NCBI GenBank assembly: GCA_019915015.1
Contig: JAHBBC010000011.1
Location: 62,001-126,000 of the forward strand
Source: Auriscalpium vulgare
Lineage: Eukaryota; Basidiomycota; Agaricomycetes; Russulales; Auriscalpiaceae
Direction: 5' to 3'
DNA: 64,000 bases
The translations under genes and the position numbers were made by a program. The notes beneath the pieces are model-generated. The model saw nothing but the letters and a program-made list of their open reading frames with translations, had not been told where the DNA came from and ran no database searches. Shown one piece after another: positions 1-64,000 of the stretch. Within the stretch, counting starts at the first letter, position 1, and every line of letters begins with the position of its first letter.

Positions 1-537
1 CACTCAGCAGGGGCGTATCCCGCGTGACGATCCTGCCACGCTGTAGCGTCGTCGCACTGTCGGAGCGTCGGGAGATAAAGGGAAAGAAAGAGCCCGCGTT
101 AGTGTAGTGCCTTGTGCCCGCATGTACGTCGTTGAATGCCTCCCAATACTAGTATTGAACTTGCGACGCGTTACCCGCTTGTGCGACGCCAGTGTACCGT
201 GGTCGCGCCCCGTGGGAGGGGCGGGCGCCAACGACTTGTGCGATTTCGCTCGCGCCAGCAACACGTGCCCGCCACGCGGCGTCGGAGCCGCGCGTGGCGT
301 CCCGCACCGGTCCGGGGCATGTCGCGGGATCAAATCAACGATCGCTGATCAGATCGCGGATCGACCCGGCGTCGTGGGCGCTCGGAGGCAAAACCAGCGC
401 TCTGGCCGGGCCACGCGGCCGGTCGCTCCCACGCACGCACCATTGTTCGTGCGCCTGCGGCGAAGTCGCCGTCGCCCTTCTTCCCTCTTCCCCTCACCTC
501 GCTCGCTCGCCTTCCCGCTCCCCCGATTCCTCACCCC
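1..537. other. Element interior upstream of the antisense gene; no coding gene seen
   Basis: GC-rich sequence without a convincing ORF; the open frames here have low-complexity arginine/proline/serine composition and no domain. It contains the perfect palindrome CAATACTAGTATTG (144-157). From about 473 to 537 it becomes strongly pyrimidine-rich, ending at the ATG at 538. That fits the 5' untranslated leader and promoter of the antisense gene. It could also contain the reverse of the element's polypurine tract, but no LTR end is seen beside it. Confidence 0.4.
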
Positions 538-2632
538 ATGGACGCTGCCACCGTCGCCGACGCCACCGCTACCCGCGCCATGCTGGATCTCCAGCTGGGC
601 TTACTCGGGCCCATGGCGCGTGACGCCACCTCCGAGGCCCAACTCGCGCTGCTGCGCCCGCAAGCGCGCCAGCTCCTGGTACGTCTGCTCTTCCTGATCT
701 CGCCTTCCTTTCTGACTTGCGATTTCCTAGCGTGCCTACTACGACGCCCGTGGTCGTGGGGTGACGTTCTCCCCCGAGGCGCGCGCGCGGTACGACGCGC
801 TTGAAGAAGCCGTGCGACCCCCGCCCCTGTTCCTCGACGAGGCGAACGAAGACGACGAGGCTGCGGAGGCCCCTGAAGCGCCCCAGGCGACCGTGCCGCG
901 GTCCGCTCCGACCGTTGCCACGCCGTCGCCCCTCGTCGGCGCTGGGACGCGTGAGGGCACCGTCGCCGTGGCCGACCCTTCCGTTACCCGGCTCCGCCCC
1001 AAGGTGCGTGTATCGGCGGTCCTTGTCGTCACCCGCTAACCTCGCCCCTTTCTTTCTGCCCGCTCTTTACGCAGGCTCGTCGCGTGCTCGCGAACCGCGC
1101 GGAGGTGGTGTTGCCGCTCCCGGGGCCGGTCCCGCCGCCGCCTTCTGCCCGCGGGGAGCGCCTCGCCGCGCGTACCGCCACTGCGGCCGTCCAGCCTCCG
1201 TCCCAAGCCGCCGGGAAGCGCCGCGCCTCGCACTCCCCCACACCCCTCTCGTCTCCCCACGCGACCGAGTCGCCTCAACCCCGGCGCGGTCGCACCGCCA
1301 AAAAGGGTCGGCCCGCCCCTCGCCGCCGTCGCAGCCGTTCGTCGACGTCGCCGGGTAGTGGTCTCGACGACTCGCTGTCGGAGGCGGTAGACAGTGACGG
1401 CGACCCCTTGTTCCACCGGTCGGATCGCCGCCCGACGCACACCGAGCGGTACGCTGGTGAGCGCATCAAGGTGAGCTACCCCCTCCCCATCTCCCCTGCT
1501 GTTGCTGACCGTCCACCCTTCCAGACTTCTACCCGCTGCGGCCGCTGCCAGGCTGGTTTCGTGCGCGGGCCGGTGCGTTGTGAGTTCAAGCCTCACCGCC
1601 CCACCAAGTGCATCCGCTGTCGCGCCCAGCGCAAGGGCTGCGGCGGCGCTGTACTCGTGGACGGTTCGCGCCCTCGCGCCCCTTCCCCCCACCGTTCCCG
1701 TGGTCGGTCGGTCCGCTCCCGCGCTCCTTCTCGTGCCCCCCGGCCGCGTTCTGCCTCCCGTCGCGGCGCTGCGGCGCCTGTGGCGGCGCCCTTCTTCGCC
1801 AAGTTCCTTGCGGACTTACTGGCGGCCGCCGACTCTGCAGGTACGTTGCTGCGCCCCTCTTACCCTTCTCCTAACACTCACCTGTTCTTCCCTCCCTTCA
1901 GATTCCCCACGTCGGGCTCGCGACCTCCTCGCGTCCGTGCTGGCGTCGGTGGACGAGGACGCGCGGCGTTTCGAGGACCTCCCTCCTGCCGACAACTTCT
2001 CCGACCATGCCGACTCCATCGCGCTCGTCCGGGCGGAGCTGGCTGCTAGCGCGACGACGCTCAACCTGTGGCCCTACCGTCACGACCGGCTCCTCGTGCG
2101 CCTTGCCCAGCTCGAGCACCAGTTCGGCTCGCGCGTGTCCGCCGACGCTGTGGCTTCCGAGGCCTCCCGCTCTCCCTCCCTCCGTAGTTCGCCGGTCGCT
2201 GGGCCCAGTGGTCACCGGCGCTCTGACTCGCCCACCCTCGCCACCATTCCGCCCAGCTCCGTCGCCGCCTCTACTCCCGCCGCCCCGATCGTTAGCGATG
2301 AGGAGGAGGATGAGCTGGCGCCTGCTCGCGCCCCCTCCGTAGAGTCGCGCGCGTCCCCGGCTCCCGTGCATCCCGTGCTGCGCACGTATGGTCGCCGGCG
2401 CGCTGCTCGTACGCCCGCCGTGTCGGATGGCGCGGAGAGCGCGGAGGACCTTCCCTCGGCCGGCGGTATCCCCCTTGCCGCGCCTGCCGATCCAGCGGGT
2501 GTCGACGACGAGACGGACGACGACGAAGAGGAGAGCGAGGAAGGCGTGGTCGGAGTCGAGGAGAGCAGCGAGGAGGACGGTTCCGACGTTGGCGACGCCG
2601 TTGAGACCGTGTATATGGACGTCGCTGAGTAG
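538..2632 (+). CDS. Zn2Cys6-like protein encoded antisense to the gypsy element, five exons
   Basis: Proposed exons are 538-678, 731-1003, 1075-1470, 1525-1840 and 1902-2632. All introns (52-71 bp) have GT-AG ends and all phases agree, giving 618 residues. The conceptual protein starts with a helical segment, continues with a Ser/Arg/Pro-rich basic region, and in exon 4 has a cysteine array C-x2-C-x10-C-x9-C-x2-C-x6-C. That differs from the fungal Zn2Cys6 binuclear cluster only in one longer spacer. An acidic C-terminus rich in Asp/Glu follows. The gene runs opposite to gag and pol and lies between pol and the missing 3' LTR, so it is probably an accessory antisense gene of the retroelement; it could instead be a captured or older host gene. 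Function unknown; DNA or nucleic-acid binding is inferred from the cysteine pattern only. Confidence 0.65.
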
Positions 2633-2902
2633 GTCGACCCTTTCTCGCATTTTTCTCTGTTTCTTGTATTCTCTTGTTTTTGCGTTACTTTTCTTGTTGT
2701 TTTTCGTGCTGTCGTCTCTACGCATGCTTGCCCAAATAGAATTTTAGTGTCCCCCCCACCACAAGAGGAGAAAAGAAATAAGTTGAACCAATAGTCTCAG
2801 TGTACTGTCCGTGGTGTATCTCCTTAACGTAATACCTAGTCCAGTCGTATCGCGTCCTCCCCCCGACTGAAACTGCTGACCTCAGCAGTCGCGCACGGCC
2901 GG
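2633..2902. other. Spacer between antisense gene and pol 3' ends
   Basis: Convergent 3' ends of the antisense gene (stop at 2632) and pol (stop at 2903). The first part is T-rich, as expected for a 3' untranslated region. A C7 run lies near 2751. I see no ORF or LTR-like ends. Confidence 0.5.
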
Positions 2903-5900
2903 TCAGGCGACACTACCGTCTTCCGCGCTGTTACTCGCTGTGTCCGACGCGTCGCTGTCTATGCTGCGTGATTCCTGTGCTTGGGCGTCGGAGCCAGGCT
3001 GCCCGAGAAGCTCGTTTAGTCGTCGGGCGGGTATGTCGATGAACTCCGGTAGCGGAGGAAGCGTGATGTGTGGTCGCGCGAAGTACGGAATGACGCGAAA
3101 CTCCGCAGTGGGCCTGTCGAAGACCGCCCCGTGCATATCACACAGGACGTACGGTCCACCGCGTCGCCGCCCAATTACGATGAACGGACCGTCGTAGCGA
3201 GGCAGCATCTTGCGGTCGAGTGATTTCTCGAACTGCGTGAAACGTACCAGGACAAGGTCGCCTCGTTGGAAGCCGTAGTTCTTGATCGACGCTTCGTGGT
3301 CGCGCTCGAAAATCAGCGCATCATGCCGCCGCTTGTCAAACACTTTCGAGTGGAGCGTACGGAGCTGGGTGCGGCGCTTCTGAAGTGCGACAGCCCGTCG
3401 CGCGATTAAATCCGTCGTCGACAGTATTGAGTCAGGCGGTGGTAGGAGATACGTCGCCTCTACGATATCGAGGGGCATCAATGCCTGCGTGCCAGTCGCC
3501 GCGAAGTAGGGGGAGCAGCCCATACGCCTGCGCGTTGTGATCCTGTCCGCCCAGAATACCGAGTGTGCGACCGTGGCCCACTTGCTCGCGTCACCGTCGG
3601 CGGCCTTGTACAGGGCCTGTCGGACGTCAAAATGCGATCGCTCTACGATTCCGTTGGATCGCGAGTTATAGCCTGAGATGCGGATGTGCTGCACGCCGTA
3701 ATCTTCCTCGAGGTGCTTCATCGCTGCTAGGTACGGCGTCCCGTTATCCGTTACGATTTCCCGGAGCGCTCCCCAGCGACAGAGTACGTCCTCGAATATC
3801 CATCGCGCGAGCGACTTGGCATTTTCCTGACGCAGCATGCGCCACTCTGGGAAATGCGAGACCGAGCACCTGCCTTGTACGATGTATTTGAAACCTCGCG
3901 AAGCCGGCATGTGCATGGTATCAGCGTACATCTTGGCGAACAGCGGCGCCGGGGTCGCGACCGTTGGGGGAATGAGCACGTGCTTCACCTGTCGCACTTG
4001 ACAAATGTGGCACGATCGGACAAACCACGCGACGTCGCGGTCCATGTAGGGCCACCAGAAGCGTTCGAGGAGAAACATCTTGGTCGGGTACGCGCCGCGA
4101 TGGCCGACGTCGTCGTGGCACGCTTTTAAAGCCCCTATGCGGCGTTCCGGTGCTAAAACGAGCTGGTGGCGCCCCTGCGGCTCCTTGCGAAAGAGACTCG
4201 TGCCATCGAGGAAGAACTCAGTGCAGTACCTTAGGAACGTCGCATACTCTTGGTCGGCGAGGCCCTCCGGTCGTTTGAGCGTGTTGTGCCATTCCCGCAC
4301 TCGAACGAGTCGCTCGTCGGCCTGCTGCGCCTTGATGTCGCGGTCAACGGCGTCGTACGACAACTCTGTCGGAGCGGCCTGGGTGACGAACGTTGCGATC
4401 GCGGCCCTTGGTTGGTCGCGCGGATCCCCCGACCGTGGCCTTGTACTGCGCGGTACGTATGCGTTCACGAGGTGAATGAAGCCATACATTGCGTCGACCC
4501 AATCCTCGAACCCGTCGTGCTCATTCTCTGCCACGTCGCCCGGTTGGCGCCTTCGTCGCGACATCCCGTCAGGCCCATGAAACAGGCCGGGCACGTGAAC
4601 TAGGACGAAATGGAACATTAAAATGGCAATAATCCACCGATTCATGCTGGCTGAGGGTTCAATATCGGGGTTGTCGAGCATGCCCTTAATGTAGCGTGCG
4701 TCGACTTCCACGACCATGTTCCGCACTCCGATGAGATATATCTTCAGCGCGCGGAGCGCCCGAAACAGGCCGTATAATTCTAACTTTGGTTGCGAAAAAC
4801 GCGCCTCGCGATCGTTCAACGCGATGGACCCAAACCGTGCGTACCGACGCTTCTTGCGACTCTTCGGATCGTCGGCGTCAGCCTGGCACAGCAAGAACCC
4901 GACCGCAATAGGAGACGTATCGACCGCGAGGATAACCGGTTCGCCCGACTGATAGTCGATCGGTTTCAGGGCTGGCGACTCCAGCAACGCGCTTTTGAGA
5001 TCTTCCATAGCTGCTAATTGTTCCGCTCCGAATTCGAATGGCACATCTTTCCTCGTAAGGTGCGTGAGCGCATGCGCGCGATGTGCGAAATGGTGGATGA
5101 AGATCCTCAGCACCCCGACCGTCCCGAGGAACGCCCGCACATCGGACAGGTCTTGACATGGCCCCCAATTCACAATCTTAGCCACCCGTTGTTCGTCGGG
5201 GATCCGCCCGTCCCTCGTGCAGCGGTGTCCGACCACGACAATTTCGGGCGCGCACAAAATAGTCTTCCAACCCGAAAACGTCCCGCCCGAATAACCCATG
5301 CGCTGTACGACGCGGTTGAGATTCTGAAAGTGTTCCCAGACAAATCGGCGGATGCCCTCGTTGTCAGCGATTGTCTCGTACTTCCCCTGGTCGTCCTTGT
5401 ATTCGCTCGCGGGGCCCTTGACCGGTACGTCATCAATAAACGGTATCGTGACGTGGGGAATTTCCGGCCTCAGGATATGTGTGACGTCGTCGTGGAAGAT
5501 AGGCACTGAATTCGTCCAGCCCATCGGTAGTGTTACCAACCGCAGCGCGCCGTAAGGGGTCTGGAACGTAGTGAGGTCGCGCGACGCTGGGTCCAATGCT
5601 CGCTCGTCGTATCCGACGTACAGATCCAGCATCGCGCCGCAAGCCCGACCCGCGAATTGCTCGGCCAGTTGGTCGGTAAACGGGGGCACACCGGAATGAG
5701 CTATCGTGACGGCGTTTAACGGCTCCAGGCTGTGCACTATGCGCAGGCTCGTTCCATCCTTTTTGACCACGCAGAACCACCGCGACCTATACGACGAATT
5801 GGATGGTTCGTAGACGTTCGCGGCCAACTTCCGACTGATTTGTTCCATGACTTGGTCGTAGATTCCCGGCGGGATCGGTATGTTGCGTTGTACCCATGGC

Positions 5901-6562
5901 GTGTGCGGTACGACGGGTATCGTGACCGGCGGAAAGAAATCTTCGCGGAAGTGGCCTCGCTCGCTGTCGTCCCACGCGAACGCACCGTTGTGCTCGCACA
6001 TAAAATGGTGCATCAGCTTGCGTTCCTCCTTCCACAAGAAGTCCCCCTCGTGAACTACGTCGAATTGGTCGCGGCGCTCCTCGGTGTAACGCCCCGTCGG
6101 CCGGAAGTCAGGGGGCTTCGTTGGTAACTTGGGTAGTGTCGCTAGCGGGTCGCCTCGTATGTCGCGTATGATTCTGAACTGCCCAGGCAAGTCGGCTAGT
6201 ACTGGCTTCACTTTTAGGTGGGCTGGCTTATACTTTTTCTTGGTCGCTGCGAAAACTGCGCGTGCCCGCGCGCTGCTTGGCAGCGACTTACAGTCGCGAA
6301 ATTCCTGTTCGCCTGCGAACGATGGCACCCCGGCTGGGGCGAGAAAGAAAACGGGCGCCGATGGAACGTCTAAAGTCGCGTCGGTCGGCCGATCAAATAT
6401 TGGAGGGGTAGATTCTGGGAGATCGCAAAATGATAAATAGGTTGCTCGTAACTCTTCCGGCGAACTAGAGGAGTCGAAGGGGACCACGGCTTCCACGGAA
6501 ATAGGATCGGCGGCGTCGCCCGTGAACTCGAGGACGAGCGCCACTTCCGCCTGGTCGTCCAA
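2903..6562 (-). CDS. pol: gypsy pol: reverse transcriptase, RNase H, integrase
   Basis: About 1,219 codons open. The first in-frame codon usable as a start is TTG, so this is most likely made as a fusion by frameshifting from gag. Domains in order: reverse transcriptase with active-site FIDD near residue 378 (an I in the x position of Y/F-x-D-D); RNase H with the catalytic LAVDTS near 547; integrase zinc-binding H-H-C-C (about 817-860); and the integrase core with D in YADTM (about 879), D in TDNG (about 938) and E in GIVERS (about 973). A GPF/Y-type module follows (GPF near 1130). There is no chromodomain at the C-terminus. All catalytic residues I can identify are present, so the enzyme may be functional. 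The family is Ty3/gypsy (Metaviridae-like) from domain order RT-RH-IN. Confidence 0.92.
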   Translation of the reverse strand: MDDQAEVALVLEFTGDAADPISVEAVVPFDSSSSPEELRATYLSFCDLPESTPPIFDRPTDATLDVPSAPVFFLAPAGVPSFAGEQEFRDCKSLPSSARARAVFAATKKKYKPAHLKVKPVLADLPGQFRIIRDIRGDPLATLPKLPTKPPDFRPTGRYTEERRDQFDVVHEGDFLWKEERKLMHHFMCEHNGAFAWDDSERGHFREDFFPPVTIPVVPHTPWVQRNIPIPPGIYDQVMEQISRKLAANVYEPSNSSYRSRWFCVVKKDGTSLRIVHSLEPLNAVTIAHSGVPPFTDQLAEQFAGRACGAMLDLYVGYDERALDPASRDLTTFQTPYGALRLVTLPMGWTNSVPIFHDDVTHILRPEIPHVTIPFIDDVPVKGPASEYKDDQGKYETIADNEGIRRFVWEHFQNLNRVVQRMGYSGGTFSGWKTILCAPEIVVVGHRCTRDGRIPDEQRVAKIVNWGPCQDLSDVRAFLGTVGVLRIFIHHFAHRAHALTHLTRKDVPFEFGAEQLAAMEDLKSALLESPALKPIDYQSGEPVILAVDTSPIAVGFLLCQADADDPKSRKKRRYARFGSIALNDREARFSQPKLELYGLFRALRALKIYLIGVRNMVVEVDARYIKGMLDNPDIEPSASMNRWIIAILMFHFVLVHVPGLFHGPDGMSRRRRQPGDVAENEHDGFEDWVDAMYGFIHLVNAYVPRSTRPRSGDPRDQPRAAIATFVTQAAPTELSYDAVDRDIKAQQADERLVRVREWHNTLKRPEGLADQEYATFLRYCTEFFLDGTSLFRKEPQGRHQLVLAPERRIGALKACHDDVGHRGAYPTKMFLLERFWWPYMDRDVAWFVRSCHICQVRQVKHVLIPPTVATPAPLFAKMYADTMHMPASRGFKYIVQGRCSVSHFPEWRMLRQENAKSLARWIFEDVLCRWGALREIVTDNGTPYLAAMKHLEEDYGVQHIRISGYNSRSNGIVERSHFDVRQALYKAADGDASKWATVAHSVFWADRITTRRRMGCSPYFAATGTQALMPLDIVEATYLLPPPDSILSTTDLIARRAVALQKRRTQLRTLHSKVFDKRRHDALIFERDHEASIKNYGFQRGDLVLVRFTQFEKSLDRKMLPRYDGPFIVIGRRRGGPYVLCDMHGAVFDRPTAEFRVIPYFARPHITLPPLPEFIDIPARRLNELLGQPGSDAQAQESRSIDSDASDTASNSAEDGSVA

Positions 6563-6570
6563 CGACGCCT

Positions 6571-9500
6571 CTAGAGCCGAAAATCCCTGCGCTCGCCGGC
6601 GCTCTGAACGATGCGACGCGAGCCTCGCTCTACTGTCGGGACGGTCGCCGTCGCTTGAGTGTTGGGATCGGTGATCGTGACGGTCTGTCGCTCATCGACA
6701 AAGTTGCGGACTATACTCCCAGTGAGGACGTCGAAGGGCCTCCCTAGCAGGATGTCGTAGGCCGGAGAACGTATGACGTGTATCTGTACGTAGAGCGTGA
6801 TGTCGCCTAGCTTTAGCGCTACGTTGCGGGCTAGCCCGAGGGATTTGTCAATCGAGCCGTTGGCGGAAAGCATGTCCAGTGTGATCGCGGGATCATATGC
6901 CAGGCCGAGAAAATGACAAACGTCTTCGGACATGGAGATGACCTGCGACCCTGGATCCAGGATAGCCTCAATGTGCGCTTGGTTATCCACCAAGGGCAGG
7001 ACCGCTCGCAATGCCGATGACTCTTTTGCGACCACCAGCGGGGCCGGTTTCTCGGCCGAGGCACTCATCAACGTCAGCATCGGGTCGGAGAGCACCAGCG
7101 ACCCGCGAGGCGGCACCGCTGGCTGGCTCTGTATGGCCTGCAAGAACGACGACGGCATGTGCGAGGTGTATCCCCGCGCTCGATCTCTCTCCTGCTCGCG
7201 CTCTTCCTCGTACAAGTCGCCGGGTAGGTCCGACCACTCCTTGGTAGGCCCTTCCCCTTCCGCTACGACCGTGTGTAGGACCGCTACTGGGGAGTCCCCG
7301 CTGGACAGTACCGGGGCCGCTATGCGTCGCGGGGTGATAGCGTATCGCAACTGGGAACGTACTTCTGGCGCCAGCGACAGTAACTCGCTCTGTGTCAGAG
7401 TGACGGAAGTCTCCATCGCGCGGCCGTAGACTTCCTTCGCGACTTCCTCACTATGGATGGGCGTGTCCTTGGTATAGGCGGCGACTGGTTTCTTCCCTTT
7501 GTCTGGTCGGGACGCGTCCCCGACGGGTATGTAGGTTGCGTCGGGTACGGAGGCGAAAGGATGGATGGGTTCCGGCTCTATCTCCTCGGGGTCCTTCTCG
7601 ACTGTCGGCTCACCCTCGCTCTCTTCCATCGCCGCTTCCGCATCCTCTGGACCTTCGGGCACCGCGAACGTAACCTTCGGCCGCTTGGCCGTGAATTTCG
7701 ACGGAGATATGACCACCTCAGGGACTAGCCTCTTGGATCGCACTCTCTCCCCGGGCAGCGGACCGATTGGTGGCGGTAACTCTCCGTTGCGAATCGCTGC
7801 CTCCCTTCGGGCCCGGCCGGCGTTCCTCTGCTCCTTCATGAGGGTTAATACCGCCATCTCTTGACGCAACTCCTCGAGTCGCTCGTCGTCCGTCAACGGC
7901 GGGATTAACTGGATGAGCCCGGCGACCGGCTGGTCGCGCGCAGGTCGGAGCGGGTAGTCGGTGACGGCGATGGGACCTGTCGATGCCAACATCATTGTTT
8001 CCGTCGCGTTGCCCGCGACTCTGGCCGCGACGTCGGCGCGCAGCCCGGACGGGTCCGTGCGATAATATTCGTCTACCCTCGCTTGAATCGGGCCTAGCCC
8101 AAATGGCACTGGCCTGCCGTTCTTGAGTACCACCTGGTTCATCTCGTTGCGTACCACCCGCCCCGTCGCTATGTAGTCTTGCAGGACGAGGCATTCGCGG
8201 ATGAAGTGCTCGGGACCGTTGCAGAACGAGCACCTGGCGCCATCCTGTCCCGGGGCCGGGCGAGGACGATCGAAACGAGCGGCCGACGCCATCATCGGGC
8301 CCGGTGGCCCGCGCGTGTACGCCGACGGCTGCGGGCCTGCGTTACTCATCCCCATCGCATCGGCTCTCCCCGCGCTATACGCTTTCGCGATCTGCTCGGC
8401 CGCCTTCTCCATCAGAGCGGCAAACTGTTCGACCTTGATCGCCGGTTCTTCCGCCTTGACGGCCACGGGTTGGGACAAGTCGGCCAGACCCGCGGGGACG
8501 CTGAGCCCTGCCGATCGCGGGGTGCTCGACGTGCCGTGCAGCACGTACCGCGCCGCTTCCACTATTTGGTCCATCGGGTACGGGCCGTCGCGATCGTGGT
8601 CGGGATACTTCAGCTGCAGCCGCTGCTCTATCCTATCTTGCAGTCCCTTCTGGAATCCACGCAAGAAAGTGTAGTCGCGGTCGCGCTCGGAGATCCGCTG
8701 CCGCCCTATAAGAAACTGGGAGATCGCGTAGAAACCGCGATAGTATTCCCCAACGTCGCCGATGGTCGTGATGCCTCGGCGGGCTGTCTCGGCGACGAGC
8801 TGATCGAGGTCGCCCATCGTGTATTTGCGCTCCTCGTCCGCTCCGGGGTATAGCGCTATGATCGCGGTCACGAACTCTTCGAACGTCGCATTGCCCGCGT
8901 ACTGGGGTCGGCTTTGCCACTGGTCTGCTGTAAGGACGTCCAGGTATCGCGTGGCGTGCTCCTTCTTCTCCTGGTCCTGGCCGTCCTCGATACCCGCCCG
9001 CGTGAACAAGTGCCTCAACTCCGCGAAATAGCGTTGCAGCTCGCGCGGCTTAAGATTGTCGAACTTAGGGGCTTGGCGGTCGCCACGGGTAGGCATCGGA
9101 GTGGCCATGGTCGTGCGACGGGGTAAACGCGATAACGGAGTACTGGATTGCGATGTGGGAGAAACTGGTCGGGAAACCTGTGCGGCCGCTCCACGCCCGT
9201 CTCCTGATAAACCTCCGTGCGTTCCGACGTTTCCGCGGTCGGAAGCCAAGCGGTCGCTGTCGGAAGGCACCTGTGCCTCGTCTCGGTCCTCATCAATCAG
9301 CGCAGCCACTTCGGGCTCCGATTCCGACGGGGTAAGCTCCGGCGACGACCATTGTCGCATCGCTCCGCCAGTCAGCAACTCGATCGACGCCTCATTGACG
9401 TCCAGGAGCTCCTGATGGAGGGACCGTCTACCATCCCAACCGTGCTCCGACTCCTCCGATTGGACAGGGCCTGCCTCCGCGTTTTGATCGCCGGGAGCCT

Positions 9501-9753
9501 CGCCCGCAGCATCCCCGTCGTTCTCGGGTGCTGCGTCCGACACACCCGATGCCTCGCCGTCGTCGTTTTCGTTGTCGCCCTCGGCGCCTTCAGCGCTGGA
9601 AGTCGCGCGCTCTTCGCCCGACGCCCCACCTTCCGACGATGCGAGGTGTCCTGGCATGGACTCCGCCCGCTGACTGGTCGAGTACTCCGACGGGGCCGAT
9701 CGGGGCGGTGCGCGTCGAGTGGGCTCTACGATAACCCTCGCCTTTGGTGCCAT
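6571..9753 (-). CDS. gag: gypsy gag and aspartic protease polyprotein
   Basis: 1,060 residues. The start MAPKARV lies 28 nt after the primer-binding site. The N-terminus is acidic and low-complexity. A capsid-like helical domain lies at about 240-420, preceded by the motif MPTRGD that is shared with the second gypsy element at 61-63 kb. A CCHC knuckle C-x2-C-x4-H-x4-C (CSFCNGPEHFIREC) sits near residue 506. The retropepsin domain near 910-1020 has DPGSQ in place of the usual D-T/S-G-A and the second-strand motif ILLGRPFD. Proline there is unusual, but the second element also has DPGSQ, so it is a family trait rather than damage. Gag and protease share one frame; pol follows in the -1 frame. 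Confidence 0.9.
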   Translation of the reverse strand: MAPKARVIVEPTRRAPPRSAPSEYSTSQRAESMPGHLASSEGGASGEERATSSAEGAEGDNENDDGEASGVSDAAPENDGDAAGEAPGDQNAEAGPVQSEESEHGWDGRRSLHQELLDVNEASIELLTGGAMRQWSSPELTPSESEPEVAALIDEDRDEAQVPSDSDRLASDRGNVGTHGGLSGDGRGAAAQVSRPVSPTSQSSTPLSRLPRRTTMATPMPTRGDRQAPKFDNLKPRELQRYFAELRHLFTRAGIEDGQDQEKKEHATRYLDVLTADQWQSRPQYAGNATFEEFVTAIIALYPGADEERKYTMGDLDQLVAETARRGITTIGDVGEYYRGFYAISQFLIGRQRISERDRDYTFLRGFQKGLQDRIEQRLQLKYPDHDRDGPYPMDQIVEAARYVLHGTSSTPRSAGLSVPAGLADLSQPVAVKAEEPAIKVEQFAALMEKAAEQIAKAYSAGRADAMGMSNAGPQPSAYTRGPPGPMMASAARFDRPRPAPGQDGARCSFCNGPEHFIRECLVLQDYIATGRVVRNEMNQVVLKNGRPVPFGLGPIQARVDEYYRTDPSGLRADVAARVAGNATETMMLASTGPIAVTDYPLRPARDQPVAGLIQLIPPLTDDERLEELRQEMAVLTLMKEQRNAGRARREAAIRNGELPPPIGPLPGERVRSKRLVPEVVISPSKFTAKRPKVTFAVPEGPEDAEAAMEESEGEPTVEKDPEEIEPEPIHPFASVPDATYIPVGDASRPDKGKKPVAAYTKDTPIHSEEVAKEVYGRAMETSVTLTQSELLSLAPEVRSQLRYAITPRRIAAPVLSSGDSPVAVLHTVVAEGEGPTKEWSDLPGDLYEEEREQERDRARGYTSHMPSSFLQAIQSQPAVPPRGSLVLSDPMLTLMSASAEKPAPLVVAKESSALRAVLPLVDNQAHIEAILDPGSQVISMSEDVCHFLGLAYDPAITLDMLSANGSIDKSLGLARNVALKLGDITLYVQIHVIRSPAYDILLGRPFDVLTGSIVRNFVDERQTVTITDPNTQATATVPTVERGSRRIVQSAGERRDFRL
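6580..6586 (-). other. Candidate -1 ribosomal frameshift heptamer G GAT TTT
   Basis: In the gag frame the last codons read AGG GAT TTT CGG CTC TAG. The heptamer G-GAT-TTT has the X-XXY-YYZ arrangement in the zero frame. The pol frame is exactly -1 relative to gag and is open across this point. GGAUUUU is a known slippery site in some plant viruses (for example red clover necrotic mosaic virus). The site lies two codons before the gag stop. I have not folded the downstream RNA for a pseudoknot. Confidence 0.55.
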
Positions 9754-9780
9754 CGGGTTGCTGAGCGGTTGACACTAGCC

Positions 9781-9798
9781 CCCTCGCGGTGGGCTCCA
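9781..9798 (-). other. Primer-binding site of gypsy element 1
   Basis: In element orientation the sequence TGGAGCCCACCGCGAGGG begins 4 nt after the LTR end. The same block occurs 3 nt after the LTR of element 2 (from 61042). It begins with TGG, complementary to the CCA end of a tRNA. The primer tRNA would end GGTGGGCT-CCA. A U73 discriminator with this acceptor resembles fungal lysine tRNAs, but that is a guess. Confidence 0.65.
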
Positions 9799-9802
9799 CA
9801 AA

Positions 9803-10649
9803 TGATGAGATGAACCCTGGGGGAGGCCCCGGGAACGTCGATAGAAATGGAGGGAGCGAGCAGCCAACCGCTGGCCCAAGAGGTAGTGGGTCGGAGGAAG
9901 AAACCCAAGATCGCGACCGTGCCCCGAACAAACCACCCAGGACCCCGCGGGTCCTGCCCTCGTCCTGCGGCTCTCTCTCTCTCTCTCTCCGCTCCCGTCC
10001 GACCGTCGCACGTTGCGTCTCTTCCCACACTATTCGGTGCGACCCTCCCGTCTGTCGCCGCCGGTCCGTCCTAGTTGCGGAGTCGCCCTTGCCGTCCGAC
10101 CGTCCGACCTGTGTCCCCGCGCTTGTGCCGTCCGAGTCGCTATCCTGGAATATAAACGTCAGTCATAAAACCTACCACACTGTATCACTCCAGTCTGTGG
10201 TTGAGTCGGGGCAGCGTAGCCCGTGGTATCGCAAAGGTGGCGCGACCCGGATGTCGCTACGACTTCCTGGTTTAAGGCATCGTGTCGGGCTGGTCTGGCG
10301 GTATCGCGTCGTGCGGTGCTCTCTGTGAAGCAGGAACGAAAGGTGTAGTCTCGGGTGTAGGCCCAAGGTCCAAAAGTGTCCCTACAACAAGTCGAATCGC
10401 GTCTATATACCGCTGCTTCGTCAGCTCTTCCCACGCGTCTGCGCTCCTACGCGTCCTACCAAGTTCCGCGCCCGACCGTTCCGACTCCCTACCTCGGCTC
10501 TCCGACTCCTCCCCAGACGCTCGCTCGCTTTGTGCTGTCCCGTGGTCGTGCCGGTGCCGCGACGCCTGTGGGGCGTCTCGGGGGTGTGTGTCTTGGTGTA
10601 GCGGTGTGATTGGTCCTTTTCGGTGCCTGTAGCGCTGCGGGTCCCATCA
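9803..10649 (-). repeat. 5' LTR of gypsy element 1
   Basis: The inner edge is fixed by the primer-binding site. The outer edge is fixed because Plavaka transposase coding sequence stops exactly at 10650 and the next bases supply an artificial stop codon. Ends in element orientation are TGATG and CATCA, a 5-bp inverted repeat. A TATATA motif lies about 240 bp into the LTR (plus 10402-10409). A CT-rich run is at about 9971-9989. Confidence 0.75.
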
Positions 10650-12048
10650 CCGGCGAGTCTCGAGAGTCTTGATGTGCGTGAGGCGGGCAGTAGGGAGGTA
10701 GCCGACGAGGATTTGGGCCTGCTTGGATGGCTTCCGACGATCTTCCTTCGAGATGTTGCCGATCGTCATGTACAAGGGGTAGGCAGACTTGTTTCGGAAG
10801 TCTGTCACCAGAGTCTTGTCGGAGGAAAAGATGAGAGGGACGACGGTCGCGCCGGGGGTCTTGTTCTCGAGCACGGTCTGGGAGCAGAGCGTCAGTTGCA
10901 CACCCGGGGTTCAGATGAACCATCACGCACCTGGAGATGCCACCACCACTTCCCTGTGTGCATCTGACCGTAGATGCGGGACCTGGAGCTTGCAGCGCCG
11001 TCTGCGGGCTCAGCCGTGTCGTCGGTGAAGTGGCACTCTGGCGCGAACGCCATGGTCGAAAGGAATTCGGGGTTGCCGTACAGATGGCGTACGCATTGCA
11101 TAATGTCGCGGTAGTATAGCTCATAGGACTCGCCGTCGATGACAATGTCCTCGCACTTGAACTCGGGGATGCTCGGGAGGGATGTGTCGATGATTTTGTT
11201 CAAGGCTTTCGAGGAGTTGAACGAAAGCTGCAGGCGGTCGCGAACCTAGAGCTGTGTGAGTAGACCTGCGCGCCATAACGGGTTGGCAGGCAGTGTAAAC
11301 ACGCACCTCATCAATCTGGAGAAGCTCCGTAAACGCTGTTGACGTTGGGCCGCGCATCTTGGCCCAGCGCGCGATCTCCCACTCCAGCTTGGAGCGGAAC
11401 GGAGCCCACGAATTGTCTGCGCCTTCACCAGCGTCGAGGGAGTTGCGGTACGCCTCAAAAGTCGAGAGCGTGGCGTGCTGGGCGATGGCCTCCCCTGCCC
11501 GACCTCCAAAGCGAAGGATTGTCGATGGCTCGTGGTTAAGAGCCTCCTCGTCCACGCGTCGTTGATCGTCCTCGAGACGCTGTGCTTCTGCGCCGTCGAC
11601 GCCGGGGAAATGCAAGCCGTAGTCCAGCAGGGGATGCGGGTCATCTTGATCGCCCGCGCGAGGCCGATCCTCGTCCATGGGCAAAGCGTCCGCGCCCGCA
11701 GCATAGAACTCGGCATCTTGATCGTCTCCGTCTTGATCGTCGCCCTCTTCGTCCCCGAAGAGCGCCGCACGATGCGCCTCAAGCTCCTGTTCATCCTGCT
11801 CTCCCCAAACGAGCTCCTCGGGCGGGATGTCCATGTCCCAGACGTCGGGGGGCTGATCCTGGTCTAGTATTGGCGAGGGAAGACATCAGCAAGCAGTAAG
11901 GCAAGGAACTGAATGGCAAGCGCACCTGACGCGCCGTCGCTGACTGGCTGGTTGTCTAAGTCGACGTCGGGGGCGGTATCGTCAAAGCGGAAGGTGTCTT
12001 GCATGTTGTCGCTGACTTGGGGTCAGTGGCCATTGCAAGCATGGCAGT
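10650..12048 (-). pseudogene. Plavaka-family transposase, middle fragment cut by gypsy LTR and Helitron
   Basis: Recognised by its similarity to agaricomycete Plavaka (CACTA-related) transposases. Motifs include FRSKLEWEIARWAKMRGP and INKIIDTSLP-like segments, then YRDIMQCVRHLYGNPEF, MHTGKWWWH, KPGATVVPLIFSSDKT and FRNKSAYPLYMTIGNISKE. At least four exons can be seen. One is before about 11931, then the exon from about 11870 to the 11287 area, then 11203 to about 10936, then from about 10882 to 10650. Introns have GT-AG ends. The reading frame runs into the LTR at 10649 and picks up TGA. The 5' side stops at the Helitron hairpin at 12048-12066. The catalytic C-terminal part is absent, so this is a dead fragment. 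Confidence 0.8.
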
Positions 12049-12066
12049 ACGATTACTATAATCGTT
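12048..12066 (-). repeat. 3' terminal hairpin of the Helitron (19 bp, shared)
   Basis: On the element strand the sequence is AACGATTATAGTAATCGTA: a 7-bp perfect stem (ACGATTA/TAATCGT) with loop TAG. It lies 11 bp downstream of the stop of the Rep/helicase gene, where a Helitron 3' hairpin belongs. An identical 19-mer in the matching orientation occurs at 56570-56588. The usual CTRR terminus is not evident after it; the flank reads CTGCC. Confidence 0.65.
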
Positions 12067-12076
12067 CATCCCCTAT

Positions 12077-15000
12077 TTACCTTCTAGAAGATGTTTTGTA
12101 TATTATACTATATATCAAGACGGACGCCTTATAACCCCTTGTATTATAGATGTCCTGAAGGTCAGACAGCTTGGAGTCTGAAACACATGATCTACCTGTT
12201 GAAATGCCATCATGAAACCAGGTTTCCCCCTTGTCTCCTATGATGCGAGCTGTAAAGTGAACATTTCCATAGTAAATGATGCCCTTTAACTTATACATTG
12301 TCTTTGCATTGGAATGACCAACATGGATAGAATGCCGTATTTTTAAATTGTCTGTGCCAGCATAAGGTAGTGCGACAGCAAGCATAGGTGGAGGATTAGC
12401 ATTTATATCTGTTATTTTCACTAGAGGGCGTTGGCAATTTTGACACAGTCGAGTTGTTCTTGTTTCCAGTAGCTTATTCAACTCTGCCGCCACTGTCTGA
12501 CTGACATCACGCTCTAGTGTCCAAAATGGAGTATTGTATTCTCTGTCTGACGCCACAAGATTACATGACTTGCATAGATATTTGATATGAAAAGCATATT
12601 TGTTACTGGACAGAAGTTCTCTACAGAGGCCATATATGTCTGTGCCAGTTGTATTATTCATAGGATAAGATCTTGGATCTTTGGCATGAAGTTGAGACTG
12701 AAGTGTATCTCGAGTGGTTTCAAGAACATTCAAAGGTTGACCATCGAGTACAGCTTTCCATCCTTCTGATACCAGCTCCATCCAATTGTTCATAAGTGCA
12801 ACCTCCCTGTTCCAAGTTACATTATGGTTGACATAGATCTGAAAAAGGATTGTCAGAATACTGTCATACGCGCAACTCCAGGTGTTTGCACTCCATATAT
12901 AGCCTCTACGTTCTCTCCCTGTCAGAGTACTAAGACTGGCTTCAGTTTCAGCTACCTTTCTACGCTTGACTAAACGTGTTGGTCCAGGGTCCCTGTTGAC
13001 ATGAGGTAATTGCTGTGATCCAGTGGCAGGAACAAAGGTCTGCTCAGCAGCCTGAGCTTGAACTTCATCAAACTTTCTTTTGACCCCACCCTTTGGTTTC
13101 CGACCTGCACTGATTCTCTGCCAAGGTGCATCTTCGCCAACGTCAGGGATCACTAGGGGATCTGCCTTGGACCATTTAATAGAGTCGTGAACATTCTGTG
13201 GGACATGTTCTGTGCCTACCCATTCTCTGTATTCCTTGATGATAGCGCTGCGAGTTTGCGCAGTAATGTGATGTGGAAGTTCTCCCACATAACGCAGTCT
13301 TGTTATCTCATCCAAGAGCTCCAGCTCTCTGAATTCTTGCCGGATATGACCAGGTAGTCCTCCGGTCATTATTCGAGGGTTAAAATCTTGCATTAGAATG
13401 GTGCCATCAATGCTGGCACTTCTGGAAAGGCAAGTATAAATGGACTGGTGCGTGCGACACTGAGCAGGATCAACAATATTGAAAGGTCTAGTTCTACCTT
13501 GAGATGCATAGTCTGTCATGGCAAAATTGGGAACAATCGGAACCTGCTCACGAGACACTAAAATAGTGCCATCTCGAGGGGTGTTGCATTTTACTGGAGT
13601 AGTCTGTCTGGACAAGGGGATGACGTTCTCAGGCAGACCGTCCAGTTGCACAGAGGACGGAGGCTTTGTGAGCTTTACAAAGACCACATCCAAAGTCTCC
13701 TTGTCATCATCCGTAGCATGTGACTGCCAGCCTACCACTGTTCCTTCAGCGCCATTTGTGACACAGAGCTCTGTGGCTTCATTCCGTTTAATCATGACAG
13801 GCATGCTGTGGCATAATCTGAGCACCCCAGGGATGTGCATTGTGGCACCGTGAGGCAAATCATACAATCTTTCTTGAATTTCGGGAGGCACTCGATTGGA
13901 CTTGCGCTTGGGATCCAATGCTCTACCTTGTGGTCGTCGAGTAGCCGGTTCTTGTGACTTCCACTTGTCAACAGAATAGAATGGCTTGAGAGTTTGGCCT
14001 GTCTCTGCTGCGAACCTTTCAGACATTGTAGTATTGATCTGATCTCTCTGAGAATTGAAAGCAGTGATGATAGAGACATAACGAAAATCAGGGTGGTTTG
14101 GGTCAACAGAGGGATTTTGTGGACCTTTGATCCTAGTACGCAACAGTGCAATGTCTTCCAGGGTGCATGACTTGTAGCGCATGTTTTCTAGCGCAACTCT
14201 GAATTTGGCATCTCCGGGTGTTTGAGTTCGCTGTCGCATGTTTTGTCTCAAAATTACGACAACCGTGATCTGGTGCCACAGGGCCTTTCCAATGGTCCTG
14301 ATTTGCTGTTTGATACCATTGGTGGTCGACAAAACTGTGGTAACATTGTGACTGTATAGAGCAGGACCCTTTGTTGCGATTGGAGGCAGTTGAGCAAAAT
14401 CGCCTGCGAATATCATGTTTTTACCTCCAAATGCCTCATGGTCAGACTGAAGGGCGAGGCTCATCTGTGCGCTGATATGATAGAAGTCACCGCAGTCCAC
14501 CATTGACACTTCATCAAAGAAGACATATTTTACATGTTGCAATCGCTCACGAATGGCACTCATTGTCACTGCTGCCTCGCTCACACCAGAGCCACCTGCT
14601 TCACCACCCCCACGAAAGCCAAGAATAGAATGATAGGTTGAGCCTGAGACCAGTGCAGCTGCAGACCCAGTTGGAGCCATGATCAAAAACATGTAGCTTT
14701 TTTGTTGCCTCTCAAAGAGCGCCATCAGAGCCTTGATAACCTGTGACTTGCCTGTCCCAGCCATGCCGCCAATATGCATCTTGAGCTGGTCTGGTGCAAG
14801 CTCAACAGAGTGGTTTGCAATTATACGATAGGCTCGCTCCTGTTCTTCATTGAGAGTAAACTCTGCAGCCACACTGTCTATCAACTTCTGATCCTCAGGG
14901 TCCACTGCTTTGAATTTTTTGAACAAGTATTCATAATCCACTATCTTAACAACATCGGTATTGTAACCCGAGTGGTTTGTCCTGACTTGATCTTTTGAGT

Positions 15001-18000
15001 TGCTGTCATTCTTACCGTGAGACAACTGCTGTTGCTTAGCTGCAAGTACCTCAGCTTTCTTTTCAGAAAGAGCAGTCTTCCATTGTGCAGAAGACACAGA
15101 ACCCCCGTTGACCCTCTCCGCCTCGAGATGCCAGCCATGCTCAGTATCAGGTACATCCCAGCCACCTGAGTGTAGCAGTTTTTCCATCTGAGCCATCTGA
15201 GCAGCTTTATTAGCTGTTTTGTTTCCCACCTCATTGAACTCTGTTTCCAGCAATGCAAGCTGCGCTGGGTCATCCATACGTTCCAATACTTTGTCTTCTT
15301 GATACTGTGCATCCAACTCATCTTGGAACTGGCCAAAAATTGGATGCAAGTTGCTGTTCTTTTTCTCCTTTTCTGCAGCTTTACGTTGAGCATGGAAGTC
15401 ATCTCTGGCATCATTACATTCATATCGTATGTTGAAGAAATTCATAATCTGTGTCTGTCTGGCTGTAAATGTGTACCGATCAAATGCTTCTTGCCACGTT
15501 TCATTTTGATTCTTCAGGTCACCTCCACTTCGCCAAGGTTTGAAAAGTGTAAGCATGGTCATACAATACTCCTCATAGTTACCCTTATCCCTTCTTGGCA
15601 AGATCCCCCCAACAAAATTTGGCACAATTGGTTCATCTTCAGAAGCTAGTCTTACACTGTGGGTTTTCCATTGAGGATGTTCAGTTAGAAACTGAGGAAG
15701 TGACTTTGCTGTCTGCTTTGGATTTCCACCTTTAGTCTTGCCAGCTGCTTTTTTCCTGCTCTTATGTGGGGTAGTTGTGCTGCTGTCTGCCTCTGACAGG
15801 TTGCTCATAACAAAATCGCTGTCATCCCCATCAGATGTACTCTCAACAGCGGTGGACTCTACATCTAACATTTCCACATCATCCTCTAGCATGACACCTA
15901 CAGCTGTGCCCTCTGAATTATAGCCATTATCCATGTCAATATCTCCATTGTCAGATGGCTGTCCACCACCAGTTTGAATGAGATACTCATCTTCATCTTC
16001 ATCTGAGTTGTTGTCAGCTATGTCCCTCTCACTGATTGCAAGCTGATCAGCAGATAGCTGAAAGTCAACATCCAGAATTTCATCCACCGCAAGTTCTTCA
16101 ATATTTTCAGAGGCAACTGGACTGGATTTGCCTTTGGGAATTTTGTACTTGGTTGCAAACCGTATCCAATCATAGAGGGTCATAGCCTCATACTCTACCG
16201 GGCGCATAGTGAAATCTTGAACGTTGCTCAATGCAATGACTTCGCCGTCTGCATTGTTCAGAACAACTCGCTCACCTTTCTCTTCTTCAGAGTCCAAAGG
16301 TGTCCAGAACCTCTTTACTTCATTAAAAAATGGTTTCCAGAAGAACACTTTGAATTTGTGACTGGTGTAGTGGTCTGGATGACCGAGAATGTAAAGGGAC
16401 GCCATAGGACCACCAATTTCAAGCTTTGTAGTCATAGTATTTACAATCTGTACAATGATTTTGCGGGCCTTTTCCATTTGAGTAGCTGTGCCATTGATAA
16501 ATTCTGAACGACGGTTAAAGACTGTCTTTATGGCTTCCAACATCACATGTGTCTTTAACGGTGTTTTGGTAATGTAGTCTGTCACATAGGCAATTACAGA
16601 TTTGATGGCAGTGCCAGAGAGTAGACTTGTCACATCTGAGTTGCACCTGATCAAATATGTCAAGACAGGATTGAAGGTATTCAACCAGGCCTCCCCATGC
16701 TTCATTTCCAGGGCACCTGTATCTAAATCCAACGATGTCTTGTCATGTATGTCTCTGGGAAATCTGGACTTGCATGAGTCATATTTCTTATTTGTACAAC
16801 CTGCATGACACCTATGTCTGTTTGAGCGAAAAATCAATTCATCTGCAGTTTCCCACATTCTCTTCCACCAAGACTTGTCTTCTTCACAAGCATCACAGTT
16901 TGATGAATTGGAGGCTGCATGACTGGAGCAAGCCTTTGGAGGACATTCAGGAACAGTATAGGTGGGATCCAATTCTGAATCTCGGTTTTCCATATTATCT
17001 TGGATTTGTGTGTGGACATCCTCCAAAGTTCCATTGATGAATTCACCCTGATGTCCATTTTCAAGGTATTCAACAAGCTCCTTCTGAAATTCAGAGTCTT
17101 CTGACATGAGGCGGTCGCGAATCTCTTGTGGGGTCAACGATTGTTGAATCCAGAGCAGCATATGCAGGTGAAGTGTCAGTCGCCCCTGCTGTTCAACTGT
17201 GCCATAGTAGGCTGCCGTCTTGCCAAACAAACCGTCGTGCGCAGATCCAACCCCTAGTATATGTTTCAAGAAAAGCTCAACCATGAACTTGAAGAACCGA
17301 GCCCCAGAAACAGGATTGTTGGCGACCAAACGGTATCGCTCGCTTGAGGTGTATACCTTTGGATAAATATGTATATCTTGATCTGCAAAGTATAGCGCTA
17401 TTGGGTGTTTTGAATCTGTGGGAGCAAAAGTTATAAACCAGGAGGGTGCACCTTCGTAGCTCATAAGAGCCCATATCTCATTCCGGTTATACTTTGTATT
17501 TGTGCGAGAGCCTTGTACATGATGTGCGACGTGATCAAGATCATTTATGATGCGGTGGCATTCTCTTTCATCATCGCCGTCAGGTGTACTGAAATCCCCA
17601 TCCTCCATTCGCTGAATCATGTCATTCAAGGTAGCTTCATTGACATTCATCAATCGGTTTGCTATGCTGGGAAACTTGCTCTTTTGAGCTAAAAGGTAGC
17701 CCCCAGTTGCACTCCCCTTTATCTGCTCATGATTGAGTGCAATCAAAGGGAAGAGAGGTTCAAGTTGAAATCTCTTATCGTGATACATCAGCAGGGCTCG
17801 TTTGCGAGCGATATCGCTGATCTTCGAATAGCCATTCTGATTGCCTATTCCTCCAAGACCATACGGAAACAGCCACGGAAAAGCTTGTGGGTAGAGCTGA
17901 GGGTTGTCATACATTGACTCTGGGCTGTCCTTATGACCGATGCCCAACACACTTCCGCCGGAGGTCAAATACTTTAAAGCAATTGCCTTGAGCTGTTTGC

Positions 18001-19561
18001 CAGTCTTATTTTGCAACTCATTGCCTGTGAGCGCATGGCATATAAAGGGACAAACTCCCTCATCTGTTCCTTCAACATCAGGAGTTTCGTTTACCGCTTT
18101 GTCTTCGGAATCTTTTTCAGATGGTGGCAAGCGGTAGTCCACAATGACTGGAGGTCCATCTTCGGGATAAGCTGCTAGGTTTTCATATGATATTGTAAGG
18201 TCCTCATAGTCAGAGTGATTGAATTTAAGCCACTCCAAAGCTGTGGCAACTTTCTCTCGGCGGACTAGCATCGGAGTGCGTTGATACTCTTGTACCGTTG
18301 GCTTCGTAGGCCCTATGTATATGAAAGCAACAACTTCATCAAGATCAGCAACTGGTGGAGGAAGAACCTTGTAGACTTTGGGCATGTTGATTGGGAACAT
18401 CACTGCGTTCCCTCGAAGTTTGTACTGCCCAGATGCTTGCACCTTCACAACACATGCATTACGGCAAACTCTTGCTATTAGTAGTTTCTCCACAAATGAT
18501 AGCCCTTGCAGTTGAGCAGGCACCTTGCCAAGCCAATTTCCATTTGCCAGAGACAATGCTGGGATTTTTCCCTTCTCCAGAATATTGAAGCAGGCTTTGC
18601 AAACCTTTGAACATCCTTCAGCAAGTATAGGTCCCTCTGTAGGACATATAGCTTCCGTCTTGGTGCTGCGTTCTTTGCGAGTGACAAGGATGGACCCCCT
18701 GGGATTGGAAATAAGCTCTCGGTCAAAGTCAGCCTCATCGAGATTTATCATTGCTTTCGTCAATGTTAATGTTCCGCAAACAGCACATCCCTCTTCCAGC
18801 ACATTTTCTTTATTGATTGCCTGACAGTAGTCTGTGATAATTGTCCGGACAAGCTCTTTAGAGCAGGGCTTGGGTGGAAATACTGGTTGAACAGCTGGCT
18901 GTATGTGAATATTTTTGCGTTGTCTTGTCTGTGTCATCTTGGGCTTGTCAACACTATCAAATTTGAACAGAGTTGTAGCTTCTTTGCATGCAGTGCAATT
19001 TTCATTTGTCTCCATGTGATGCTCAATCATATCATATATTTTATTGATTTTGTAGTTCCATTTAACAGTCACATTGTGCAAGCCACAGATCTCAATAAGA
19101 CTGAGTTTATTTAGCCTGGTGAGCTCAGCCAGTGGAAGTTGGCAGATCAATAACTGTGAGTGATCATTGGTATCAGAAGAAATATTCTTGCCAATGTGAG
19201 CCCCATGAGCTACAAATTCAAACTGAGACAGTTGTTCAAAATTGGTTGGTGAACAAACCACATACTTTTCTAACTCCCTCAGTGCCCACAGAGCCTTTTT
19301 TCTACCCCCTCCAGTTAGGGTGACTATGGGTGGTTGAATAACAATGGGCAGTCCAGAGTGCTCAACGATGTGTTCTGAAATGTAATACGCCAGAATTGCA
19401 CATATTATAGCTAGAGAAAGTGGCCATAGCCATTGTCCATTGACATTGAAAATTGCATTGTGCCCATTGGCATGTGTCCATTGACAGAATACAAGGGTAT
19501 GTTGAAACGAGATGCAGGATGTGGTGGGCGATGAAGATGAGATCATGATGGTTGAGAGCAA
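12077..19561 (-). CDS. Helitron Rep/Pif1-helicase protein with C-terminal cysteine-protease-like domain
   Basis: 2,494 codons without a stop. The start is uncertain; the first about 80 residues may be an unspliced leader, since a CAG acceptor-like site precedes EHIVEHSG. In order: a DUF6570-like region (LSFVEKLLIARV near 357); a Helitron_like_N/Rep region (LFPYGLGG, then the HUH motif HLHML near 798 and the tyrosine motif YVTDYITK near 994); a variable acidic segment; a Pif1/RecD-type helicase with Walker A GMAGTGKSQ near 1602, Walker B FFDEVSM, then AGDFAQLPP, DYASQGRT and LSRSASIDG. A papain-fold ubiquitin-protease-like domain follows, with Cys in WSCAYDS (about 2230), His in GNVHFTAR (about 2434) and Asp in WFHDG (about 2450). 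The Rep nicks and joins ssDNA and the helicase unwinds during rolling-circle transposition. All key motifs are intact, so the copy may be active. Confidence 0.9.
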   Translation of the reverse strand: MLSTIMISSSSPTTSCISFQHTLVFCQWTHANGHNAIFNVNGQWLWPLSLAIICAILAYYISEHIVEHSGLPIVIQPPIVTLTGGGRKKALWALRELEKYVVCSPTNFEQLSQFEFVAHGAHIGKNISSDTNDHSQLLICQLPLAELTRLNKLSLIEICGLHNVTVKWNYKINKIYDMIEHHMETNENCTACKEATTLFKFDSVDKPKMTQTRQRKNIHIQPAVQPVFPPKPCSKELVRTIITDYCQAINKENVLEEGCAVCGTLTLTKAMINLDEADFDRELISNPRGSILVTRKERSTKTEAICPTEGPILAEGCSKVCKACFNILEKGKIPALSLANGNWLGKVPAQLQGLSFVEKLLIARVCRNACVVKVQASGQYKLRGNAVMFPINMPKVYKVLPPPVADLDEVVAFIYIGPTKPTVQEYQRTPMLVRREKVATALEWLKFNHSDYEDLTISYENLAAYPEDGPPVIVDYRLPPSEKDSEDKAVNETPDVEGTDEGVCPFICHALTGNELQNKTGKQLKAIALKYLTSGGSVLGIGHKDSPESMYDNPQLYPQAFPWLFPYGLGGIGNQNGYSKISDIARKRALLMYHDKRFQLEPLFPLIALNHEQIKGSATGGYLLAQKSKFPSIANRLMNVNEATLNDMIQRMEDGDFSTPDGDDERECHRIINDLDHVAHHVQGSRTNTKYNRNEIWALMSYEGAPSWFITFAPTDSKHPIALYFADQDIHIYPKVYTSSERYRLVANNPVSGARFFKFMVELFLKHILGVGSAHDGLFGKTAAYYGTVEQQGRLTLHLHMLLWIQQSLTPQEIRDRLMSEDSEFQKELVEYLENGHQGEFINGTLEDVHTQIQDNMENRDSELDPTYTVPECPPKACSSHAASNSSNCDACEEDKSWWKRMWETADELIFRSNRHRCHAGCTNKKYDSCKSRFPRDIHDKTSLDLDTGALEMKHGEAWLNTFNPVLTYLIRCNSDVTSLLSGTAIKSVIAYVTDYITKTPLKTHVMLEAIKTVFNRRSEFINGTATQMEKARKIIVQIVNTMTTKLEIGGPMASLYILGHPDHYTSHKFKVFFWKPFFNEVKRFWTPLDSEEEKGERVVLNNADGEVIALSNVQDFTMRPVEYEAMTLYDWIRFATKYKIPKGKSSPVASENIEELAVDEILDVDFQLSADQLAISERDIADNNSDEDEDEYLIQTGGGQPSDNGDIDMDNGYNSEGTAVGVMLEDDVEMLDVESTAVESTSDGDDSDFVMSNLSEADSSTTTPHKSRKKAAGKTKGGNPKQTAKSLPQFLTEHPQWKTHSVRLASEDEPIVPNFVGGILPRRDKGNYEEYCMTMLTLFKPWRSGGDLKNQNETWQEAFDRYTFTARQTQIMNFFNIRYECNDARDDFHAQRKAAEKEKKNSNLHPIFGQFQDELDAQYQEDKVLERMDDPAQLALLETEFNEVGNKTANKAAQMAQMEKLLHSGGWDVPDTEHGWHLEAERVNGGSVSSAQWKTALSEKKAEVLAAKQQQLSHGKNDSNSKDQVRTNHSGYNTDVVKIVDYEYLFKKFKAVDPEDQKLIDSVAAEFTLNEEQERAYRIIANHSVELAPDQLKMHIGGMAGTGKSQVIKALMALFERQQKSYMFLIMAPTGSAAALVSGSTYHSILGFRGGGEAGGSGVSEAAVTMSAIRERLQHVKYVFFDEVSMVDCGDFYHISAQMSLALQSDHEAFGGKNMIFAGDFAQLPPIATKGPALYSHNVTTVLSTTNGIKQQIRTIGKALWHQITVVVILRQNMRQRTQTPGDAKFRVALENMRYKSCTLEDIALLRTRIKGPQNPSVDPNHPDFRYVSIITAFNSQRDQINTTMSERFAAETGQTLKPFYSVDKWKSQEPATRRPQGRALDPKRKSNRVPPEIQERLYDLPHGATMHIPGVLRLCHSMPVMIKRNEATELCVTNGAEGTVVGWQSHATDDDKETLDVVFVKLTKPPSSVQLDGLPENVIPLSRQTTPVKCNTPRDGTILVSREQVPIVPNFAMTDYASQGRTRPFNIVDPAQCRTHQSIYTCLSRSASIDGTILMQDFNPRIMTGGLPGHIRQEFRELELLDEITRLRYVGELPHHITAQTRSAIIKEYREWVGTEHVPQNVHDSIKWSKADPLVIPDVGEDAPWQRISAGRKPKGGVKRKFDEVQAQAAEQTFVPATGSQQLPHVNRDPGPTRLVKRRKVAETEASLSTLTGRERRGYIWSANTWSCAYDSILTILFQIYVNHNVTWNREVALMNNWMELVSEGWKAVLDGQPLNVLETTRDTLQSQLHAKDPRSYPMNNTTGTDIYGLCRELLSSNKYAFHIKYLCKSCNLVASDREYNTPFWTLERDVSQTVAAELNKLLETRTTRLCQNCQRPLVKITDINANPPPMLAVALPYAGTDNLKIRHSIHVGHSNAKTMYKLKGIIYYGNVHFTARIIGDKGETWFHDGISTGRSCVSDSKLSDLQDIYNTRGYKASVLIYSIIYKTSSRR

Positions 19562-21059
19562 AGGGCAACAAGCGCATTCTAATTGCCATATTTGGCTCGG
19601 ACAGTGCCGGCTGCATTTGAACCCAGGGATTGCGCATGCAAGACATTTTTATCCAAAGTGCAGCGCAACGCGAGACACAGTAGCATAGTGATTGAATGCT
19701 TGGGGACTATCCTTAAGAGATGAATGTGTGGGGAAGAAGAATTGAGGAAGCAGCAGGCAATTGTGCGCGGTGTCATATTACTTATACCCAAGCAAGCGTC
19801 TGTGTGCGTAGGTGGCACTCTTCGCACTCGATTGCACACTCAAGGCATGCCATACTACATAGCAATGTGTGCAAACCGCAGGTGTTGTGGGCCACATCGC
19901 TCATACACAATGTGCGCAATGTGTTGCCTTGTATGTCTATCCCCCATCTAAGCGCGCGTTTATCTCAATGGATCATGTCTACTGCCTCATGCCCCACAGT
20001 CTCTTGTCTTCAACGTCCTCAGTCTGTCCACTCATGCGGCATATCATCCTCCTTGATGTAGAAGTTGACCCGGGTCGGGTAGTGGTGCGTATACCCTCTT
20101 ACTTTCTATACTACCGCGCGCCCATGATGGCAGCAGGTCGTCACTATCATGGTTGATCCTGAGGGGGTCATAACATCCTCTGTGTCAATCCAGCACCCTC
20201 TTGGCGAGCCATTCCCCCCCGGCTGGACCTCCGCAACCGCACCTGCCCACGCAAATGCGGCAGCAGCCACCATCAGCGAGGAGGATTTGGTTCGCAGGGT
20301 GACGGTCGCAATGCTGGTGGCGGGTGCCGAAGGCCGTTCTCAGTTCTCAATGCATGAGTCCGTGGCCTTGTAGGAGCCAATGTATGCTCTGTTTACGATG
20401 TCCCTATTCAATTGTTGGTCTCACTGGATCACGCCAGGTGAATCCTAACATTGCTCCGTGATCATCACACCAATTGTATTCTGTCTGTTCCATGCTCGTA
20501 ACAATGTTGTACTGGAGCTTCCAATTATATGTGATACTCTTGTAGCTTGTGCCTTGAGTCCCAAGGTCAACATAGCGCGCTCCCCCGTGCAATGCCATGT
20601 ACCAAAAACTGTCCATCGAGTGGATACCGGCGCGTTGCCATGCAGATCTCGATACCGGCCCGGCGGTACTATCGGCTTGCGATTATGATACGTAGCGTAG
20701 TATAGTAGATACTTGGTACTGACGGTAGTAGTGGCGAGTTGCAGTGTGAAGCAATAGATAACAATTGTGGTGCGAAAGCATCGAGAGCGAGAAGCAAAAG
20801 TACAATGGTGACGTAGTGAGAACACGATGATGTAGTGGTGATAGACGTAGTGGGAATAGTCAAGCAGGGAATGAGCCACGACACATTTAAGACTGAAACA
20901 GGATGCAGTGGAAGTGGCCAAACTTGAAGAAGGACATCGCACTTGACTCGACCAGAGCGCTGGTTTCGTATCTGCAGTGCACTGTGAGGGACAGAAAGAA
21001 GCAACGGATTTAACGGACGTACCTGATCTTCTGACAATCATCGGTCTGATGATGACCGG
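19562..21059. other. Intergenic region right of the Helitron; no gene supported
   Basis: Contains the Helitron promoter and undetermined 5' end. A small plus-strand frame (20149-20373, 74 codons) and some minus-strand frames exist, but none has a recognisable domain or consistent exon structure. The 20,680-21,040 stretch is more A+T-rich and may be the 3' flank of the next gene. Confidence 0.4.
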
Positions 21060-21887
21060 TTAATAAATCCCGCGTTCCTGATTCTCCACGTCCGGGACCA
21101 CTTCAGAGATGTTGGGTAAGTGCCCAACCCTCAAAGGCGCACCACAATCATTGGAATGGACTTTGACGGGTGAGCCGTGGGTTGACAAGTAGTTCTTTAC
21201 GATGGGGAAGTCCGCAATTGAGATGTTCATCATCTGGGACAAGCGTGTGTCTCTGTACTTTGCAACGATGAGGTTACCGCGCCACGCGTATTCCTCCTGG
21301 TACATCCGTCCCTGTATCTCTCGCACGGACTTGTTCACAGGGAATGGCGTGCCATCCCGGGAGACAACTGGGAAATAGATGATGTACGGGTTTGCGAATT
21401 TCTTGTTCATACCGTCAAGTGCCTCGATGAGCTGCATGAACACCCGGCTCAGCTGTATGCGACGGAAGAGCTAAGCACAACACATTGTGCACATACCTGG
21501 TACTGCCACGCGCGTTGCCCGATGTGATCTGCAATGCGATCCATATGTACCTCAGGATGAACGAGACGTGCACCATCAGCGCTGACATGCAGGGCATCGG
21601 AGTCGGACACGCAGGAAGCAGGACTGGTCATCACAGCCACGACATGTGGCCGGCCGCTGGAGTAAGCGGGGAAGAGAATGGCGTCAAAAGACTCAAGCAT
21701 ATTGTCTATCGTCGAGCTGGTCAGCAGGCTGAATGGCGTAGGCAGAACCACAGGATACGTACAGCAGCGGGAGCTGAGATGCACCTGGCGGTGCTGTGGT
21801 CCGTTAGCGCCGTGGCTGGCTTACTCGGGTGCTCCCGATACGGTCTCTATTGCGCGCATGAAAGGCATGACAATGTGTGGGTACCAT
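21060..21887 (-). CDS. Hypothetical agaricomycete protein, three exons
   Basis: Exons 21887-21825, 21784-21497 and 21452-21060 join in phase to 247 residues, starting MVPTHCH. The product has IGQRAWQYQ followed by a segment with YIIYFPVVSRDG, VREIQGRMYQEEYAWRGN and VAKYRD, ending with a polar tail. I recall similar uncharacterised proteins that are numerous in mushroom genomes, but know no function or Pfam name for them. No signal peptide, membrane segment or catalytic motif is obvious. It lies 0.2 kb from another lineage-type gene on the same strand. Confidence 0.6.
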
Positions 21888-22087
21888 AGGACTGGTTCAA
21901 GTCAGTTTCAGCGAGAGCAAGGATGCGTAGGCATGTGCAACTTTTTGCAATCAACAATGTGAAATTGAGCTAACTAACGCAACACCTGTTGAAGGCGTTG
22001 CAACTCCAAGCTCCATACAAACGGTGTATGTGAAGTTACAAGTAGTACAATACGAACACCGTTATTCATCGCCCGTACACGATGAAA

Positions 22088-25000
22088 CTACTTGGATTCA
22101 GTTGTGGCCAGAGCGAGGATGTAGACTGCGGCGATATTGAATCCCAAGGCCCAGTTACCATCCGCGCGCTTGAAGCGAGAGGCCGTAAACAAAACTGATA
22201 CGAGCGCATCCAGGGGAACTTCACCCTCCCACATGGGGTCCGGAAAGTTTTCCCCTCGCTGTCTGAACACATGGTGCGGCTGCATGCTCGGTCGGAAACC
22301 TTCAGCGGGATTATTGAAATGCCGCGTGCAGTCCCACACAGGCACTAAGCTGTCATGAGAAATATACGCGTCAAGGTGACTGGGCAGGACAGACCTTCGT
22401 CGGTTCCCTTCAACGCATTGCGCTTGATTGCTGGGTTGATAAGCTGATTGGCTGCAACCGACACAGAGGTATTGACGATAGCACGGCTGGATGCACGAGC
22501 TGACACAGAGGCACAATCAGAATGAGGTAGAAGAAGATGCCAATGTAACAGTATGAACGCACCTTTGAGCTTGCTCAATGTCTGAACCTCGTTGCTCATC
22601 TGCGTCGTGAACTTCAGACCACCGGATGCAGAAGTGAAGTACTGCAATGCACTATTGCAAAAGATGGTCCCGAACATTGCCATAGCACGCTGAACCTCAT
22701 TCTCAAAGCCAATGATGTCAATGCCCTTCTGCACCTTGCCGGGCATGGACGCAATCCCGGTCTGGACATATGAACGCTCGACAAGGCCGGTGGCCTTCCA
22801 GAAGGACTGCGTGCGTGTGCCCGAGTCCATAATGGTGTACCCCTCGTGGTTTGCACGGTACACCACGCGAGTCGACTTGAAGCGAGCGATGTCATACACT
22901 CGGACTGGATCGTGGATGTTCGCCTCGTCGTCGGAACCAAGAGCGAGGTGGTCAATGATTGCGCTGCAATGTGGCTCAGTAAAACTGCATGCAGTGATCT
23001 GTTGCGAGTCAATGTCGCACCTGCGTGCCAGGCCGGGCCCGTAAGCAGGATCATCGAACACGAAGCTCAGTCTGGACGTCGAGAAGACGTCTTCGCGATT
23101 GACGTCCACTTGTCTGCATCCACATGTCAGAATGCGCCACGCGCCCTACAGTCATGAGGGGAACTCACTGTAACGATGGCAAGTGTTTGTAGAGATCCAT
23201 GAGCGCAGGCTCTATGTTCTCTATTTGAGTCACATTGTCCGTCTTCGCCCACTGGTATCTGGCTCCATAGAGATCAATGGAGTAAAGGAGTCACAGCATG
23301 ATGTCTACATACGGGCCAATGCTGTCTTTGCCTGCAGCTGAAGCTTGAGTTGACGGCCCAGGGTGACCACCTGGCTGCCCAGCGCCTGCATTAGCAGAAC
23401 CATTGCCGCTCGCGGATGACTCGGCAACGGTAGCAGGTGAAGCTGGCATTGACGCCTCAGGGTGACCCCGAGCCAAGGGACCACTGGGCGTGGATGACAG
23501 AGCGCCTGCCTGAGCTGAGCGAGTGCCCCGTGCGGATGACGCGGCATTGGCAGCACCAGCTCTTTCGATGCTTTCCTCCTCAACGTCATTTCCAAAGAGA
23601 GATCTGAGGGTCCTGATGTGTTCACTTTTCAGAGCTTCTGAGTATAGGGCCTCGCCAGGAGCGGCATCCCTCTGTGCGGCTATGAAAGCCGCAAACGCCT
23701 CTTGGACGGAATTCGGCGCTACAACAAGACATTGAGAAAACAGGACAGAATTGAGACACACATATAGACAACGTACCAGGTGTCGTTATTATGTTTTCCG
23801 CCTCCATCAAGGTTGTAGCGGCAGTAGGTGCAGGGGCCACTTGCACCTCACTAATGCAGTCATGTCAGCGATTGCATAGCATGGGATTCGGAAAATACTC
23901 ATACTCCGGTACACCACTATGTTCATCCTCCGTCGGCGTTCGCTCCACTGCTTTGCTGCGCTTTCTGAGGTGAGCCGTCGCAGCGGAGCTACGAACAAGA
24001 GGTCGTCCCCGTGTGGATGATTGCACTGCGACCTTGCGCTTCCTGTCGTACCAGGTGAGGACAATGCAACATAATATAAAGTGAGATGAGAAACGTACTT
24101 TGCAGCATTGGCATCCTTGCTAGCCTCTTCGTCAGACATCCGATTTCGCTTCAACCCAAACCTAAGACAGCAGGATTTTATGAGAAGAACTAAATTGAGG
24201 TTGCATGGTGCACTCACACGTCGTCGCTACTTGCAAGGAAGTCGTTGAAATGGTCACTGGGATCGGATGTTGCTTCATCAATCTCAGTGTCGCCCTCGTA
24301 GGGATTGACAATATCTCCAGTATCCTCTTCCGCTTCATTGTCAATAAAGACAGCACCGCGACCGATGCCGGAAGGTTGGCTGCCGGTACTGCAGTCGATA
24401 TGAGGCAGTTAGGACTTGCAGATCAACACGTGAGGGGGGCTACTCACCGTCTCCCAAGACGACCCTTCATTCTCTCGGCAACAGTCAATTCCTCCGTGTT
24501 CAGCTTTATCGGACTGCTAGCAACAAGGTGAGCTTCATATGATGAGGGCAACGCAAGTCGCACGTACAGCAGTTGGCTGTATGTAGGCTTCTTAGTCTTT
24601 CGTGGGGCGTGTGGTATATCGAGAGAGAATTCAGAGGTAGATTTCTCCGCGGTGCTAGACCCGCCGTGAGATCTCGACGTGGCGAAGCGCAAATTTCATA
24701 CCGAGGAGTCTTCACTGCAGTTCTATTTCCTGGTCTGGTTGGGGGCAGAGTCAGGTCAGCCTTCTGAAAAACCGAGCGACAGCAAGGAAACCATACATCA
24801 TCACCGTAGGGAGCTTGGACGGCGAAGAGGCGGCCGCACAGGTATCCGCAGCAGCCTCAACCTTGCGCAGGGGCCTAATGAAATGTCAGCGAGGTTTTGC
24901 TGAGAATACGAACAACGTCAACCTAGCACGGGGAACGGAATGATTGCCGCGTCCCCTAGCGGCCTTGATGTTGTTAGTAGGCGAAGACACAACAGCAAAG

Positions 25001-25365
25001 CCGTCATCGCTGAAACTTGCGTAAACTTTTCAGCCCATACTGCCAGAGCCAAAGTGAGAGACGTACGAGGACTCCTCCTGTGACTGGTCGGTATCCAGAA
25101 TGACATAGGAGTCTTCAGCACCGTCCGACAATTCAATGACATCCTGAGAAGTCGCCATCTTGGAAGCCCCAATCGCAATAGACAGCTTAGGAACCCCAGC
25201 TGCGTTGCGTGCAAGACCAGCAGCAGCAGCACTATGAGATAAGGGAGCGGGTTAGAACGAGAAAGACTATATCTGATGAGATGCATACCGGGTTGTGCGG
25301 CCCAACAAGTTCCGCGACGCGGAGCTGGAGGCAGGAGCCTGCGAGAGTTTCTTCGACTGATTCAT
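22088..25365 (-). CDS. Hypothetical multi-exon protein with low-complexity N-terminus and folded C-terminal domain
   Basis: Start at 25365 (MNQSKKLSQA). I can join about ten exons with GT-AG introns of 43-60 bp. Examples are a first exon 25365-25289, an Asp/Glu-rich exon around 24340-24220, a segment APNSVQEAFAAFIAAQRDAA near 23720, RYQWAKTDNVTQIEN near 23250 and the large exon 23110-22560. The 3' end needs a 43-bp intron between 22391 and 22347 to keep frame to LVPVWDCTRHFNNPAEGF and the stop at 22088. The first half is Ser/Ala/Gly-rich, with basic patches that could be nuclear localisation signals. The last about 300 residues look folded (DVFSTSRLSFVFDDPAYG and onward). Family not recognised; no enzyme motif found. 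Confidence 0.5.
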
Positions 25366-26898
25366 ATTGAAGAAGTGGGTGTTTGGTTTCGCAACTTGAA
25401 CGATGAGGACAGTGAAGTGTGGACGGTAGAGACAAAACTTGAAGGTAGTCTGCGGACGGTGCAAACTGAAGTTCCTCAGGTGCAGAGTGATGAGCCTTTT
25501 ATGTGAAAGGCTCTGAAACGGTCGCCGAAAGAAATTCACGGACTGGTGGACCACAAATGTATTGTTCAATACATGCAACGTACAAGAAACGCAAAGCCAG
25601 CCAGAGACGCTAACCAGCAATGCGTCCAAGTTTAGCTCTACGTCCGTTTGAAGGGGTTCCGCACACGGGCAAGTAGAAATTCACAATACCAGGGCAATGG
25701 CGAAGGCGTGGTAGCCGACCATTTCGCATGTCTGCCTTCGGCTTTGACCTGTGGAGTAAATGGAAAGAATTGATGGATATATTCAGTCGGTAAACGCGCT
25801 CCTGACACAGGCACAACAAACTGCTGTGAGAACACAATCTCCCGGTATGACAGAAGTCATTTACGGCATTGAAACGGAGACAATTTAGCGTCGGCAAACA
25901 CGGTCATGAGACCCGTACATATCTGAGGGACGATGGACGCGTCAGCTCATGATATCAAACACCTCGGCATTAACACCGTGCCAACCGCTCCACAGATTCA
26001 AATGTCGCCTGAGCTGACATCAAAATGGAAATCATCTGCGACAACATTCAGTCGGCCATTGCAATGACGGAGGCCGCACCTCGCACCAACTGTGGCATAG
26101 TAAAAGATTTGGCAAGTTTGCCGTTACCATCCCATGACCCTCTGAATTAATGACGTACAGTTTAGCCGAAGTCGGTACCGGCGAGTGTGGGAGCACCCAC
26201 TTGCCACTGTGGCCAAGTCCGCAGGAGTGTGAGGGTCTTAATCGGATTTCAATTTCCTGTGTCATTGTGCAGGCAATCGCAGACCAGACCCAGGGACATT
26301 GAACCATGGCGGCCAGAGTTGGCTACAGACGCACCAAGTTATGGAGTATCTAGATTCGGCGCAGCATACCACCTGGGTTAGCTTGGACCATGGCACCGCA
26401 TAAGTAGCGTAGCACTCGGATTTGATGCATCAGCTGTGAAACAGAGCATCTAGATTCTGCGGGGTGTACCTTCTCAAGTCTAGCTTGCTCTACGGCAGCG
26501 CAGAACAATTCAACAAGCTCCATCCGGAGTTACACAAATGCTCCGCCATGGCAGTACGCATGAATCTTGCATGCGCGGCGTCTTGGGTGCAGTTGCGAAT
26601 CGAACCGCAGATAGATCTTATGATCTTCAAGCTACACATAATGTTCGCGTTAATTGGAAAATGTGCAGACTGAAACTGGCCGCCTACCAGTGCCACCCTA
26701 CCCCTCATTGCGGAGCCGCAGCGGGCATCCATACAGACGGCAAGTTGACGGCCGGAACTTCCCAAACTCCTGGCGAGTCGCCGCCGATGATCCTGAGGTA
26801 AGTAAAAGGGCCATTCGCATGTGCGCAAGAGGTAACTCACGGACGCACCAGAGTCACAAGACATCTTCCACTATCACTATCTCCACCCCTAGCGCAAG
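25366..26898. other. Intergenic; no gene supported, one imperfect direct repeat
   Basis: No ORF with a domain or good exon pattern. Two imperfect direct repeats about 100 bp apart both start with TCTAGATTC (26349-26400 and 26449-26502) and both end GGCA-CGCA-like. This may be a remnant of a local duplication. The divergent promoters of the genes ending at 25365 and starting at 26899 must lie here. Confidence 0.4.
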
Positions 26899-28209
26899 AT
26901 GACCGACCCAGGCGTGCCAATGTCTACCGTCTTCGAATGGCTCCGCGAGCCGCAGTGCAGTAAGATACTCTTTTTCATCCTATGTGTGTCGATGCTCACC
27001 AAAAACTTTCAAAGGGGAGTATATCCAGAAGGCGTTGGGGGAAGCTGCAGCTCGGCGCGATCCCAACAACCAACTGTCGTCGGTGGCCAAGGTGCGTGGG
27101 CATGGTGGCGCCGTTCAGTGATTGACCATTGCGACAGGGAACAGGCGCAATCACTCCGCGTTTGGAGTTTGGAAAGAACGACCATGGAATAGCGCAGATC
27201 GCACAGAGGGAAGTTGCGACTGGCGACGTCTATGAGACGACATTTGAGGTGCAGGGCGTGCTGGTGGAGTACGAGCTGCCGCCGATCACCCACAAGTATG
27301 AGTGAGCCTTGTGGTTTTGATGTGCAAGCAAGCGCAACACTCACAATCATTTCCAGCCTTGTGCCCAAGCCTGCTTGGGCAAAGCAAGCAGTACAGGTCA
27401 TCGGCCTGGATGCAAAGCCATTTGTTGACGCCGTCGCAGGTGTCAAGGCCATTGACCGCCGCATGGCATCACTTTACAAGGCCGGCGACTTCCAGGAATG
27501 GACAGCCAGTGTCACCCAGGACGGCGGATTGACCGCGCTGGACTTTTCCACTCGATATGTGACGCCCCGCGGACATGCTCAAGGACAAACCACAGTGCCT
27601 TTTGGCAAAGACGTTGACCCCCATGGCGTTCTCGCAAAGACCATGGCGCCGGTTGGACTCCATCTCGAAGACAACCACGTTCTCTTCTATGAAGGCAACG
27701 TAAATGTGTGCGTGTCGTATTCATGGACTGCGACATACTTGCGAATATGATTCTTGCAGTGCGGGCGAACTGGTTTTTGTCCCTGTTGATCCTGCGGTGA
27801 TACGCTTTGGGGACATCGTCCAGCTTCAGGTGGCATTCTCGACAATTCCGCTGTGGGGAAGAAAGTCGCAATTCCGATTGGCGTGTAAATTGCGATCGGT
27901 TGCCATTCTTGATGGCGGTCTTAAGGAGGTTGGCACATATGTTGGCAGTCTAAGTGCTGAACAGTTCTCACGCACCATTCTCAGGCACTCGGGCATCGCA
28001 TGGTAGAATATCATGCAGCGGCACAAGCCATTCCGGCAAAGGTTTCGACGCTGAAGCGGCGTGCGGGATATGAATCTCAAGGTTGCGGAGATGCCAAGCG
28101 TGCGCGGCAGGGTACTGCTCCAATGAATGTGGAGGAGGATATGGCGGGTCTCAATTTGCAGGCAGACGGTGGAGAGGAGGAGAATGTGCAGCCAGAGGAC
28201 CTAGCGTAG
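26899..28209 (+). CDS. Hypothetical protein, six exons
   Basis: Exons 26899-26959, 27015-27091, 27138-27295, 27357-27707, 27760-27928 and 27985-28209 join in phase to 346 residues. All introns are 46-61 bp with GT-AG ends. The start MTDPGVPMSTVFEWLRE is the first ATG in frame. The middle part contains an N-P-x-x-WAKQAVQVIGLDAKPF segment and CPRGHAQGQTT-like basic/polar stretches. The C-terminus has a basic KRRAGYE/KRAR patch that may be a nuclear signal, then an acidic tail. I know similar orphan proteins from mushroom genomes but no function. It is followed on the same strand by a Ulp1-type protease gene. Confidence 0.6.
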
Positions 28210-28763
28210 AGCTCGTAGATGGTGTGTGAGCGTCGTGAGGCCACGTGGTCAGCCAAAGCTGCTGGCAAATTTGATTCATCTTGTGATCTTATCTTCCGAC
28301 TTGGCTCCGGCAACTTGCGCTTGTCCATCAGATCCTTTGCTGCCACGGTCTCCTTCGTTCGCTGAGGAAATTCATGCTTTCCAAATGTCGACTGGGTTGA
28401 CAACAGTAAGTGGGATGCATTCCAAGTCTTCATTGAACTGAGCTTTCCGATGGCGTACGACAGAACAATAAACCAGCGAAGAGCACGAGGCGTCCTGATG
28501 ACCAACGAGAACGGTACAATGCAAAGAAGCGAGAGTGGGTGCTCTGAACACTATGTGGGCTGTCATGCTCAGTCTACATGTTAGAGTCAGGGCCGCCAAA
28601 AAGGCGGAGCACCCCGCCCCCGCTCATACCTTCATTCCTGTTACAACGCCAGAAGGGTATGCGCGATACACGGCAACTTTGTCAACTGCTGCATTATCGA
28701 GAAAACCACATCTCCGTACGCCGCCTGGTATGCTTTCAAAGTCTTCAGAACACCGGCAGCCTC
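28210..28763. other. Intergenic, possibly with an unassigned 5' exon of the Ulp1 gene
   Basis: The protease gene's frame stays open upstream of the ATG at 28764 back to about 28578, so part of this may be an untranslated or coding 5' exon. Nothing else is recognisable. Confidence 0.35.
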
Positions 28764-30315
28764 ATGACACAGTCAGCAGGGGGTGCCGTTGAACCTCTGG
28801 CTATACCGATACTCGGAATCGAACCCGGCACACTTTTACCAGCGACTACTATTCCGATGCTCATAGAACTCGCCCAGATCGTCGCGAGGTGGCTCTCCAA
28901 GCAGAAGCTCCCGCACCTACGTTTGACTGGACCTCAGGAAGTGAGGGCCCTGTTTGTCTTACAGTCCGATCTAGCGATGCATCTGGAAAGTCGGCCATTT
29001 GGTTACACAAGTGCACTGAGATTCGTCCAGACCACCATTTCAAGCGGCGACGAAGGTTCCGCCCTGTCTTCCGAATTACACGGGATCTTGCAGACTGAAG
29101 TGTTACCGGAAGCTGTGCGTCAAACTCTGACTGAGAGTGCTGATGACTTGCGGCATCTCTCATGGAGTATCAGGGGATGGGCTTGTGCTTTGCAAAGCCA
29201 CATCCTGCAATGGAAATCTATGGGAAAGCGATCAGTGACTCATGCTCAGGAAGAGGTACGTGTTGCGCCTGGTGCGTCGGAATGAGCCTCGCATTGAACA
29301 TCCGTCAATCCAGTTAATTGGGGCGATATCAGAGCTCACTGTGGTCAAGGGCTTTGTCAAGTACAGAGACATCTGTCGTCTCAAGAAAGGGGGCTGGCTA
29401 AACGATCACATCATCAACTATTTCATCAGTAAATGGGCGTCAAAACATCCTTCATCAATTATTCTCGACACCTACTTTCAAAAGGATCTGATGAAGGCAT
29501 CGGCCAGTGTGGATGGAGAACTTTGGAGCGTGTTGGTCGGTAGACGAGAATTCCAGGTTGGGATATGATTTTTTCGTAGTTGTCACAATGGCTTATGCAG
29601 TACACGCAGGCACTGTCCATGCCGCCTTCCTCTGTACAGAACGTAAACGTTGTACCGAAGAACATTATTCTTCCATTCCACGTCGACAACAATCATTGGA
29701 CTGTAGCGGAGGTCCATTTTGAGCAACGAACGATAAAGATGTTTGACAGTCTCAAGTCAAACTCAAGCAACACAGCACCGCGGATCACTCCTTTGATTGA
29801 GGTTCGTCAGAGCTCTCAGCGGAGGTACAACGTTGAATAGTATTGTTGACCAGACATTGCGCAGGCATTGAAGTTGCTGACCTGGAAGACGCGGCGCGTG
29901 GAACCGCTTGACTGGTCACTGTGGACCATCAGCGCAAATGAAAAGGTATTCGGAGTTGGTTCAGAAAGTGGCATTATCATACTCACAGCCATTTGATTGA
30001 CAGGTGCCGTTTCAAGCGAACACCAGCGATTGTGGTGTATTTTGTCTCGTTTTCATCCTACACCTCTTGCATGGGGGAATGCATAGTACTGATGTTCCTG
30101 CGGAATTTATCTTTCCAACGGCCGAAGAATGCACCCTCTCGGGTGTCCGTCTCACATTACTGGAGATGCTGTTGGCAGACCCTGAGCGTCAGGAAATTCC
30201 AGACAGCGATATTGCCGGAGACAGGGACAGCGACATCGAGGAGATTGCAGGAACCGATCAGCCTATACAAATTACAGATGTCGATAGCGATATTGAGATT
30301 CTCGAAGGTCAATGA
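28764..30315 (+). CDS. Ulp1-type (C48) cysteine protease
   Basis: Exons 28764-29255, 29314-29529, 29601-29801, 29865-29945 and 30004-30315 join in phase to 433 residues. The C-terminal half is a Ulp1/SENP fold. It has the entry motif GGWLNDHIINYFISK, catalytic His in FHVDNNHWTVAEV, Asp in FDSLKSN, the oxyanion Gln in PFQANTSDCGVF and catalytic Cys in the same motif. Known family members cleave SUMO precursors and conjugates. The N-terminal about 200 residues are not recognised. Ulp1-like genes of this type are also frequent passengers of transposons in fungi and plants. The transposon-rich setting leaves open whether this is the housekeeping copy or a mobile one. The acidic tail ends IEILEGQ. 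Confidence 0.8.
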
Positions 30316-30335
30316 ATTGCTGCGCACGGGCCATA

Positions 30336-30508
30336 TGTTGCCGTCTGCATGACTATATATGGCAATGGCCACGGCAACAAATACCCGCGCACAGACCATC
30401 GGAACTTTACGGCCATTGAGGTAGCGCACTTTCGAAAGTGCGCTACCTCAATGGCCGTAATCCCCCGATGGCCCGTGCGCGAGCATTTATAGCCGTGTTC
30501 ACAAACGC
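30336..30508. mobile_element. Palindromic MITE, copy 1 (right arm truncated)
   Basis: The left end is TGTTGCCGT at 30336. The arms converge on a perfect TTCGAA centre at 30433/30434, flanked by the 18-bp arm GAGGTAGCGCACTTTCGA and its complement. The outer right arm is degraded after about 30508. It lies 20 bp downstream of the Ulp1 gene stop. Shares arms and centre with copies at 38545 and 46061. Confidence 0.75.
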
Positions 30509-30854
30509 GGAGGCAGTGCGTGGTCCCTTGTCATTTCTGTCTAAGTATACTTGCATTGATGGTGTGCCGCAAGAGAGCCGCCCATTTCTATGGTTGGCCA
30601 GCATGCGTTTGACGTTGGATTAATACTGGTCATTGTGGAATTCGTGTATTTTGGGGGTGAAGTCAGGACTTGAGCCTCATATGCAAGGCGCTGGACATTG
30701 TAAGTAGTACTGTTAACTACTCATTGGGAACAAGGGCATGCAAACACTGCTGGGGACTCCAAAATAGCGACGGGAAGCATGCATGGGTGTATGGATGTGC
30801 AATGGAAATGAAGCGACAGAGAGAGAAGGCCCTTTCCCAGGCGTATATAATGCA
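30509..30854. other. Intergenic between MITE and transportin 3' end
   Basis: No gene seen. It contains the 3' flank of the transportin gene, which runs on the minus strand and stops at 30855. Confidence 0.5.
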
Positions 30855-33800
30855 TCAGATGCCGTACCGCGACGCTAGGCCTTCTCGTACTGCAGGCGGG
30901 AAGGTCGCGACCTGGGCCTGCCACCATACCATGTTGTTCACCTTGATCTGGGTCAATATCACGTGAAACATATCGTTGAGAGCCGGTGAGGGGTTCTTCC
31001 AATCAACAACGGATTTGGAAAAAGGGCGTATACTCTGTATACCACCGTCAGCAATCTTCATGGCGTGAAGACAAGCCAAACTGGAAGGCAGCACCTTGGC
31101 GATGCCAACAGGATTCACGAGCACGAGGCAGCACAAACCTCGGAATGCCGAGTCTTTTTCGTCATTATCTTGGATTCTGGAAACAGTCTTGCACCATCGA
31201 CTCGCAAACGCAGGCAGGAGAGGCGCCATGAGTGTTGAATGCATCAGCCCAATCCGTCCAATAGCAACAGCCGCGTTCTCGCGCAGGCTGCGAGGGCTGT
31301 TCTTGTGGAGCAATATAGACACCAGCCGCGAGGCGATGTGGTCGACCCACTGTAGGAATTCGGGGTCATCTGTCACACTGCATGTTAGTGCATGGCATGC
31401 GGCAAGAGGGCAACGGTAGCACATACCCTTGCCATAGCGCAGCACAACCTCACCGATGGACCACGCTGCGTTGTTGTACGCACCGAGAAACACCATTTTC
31501 AGCTCGGGGTCGAGCCTCACGACCAACTCGTGGATGATGGGCGGCATGTGTACGCGGAGAATCGGAAAGCATGACACCGCGAGGTCCCCGATGAGAGCAC
31601 ACACCGATTCTTGCACCGATGCCTCCGGATGCTTTTGGCAGAATGATAAGAGCTGGAAAATAATCGAGTTGCCCTTCTCAATGGCCGGCTTGAGTTGCAT
31701 TCCGAGGCCTTGCGTGAGCCCTGAGAGCACCTTGAGCGCCTCAACTAGGAACCTCTGGTCTGGTTCACTGAGGTTTGCATTTTGTTGGGAAGTTTGATAT
31801 TGCACGAGAGAGCTGCGCACAATGTTGATGCAGCGATCAAAGAGAGGTTGGTGAAAAGGAAGAAATGTTTGGCCCATGGCAATGGCGATGGACGTGAGGC
31901 ACTGTGGCATGGATTTGTGATGGGCATAGCGAGTCGAGCATGACATTGTCAAACGCACCTCCAGAAGTGAGACCAATTCGACGTTGTCGTCCTCCACCTT
32001 TGGCAACTTGTCGAGTAGGGGAGGGAGCAACACCTTAATATAGTCCGGGGTTCTAAGCGCTGTTCCTACGGTGTCGGCCAGAGTGCCGATGACGTCATAG
32101 AGTATAAACATGTTCTTCGCTTGATACTTGTTGAAGGCAACGATGAGGGTCTGCAGCACCAGCCCGAGGTAAGGCGTTACTATACTTCCCGCGTTTTCTA
32201 CTAGCACCCCAAGAGCACTGCAGGCGGCCTCCTGTACGCGCTTGTTGTTGTCTACCACGGCGCGCATCAACTAAAGGAGAAAGATAAATGTCGTAATAGT
32301 GCAGATGATGTGATTTTGCAAAGCACGTACACCGAACAGGGTAGGAAGAAAGAACCGCCTCATGTGTAGGTCAGGCTCTTCGCATTCACCTGATACAAAT
32401 TTCGTGCACCACTTCATATGCCGCTCCAGCGTCCAGCATGAGGCAGCACGAATGAGAGCCTATGGACGGATGAGCCTGGTTACCGGTCATTTGGTGTGCA
32501 ACGAAACAGACCTGGGGGTCATCCAGTGCCAAGACCAAGAGAGGTACAAGATTGGGCAAGTGGGGCTCAATGGCCCCCGCGCACTCTGCTATGCCACAAG
32601 ACAGTCAGCATCAATTTCAATTAAGGTGGTCAGCCCTGCACGGCACCTCGCGCGATAGAACCAAAAGTCAAGATCGCGCTCTCCCGGTGGCGCCAGTCAG
32701 AGCTCGATAGCTTCTCTGACAGTGGCTTCGTCAGCACATTGAGGAGATCCGCGCCGATGTTCTCCGCGAAGGCATTGAGCGCGTCCACTGCACACCTGCG
32801 CAGATTCCACTCGGTCGGTACGTTGCTTTCGGAATCCTCATCATCCATGTCGCCATCGTCACAGTCACTGTCCACATCGTCGGACCGGTCCTCGCTATAC
32901 GCGCCAACCTGCTCCGTCGTCAGCTCACCGTGGCTGTAGCCGGCACCCACACTCACGTTATGCCGGTCCAAGCTTTGTGTCTTGCCGCTGTAATGGCGCG
33001 GCTTGATGTCCATCACTGTGTCCGTGATGCCTGCATCCTCCTCGTCCGCCTCGCCGATCCAGAGCAGTTCCTCCGCGCTGTACATCACACAGTCCAGCAA
33101 CACGGGCGCTACATGCGGGAGTAGCTCTTGGAGGAACCCCGCGAACTGTGCGTCTCTCGCGAAGTAGACCCAGAACTCGCACGCTTCCAGCGCAATGATC
33201 TCATTCTTGTCCTTCATCCAGCACACCATGTAGTTCGCAACATCTCCGAGCATCGGCAGGAGCTTGTCGGGGTGCGACGCGAATAAGAGAGCAAGTGCCT
33301 GGCAGACCTGGTGTCGCACAGTGGCGTCCTCATCGAATGCATGCTTGAGCAGGCCCGCGATGAAGATGTTAATGTTGGCAAGGAGTGCAGTCGGGCCGCT
33401 AGGCACTAGGTACGACAGGCATGCGATTGAATGGGAGCGGATACTCGGGCTGGAGTGCTCAGTCATGAGCACGAGGAACTTGGGTACCATGTAGTCAAGG
33501 ATGAGGGCACCGTTGACCTCCACGTCGAGCTTTCGTGGGTAGTCTTGAAACGCCTTGTCAAGAATGAAGAAGGTAGCCTAAAATGCGACACTCATGATCA
33601 GCATTATATTCATAACCCTGGCGAGCGAAGTGTAAGGCTGGGATTGTGCAGTAACTCATGACACTAATGTCAACGGCAGGCGCGGGGGTCATGTCGGCAT
33701 GCTGCATGGAGTGCATAGCGATCAGCACAGCGAAAGCGACTCACCTGTTGTTGATTTTCATCATGGTTGTCCAACTGCTGCAGAAGTTGCGTCAAGCAGT

Positions 33801-34238
33801 CCGGCCAGCCGCTGGGCTCGAGGCTGTCAAGCAAGGCGACGATGGCCTGGCCCGCAGCATCCCGTACCATGGTGGCAGCGTGCCTGAAGGCATGGAGGAG
33901 GGCGGCCTTGATGAATGTGAGAGCCTCTGACGAGACGCGCAAGACAAGGCGGGTGTTGTTCTTCAGGAGGTAGCCCGCGCTGGCCCTGATGCGGTCCTCC
34001 TCATTGGTGGCGCATGCGAGAATCCATGCGAGGTAGGCGACGTAGTCGGCATCACTAGTGAATGAGTCTAGTTTCTGCGGACCGTTCGGGCGGTGGTAAG
34101 CCTTCGCAGAAGGGCGTCGGGGATAGACTGACTGACATGAGCAATATTGCGCTGGACCTCTAGCTGCAAGAAGGTGGCGTCACGAATAGTTTCCAAAATG
34201 TCGCGCAGCCTTGCTTCGTGTGGTAACCAGTTGCTCAT
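30855..34238 (-). CDS. KAP104: Transportin / karyopherin beta-2 (Kap104 orthologue)
   Basis: Nine exons: 34238-34137, 34074-33745, 33577-32647, 32585-32512, 32459-32331, 32270-31959, 31901-31427, 31369-31095 and 31034-30855. They join in phase to 935 residues, close to yeast Kap104 and human TNPO1. It is a HEAT-repeat import receptor that carries PY-NLS cargoes such as hnRNPs through the nuclear pore and releases them on Ran-GTP binding. Diagnostic stretches include IRSHSIACL, ALEACEFWVYFA, an acidic loop (DDVDSDCDDGDMDDEDSES), NKRVQEAACSA, LYDVIGTLADTVG, NNAAWSIGE and DNDEKDSAFRG. The 60-bp intron 31094-31035 is in frame and stop-free but splits a conserved segment, so it should be removed. 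An in-frame ATG at 34286 could extend the N-terminus by 16 residues. All exons look intact: a functional host gene. Confidence 0.93.
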
Positions 34239-35074
34239 GGTGTGCGGGTGAGAGGGTCCTGCAAGGTTGAGACGGGCTGGCAACATTGTACGTGTCTTCC
34301 GGCGTAGGCTGGTTAGACGGTGCCGTCATTGCCTGCCACATTGAGCAACCAAGTCGCCGCGACCTAGAGCTGAAGATTGAACCCCGGATTGTTAGACTGC
34401 AGGACACTTACGCCCTAAGTACACAGAGTCGTCGTAGCCCGTGGGGCCCAGAGATCAACTCCTGTGGCGCAGGAAAGACTTCTCGAACACTTGGAACACT
34501 GCGGCCTGTTTCGGGTTCAATTCACCAATGTGGTATGGCCGTGGTAGAGTGTGTTCTATGATCGGCAGTGAGGCCATCGCGCGGAGCAAAAGGACCGAAC
34601 TTATGGTGTTCTGAAATCCAGACTCGAAGGGTTGACCTCACAGAGAGTCGTGGTGCGCCATGTCTTCTTTGTGGTATGAATGCTTCTCTGATTCCTCCGA
34701 GCGCCTGTGTCTCCCATGATCTGACAGCTCATTTGCTGTGCCTGGTGTGCACGAGGGAGAGTTGGCGTGGACACTGGAAGCGCACAATAGTTCCTCCGAG
34801 CGCCCGCGTTTCCCATGATCTGATGACACCATAGCTGCTACGCCGGGGTGCACGAGGGAGAGACATTGGACACGCGGTCACAGGCAGGCTGCCACGAAGT
34901 GGCCCTGTATGCAATGACGTTCCTATAAGTAAAGTAGCATCCTGATATAGACTTTGGCTGTAGACATGCGACCGCGGCATCGAGTGGAACCACAACGCTC
35001 TCTGTCAAATGTATACTATGCCTCCTTCGCAATGATTCATCGGACTCCGCCCACTGCTCAGAGCCCATCAACCC
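34239..35074. other. Divergent promoter region with a 99-bp tandem duplication
   Basis: Lies between the transportin gene (minus) and the Sfp1-like gene (plus). Two tandem imperfect copies start TTCCTCCGAGCGCC at 34692 and 34791. Each contains CCCATGATCTGA and GTGCACGAGGGAGAG, ending near 34777 and 34876. No gene supported. The repeated block may hold binding sites for either promoter. Confidence 0.55.
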
Positions 35075-36584
35075 ATGAAGCACGCTGTGCAGACTGCCAT
35101 GGATTTCTCCAACGACACCTCCTACACCCAGCACGTCTTGGGCTCCCCTGTCTCCTTTGACAGCCCGTTCGACCACGGCGATTCGCCGATCACAGACTAT
35201 GCACAGTGTGTTGGCAATGTCGATCCACTCCAGCCCTGGTTCATTGATGACATGTCCAGCTTCGAGGACAACTTGCTCAGCTCGAGGGAGAGCTACCGCC
35301 AGGATGAGTTGGTAAGCCGACCCATCGCTACACCCCCGTCTGTGCTGTCAATTGACTTCCCGCTAGTGTGGCAACTACACGTGTTGCGGTTCCAGCCTAC
35401 CTGATCTCCATGCTGTCGTCGCACACTTCGAGGAGCACCACGTCATCCAGAACCAGGAGGTCATGGTTGTCGATGCTTTCAAGCATCTAGCTTCGCCGCT
35501 CTCCCAGGACCTCCAGATTGCCCATCAGCAGCAAGTCCTGCCAGGCTATTTCGACCCCGACAACATAGAAGATGAGGCGAACCGCTCCTCGTCCTCGTTC
35601 TCCTGGTCTTCCTTGTCCTCGTCCTCAGGCTCGTCCTCCCCCCCTCTGCACACCCCTTGGCTCACCTGCCTAACGTACCCGAGCGTGCCAATCTCCGAGC
35701 CTGTGACCGCCTATGAGACACCAATCAGCACCACCGGTGCGTCCGCCTTCGACCCCACTGCCGTCCCACCGTACTAAGCAGGCATTGCAGTATTCTCCCC
35801 CGTCCAGCCCGAGTTGCTTAGACCAACCGCAGAGGCCGACACCACATACCTGGCCTACGTTGATTCTGATTGCATGCAGGCTGCAGAACCCAGTGTCGCT
35901 CCTGAAATACTTCACATCCCCTCTGTGATGACGTCGAGGACATGGAAGCAGGCTGCGGAGCCATTGCCGACGGCCACGCAGGCCAACACTCCGTATGACA
36001 TGACCTCTTCTGGGGCCTCGCAAACAATGAAGCTGTTCCGCTGCCCGAAGGACCGCTGCACAAAAACGTACGGTTCGTGGAACGGCCTCAAGTACCACAA
36101 GAAATTTGGCATGTGTCAACTTCAGCCGGCGACAGACGTCGAGGTGCTGGCGAGCGTGCTTGCGGACACAGGTATTGACGGCAGTGGGGGCACAATCAAA
36201 ATGGCAGATGAAGATATGGTCAGCGAAATCATACGCGAGACGGAGCGCAGGGTGCGTCACTTTGTATGCGAAGCGCCCAACTGCAATTCCAAGTATAAGG
36301 CCAAAAACGGACTCCGTGCGTACTTCCTGCTTTTCTGCACTTGTATCCTCACTTGTTGGGCATCTACAGGTGTCCACTACCTCCGTGGCGGCCATGGTGC
36401 GCAAGGGCTACAGCTCCTGGAGAAGTTACAGCTCAAGCCCCGTCGGAAGTCAGCCAAGAAGTCGCGAACCACCAAGCCACGGAAGCGCCACCCCTGGGCA
36501 CATACGGGCCGTGGGCAAAACTTTGTTCCGCAGACGCAGCAGCCACACGACGCTGCGCCTGAGCAGCAGCAGTCGCAGCGATAG
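35075..36584 (+). CDS. Sfp1-like C2H2 zinc-finger transcription factor
   Basis: Exons 35075-35311, 35367-35736, 35782-36315 and 36370-36584 join in phase to 451 residues. Three zinc-finger-like motifs are visible. The first spans the exon 1/2 junction (CGNYTC, then H-x4-H in AHFEEHH). The second is C-x4-C-x12-H in CPKDRCTKTYGSWNGLKYH with a terminal Cys. The third is C-x4-C-x12-H-x5-H and is completed only by splicing exon 3 to exon 4. This arrangement, one N-terminal and two C-terminal fingers with NGLKYH, matches Sfp1-family regulators, which in yeast activate ribosomal-protein and ribosome-biogenesis genes. Between them are Ser-rich, disordered stretches. The C-terminus is Lys/Arg- then Gln-rich. 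Start ATG could also be 35099. Target genes here are unknown. Confidence 0.72.
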
Positions 36585-37013
36585 GCGGTGACAGAGGAGC
36601 TGTGTTACTTTGTGGGGCAGCAAGGCTAGGCATACGGGTAGTAGTACGCGCCACTAGTACAGCAGCTCTTGGGCGGACCATGATTTGTTTCCTAACTACA
36701 GCAAAGGGTTTCTTTCTCTCTCTCTCTCTCTCTTGACTACACGCCGAGCATGCACATGCGTCCGCATACATATACGTTATGCCTACATACCTAGGCACGT
36801 CTTTTTGAATGTTAATTTATGTGGGGTTCGGTCCGTCCTCGTTGAACGCGCGGCAGAGGGCATCACTACATCCCGCAGGTTGTTGATGTACTTTGGTAGG
36901 GGGTGTGTCAACAGATGCATGGTATTTGCGCAAGGTCATGCGCGCGCACTCCAGGGTGGCGCAGGAGACATCATACGAGCAGCAATGCATCCAGTGATAA
37001 TTTGAGGTTGGAG
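36585..37013. other. Intergenic; CT microsatellite
   Basis: No gene supported. A pure (TC)n run lies at about 36714-36732. Confidence 0.5.
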
Positions 37014-38310
37014 CTACATGGATAAAAGAACTAAATGCGCTGACGCGGTGCTGTTCAAGCGCAGCTGCTTCGTCATATTTCGAGACGTCGACGCCGACAG
37101 GCCATAAATGCGAGTGCCTTCTTGATTTGCACCTCCACCGCCGCGACCATGTTCCGCGCTCTGCTCCATCAACTCCATCTTCTCACACATCCTCTGCAGC
37201 TTGACGAGCGCCTCTTGAAACTCGTATTCCGTTTCCTTCAGATATGTGCGCCATTGAGCCTACGCTTGCAAAAAGAAGGCATGGCTTAAGCCGACTCACG
37301 GTTCTGCAGGTGGGTCTTCTCAACAGCCGTCATGGTCACGAGCCCACTGAGGGGTTTCGCCTCCTCGCCACGGAGCAACCTCGGTTATCAAGATGTTGAG
37401 TCGCAATGAGAGATAATTGAATACTGCATGAGCCTTCGGCGCGCGACGTCGAACAAGCTGATGCGCCCCAGGACTGATGGCGGCTTCATCCCCTTGTGCA
37501 CCGCCACATTGAATGGCTGCACTACTCGCATTGAGTGCTACCACTCCGTATCCCGTCCGGCATTGTGTCAGGTCGAGCAAGGCAGTAGGGAGAACTTACC
37601 CGACCATGACCGCATTGCGTAAGCAGAACAGGATGCGTCGTGTGAGCGACAGCCCGAAGGCGATCTGGGCGCATACATGTCAGAGAAGGACGCGCCAGCA
37701 GATGAAAATACGCAGATACCCAGCATATGGTCAATATGTCGTCGACATTGTCAACGAGCCCACGCCCGAAGTCGAACCGGCTGGGGAACCGCCTGATGAC
37801 CTCGACGTTGATGTCCGAAATCACGGCAGCGGGGTCAGCGCCCTTCACGGGCCCGGTGCGTCGAGCTCGATGAGGACGCGGGCGAGGGAAGAGAGAGAAC
37901 TGTAGCATGTGCGACTGCACGCCGTTGAGAACGCACCGATCGCGATACGAGCGACACACAGTCGCATGTGGAGTTGTAGATCGAGTTCGACGATAAGTAC
38001 CGAAGCTGTGCAATGCGAGCAGGACGCAGAACCCATGCTCGCCGAGGTTGTGCCCGTTGAGCATGCTTGCGACCTCAAAGTTGCAGTCGCTCACCACACT
38101 GTCCATCTCGATTCCCTGCATCTTTACATATCCATCTCCATGTCTATCGGCGGCGCGTGCCCATCCCACGGGCCCCGCGCGCCGCAACTTTGCCCAGCGG
38201 CATGGCTGCACCGCTGGGTCCGTGTCATGACCTCCGCCCGCAAGGTCTTGGGTGGGAACAGCGAGGCTCTGCATGCATTCAGTGCGCGAGCGGCTTCTTC
38301 GGAACATGGT
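37014..38310 (-). CDS. Unidentified gene or gene remnant
   Basis: Several minus-strand exon-like pieces are visible, but I could not join them reliably. One near 38130-37990 contains MDSVVSDCNFEVASMLNGHN and LGEHGFCVLLALHSF. One near 37850-37720 contains INVEVIRRFPSRFDFGRGLV. The last exon (about 37258-37014), after a GT-AG intron, encodes a coiled-coil-like segment (QWRTYLKETEYEFQEALVKL) and ends at the TAG at 37014. The boundaries are approximate. It may be a real multi-exon gene or a decaying one. I do not recognise the family. Confidence 0.35.
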
Positions 38311-38544
38311 GCTGCGTTGTGTCCTCGTGTGACCGGACCGTCAGGCACATGTTGATGGCATGATGGTGCTATGTAATGTGCATCTGCACTCGCTGTGCTG
38401 CATGGGGGAAGAAGTTCGTGAGCTGAGGAAGGACGACGCCGGTCAGTGCAAGGTCATGGTCGGCGAAGAGCGAGTTCGTGCAGAGCAGGGTTTGGAACAG
38501 AGCTAGGCCAGCTGGGCCTGGGCCCTGGGTGGAGTGACGACACA

Positions 38545-38779
38545 TGTTGCCGTCAATGTCACCATATATGGTCATAGCCACGGCAACAAACGCCTGCGCA
38601 CGGACCCTCGGAACTTTACGGCCATTGAGGTAGCGCACTTTCGAACTCGGAACTTTACGGCCATTGAGGTAGCGCACTTTCGAAAGTGCGCTACCTCAAT
38701 GGCCGTAAAGTTCCGAGGGTCCGTGCGCAGGCGTTTGTTGCCGTGGCCACAACCATATATGGTCATGACAACGGCAACA
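38545..38779. mobile_element. Palindromic MITE, copy 2 (most complete)
   Basis: 235 bp from TGTTGCCGT to ACGGCAACA. The arms are near-perfect inverted repeats reaching to a TTCGAA centre near 38682, so the whole element can fold back. Each arm includes CCATATATGG. The left arm alone has a 39-bp tandem duplication (38607-38645 and 38646-38684). I see no target-site duplication. No coding capacity; it must be mobilised in trans, and no TIR partner was found in the window. Confidence 0.82.
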
Positions 38780-39127
38780 TCTCTTTGCTCTGCCATGCCC
38801 ATATCTATGACTGACCCACCAACTGCACTTGTGACGCACAAGCAGATGACATTGCCTTGCAGCAGGCAAGTTTATTTCGGCGCGTCGTGTTGGACTGTGC
38901 AGCCTCCTGCCTTCATGCATCTGCTATCTGTGTCATGTGTAACCAGCGCCTTCAACCCCAGTCAAGAGAATGGCTTGTACTGGGCCATCGCGGATCCCGT
39001 CTGCGTTGTCACGTCCATCCTACGCAACTAGCGCCTGTCATCGATTCATCATCCTTCGCGGGCGGCGGCGACTTTGCTGCGTCTCTGCACCCTTGCACCC
39101 AGCTTTCCACCGCCCTCGTTACGATTT
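38780..39127. other. Intergenic upstream of the DUF6697-like gene
   Basis: No gene seen; presumably the promoter of the gene starting at 39128. Confidence 0.4.
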
Positions 39128-40518
39128 ATGCCTGGCGCGAGCCAAGCAGACTTCGAGGACCTCGTCGTGCAGCTGCAAACACGGAACGCCGAGCTCGAAG
39201 GCGAGGTGTCCCAGCTCAAGGATGAAGTACATCAGCTGAAGGGCCAGCTGCAGGTACAAGCCATCGAATGACCTAGGAACGCGCGTTGCAGTGTACTCAC
39301 GCTTTTCAATGGACATTCACAGTAAGGGCAATGCGGGGAACTCCGCGCGGACGTCCCACAGCAGGGGGGGCTTGCCCGAGCACGATGGGAGCGATGAGAA
39401 GGTGCGCGTAATGTGTGTTGCGAAGCACTTCGCTCATATTGCAACACTTGCGCAGAACCCGGTTGCAAACAAAGCTTCGCCGAAGGGGCGAGGTCGAGGC
39501 AAGACTCAGCTCGAGGACCAAAAGCCCGTCAGGCTTGAGAACGGGAAGGCCATGAAGCGCGAGGACCGAAAGTCTGTTAAGCTTGGGCTTGAGGACCGAA
39601 AACCCGTCAAGCGCCCTTACCAGCTCAATCCCTCGAACTCCATGAAGGCGGAAATCAAAGTCGAGGACGACATCCAGCCCCTGAAGAAGCGGAGGACGCT
39701 GATGAAGATGGAGGTCGTTATCCCGAGCGGGCGGCGGGCGGCATTGCAGGCAGAAGCGCGCAGTCACAGCTCTGAGCGTCCGCGGACGCCGCAAGATGTC
39801 GATGTCAATGGGCCTCCGTATGCTGCTGTATTGATTGACCTACGCAGTCATGTGCTAACGACGGACAGGATCGCGGATATGCCTGACTTCGAGCCCTCAG
39901 ACGAAGGCCGGTTTCACGATGGCTTTCGCCAGCAGGAGCGTGTAAGCATCGTGCCGGAGCCGGAGCCAGTGCTAACTGCTACTGCTCACCTCATCAAACC
40001 CGAGCCCGTGTACGATGCTCCGCTTCCGGTGGCCGTGGAAGAGGTCCGCCATGTTCGTCATGTCAATGCTGTCAAGTCACGATGATAGCTAACGTGTACC
40101 ATAGCATACCGCTGCTTCCGTGGTTCCCAAAGGAGTCAAGAAGGACCGCATGCTAGATGCCGCGACGGTGCAGAGCCGCATCGACGCCTTCGGAGGCGTT
40201 CCATACCCTGTAGCCCTTGATGCCCAGATCCGGGACACCCGAGTGAAGCGCGCATGGATATCTTCCGCATTCGGTGGCTCCATGCAGACAATGTTTACCA
40301 GCCCCAAGAAGCAAAGGATCGCAGCGCACGGTTACAAGAATTTTCTGTACGTTAATTGGACGTTGCACCCACACGCCCCGCACGAACCCGGCGAGCCTGG
40401 GCTGTGCCTCATGGAGAACCCGCTGGATGAGCGCAACGCAGATGCGACAGAACACCGCACATTTGTCCGCAAGGCACGCGACGGGTGGCTCATGCGCCAC
40501 GAAACCGCGAGACAGTAG
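39128..40518 (+). CDS. DUF6697-like protein with N-terminal coiled coil
   Basis: Exon 1 (39128-39253) encodes a heptad-like coiled coil (EDLVVQLQTRNAELEGEVSQ). The intron 39254-39326 uses the TAAG acceptor because the CAG four bases earlier would give an immediate stop. Exon 2 is Lys/Arg-rich and has a repeated EDxKPV/KxE pattern (about 39505-39610). Two further short introns carry CTAAC branch sites (about 39826-39868 and about 40055-40104). The last exon holds the conserved region: AFGGSMQTMF, then AHGYKNFLYVNWTLHPHAP and PGEPGLCL. I associate that with DUF6697, an agaricomycete-specific domain of unknown function. Stop at 40518. The protein is probably nuclear, judged from its basic stretches. 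Confidence 0.65.
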
Positions 40519-40835
40519 AGTCATGGAAGCATACTATCGCGGCGTTGCAAGCGGTGCGGTTACGGAGATCAACAAGCCTATAAACCGTTAGGCGAGTATG
40601 ATCGGAAACATGAGTTGATGGCGGCGCTAGCTTCTGTAGTGCCTTCTGCGCTCGGAACTGGACCAAGAGTAACGCCTACTACACCTCTTACCTTCGATAA
40701 AAGGATATTTTGATACACGATGATATATCAACCGGTCACCAACAGGTCCCAGCTAGCACGAGCGTTAACCCGGGCATAATTGACATTGACGCCCCTGGGG
40801 AGCACACACCTCAACGCCACCCATCATCAGGGAAC
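40519..40835. other. Intergenic between convergent genes
   Basis: No gene seen; 3' flanks of the DUF6697-like and RuvB-like genes. Confidence 0.5.
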
Positions 40836-42572
<1,737 letters not shown>

Positions 42573-42835
42573 TGGATGATGTCCCTTGAAGTCTCGTGGG
42601 CAACCGTTTTGCGAGAGCGAGAGCGAATGCGACTAGATGAAGTGGTCAAGGAACTCAGGAAGATGAGACCCGCTGCGACTGGTTCAATTCGCGCCTCCTG
42701 TGTAACCGTTGTCACAACGTTACCGTACGCGCCGAGTTCGCATGGGCAAGCAACTCTATCTTACAGTCGTACGTGATGCACTATCGATATGCATACAGAC
42801 CTAGAGCGGTACAGGGGCAGAACACTAGGGCACAT

Positions 42836-45800
42836 CTAAGCATTTACCACAGTTGCTGAAGCCCACGCCTCTGGCTTCGAACTCATCTCAAATTCGAGAG
42901 TTTCCCCCTGTACGATGTCCTCGTGGCTGATAATGGAATCAAGTCGCTTCTGTCCGTTGACTGTGAGAGACTTGATGTATGGCTTGTTCAGTGCGCCAGA
43001 TGTGATGATTTTTAAGGTTTTTTTTTGCCATAGGTAGGTGGATTGTGACTTCGTCGTAGAACGGCCTAAGCAACGCAGAGACCTTGAGCCCGGATAACGA
43101 ACTCAGTGACATGTAACAGGGACGTACGATCCAATCACATATTCTCCGGAGGCAGGGTTCACAGGGTAGAATCCGAGCGCACCGAACAGATACCATGCAC
43201 TCATTTGTCCACAGTCCTCGTTCTGCACAGGGTGGCCGGACAGGTGAGCGACAGTCGCAACTGCAAGACAATAAGACTGACTCCAGCAAGACCTGTGACT
43301 GTGTTATTGTAGTCTACCTTGGCAATTTGACGGACTTGAGATTGAGCTTTGGAGGCAGCACCGGCCAGGGAGTACACTGGGTACGGGATGTCATGAGAGG
43401 GCTGCAACACTAGCTGTGAATGGACTACTTGACGGCCAATATCGCCCGTACCTCGTTTGAATGGTCATTATGTCCTATAAAACCGTCAGAAATGTGCGTT
43501 ATGTTCGAAGTCCATGCAAACACAGACCTCCTTCAAAATGCTCATCCAAACTCTCCATGAACGTCGCCTTTCCGCCGCGTGCCTCTATGAGTTCATCGAC
43601 AGCATGCACAACGTCGAATGAGTAGGCCCATTTGTCGCCCTCCGTCCATCCTGCACTCTTGCCCGCCCACGCGCCGTCCTCATTGCGCGCCTCCATGAAG
43701 CCGGTGCCGTTGTTGTAGATTGTGAACGGCGCGACCATGGACCGGTTGAGGAAGAATGACGAATCTTCTGTGTTCCCGACTATCCGTGCGAAGACAGAGA
43801 CAGCAAAATCGTCGTCTGAAACGCATTGTCATGGTCTAGCGTCCTGGTAAGCCTCGTGGCAACGAAGAGGACGTACAGGCGTAGTCCAGAGTGCGTGACC
43901 CCGCCTCTGAATGAACATCATCCGCCACCCATCCTTTGGCTGCGTACACCGTGCTCAGACCCGCGCGGACCTCTTACCCGACGCCCTGTTCGCGATCCGA
44001 GTATCTGTGTGTATGATGAGCCGGGGGTCACTTGACCGCAGGAACAACTCACGAGATTGTCGAGTCATTTTCTGGAGGAACAGTAGCATCCTTATGTACA
44101 GCTTTGTACGCAAGATTCAGGTCAAAGCCAGTGATGTTCTTGAGCGCAGCTTCTGCGATCAGGGAGTCGGCGTGCGTCCCGACCTGAACGCTCGGTCAGT
44201 GACCAAGAAAATAAAGTTGCATCGGCGAACCGGCCCACCATGATGTTCGTCTCTGTGAAGGAAGCTAATCAAATCTGTATTGTAATTGTGCTGAAGCGAA
44301 ACAAACAATGTTCTTCCACATTGGTAGCCACCCGCCCTACAAAGCCAGTTGTCATCAGGGAAAGTGCGACCAATGAACTGAGATAACTCTTCATAATCTT
44401 GGAGCATGCTCTGCACCATGCCAGGTATCCTCTCTGGCGCGAGCAATATCTGCCAAGCCCAGATTGCACGGGATGTGTCCTGCCGGCGAGTGTGCCTGTG
44501 AGTAATAGACCCAGTCGTTTGAGAGAGAGCTACTAACCCAGATAGAATAACCGGTGTACGAAGTCCCGTCATGCACTGCGTCGTCGTATCCAGAATAGTA
44601 TTTTCCATCCTCATATTGCTCGTAAGGATACTACAAGCCCATTAGCATGACTATTGGCACCTGGAAGTTTGGCAAACGAACCCACCTGCAGAGAATGGAA
44701 GACGCCCGTATAGAAAGTCTGCAACTCAGCATCTGACGCGCCCGCGACTTGAATCCTATCCAGCTTCTCCGCCCACTCTGTGCGCGTCTTCTTCGCTGTC
44801 TTTCTTCTCTAGCGATGCTCCGTCTGGAACCTCGGCTTCTACATTCCGCCGCGCCTGCTCGATCGAGATGAAAGAGACTCCAACACGGACATTCACGACG
44901 CGCGTGTGAGGCGCAAAGGTTGCGTATCCGCTCAGCAAGGTGCCATTCCGGGCGCGCTCGCTAGCGTACAGCGTACCATTTGTGGCGGTGGCCCAGCTGG
45001 CGAAAGGAACGTCGAAGCGTGCGACGAAGCACCCTCGGAATGAGGGGGCGGCGTTAGGGCCGATAATGAAGTTTTGTCGCTCAGGATTGGTTCCGGTGAT
45101 CTCGCGCGCAGCGGGTTTGATCGAGATGCTGCCAAATGGATATGTCACGTTTGCAGGATCGTCAGAGCCCATGACAGATGCGCGCGTTGCCTCCAGGAGG
45201 ACATATGGGGTGGCAGTATCGGAGAACGTGAACCGAAGATGCCCCACCCGGGATGCTGGACAGTTTTGTGAGAAATTGTACGACGACGCCTACACAAAGG
45301 ACGTACTTGCGCTCTGCTCGGCAACTATATGTCCACCCTCTATGGCGGCGAGGATCGCTTTGTAATAACTCGGTGTAAAAACCTCGTCATCGTGACTAAA
45401 CCGCATTCCACGTTCCTCGAATACGCTCTGAACAGCGCCGGCGCCGGGGACGACCACCACCTGCGCACTCTCACCCATCCAGATCGCCGGCTGGTGAGTA
45501 CCCTGGAAGCCATGGATGGCGGTATCGGTGATGTTGCAAGGCGTCATGGAGACATAATTCTGGCGCGTCTGGGCGACCCATCGTGTCATGGCAAATGGCG
45601 GTGCGGTGGACGGAATCATTCCTCCAGATCCATTGGGGTGTCTCTTCCATTGCCAACGAGTCTGCGCAAGATGTAAGAGCATCAATCTGAAGGATGGGCC
45701 AAACGCGTACGGGTTCACGTGGTCTAGAGCACTACTCTTCGGGTCCCGGAAGCCTGACGGCAGGGATTGACCTGCCAGGACGGAAAGCGCGAGTAAACAC

Positions 45801-45874
45801 AGCTGCGAGACGAGGAGTTGCCGTCGCGCGTACATGTCGTCGAATGAGACGAGAAGCTGCAGTAGCCAGCCCAT
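42836..45874 (-). pseudogene. GH92-family alpha-mannosidase, decayed
   Basis: Full-length remnant with many exons. GH92 landmarks in order: GSGGMIPSTAPPFAMTRW, IHGFQGTHQPAIWMGES, the beta-sandwich domain with ATSRVGHLRFTF-like sequence, YPYEQYEDGKYYSGYDDAVH, RAIWAWQILLAPERIPGM, THADSLIAEAALKN, GWVADDVHSEAGSRTLDYA, GWTEGDKWAYSFDVVH and the late NEDCGQMSAWYLFGALGFYP. Four or so lesions break it. There is a one-base loss in the C-run at 45635-45638, a broken splice donor near 44384-44392, an in-frame TAA at 43974-43976, and a frame change in the A9 run at 43018-43026. A signal-peptide-like hydrophobic stretch follows the start. Homopolymer lesions could be sequencing errors, but the nonsense codon and splice defect argue for real decay. 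Confidence 0.75.
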
Positions 45875-46060
45875 GACGCTCGCCGTTTTATGTGCGCAGA
45901 GAATCCGGGGGAGCTATGACCTTGAGATCAACTGACCGTGTCCACCCCACAGCTTGATCGTATCTAGTGATGTCCGAAGGACAAGGGTTCACATTCATGC
46001 GCGAGAGCGACCCAGGTGACACATACCGGGAGAAAGAAAATCAGGCGTGCCCACTGGGGC

Positions 46061-46228
46061 ATGGCCATAGGCAACAAACGCTCGCGCACGGACCTTCGGG
46101 GGATTGCGGCCATCGAGGTAGCGCACTTTCGAAAGTGCGCTACCTCAATGGCCGTAAAGTTCCGAAGGTCCGTGCGCTGGCGTTTGTTGCCGTGGCCACA
46201 ACCATATATGGTGATGACGACGGCAACA
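46061..46228. mobile_element. Palindromic MITE, copy 3 (left arm truncated)
   Basis: Complete right arm ending ACGGCAACA at 46228; centre TTCGAA at 46130/46131; left arm starts only at GGCCATAGGCAACAA. The flanks 45875-46060 and 46229-46386 hold no gene that I can see. Confidence 0.78.
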
Positions 46229-46386
46229 AATGACGCGAAATCCCATGGACTTGTGAATACCAACCCGCCCGGCTACGACGCGGCATTGTCCTCCAAATAT
46301 CTCCTTGACTCGTTTATATGGCGTGTTCGCCCTGATGCCGACCATTTGCACCCCTCTGCGTCGTCTCCGGCTCACCCGCCGCCACA

Positions 46387-47127
46387 TGTCGAACGTCATC
46401 CTCCCACCTAGTACTACACCACGCCCGAGCGCGTGGAAGACCTTCACGCCCACGCCGCCAATTACCACCTCGTCTACGTCGACTTTCTCGCGCCAGACGT
46501 CCTTACCACGCCTCCCGGTACCAGCACTTCCCAAAACCCTCGAAAAGCTCAAAGCCAGTCTCATTCCCCTTGCGCGAGATGCAACCGAACTCGCAGCCGC
46601 CCACAGCAAGGTCGATGCGTTCAGGAATGGGATCGGATAGGTTAGAGACACATGCAGAGGGGAAAGAGCATTGGCTCGAAGAGTGGTGGGATGATGGCGG
46701 ATACCTCGGATACGCGGCCCGCGACTCAGTATGTCTAGCCTTCCGCATCACCCCCTCCGCATTCACATGCCTTTCCCACAGGTTGTAGTGAACGTATCGT
46801 ATTACTGTGCGTGTCTACCCCGTTCTAACTGCAACCAATGCTAACCGGCACGCAGACGGTTTCGAGGACGCTCCCGCAAACTTCCCCAAGACCACCGCCC
46901 ACCGCGCGGCCTCGCTCACCCGCGCCGCACTGTTTTTCCGTGAGGAATTGCAGAGTGGCCGCTACCCAGTCGAGGGCACCAAAGATGCAGCCAGCCATAT
47001 CGCCCATGATCCCCGGCTGCAGAGCTCTCCCGCCCTCGTTTCACGCACACGTACGCCTGCATCTGCCGTGGCCACCAGTACCGCACATGTTCTAATGGAT
47101 ACAGGGAGACTCCTATGTCGCACGTAG
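46387..47127 (+). pseudogene. Carnitine O-acyltransferase, truncated N-terminal remnant
   Basis: Pieces of the choline/carnitine acyltransferase N-terminus can be read in order: SLPRLPVPALPKTLEKLKAS, then (after a frame change near 46636) ETHAEGKEHWLEEWWDDGGYLGY, then VVNVSYYC-like, then PKTTAHRAASLTRAALFFREE, and finally LMDTGRLL where the family has P-M-D-x-Y-R-W. The catalytic-His region and everything after it are missing. The intact family has about 600 residues and acts in peroxisomes, mitochondria or cytosol, moving acyl groups between CoA and carnitine. Dead fragment. Confidence 0.7.
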
Positions 47128-47336
47128 CCAGCATGCGTGGCGCACGCTGCTGTAGCACTAGTTTCGGAGCACACAGCGTGCCGGGCACGCGCCCTCACAT
47201 GCCCACTGCCCCACCCTCTGCCACTCCCCGCCAGATCCCATGCAGTACAAAAGGCCGTTTGTGCCCCACGGCCCTGTCCCGGTACCCTACCTTCTGATTC
47301 TCGCGCCTCAACTTCTTCCCTGCGTCGTAGCCAGCG

Positions 47337-48376
47337 ATGTCCCCGGTACGTCGTGCTGCTCGTTCTGCAAGGTCGCGCAAGGCGCTGGACACGCCAGCGC
47401 CGCCCCAGGTCAACACCAAGGCGAGCCGCGCAGACTGTTTGGCGATAGGGAAAGTAGCAGAGGCCGCTGAGCGCTGGGACGGTGCGTCTTCCCCCTCTTG
47501 ACCCCGCGCCTCGTGTCCGCTCACTCCTGGCCTCGGCCTCGCAGATGTCATCGCCCAAGTGAAAAACATCATATCCTACTCGAACGCGCAGCTCAATACT
47601 GAGCAGCGCAACCTCCTCTCCGTCGCGTACAAGAACAAGACCGGCGCCCTGCGCACGAGCTGGCGCACCGTCGACACGCTCGCGAAGCACGCCGCCGCGC
47701 TCGCCGCCGCGGGCCGCAATGTGCCGCTGCGCGAGCAGGCGCTCCTGCGCCGCCAGCGCGAGAAAATCGAGGGCGAGCTTGCCGCGGCGTGTGAAGAGTT
47801 GCTTGATATGCTGAAGAACGAGCTGGTGCCGGCGGCCGACGTCGGCGAGGAACGTGTATTCTAGTACAAGATGTGCGCGCCTTCCGCTTACACGTACCGC
47901 TCATGCTGATGCACGTACAGGCAGGGCGACTACTACCGCTACGTGACCGAGTTCTCCACGCGCCCGCCACACGCCGCATACGCCACCCGCTCGCTCGACG
48001 CGTACACGGCGGCGTACAAGCACGCCGTCGGCACGCTCGCGCCATGGCACCCGACACGCCTCGGGCTCGCGCTCAACTTCGCAGTGTTCTTCCGCGACGT
48101 CCGTGCGTCGCCGGAGCGCGCGTGCCGCCTCGCGAAGCACGCGTTCGATGAGGCCGTCGCGCGCCTCGACGAGCTGGACGCGATGCCGGAGCAGACGGTG
48201 AAGGACGCGGTGATGATACTGCAGCTGCTGCGCGATGATCTGATCCTGTGGTCGGGAAAAATGGCAACGATGGGTGAGTTCAACTTCTGTGCTGTTCCTT
48301 CTGATGGATAAATAATACTGTGTGTTCTGCAGATCGTGAGGAGGAGGAACGCAAGCAGCAGCCTGAGAAGCGATGA
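47337..48376 (+). pseudogene. 14-3-3 protein gene with one in-frame stop
   Basis: Exons 47337-47481, 47545-47872, 47921-48273 and 48333-48376 join in phase to a 14-3-3-like protein of about 289 codons. The family signature RNLLSVAYKN is present, as is the second signature in diverged form (VKDAVMILQLLRDDLILW). One codon is TAG (47862-47864), where the family has the first Tyr of F-Y-Y-K-M. No alternative splice avoids it, so the product would stop about halfway. 14-3-3 proteins bind phosphoserine/threonine motifs as dimers. The sequence is otherwise full-length but unusually Ala/Arg-rich, so this may be a recently silenced extra copy. Confidence 0.78.
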
Positions 48377-49217
48377 CATCGACAGACATGAGATGATGGT
48401 GCGATTTGACTGTTTTGACTTTTTTTCTGTCTGTTGTGTTTCATTGCGTTGACATACCCATGTGTCGACTACCTACCCACCCTTGTATATCTATGAATTT
48501 CTCTGTTCTGTCTCACTGACAGATTGCTACCAATGCCCGACCGGTTCGTCGGCACGGCGGTGCCGTGGTAATTTATCGCCACGTGAGCGATTATTTATCT
48601 GTCATCCAAATCTAATCTATCATCGCTCCTCCAGCCAAAATTCATCGCTTCTCCAGCCATATGGCTGGAGTCACAGTGTCTCTCAACAGCGCCCATCTTA
48701 CTGGTACATGAGTAACTGGAAGTTAGAGCGGCTCGACATCGCCCGACGAACTCTGCTCCGCGGCTACAGCTGTCTCGGGCTCGGCGACAACTACATTGCT
48801 TGGACCGACGTTCTCGGAGACCATATGCGTACGCTCTATACACGCATAGCCCTGTTCGTGAGTTCTGATTCTCATTCAGACGACTTTGGCATCATTCGAA
48901 GTCTTACGAACCTCAAGCCTAGTGTTCTTTTGTATGCGTATCTGATGTGACCTGCAGTCTAGCCTACTCGTTCTCGCTGACAATCGCGCGCTCCGAAGCG
49001 TCGTATTGCTTGGCAATATCGCCAGACGCATTTTCACGTATGTCGTCAAGTCGGATGCCCCCGGGTCCCCTAGAAGCCACGCAATAGTACATCTCGAGGC
49101 GCCTGACGCTGGCGGACATAAATGCTCGCGGTTGCGATCGCTGTAAAAGCATCGAGCCTCTGCACTCAACCCCTCACCGCGCAGTGCCTACCACTCATAC
49201 CGAGATTCTCACACATC
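48377..49217. other. Intergenic; one 20-bp perfect palindrome
   Basis: No gene supported. CTCCAGCCATATGGCTGGAG is a perfect palindrome at 48651-48670. Confidence 0.5.
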
Positions 49218-49440
49218 ATGACCGGCCAACTCGTCTGGCTCATCACCGGCTCCTCGTCCGTCCCCTTTAACTTCCTCCTCTCACACCAACTAACCTCTCA
49301 CACCAACTAACCTCTCACACCAACTAACCTCTCTCGCGGCGTAGCTCTGGAATCGGCCACGACCTCGCCCTCGCTGCCCTCGCACGCGGTGACAACGTCA
49401 TACCTACCGCTCGCGAGCCTAGCGTGCTCAGCGCGCAAGT
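49218..49440 (+). pseudogene. Short-chain dehydrogenase (SDR), N-terminal fragment
   Basis: MTGQLVWLITGSSS followed, after an intron (49254-49344), by GIGHDLALAALARGDNV. Together these give the Rossmann T-G-x-x-x-G-I-G motif of SDRs. After about 49440 the frame has no recognisable SDR features. The intron contains three tandem 17-bp units ending in CTAAC. Confidence 0.6.
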
Positions 49441-50446
49441 CGGTCATGGTGCGTCGCAGCCGCCCGCACACGCTTGCTCTGCACGTGCCCTGCGATTTTC
49501 TGGTCCGTCCACGCACCGCTCGAAGATACGGCCTGCCTGCCTTCGTCAGGCATCATGACTCGCCGCTTGCGAGATGTGCAGCGTGCGCGTCGTCGTCCAG
49601 AGACAACGTCAATGTGCAAGCAGCGCGCGCGCTGCGAGCCCATGCGGTGCAGTCTTGGGCGTACGCCAGCCTGAGGTCTGTATCAACAGGCAGACAGTTC
49701 GCAGTTGCTAGGCGAGGTGCAAGGCCTTGTTGCATGAGATGAGGTAATGCTGACTCATGCTGACTTATCGAATCCATCAGTCGTTATCAGCGCCATCACC
49801 CTTGCCTCCTGCCACCATCATCAAGCTGCACATTTGCTGTCCTTGTCCACCTACACATCTGTACCGTCTCTGTGCTTGGCTTCTTAGGAAATTGGGGAGA
49901 CTACACTACAAGGTGAGCCTGACCAAGTCGGTGTGGAAGCATGGACTCATTGTATTTAGCAGCGATCTGGCGTGTGTACTCTGCGGGGCATTTGATCGAT
50001 TCAAAACCGAGCGAAACTCGCTGCCGCGCTCACGATTGTGAAACTTGCAGCGATCTGTGACCTTCACAACGGTGCGTCTCATACTCCAGCCTTCGGGCGA
50101 CACGCCTTATCTCAGACTGAGTGTGTGACGTGTAGGTCGTAATGACATCTGAAAGCAAGAGCACGCCGGCAGCCTTCTTCTCCGCCGGTGAGCACGTTAC
50201 GATGTACGCTTCGTCGTTGTGACGTAAACAGTATCTTCTAGGCGTGGATGGCTGGTTAGCCCCAACCATTATACCTACTGACCCTGAGGGGACAGCTCCA
50301 GACCTTAGTAAGTGTTCTTACATCAATGAAATATCAATATAAACTTGATGTACCAATAGAACCTCTATTTACTGTTTCTAACAAACAAAGTTATCACATC
50401 AAAGGTACGTAGAGTGTATAGGAACTGACTACAAATTGATCTTAGT
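49441..50446. other. Left flank of the dioxygenase-chromodomain locus
   Basis: No gene supported. Composition changes from GC-rich to AT-rich around 50,290, which may mark the left edge of the element carrying the next gene. No terminal inverted repeat was found that pairs with its right side. Confidence 0.4.
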
Positions 50447-53400
50447 ATGTCTTCAGACCTACCCAAGGCCCTACAGTTGGGCCAGCCTTCTGCAGAGAAT
50501 GCTGATACTAGAGAGCCTATTGGAAAAATATTCAATGATTCATCTGATCTGAAAAACAAATGGCAGTCTGTGGCTTTGGCAGACCAGAATATGCAATATC
50601 ATTATGGGAATTTTTCAGACAAAGAGACTCTTAGCCCACAGTGGCCTGTTGATTTCAAACAGGCAGAATTTCCTGATGAATGCATGTCCACAGCAGATGG
50701 CAGAGATCTTCCTTTAATCTTGTGCCCTGAGGAGGCTGCTCCTGCTCCACCAAAAGAGGATCTGTTTTATCCCAGTTCACCAGATTATGTCAGGAATATT
50801 GACATCGATCGACGGTTTACTCGAGGATTTTACTACACGGCGAATTGGAACACTAGTGATAAGGCAGCTACAATGAAGATGCTTATGAATGTTTTAACAC
50901 CTCTGAATGTCAGAGTTAATCATTGGGAGCCTGACCAATACATAGATCCTGATATAGGCAAATCTTGGCCAAAGGCTATTAAGAAACCTATTCCTGGCAT
51001 GACCAAGATGATTCCAGGAGTTCCCTTTACTACACATTTAGATGGGGAGGAACAGGATTTAATCACGGTAGGGTGTTATCACACCCTAGACTCTTTGCAA
51101 CAATATGAGGACTATGAAATAATTCGCCAACTGAGCCAAGAATTGATGGGGCATACTTGGTATGGAGCAGAACTTGGGAGTGAAGGAAAAACACTACCAC
51201 CAGTTTATGCCCTGAATGGCCTTCAGCCAAATATGAGGGCTACTACACCTGTAGTGCGCACAGATGGGGTTCGGGACTACACAGGGTCGTTTAGCATGGC
51301 ATTTACGGTTAGCGAAGGACATGGTAATGGAACAATATTGCCAGCTGTTCAAGCAGTTTCACCTGAAGCTTTGCAAGTCATTCAGATGATCACAAAAATT
51401 CTGCATGCCATGTACAGGCATATCATGGCAAAATCTGTGTCAGCTGAGGAGTTCTCCACCCTTGAGTGGGAATTGACAGATAATAATGTCATTGCTTTTG
51501 GTGGATTAGCCCCTGGGAATACAGGGCTCCAACAAAATGTGTCTTCAGAATGCACCGGGGGGTTCCTTGGGAAACAGCTGGGGCCTACACAGGGATGGGC
51601 GCACCTGGATGGCAATGATTGGCTTAGGGCATTTACTCTAATGGTCATGGTGGTACTGTTTCCACCTGGCTCAGATGGAGGCGATTTTCTACTCTACCGC
51701 CCAGGCATCTATGTTCGAGAACAAAACACAGCCATAACATGGGCTGTATTCAAGGGAAATGATGTACATTCTGGGTGTGCTCCAGAAGTATACAATGTTG
51801 CTGAAAGTGATGCCTGGCGAGAAGCCTGTCTTAGAGATTCACGCAAGGAGAAATGCATTAATCGGGTGAATTATATATGTTATCTACAAGGCCTTGCTGT
51901 TAAAGTTCGCAAAGAAGGCGCTGGTGCTATATTAGTTAACCCTCCATCACGGTTTGGAAATAGTGGAACTGTTGCCGCTCATTTGAGCAAGTCCCAAAAT
52001 ATTGCTGTTAATGGGGTACATCTTATGGGCACCTTATCGGACTATCACAACCGTCTCGCTCGAGAAGAGGCATATAATGCATTCAATATAGCTCAAGTGC
52101 GGAGGTCTCGCATAGATATAAATGCTCAACTGACCAACACAGAGTATATGGATGAAAACAATCAGTTGCAAAAATGCATAGAGGCACCTTTCCATCCCAT
52201 ACACAATTCTATATTTGTTGCCCAGATGAGAGCGCGGTGCAAGCGACAGGATTGGCTGCTAGAGAAGTATACAGTTCATATGTCTCGTGCAGGATTCCGA
52301 GCGAGTCAAACTAAAATCCGCCGTCTCTTTGAACAATCGGATCAACAAACACTACGTGTAGGACCAATCGAGAGCGAAATACGAAACTCTACTCGTAGTG
52401 AGCTGTATGATCCTTCAAAATTGAAAGAACGTCTGCGATTTCCTGGTACATTTATAGGCCAAAATATTGATCACCTACAGAATCAACAAGATTTGGATGA
52501 TTCAGGACAAAATGTCTTTGGGACACCACAGGACAGTGTGCCACACAATGATGAGACAATTTCCAGTGTAGATGAAGAAGAAGATGAATTGCTAGGGTCT
52601 GATGTAGCACCTGAGGAGTCTACTGAGAGTGGAGTGTTGGACAATTTTGACACATTGGAGATCCAAGAATCAGCTCTGGATAAAGATGATGGTCAACTTG
52701 AGCATGGAGATGGAGATAACAATGATGACAATGGGAACAACAACGATTCACAGAGTAGAGATGGAGAAATTGCTGAAGATGAAGATATTGATATTACAGA
52801 TGAAGATGCTGATGATGAGGAGGAAGAGGAAGAAGAAGAAGGAAAAGAAGAAGATGATGATGATGATAATGATAATGATGATGATGATGATAAAAATGAA
52901 GGACATCATGAAAAAGATGATCGTGCTGATCATGCTGATCATGATAGTAATCATGGTCATGAACATGTGGTTGGGAATGCAGCAAGTAAAGTCTCTGTGA
53001 CAGTTGAAGAGTATGAAGTTGAAAAGATTCTTGATTATCATGAGGTATGTTTATATCTCAGAGTTGGAGTATGCTTAGTAACTATCGTCTGTTCAGAATG
53101 CCAGAATGTATTATGTGAAATGGATGGGATACAAGAAGCCAACTTGGGAACCAGCAGAGACAATTGAAAGGTAGGCAATATCAAACAGGAAACTCTCAAC
53201 AGTTATTCATAGTACTTTTCAGTGGATCATGTGAAATGATTCTGGCAGATTTTCACAGGTCTGTTGCACAGGATTCAGAATTGTCTGAAAGAGAAGAAAA
53301 CGATTCTGACTACATCTCTGATGACGATGATGATGGATATGGAAGCGATGCTCACTATGCTGCAGTACATGCTGTTGGAGAGCAAGTTGAACAAAATGCA

Positions 53401-55899
53401 TCTGAAAAATTTCCACTTGCCATACGGGTAGAGTCTAGATCAACTGTTGCTTTGGAGAATTTGTGCTCTCATGAAGAGTTACAAGAAGACCTTCACAATT
53501 TGGAGAACAGTGTTACCAATTTGTCTAGTGCTCTATCACAGGATGATGTATCAATGTCATCATATATCAAATCTGTTGCAGTCCAGCATAGTATGAATGT
53601 AGAAGTGGCTAATCTTGAAAAAGGAGCATGGTCTGATGATAGTGTTGCTGTTACAGTTCGCCAAGTTTTTCAGGCAGCAGAAAGTCTTCCAAGTCTGCAT
53701 GTAGACTTAGATGTTATCAACACTATCACTCGAGTACTATTATGGGAGACTTGCCGTGCAACTGTGACAATCTACCAATGGTTTACTTCATCAGGTCCAG
53801 CTTTGGTACATGAGTTGTTCAGAACTTACTCATGTGGAGGAATATCAGATGATGATAAAGAAGAAGCTATCTCAAAATGTTATCCCACATATGCTCCTCT
53901 GGTCCTTCATGTGATAGATTATGTGAATGCATTTTTAAGTACCAGAACAAGGAAACGGAAAGGAAGGATTGGGGAAACCCCTAGGATTGCGAAGCCTGTA
54001 AAAATTAGTCAAACAGTACCTGCGTCAATGCTGAATGCAATTATGCGAAGAGACGATATGAAAGATGCTCTATTGCCAACTTTAACTAAAGTTAAGCCTG
54101 GTCGAGATGCTCTCCTACTTGCAGAACAGGTGTTGCTAAAATTTTTGAATCAATGCCTATTGGGACCACATATGTATCGTTTGGATAAACTTACCAACCC
54201 AACAAGAGAGTCAGAGCGAGGAAAGAAAACAGACTTTCATGAAAAGGCGTATGTGCATGCACGATCTCGGACTCTTCTGCGTGGCTGTCATTTGCAAGCT
54301 ATACTTGATGCAGTTGATGGTGAAGATGGGATATTTGCATCAACTCTGGTACAGAGGTTTTTGCAGGCAGCTGGAAATATTTTTACTACAACTACATCAT
54401 CGCAGGGCAGAATAAGGGATGTTGCTCTTGGGGGACGTATATTTCCAAGTCTGAATCCTGAAGTTTATGATGTTACAAAGGAATATATTGATGAGCTACT
54501 TGTTTATAACAAAAGTGAAGTAGTGAGGCTTGCCAAGCAAATGGGGGATACAGCATGGACAGGATTTCAAAAGCTCGTGCCTTATGCAAGGATTGAGAAA
54601 TATTCAAACACATACATGGCCAAGAGAATGAAGAGAAAAGGGGCAAGCAGGCAATCTGTAAAAAGTCTTCAGAAGCGAGCAGATGCACCTGAAGGGCCAT
54701 TGTCCGTAGGAACACTGGTGCATGAATCAGGAGCTCCATATTTTGGAATGATTGCATGCATCACACGTGAAGCTCTACTGGATCGAAAGGGAAAAGCTCA
54801 AAGTCCACCCACTGTTATGATGGGAAATTTTATGCTATACAGAGTGTTGAATGGAAAGCATCCTATTGCTGGCCAAACTAGATATAGAGATCCAGCTCAT
54901 TATGACCCTGTGAGAGGAGACAACATAAATACTCGTGTGTTGAAGCAAGTTCTTCCCCCTCAAGTTATGACTAAAAAGATCAGCATCTCATGGCTGCTGA
55001 CTTTCATGTCTTTAGGCCTTGGTCATAAAACTGAAGGATTCTGCACACAAAATAATACTTCAGCCACATTTATGCAGTTTGAATCTTTTGAAAAATGCTG
55101 TGAGGTCTTTAGAGATGCTGAGGAAGCATATAAGACAGGTGGTGAAACAGGGAAACGACCATATGAGAATCCCTTCATCTGGGGCCAACATTGCAGTTGG
55201 TTGTGTTTGCGACTTAAGCATACAGTTGGGCCGTTAAAGAAATCTGTAAAGACGATTGAAGAAAAATTTGCGCCATATTGGACAGATGACGTGCAGAGGG
55301 GATGGGTTGCCCTTCTGGGCAATATGTTGGACCAGGATCCAGATACCTACACAGGGAATCGTCCCTCACATGAGGCAGCTCTTCAGCTATTATACAGGAC
55401 AAAGACTCTGATTGGATTTCAAACTGGGTTAACACCGTTGCAGTTTGCAAATAATTTGACTTGTCTTGGAATCTGTGATGAGCCCTCTGTTGAAAATATG
55501 GGATTTTGGATTTCAAAGCATAAAAATTTGGGTGCATTTGCAGGGCTGCATGCTCTTGGTTTCAATGTAGTTGGGAAAGATGATCCTGCATGGGTTGAAG
55601 CAGCATTCAGATGTGTATATGGCCACCTAAATACCCACTTGAGTGAGCAACAAAAACAAGACTTGCACTTTGGTGCTATTTTTGTTGAGCACATCCTGTG
55701 CAAAGTTGTTCGCTGGGAGAAGGCACTGAGAGGAAAAAACATGCAGAATGTCACATTGAGAGGCATTGCAGAGGAAGAAGTAGAGAAGTATACTACAGAA
55801 TATGTAGCACCTCATACTTCTGGTGAAGAAGACTTGATGGCATTCCCATTCCCAGCCATTATGACTTCTGAAAGTATACAGCCTTTCATTTTGTCTTAA
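50447..55899 (+). CDS. 2OG-Fe(II) dioxygenase (TET/JBP-like)-chromodomain giant protein
   Basis: Exons 50447-53044, 53097-53170 and 53223-55899 join in phase to 1,782 residues. The N-terminal region holds a double-stranded beta-helix dioxygenase: H-x-D in WAHLDGND (about 386-388), VVLFPPGSDGGDFLLYRPG, and the distal His in GNDVHSGCAPE (about 441). It resembles the TET/JBP-type DNA oxygenases known to be expanded with transposons in mushrooms. A long Asp/Glu-rich tract follows (about 770-840). Splicing then creates a chromodomain (about 853-910): YEVEKILDYHE, MYYVKWMGYKKPTWEPAETI and SCEMILADFH. The C-terminal about 870 residues are mostly helical and unassigned. They include MSLGLGHKTEGF, NPFIWGQHCSWLCLRLKH and FGAIFVEHILCKVVRWE. 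The known chemistry of the first domain would be 2-oxoglutarate-dependent oxidation; the chromodomain suggests chromatin targeting (inference). No internal stops. Confidence 0.75.
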
Positions 55900-56569
55900 A
55901 GTACAGTACAAGGTAAGCTCTGTTTATACCGTACTCTTGACAACTGCTGATTTGTTTTCAGTGTAACATACATAAAGCTAGAATAAAGCAAACTTTCACA
56001 ATGTAGCCATCTTCGTTGCATTCCATTTGTCTACAGTGAACCAAATAAGCCATACAGTGCTTTACCTGGCCTCAAGTCCCTTGAATTCCTCAAGTCTCTC
56101 TGTACCCATTATAGTATACTCCCTCGGACTTTTCACACATGGCATTGTAGCACAGAGGTGTACGTACATACTGTGAAATTTAACTGTTATAATCTGATAA
56201 TGGGCACTACACACAGAAGGTTCCTGAATCCCTACATTCTTTCCTTAGTGTAGTAAGGTGTAAGAGACATAGTTTTCCATGTATATATCAAGTTAGAACC
56301 ACACAATTGTGCATACAGTGTGTGTGCTATAACCAAGTTGATTTGACCTGAAGACTGATAACGTGCTGTATAGTGTCATCAGGCAATCATGCAAGTCATG
56401 TGAATATCTCTTACATAAGGATTACATAAATAAAAAGAAGAAAAAGACGCCTGGTGGGAGTGGGATTCGAACAGGCGACCTTGTGGATTAGACAGGTGGT
56501 CGTGGGAACCAACTTCCTAGAGCGACTCATTCGAATGCGCCAAAAAAAAACCGACCTGTGGAATAAATA
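55900..56569. other. AT-rich 3' region of the dioxygenase locus
   Basis: No coding gene. A tRNA-like 3' piece lies within it (see 56452-56472). Confidence 0.5.
56452..56472 (-). other. tRNA 3'-half-like sequence
   Basis: On the minus strand it reads GTTCGAATCCCACTCCCACC followed by A, like the T-loop, T-stem and acceptor strand of a class II tRNA (Leu/Ser). The T-stem partner is mutated and no matching 5' acceptor GGTGGGA is found upstream, so it is not a working tRNA. A T-rich stretch follows, as in Pol III terminators. A tRNA-derived SINE or chance remnant is possible. Confidence 0.3.
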
Positions 56570-56588
56570 AACGATTATAGTAATCGTA
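56570..56588 (+). repeat. Hairpin identical to the Helitron 3' hairpin
   Basis: AACGATTATAGTAATCGTA, 19 of 19 bases identical to the element-strand sequence at 12066-12048. Stem of 7 bp, loop TAG. It is followed by ACTGACTGG, then Plavaka coding sequence on the opposite strand. Confidence 0.75.
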
Positions 56589-56902
56589 ACTGACTGGTTA
56601 TCTGGACTGGCGTCGGGAGGCGGACCAGCAAAGTGGAATGCGCGCTGCGGGGCAGGGGGTGGGCGAAGGAGACGGTCCGCTGAGAGGGAGGGTTGCAGCC
56701 GCGGTGGCAATTCGTTAGTGGCATTGTGTGCAGAGAGGCTTTGCAGGCGGCGGCGGTGCTCGACGCAGCGCGGTGTCGATGTGCGGCGAAGGTGTCTTGT
56801 GAGGCCGGAAGCCAGGAACCACTGGTTGCATCCGAGGCACTGCTCTAGGCCGCGGTGGGGTTGCGACGACGGGCCAGCGTGGCTCTGAATAGGGTCGGCC
56901 AT
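56589..56902 (-). pseudogene. Plavaka transposase, first-exon fragment
   Basis: Starts MADPIQSHAGPSSQ and contains a zinc-finger-like C-x2-C...H...C segment (CLGCNQWFLASGLTRHLRRT, then PRC), which I associate with the N-terminus of Plavaka transposases. After about 104 residues the frame reaches a GTCAGT donor-like site and the hairpin at 56588-56570. The rest of the gene is not on the far side of the dioxygenase locus as far as I can recognise. Confidence 0.5.
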
Positions 56903-57158
56903 AGTCCAGGCGTCGTCTTAGGGTGTGGGTGTGGGCGTTGGAGTTGGGGGACGAATGAGGACCACACCGGGAAACAGGACCCTCAGCTATCGCAGATCCG
57001 CTGTGAGATGAAGCGCGTGGATACGCCCGCCGAGGCCGGGTTACGACTCCGCCAACAATTCTCTATAAAATTTACTGGGTCAGCGAGGGCAACCGATCGT
57101 CTCTTGTCCGCACCCACCATCAGAGCCCACCCTTCCCTCCCGCGCCTCGCTTTGCAGG

Positions 57159-59997
57159 ATGGTCCGCACCAGGAGAGGGAGAATTGCCAGCGAGGACGAG
57201 GAGGAGGAGAACGAGCCCACGGTTGAAGAGGTCCCGGCGCCGAAACGGCGGATCGGAAAGCAGAAACCTGTCGAGTCGGCGTCAGATGGGGGTGACGAAG
57301 AGCCTGCGCCAGCGAACCGTCAGTGCAATTTGTTGACGAGGTCACTGTGGACAACACTGACCTGTTTGCGCACAGCGCCGCTGCGCAAGTCGGCGCGTCA
57401 GAAGCCGACTCAGAAGGTGACCCGCAAGCCAGCACAATGTTGAGTTGACAGCTGACTGTGGCGCACTCTGGTCTCCTCTCAACTGACTGGTGGCCACCCG
57501 CAGTGCCGCGCTCAACAAGTGGCGCCGGCGGCATCGTTCCTGGCTCTCGCAAGCGAGCGGCATCGTCAGCGGAGCCCAAGTCGTCAAAGGCGAGCGCATC
57601 TAAGAAAGCAAAGAACACGTCAGGTTCGCAAAGCATGGCTATGTCCCTCATAGAATACGCACTAACTTTCCTATTCGATGCCAGAGGCTCTCGAGCAAGC
57701 TGCCGCGGGCGTCAGCTCCCGACTCGGCAAAATTAGCCTCGGCAATGGGCCCCAGGATACGGATGGTGAGCGCCCTGCACAAAACAATGGTAAGCATCCT
57801 GCGCAAACAGCGTGGTTACACTAACGCACCCGTTGACGTCACAGTATCGTCCGCCGCGCTGGTCACCCACCCATCGGCAGACGACATGCACGACGCAACT
57901 CAGGACTGGGATGAAGACGCGGACGGCCTGTTCGGGGAGCGTCTTGAGGACGACGGGCTGGACGACGAGCTGGAACGAGACGAGCAATTCACGCCGGCTG
58001 ACGAGGAGGATACCGGTGGAAAGGGGAAGGGCAAGGCTTCGAGGACGACCGATGCACAGTTCAGACGAGCGGTGAGTCTCTTCGTTGATTGCCCGAGTCC
58101 AAGCGCTGAAGTGTCGTGGGAGGTTCCCCATTGGGCGTCCTCGGAAGCCGAGCCGCTGTCCCTCAACACGGGACAGCGTGAGGCAATCCTTGCCACTGAC
58201 ATCGACCTCAACGACATCCTGCACGACGACCCCGCCCCTCCTCCACCAGCACGCTCGGGTTCCTCTGCGCCGCGTCTACAGGCCCAGCGCAGTAGCTCGA
58301 CTCCGCGCGCCAAGACTGGCAATTTCGGTGCAGCGGCAGCGGCGAGCGTCCCCGTGGTATGTCACTCGCAGGCTCTTCGCTACGACGTGCTCATTTTGTT
58401 CTCAGGCTTCGACCAGCGGCTCGAAGGGAGGAAAGGGTGCAACGGCGGCACAGACCTCCGACGACAGGCGTGGAGGGCCGTCCCGCGCGGTGCGTTTGAT
58501 GTTGTCGCTCTGAATCAATCTCACACAGATGCTGCCCAGGGTCCACAGGAACAGCCTCGAAAGGCTACCTCAAGTTGGCAGCCGGCGGCGATGCGCGTCA
58601 TCGAGGTGTCTGACGGCTCCGATGGGGAGGCAGCGCCCCCGCGTCATACGGAAGGGGGCAAGCAGCTTGCAGGGCCGTCATCGACAGCACAGGTGTGTGG
58701 CTAGCAGCCAGTTTGAGGCGTCACATAACGCCGCCCATTAGGGCCCTCACACCGCCGACCCGAGCGATACACACCCCACCAACGACGCACCGGAGCACGG
58801 GCATGGGGAGCAACTCGTTCATGGCGTGCAAGGCAACTCCGGCACGACCAGCGACAGGGCCGGCGTCGTGACTCGACCTTTGCTACCACGAGGCAGCCGT
58901 GATGAGTGGCCGGCGTCGACAAAGGTGGTACCCCCCGAGAAAGGACGGCGTATGGCGATGGGCGCGCAAACCCTGGAGGTGGCCGCGGTCTTGAGGCGCA
59001 CCTGTGCTAAGGAGGTACCCACCTTCATATGTTTCCGGAACGCATTCCCGTCAGACGGCCCGCGCAGTGTGCTCATCATTGAAGGTCTCAAGAATGCGGC
59101 CCGTGAGCTCGAGCACAATGATATCTTGGCGCGCCTCGAACAACAGCCAGCATATCATGAGCTGCTATTGAAAATTGTACGTCCCTGTTGCGCGCTGCTC
59201 GTGTGGGCCCCTGCTGATACGATAGGGTTGACAGCCCGAGGCGCGCATGTCCATTTTCCGCGGCGATGTCAAGAAACTGGCCATGATGGCCGTGAGGCGA
59301 GCTTACCACCTCAAACGGATTCCTGCCGAGAAGTACACCAAGTGTATGAAGCGCGTGCTGATGGAGGGCCGGAACGGCCGTCTGTATGTCTTCCCTGGGG
59401 ACATCGCAGTAAGTCACCCGCCGCCTTCTTGCGTGTTAGATCGCACTGACCATGTGCCCCTGCACGCGACTCTGCACGACTTCCAGACCATGACGTTCGA
59501 CACAGGGCGTCCATTCTGCCATCCAGCCATCGTCGACCTCCTCCACGACTCGTTCTTCGCCGCCGGAGCGCCGCACAGGTTCCCAAAAACTGACTATATT
59601 GCAGTGTCGCCTCGCCGTGACACGCCTGTCATCCCGCCAGTCATGGTGGCCTTCATTGCGACAACAGTACGCCATCGTCTCAATTTCAATTCGGCGTTCC
59701 ACAGACTGAATTTTACAGATCGACGCAGGGCTTGTCGCGTATGCGCTGGCACCCGGAGCTGCCACGAAAGTCGACTTCAACGGCGACACGTTCAAGGCTG
59801 TATATCAAGAGCACCTTCGACGTCTCAAGACGCTCAAGGACACAAATGAGGACGGGTTCTGGGGCTTGCTGTCATGGTTATACAAGCACGCTTCGTGAGC
59901 CTCAGTCCCACCCCGCTTTTACGATGGATCAAGCTGACTGTTTGATTTTAGAAAGGGCACAACGGACCCCGGAGACAATCTCGACGACCTTGAAGAG

Positions 59998-60028
<31 letters not shown>

Positions 60029-60069
60029 CCGTCGACGCCGACAGTTTCGCGGCCAATTTTGCAACGTGA
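57159..60069 (+). CDS. DUF6532-like protein, about ten exons
   Basis: Start MVRTRRGRIASEDEEE at 57159; stop TGA at 60067-60069. The first half is acidic and disordered, with basic patches. One exon carries TVDNTDLFAHSAAAQVG. A larger one runs from about 57842 (VSSAALVTHPSADDMHDATQ) and contains a KGKGKASR patch. Exact early exon joins are unresolved. The C-terminal exons form the conserved part: ICFRNAFPSDGP, MSIFRGDVKKLAMMAVRRAY, TGRPFCHPAIVDLLHDSFFA, PPVMVAFIAT and FWGLLSWLYKH, closing with a tract of ten aspartates. I assign this to DUF6532, a domain common in agaricomycetes with unknown function. No catalytic motif is known. The gene lies divergent to the Plavaka fragment at 56902. Confidence 0.6.
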
Positions 60070-60382
60070 TTCGAGGGGCTGGTATGTGGTTGTCTTTCTT
60101 GGTATTATTGGCATCTAATATGCGGTTATTGTGGTCTACTACAGTGCTTGTTGGGTCTCCTCCGGTGCCTTAAATGTACTTAGCTTAGATCTCATGTGTC
60201 CCTAATAAGATGATATGGTTTTACTGTGTATCATAATAGGCCCACATTAAGATGAATATAAGCTGCAAGTAAAGTGCAAATAATACTTGCCCAGCCTAAG
60301 ATAATGCTAATGCAAAAATGAACATATGTGATCTTATTGCTGTCTAATTAGGACACGGTAGGTTCCCAGATGAACATCCCGC
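60070..60382. other. Spacer between DUF6532-like gene and gypsy element 2
   Basis: AT-rich 3' flank; no gene seen. Confidence 0.5.
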
Positions 60383-61038
60383 TGATAGGTTCAGGCCGCG
60401 GGCAAGCGTGTAGCGAGACGTCGCGAGACGGGGAAGCAGCATGCGAGGCGCAGGGTCGCGGGAGCGGGGGTGATGGGAACGTGGTCCGGCGACCCAGGAG
60501 CAACCGGGACTGGCGACGGAACGGATCACCGGAACGGGCTAGATCGGGAGGGCTTAGCGACGTAGGTAGAGCCACTACTTAGGGAGCTGCGCGAGACGTA
60601 GCAACCCAATCAACCTGTGGGCGGCGCAAGCCACCCACACCCTTTACCTCACAGAAACTGTAGCCTGAGGCGCTACCAGACTTAGGAAGGAAGGACCCCA
60701 CCGATGTGGGAACAGGTAGGCAGGCGGACAGGCAAGAGGGGGTGCGACGGCCCATAGGCGGACGCTTCGCACACGGGTGCGAAGCACTCGGAGGAGGATC
60801 CCGTAGAGGGCATCCCCAGGCAGGTGAGTGTTTAGTTTGGTGTTTAGGCGGTAGGAGGTGGCCCCGCACGACCGCGGGGAGGGCACGAAGCGCGACAGCG
60901 ACACGAACACCTCCCCCCTCGGCAAGACTAGTCACCCGGACTGGATCGCGACGTATAGGAGGCAGTGTTGGTGGTTGTTGTCCTGTGAGGCACTCGCCGC
61001 ACGCCCCGCTAGGGTCCGTCCCGGGTGATAGCGTATCA
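60383..61038 (+). repeat. 5' LTR of gypsy element 2
   Basis: Right end TATCA at 61034-61038, 3 bp before the primer-binding site. The left end is proposed at TGATA (60383), which mirrors it, as in element 1 (TGATG/CATCA). The left end is inferred from that symmetry only, since the second LTR is outside the window. Confidence 0.55.
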
Positions 61039-61041
61039 TTT

Positions 61042-61060
61042 TGGAGCCCACCGCGAGGGG
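61042..61060 (+). other. Primer-binding site of gypsy element 2
   Basis: TGGAGCCCACCGCGAGGGG, identical to the site in element 1, at the expected place after the LTR. Confidence 0.65.
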
Positions 61061-61128
61061 TATGGTGATGACGATCGTGTTCGAGCTTTAAAATCAGCCT
61101 CGTAGACGGCACCCGGTCGCTGATCAAC

Positions 61129-63609
61129 ATGGCGCCGAAACCCAAGATAGCCCACCTCCCAACGCGAACACAGCCGCAGAGGACCACGAGGGCGGACGCT
61201 CGCAATACGTCGCGACAGGCGGCCATAGAGGCAGAAATCGAGGAACCACAAGACGAACAGGGGGAAGTCTCATCGCTATCAAGCCTGCCATCAGAAGAAG
61301 AGGATCCGCATGGACCGACCCTCAGTAGGGAGATCCGACGCGCCGGAGAGGACCCTAGGTCCCTGATCACAGGAGGGGATCGCGTCACGATCGAGGGACT
61401 AGAAGGTTTGCTTCTGAATTCTGATGGTGGCGATAGCGACCATCACACACGGCATGATCCGGAAGGGGAATGCTCGAGGAACGAACGGGTCAGTCCGGGA
61501 TGGGGACGGGCCGTTTCCTTACAAGATAGGACTTCGCGAAACGTCGCGGAAGCTAGCAACAATCCCCAAGAAGCGCCATCAAGCCGTTCGAACCCCAGCA
61601 ACCCAAAGTCGCCAACACAGTCAGGAATGAGTACACAGCAACAAGGAACAGGAACGGGTGGAGGAGGCGGCGGCGGAGGCGGAGGCGGTGGAGGAGGGGG
61701 AGGCGGCGGACAACAGGCAATACCGCCTCAGCCCAACGTCGCGCCAGTCGCAATGCCTACCCGCGGGGACCGCAACGCACCGTCTTTCAATCAGAAGGCC
61801 CGCGAGTTACCGCGTTACTTCGACGAGCTGAACCATCTCTTTGCCCGGGCTCAACTAGCGGATGATACGGCGAAGAAGGGCCATGCAGTGCGTTACCTAG
61901 ACGTCGCGACGGCTGAGGAGTGGGAAGCGAGGCCGGAGTTTAAGGATCCCACCAAGACCTACCAAGACTTTCAGGACGCCATTGTTAAACTGTACCCGGG
62001 AGCCGATGAGGACCGCAAGTATACCATCGCGGACATGGACGCGCTCGTAGGCAGTCGGTACCGTCTGGGCATTGCGTCCGGCGGCGAGCTCAGCGAATTC
62101 TATCGGCAGTTCTTCGCGATCACCGACTTCCTGGTTAAGAAAAGCAGGATCTCGACCCGTGAGCGCGATATCGCGTTCCTTCGCGCTTTCCAGGACAGCC
62201 TCATGAACAGGGTGGCGACGAGACTGCAGATCAAATTGCCGGACCACGATAAAGAAACACCGTACCCCATGGCCGACGTGCTAGAGGCAGGAGAGTACGA
62301 GCTGAGGGGCACTCCCTCAATCGTACCAGCGGTCAGCGCAGGACCGGCAGTGGCGGTTGCAACGACGGAGCCTGTAATCAAAATAGAACAGTTTCAAGAA
62401 GCAATCAAAGCCGCGGTTGCCGAACAGTTCGCGCGGATGCTCGTCAACCAGGGGAACGGCGGAGGTCAGAGGGGTTATGGGGGTACCTCGGGAACTCAAC
62501 AGCCGCGCGCCACGCAAGGAAATCAAGGCGGACAGGGAGGGCCGTCAGGATGCCTTTTCTGCGGCCAAACGGGGCACTTCGTCAGGGAATGTATGGTGGT
62601 CCAGGACTACATCGCGACGGGTCGCGTATCTAGGGACCACAACAACCGGGTCGTTCTGAAGGGTGGAGGGCTTATCCCGCTAGGAGAAGGCCCGCTGAAG
62701 CAGCGTGTGGATGCGTACTACGCCGGGAATCAACACGGACAGTCAGAAGCCATGATGCTGACGACGATGGACTACGAGCCAGTGCCGGCCAAAGTGCAGA
62801 CGGTCGCCGGCCTAATCCAACTGACGCCGCAATTGACCGACGAAGACAGAATGACGGAGCTCCAGCAGGAGATGGCAGTGCTCCTGACGGCCCGAGCGGA
62901 AAGGCAAGCTCAGAAGGAACGCCGGCAGGCCGCACTGGACGCGGGCGAGTTTCCCCAGGCAATAGGGCTGCTGCCTGGCGAGCGCGAAAGGTCGCGACGA
63001 GTTCCAGAGGTGGTCATTCCGAAGAGGAAGCCGTTTACGCAAGCCAAGAAGCAGGTTTCCTTCGAGCCGGAGGCCGTCGACCGACCAGGGGAGACTGGGG
63101 ATAGCGCAGACAAACCAAGGCAGGCCGACGAAGACACCACAGCGGGTGAGGAGCCGTTAACACCTCCGATCCACCCTTTCGCGAAGGTGCCCGACGCGAC
63201 GTACGTAGGGCCGGCAAGTTACCAACGAAGCGCGGGGCAGCGCAAGGCGGACCCAGCATACAATAAGGTCGCCCCGGTCCGCGACCCCGTAATAGCAAGT
63301 AAGGTTTATGAGAGGGCCATGAATGCGGAGGTCACCTTGACACAGAGGGAGCTCATGTCCATTGCCCCGGAAGTACGCGCTCAAGTTCGCAACGTGGTGA
63401 CCCCTAAGCGGGTCCCAAACGAGGCAAGAGTACCAGTAGTCCAGGCGATGGTGGAAAGCGAACCAGAGCTCTTTCCGTTCGACTTCGACCAGGACGAAGG
63501 GGAAGGAGAGGACGAGAAGGTGGTGAGGGATTCGCGGACCATATGCCCGAAACCTTTCTGCAAGCCCTGGGACACCAGCCAACGGAGTTGCCCGAGGGGA
63601 CGCGTGTAG
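61129..63609 (+). CDS. gag: gypsy gag (frame lost before protease)
   Basis: 826 codons starting MAPKPKIAHLP. A run of about twenty glycines lies near 61660-61710. The capsid-like domain runs from about residue 205 (AMPTRGDRNAPSF) to about 390. A CCHC knuckle CLFCGQTGHFVREC is near 474. By comparison with element 1, the homologous sequence leaves this frame near 63519 and continues in the -1 frame (ADHMPETFLQALGH and the protease). In element 1 gag and protease are in one frame, so a one-base loss here is the simplest reading. The last about 30 residues before the stop at 63609 are then out of frame. Confidence 0.85.
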   Translation: MAPKPKIAHLPTRTQPQRTTRADARNTSRQAAIEAEIEEPQDEQGEVSSLSSLPSEEEDPHGPTLSREIRRAGEDPRSLITGGDRVTIEGLEGLLLNSDGGDSDHHTRHDPEGECSRNERVSPGWGRAVSLQDRTSRNVAEASNNPQEAPSSRSNPSNPKSPTQSGMSTQQQGTGTGGGGGGGGGGGGGGGGGGQQAIPPQPNVAPVAMPTRGDRNAPSFNQKARELPRYFDELNHLFARAQLADDTAKKGHAVRYLDVATAEEWEARPEFKDPTKTYQDFQDAIVKLYPGADEDRKYTIADMDALVGSRYRLGIASGGELSEFYRQFFAITDFLVKKSRISTRERDIAFLRAFQDSLMNRVATRLQIKLPDHDKETPYPMADVLEAGEYELRGTPSIVPAVSAGPAVAVATTEPVIKIEQFQEAIKAAVAEQFARMLVNQGNGGGQRGYGGTSGTQQPRATQGNQGGQGGPSGCLFCGQTGHFVRECMVVQDYIATGRVSRDHNNRVVLKGGGLIPLGEGPLKQRVDAYYAGNQHGQSEAMMLTTMDYEPVPAKVQTVAGLIQLTPQLTDEDRMTELQQEMAVLLTARAERQAQKERRQAALDAGEFPQAIGLLPGERERSRRVPEVVIPKRKPFTQAKKQVSFEPEAVDRPGETGDSADKPRQADEDTTAGEEPLTPPIHPFAKVPDATYVGPASYQRSAGQRKADPAYNKVAPVRDPVIASKVYERAMNAEVTLTQRELMSIAPEVRAQVRNVVTPKRVPNEARVPVVQAMVESEPELFPFDFDQDEGEGEDEKVVRDSRTICPKPFCKPWDTSQRSCPRGRV

Positions 63610-64000
63610 GAGAAGTCATTGTGGAGGTTCTGATGGGAGATCTAGGAGAAGCAGGAGAAGGGGAACCAGACCCTGAGCCGTTGGAAGTCGCCAAGGAATC
63701 GCTGGCCCTCCGTTCGATCTTGCCACTAGTCGACAACCAAGCGCACATCGAGGCAGTCGTGGATCCCGGGTCGCAGATTATTTCCATGTCCGAGGACGTA
63801 TGCCATTACCTCGGGCTGCATTACGATCCGAACGTTCGCTTGGATATGATATCGGCCAACAAAAGTCGCGATAGGTCGCTAGGCCTGGCTAGAAACGTCC
63901 CGATGAAGATTGGGGGTATAACGCTATACGTACAGGTGCATATCATCCGCAACCCGGCGTACGACATGCTCCTGGGGAGGCCCTTTGACGTTCTCACGGG
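63519..64000 (+). CDS. gypsy aspartic protease, partial (runs off window)
   Basis: Continues the gag-protease of element 2 in the -1 frame: ADHMPETFLQALGH, then SILPLVDNQAHIEAVVDPGS, EDVCHYLGLHYDP and LLGRPFDVLT. Each matches the protease part of element 1 almost residue by residue. The window ends within the domain; the pol region would follow. Confidence 0.8.

Follow-up and report, generated by a model that had tools for sequence, protein, structure and literature searches.

A single gene on the plus strand of the window, the 64,000-nucleotide stretch of Auriscalpium vulgare DNA that was analysed, combines a chromodomain, an architecture conserved in its relatives and a set of invariant residues. 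It runs from 50142 or 50447 to 55899 and, on the reading that we consider reasonably likely, encodes a heterochromatin-directed protein of about 1.8 kaa. Its three modules would be a 2OG-Fe(II) oxygenase-like domain at the N terminus, an acidic linker that leads into the chromodomain, and a conserved C-terminal region.

Two long open frames of 912 and 926 aa lie side by side at 50447-55899. They are not due to chance, as the longest stop-free frame in 200 base shuffles of this interval was 276 aa, and they are one spliced gene on the plus strand. Removal of two 52-nt introns, 53045-53096 (GTATGT...GTTCAG, phase 0) and 53171-53222 (GTAGGC...TTTCAG, phase 2), joins exons 50447-53044, 53097-53170 and 53223-55899 into a single frame of 1782 aa. 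A sequence-only reading of this DNA had proposed one spliced gene with two canonical, phase-correct introns, and both proposals were borne out, the introns at the positions proposed and the single gene by splicing and by the colinearity of a paralogue and of Panaeolus proteins. That two separate genes are merely adjacent here is hardly credible: both long frames are open without splicing, but the chromodomain requires removal of both introns, and we rejected this explanation because the paralogue and three annotated Panaeolus proteins run colinear across both frames.

The start at ATG 50447 in the same reading is probably wrong. Upstream introns at 50188-50241, 50308-50359 and 50405-50456 lead to a continuous 1831-aa frame from ATG 50142, and ATG 50447 falls within the third of them. 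This three-intron chain was the sole one under the rules used, which were fixed after it had already been seen, and none of 300 shuffles yielded any chain. With the gene probably starting at ATG 50142 rather than 50447, its structure on the plus strand is as follows:

50142..50187, plus strand: probable exon 1, with the ATG at 50142 (chain search and shuffles)
50242..50307, plus strand: probable exon 2 (chain search and shuffles)
50360..50404, plus strand: probable exon 3 (chain search and shuffles)
50405..50456, plus strand: probable intron 3, 52 nt, GTACGT...CTTCAG, holding ATG 50447
50457..53044, plus strand: exon 4, with the oxygenase-like region, the linker and the first part of the chromodomain; colinear with the C14 paralogue, P0001, P0004 and P0005
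53045..53096, plus strand: intron 4, 52 nt, phase 0; counterpart intron in the paralogue
53097..53170, plus strand: exon 5, middle of the chromodomain
53171..53222, plus strand: intron 5, 52 nt, phase 2; counterpart intron in the paralogue
53223..55899, plus strand: exon 6, with the end of the chromodomain and the C-terminal region; stop codon at 55897-55899

The C14 paralogue in the same genome has an identical layout, with its chromodomain split at matching positions and phases, and three Panaeolus proteins of 1708-1729 aa (P0001 from P. papilionaceus, P0004 and P0005 from P. cyanescens) are colinear with the window gene over the whole length. Other mushroom proteins, for which the sequence-only reading had suggested a search, share the architecture. 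All three Panaeolus proteins share the invariant HxD/H/R residues, a central chromodomain and, with small variations, the C-terminal QTGLT...EHxLCK block, but their overall identity to the window gene is only 24-27%. In their source, each of them is named 'hypothetical protein', and P0004 and P0005 also 'Chromo domain-containing'. The window gene, the paralogue and these three proteins form the five-member alignment used below. No relatives were found in viral contigs, prokaryote genomes or phages, NCBIfam matched nothing, and an alignment search returned only two MPP8 records from one bat species, covering about 5% of the query, with P0001 outside its length gate. The modules map to the window as follows:

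50954..52126, plus strand: core of the oxygenase-like domain, input to the second structure prediction
51602..51610, plus strand: H-L-D (HxD), the pair that would bind Fe(II), unchanged in 5/5
51767..51769, plus strand: distal His that would complete the triad, unchanged in 5/5
51863..51865, plus strand: Arg, putative 2-oxoglutarate ligand, invariant in 5/5
52565..52960, plus strand: acidic, low-complexity linker (D/E count; repeats)
53009..53256, plus strand: chromodomain spanning three exons (Pfam PF00385, only after splicing)
53698..55860, plus strand: conserved C-terminal region, limits approximate, 25-28% identical to the other four members
55243..55755, plus strand: best conserved C-terminal block, QTGLT ... 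EHxLCK

The Pfam Chromo profile (PF00385) scored 25.8 bits in the whole spliced protein at a cut-off of 25.1 and 31.8 bits in a 62-aa spliced piece, and it matched none of the unspliced frames and pieces scanned. This agrees with the earlier proposal that the domain is assembled from three exons and held by no single open frame. Among the relatives, P0001 (29.1 bits) and a piece of the C14 paralogue (46.1 bits) scored over the cut-off, and P0004 (21.5) and P0005 (23.6) under it. The matches in the PDB include Clr4, MPP8, Rhino, CDYL and HP1. A putative methyl-lysine cage Y/W/Y is present (Y856, W875 and Y878 in the 1782-aa numbering), at the positions of the aromatic cage of HP1; all three are aromatic in four of the five members. 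The domain would belong with the readers of H3K9 methylation and bind H3K9me. In the 190 residues preceding it, 72 are D or E. Reading by single frames hides proteins of this kind, the chromodomain being visible in neither long frame and the oxygenase-like half belonging to no Pfam family.

The N-terminal domain is likely an oxygenase of the broadly defined 2OG-Fe(II) kind. Its H-x-D...H...R residues, a putative metal triad with a downstream Arg, are invariant in all five aligned members. A first structure model was useless (pLDDT 31.9) and a second, covering 50954..52126, was of low confidence (pLDDT 40.5). Foldseek with the second model gave no match at E <= 0.001 in the PDB and viral libraries; in a second structural comparison of the same low-confidence model, 2OG-type oxygenases fitted best and filled the best 18 rows. 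We regard it as rather improbable that the domain is no oxygenase, with a coincidental HxD/H/R pattern in what would be a chromodomain scaffold. Such a scaffold would fit the two poor models, the silence of Foldseek on its own and the lack of any meaningful match for this half in Pfam and PDB sequence searches, but the four residues are invariant in five proteins whose identity over the main splits is just 24-30%, and those 18 rows likewise argue for an oxygenase. Weak matches to Ezh2_MCSS (E 0.56, oxygenase half of one member) and to Midnolin chains (E 1.2-1.3) were set aside as chance.

The broad assignment survives from the TET/JBP-like oxygenase of the sequence-only reading, carried by the invariant HxD...H...R and the low-confidence model; its TET/JBP part finds no support in the sequence. 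HxD...H...R suits any 2OG-Fe(II) oxygenase, Pfam, PDB-sequence and profile tests gave no similarity to TET/JBP, and the low-confidence model hints at 2OG-type oxygenases in general terms only. The Tet_JBP profile (PF12851) matched 0/5 members and found 17 places in the genome itself, 11 of them over the cut-off. An hhalign comparison with two own-genome Tet_JBP sequences gave a probability of 0.2%, with a profile too thin for a firm verdict, and a PF20515 search of the genome returned nothing, nor did any control match. Fungal TET/JBP dioxygenases (AG, PU and PE types; CcTet) share with the window protein the HxD...H...R order, a fungal host and a genome with DNA methylase matches, but their sequence similarity to it is not measurable. 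Iyer et al. 2014 (PNAS) is reportedly the main source on the TET/JBP expansion in fungi. That the protein is a true TET/JBP DNA dioxygenase fused to its chromodomain, with 5mC or 6mA of H3K9me heterochromatin as the substrate, is unlikely in our judgement. The invariant motif would suit this reading, as would the spacing between HxD and the distal His (55 residues here vs 50 in two own-genome Tet_JBP frames), and fungal TET-like proteins can diverge beyond the reach of sequence methods: an HHpred comparison of the PE type with CMD1 gave an E-value of 1.4 (Kojima, PMC12730594, section 3.2.3). Against it stand the unmatched PF12851 profile, the hhalign result and the structural comparison, in which the matches listed are other 2OG-type enzymes with none named TET, which does not exclude a family that is not listed. 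The hallmark of the PE type, HxE in place of HxD (PMC12730594, section 3.4), is also missing, with HxD in 5/5.

The large C-terminal region, which the sequence-only reading had left unassigned, is conserved (25-28% identity, computed over alignment columns 1180-1988), yet has no Pfam match over the cut-off and no PDB match. Sub-threshold Pfam matches to TriTu and PBECR5 in the C-terminal half (E 0.014-0.034) were set aside as chance. An 84-column stretch of the best conserved block recurs in a third gene of the genome, on C2.

It is possible, though doubtful, that the gene is carried by or was recently taken from a mobile element, whose protein resists or exploits heterochromatin. The gene forms an AT-rich island: its GC3 is 0.33, against 0.42 in the Helitron of the window and 0.64 in both of the host-type frames compared. 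Its surroundings are TE-rich. The window contains Helitron and Gypsy-type frames, a further Gypsy-type frame lies shortly beyond the window end, about 8 kb downstream, and the C14 paralogue has an integrase-core frame at a distance of about 5 kb. The distribution is patchy, with two Panaeolus species and this genome among what could be searched; the two P. cyanescens proteins lie on 11- and 17-kb contigs, and fragments occur on C2. However, the gene is single-copy at the DNA level, the paralogue, with a GC3 of 0.56, lacks the AT-richness, the frames scanned directly beside the window gene match no transposase, and no transposase family matches the C-terminal region. The repeats inspected, 20 direct families from a total of at least 60 and 25 of 74 inverted pairs, include no evident terminal repeats, but their absence is weak evidence because Kyakuja elements have no TIRs (PMC12730594, section 3.2.1). 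A recently amplified transposon was rejected, since the DNA-level search found no second full copy; the list from the flank copy search is incomplete, with the window's own place missing from it. No tRNA or other Rfam RNA was found near the gene.

For the favoured heterochromatin-directed protein, we propose that it would enter the nucleus, where the chromodomain would dock onto H3K9-methylated heterochromatin and position the putative oxygenase there. The oxygenase could then oxidise a methyl group of nearby DNA, RNA or protein, and silencing would be weakened or edited. More tentatively, such proteins may be apparently mushroom-restricted, single-polypeptide 'reader-erasers', in which the chromodomain binds H3K9me and a new, sequence-orphan 2OG clade removes or modifies the methyl mark, countering DNMT5 and HP1/DIM-2 DNA methylation, which chromodomains guide. 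The C-terminal region would then bind nucleic acid or chromatin through a new fold that mobile DNA has spread or supplied. In DNMT5 and HP1/DIM-2, a chromodomain is likewise paired with a modifying enzyme, lying beside or recruiting a DNA-modifying one, but methylation is deposited there and the enzyme here would be an oxygenase (PMC13297926). Orchid Ty3/Gypsy elements also bear a 2OG oxygenase on a TE, but it is of AlkB type and sits in an additional open reading frame; chromoviruses contain chromodomains according to the introduction of that paper, and the sections covered hold no single oxygenase-chromodomain polypeptide (PMC9289625). In the main text of Kojima 2025, the term 'chromo' occurs once, inside 'chromosome' (PMC12730594), and a literature search over partial texts found no oxygenase-chromodomain fusion in fungi, which does not establish its absence from print.

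Methyl writers are already known to be led to silent chromatin by chromodomains, and a single protein bringing a putative oxygenase to the same place would mirror them. This small protein family may act on silenced chromatin, and it would make directly testable the question of whether mushrooms erase marks specifically in heterochromatin.

The two long adjacent frames of the window belong to one spliced gene on the forward strand. Removing introns 53045-53096 and 53171-53222, as the sequence-only reading had proposed, joins them into 1782 stop-free codons. The frames are open over 912 and 926 aa; when the bases of this region were shuffled 200 times, no stop-free stretch exceeded 276 aa. The predicted dependence of the chromodomain on splicing was borne out: the spliced protein matches the Pfam profile (9.8e-6) with 25.8 bits, above the cut-off of 25.1, but neither single frame does. 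A 62-aa piece covering the domain reaches 31.8 bits.

The ATG at 50447, originally taken as the start, is probably not used. An in-frame stop lies about 20 bases upstream of it, and a chain of three introns with canonical ends (54, 52 and 52 nt) connects ATG 50142 to the same frame and bypasses 50447. This chain is the sole one under the rules used, and shuffling the upstream stretch 300 times yielded none. Because the rules were fixed only once the chain was known and homologues gave no clear confirmation of the first 50 residues, the start at 50142 is only probable. The full model then comprises 1831 aa, and each of its five introns is 52 to 54 nt long.

A single full-length paralogue exists in the A. 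vulgare genome (51.6 Mb, 96 contigs). It lies on the minus strand of contig C14 (1449764 to 1444427) and was modelled with six exons and 1684 aa using canonical introns picked by eye. Its chromodomain piece scores 4.7e-12 in Pfam and is likewise interrupted by two introns (phases 0 and 2), about two residues or less from the intron positions of the window gene. The search of public data for other mushroom copies of this architecture gave three proteins colinear with the window protein over their whole length. One, P0001 (1708 aa, E 1.9e-95), belongs to Panaeolus papilionaceus; P0004 (1729 aa) and P0005 (1719 aa), which are 70% identical to each other, come from P. cyanescens. The HxD...H...R residues of the oxygenase-like domain are invariant in all five members. 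Identity between the window protein and the other four is 24 to 27%, and at this distance chance adjacency would not be expected to produce the common order of the three parts. Among what could be searched, the taxonomic spread of the family is patchy.

A Chromo match is found in all five members; P0004 and P0005 stay below the Pfam cut-off, and the other three exceed it, the C14 paralogue when scanned as a piece. Among the closest relatives of solved structure are Clr4, MPP8, Rhino, CDYL and HP1, most of which bind methylated H3K9.

Cage positions of the chromodomain
Window gene: Y, W, Y
C14 paralogue: Y, Y, Y
P0001: Y, W, Y
P0004: F, W, Y
P0005: Y, W, C

The C-terminal region, with about 720 conserved residues, gave nothing above the Pfam cut-off (two sub-threshold matches, E 0.014-0.034) and no solved-structure match: the family profile has 41 PDB hits at E <= 1, every one of them overlapping the chromodomain. 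Close to the end of the region, an 84-column stretch is shared with a third gene (hhalign probability 93%, E 2.6e-7).

Third gene with the C-terminal block
L020 2682-4574 (contig C2, about 2185681-2187573): 631-aa frame, match near the end of the frame

In tblastn with all five members, none of the other family parts was detected in the 9 kb upstream of this frame; the end of the C-terminal region is thus a module that can also exist apart from the other two.

Other features of the window
2903-9774, minus strand: Gypsy-type LTR retrotransposon frames (integrase zinc binding, RT RNase H, aspartyl protease)
12080-19648, minus strand: Helitron-type frame, uninterrupted over 2523 aa (DUF6570, Helitron_like_N, PIF1 helicase; GC 0.447)
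44756-45913, minus strand: two frames, successive parts of a glycosyl hydrolase family 92 N-terminal domain, apparently an intron-containing host gene
48000-49419: 1.4 kb with 94% identity to a site on contig C8 that lies 18 kb from the contig start; possibly a subterminal duplication
56501-56595, just 3' of the window gene: short repeat with 21 matches listed elsewhere in the genome (82-89% identity)

The window gene forms an AT-rich island, with a GC3 of 0.33 where two host-type frames each have 0.64; GC3 is 0.42 in the Helitron and 0.56 in the C14 paralogue, which is not AT-rich. Upstream of the gene, the Helitron lies at about 30 kb and Gypsy-type frames at about 40 kb. One more Gypsy-type frame lies about 8 kb downstream, just beyond the end of the window, and the C14 paralogue has an integrase-core frame at a distance of about 5 kb. 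The gene is present in a single copy, with no clear terminal repeats among the repeats listed and no transposase match in the scanned frames directly adjoining it. A mobile origin or horizontal movement is possible.

Decayed fragments related to the C14 paralogue
L029, C2:284253-284596, and L030, C2:294700-295043: short, frameshifted, 93% like the paralogue, equal scores, about 10 kb apart

Tet_JBP matches occur at 17 places in the genome, and six with equal scores (L003-L008) suggest a recently multiplied element.

An oxygenase-chromodomain fusion was not found in the literature searched. Kojima 2025 (PMC12730594) distinguishes three types of transposon TET/JBP, and 'chromo' occurs in its text solely within 'chromosome'. 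In passages of a 2026 review of fungal methylation (PMC13297926), chromodomains are associated with methyl writers, and TET-like enzymes are treated separately. The nearest pairing of a 2OG domain with a chromodomain that we found is in orchid AlkB-bearing Gypsy elements (PMC9289625), with the 2OG domain in an additional frame; the introduction of that paper describes the chromodomains of chromoviruses.

The analysis establishes the gene structure, the chromodomain, the family and its invariant residues. Beyond these, we propose that the chromodomain would dock the window protein on H3K9-methylated chromatin, where the putative oxygenase may oxidise a nearby methyl mark. Five DNA cytosine methylase matches in the genome (contigs C4, C9 and C12), of which two contain an internal stop, make 5mC a possible substrate; 6mA, RNA or protein would be equally possible.
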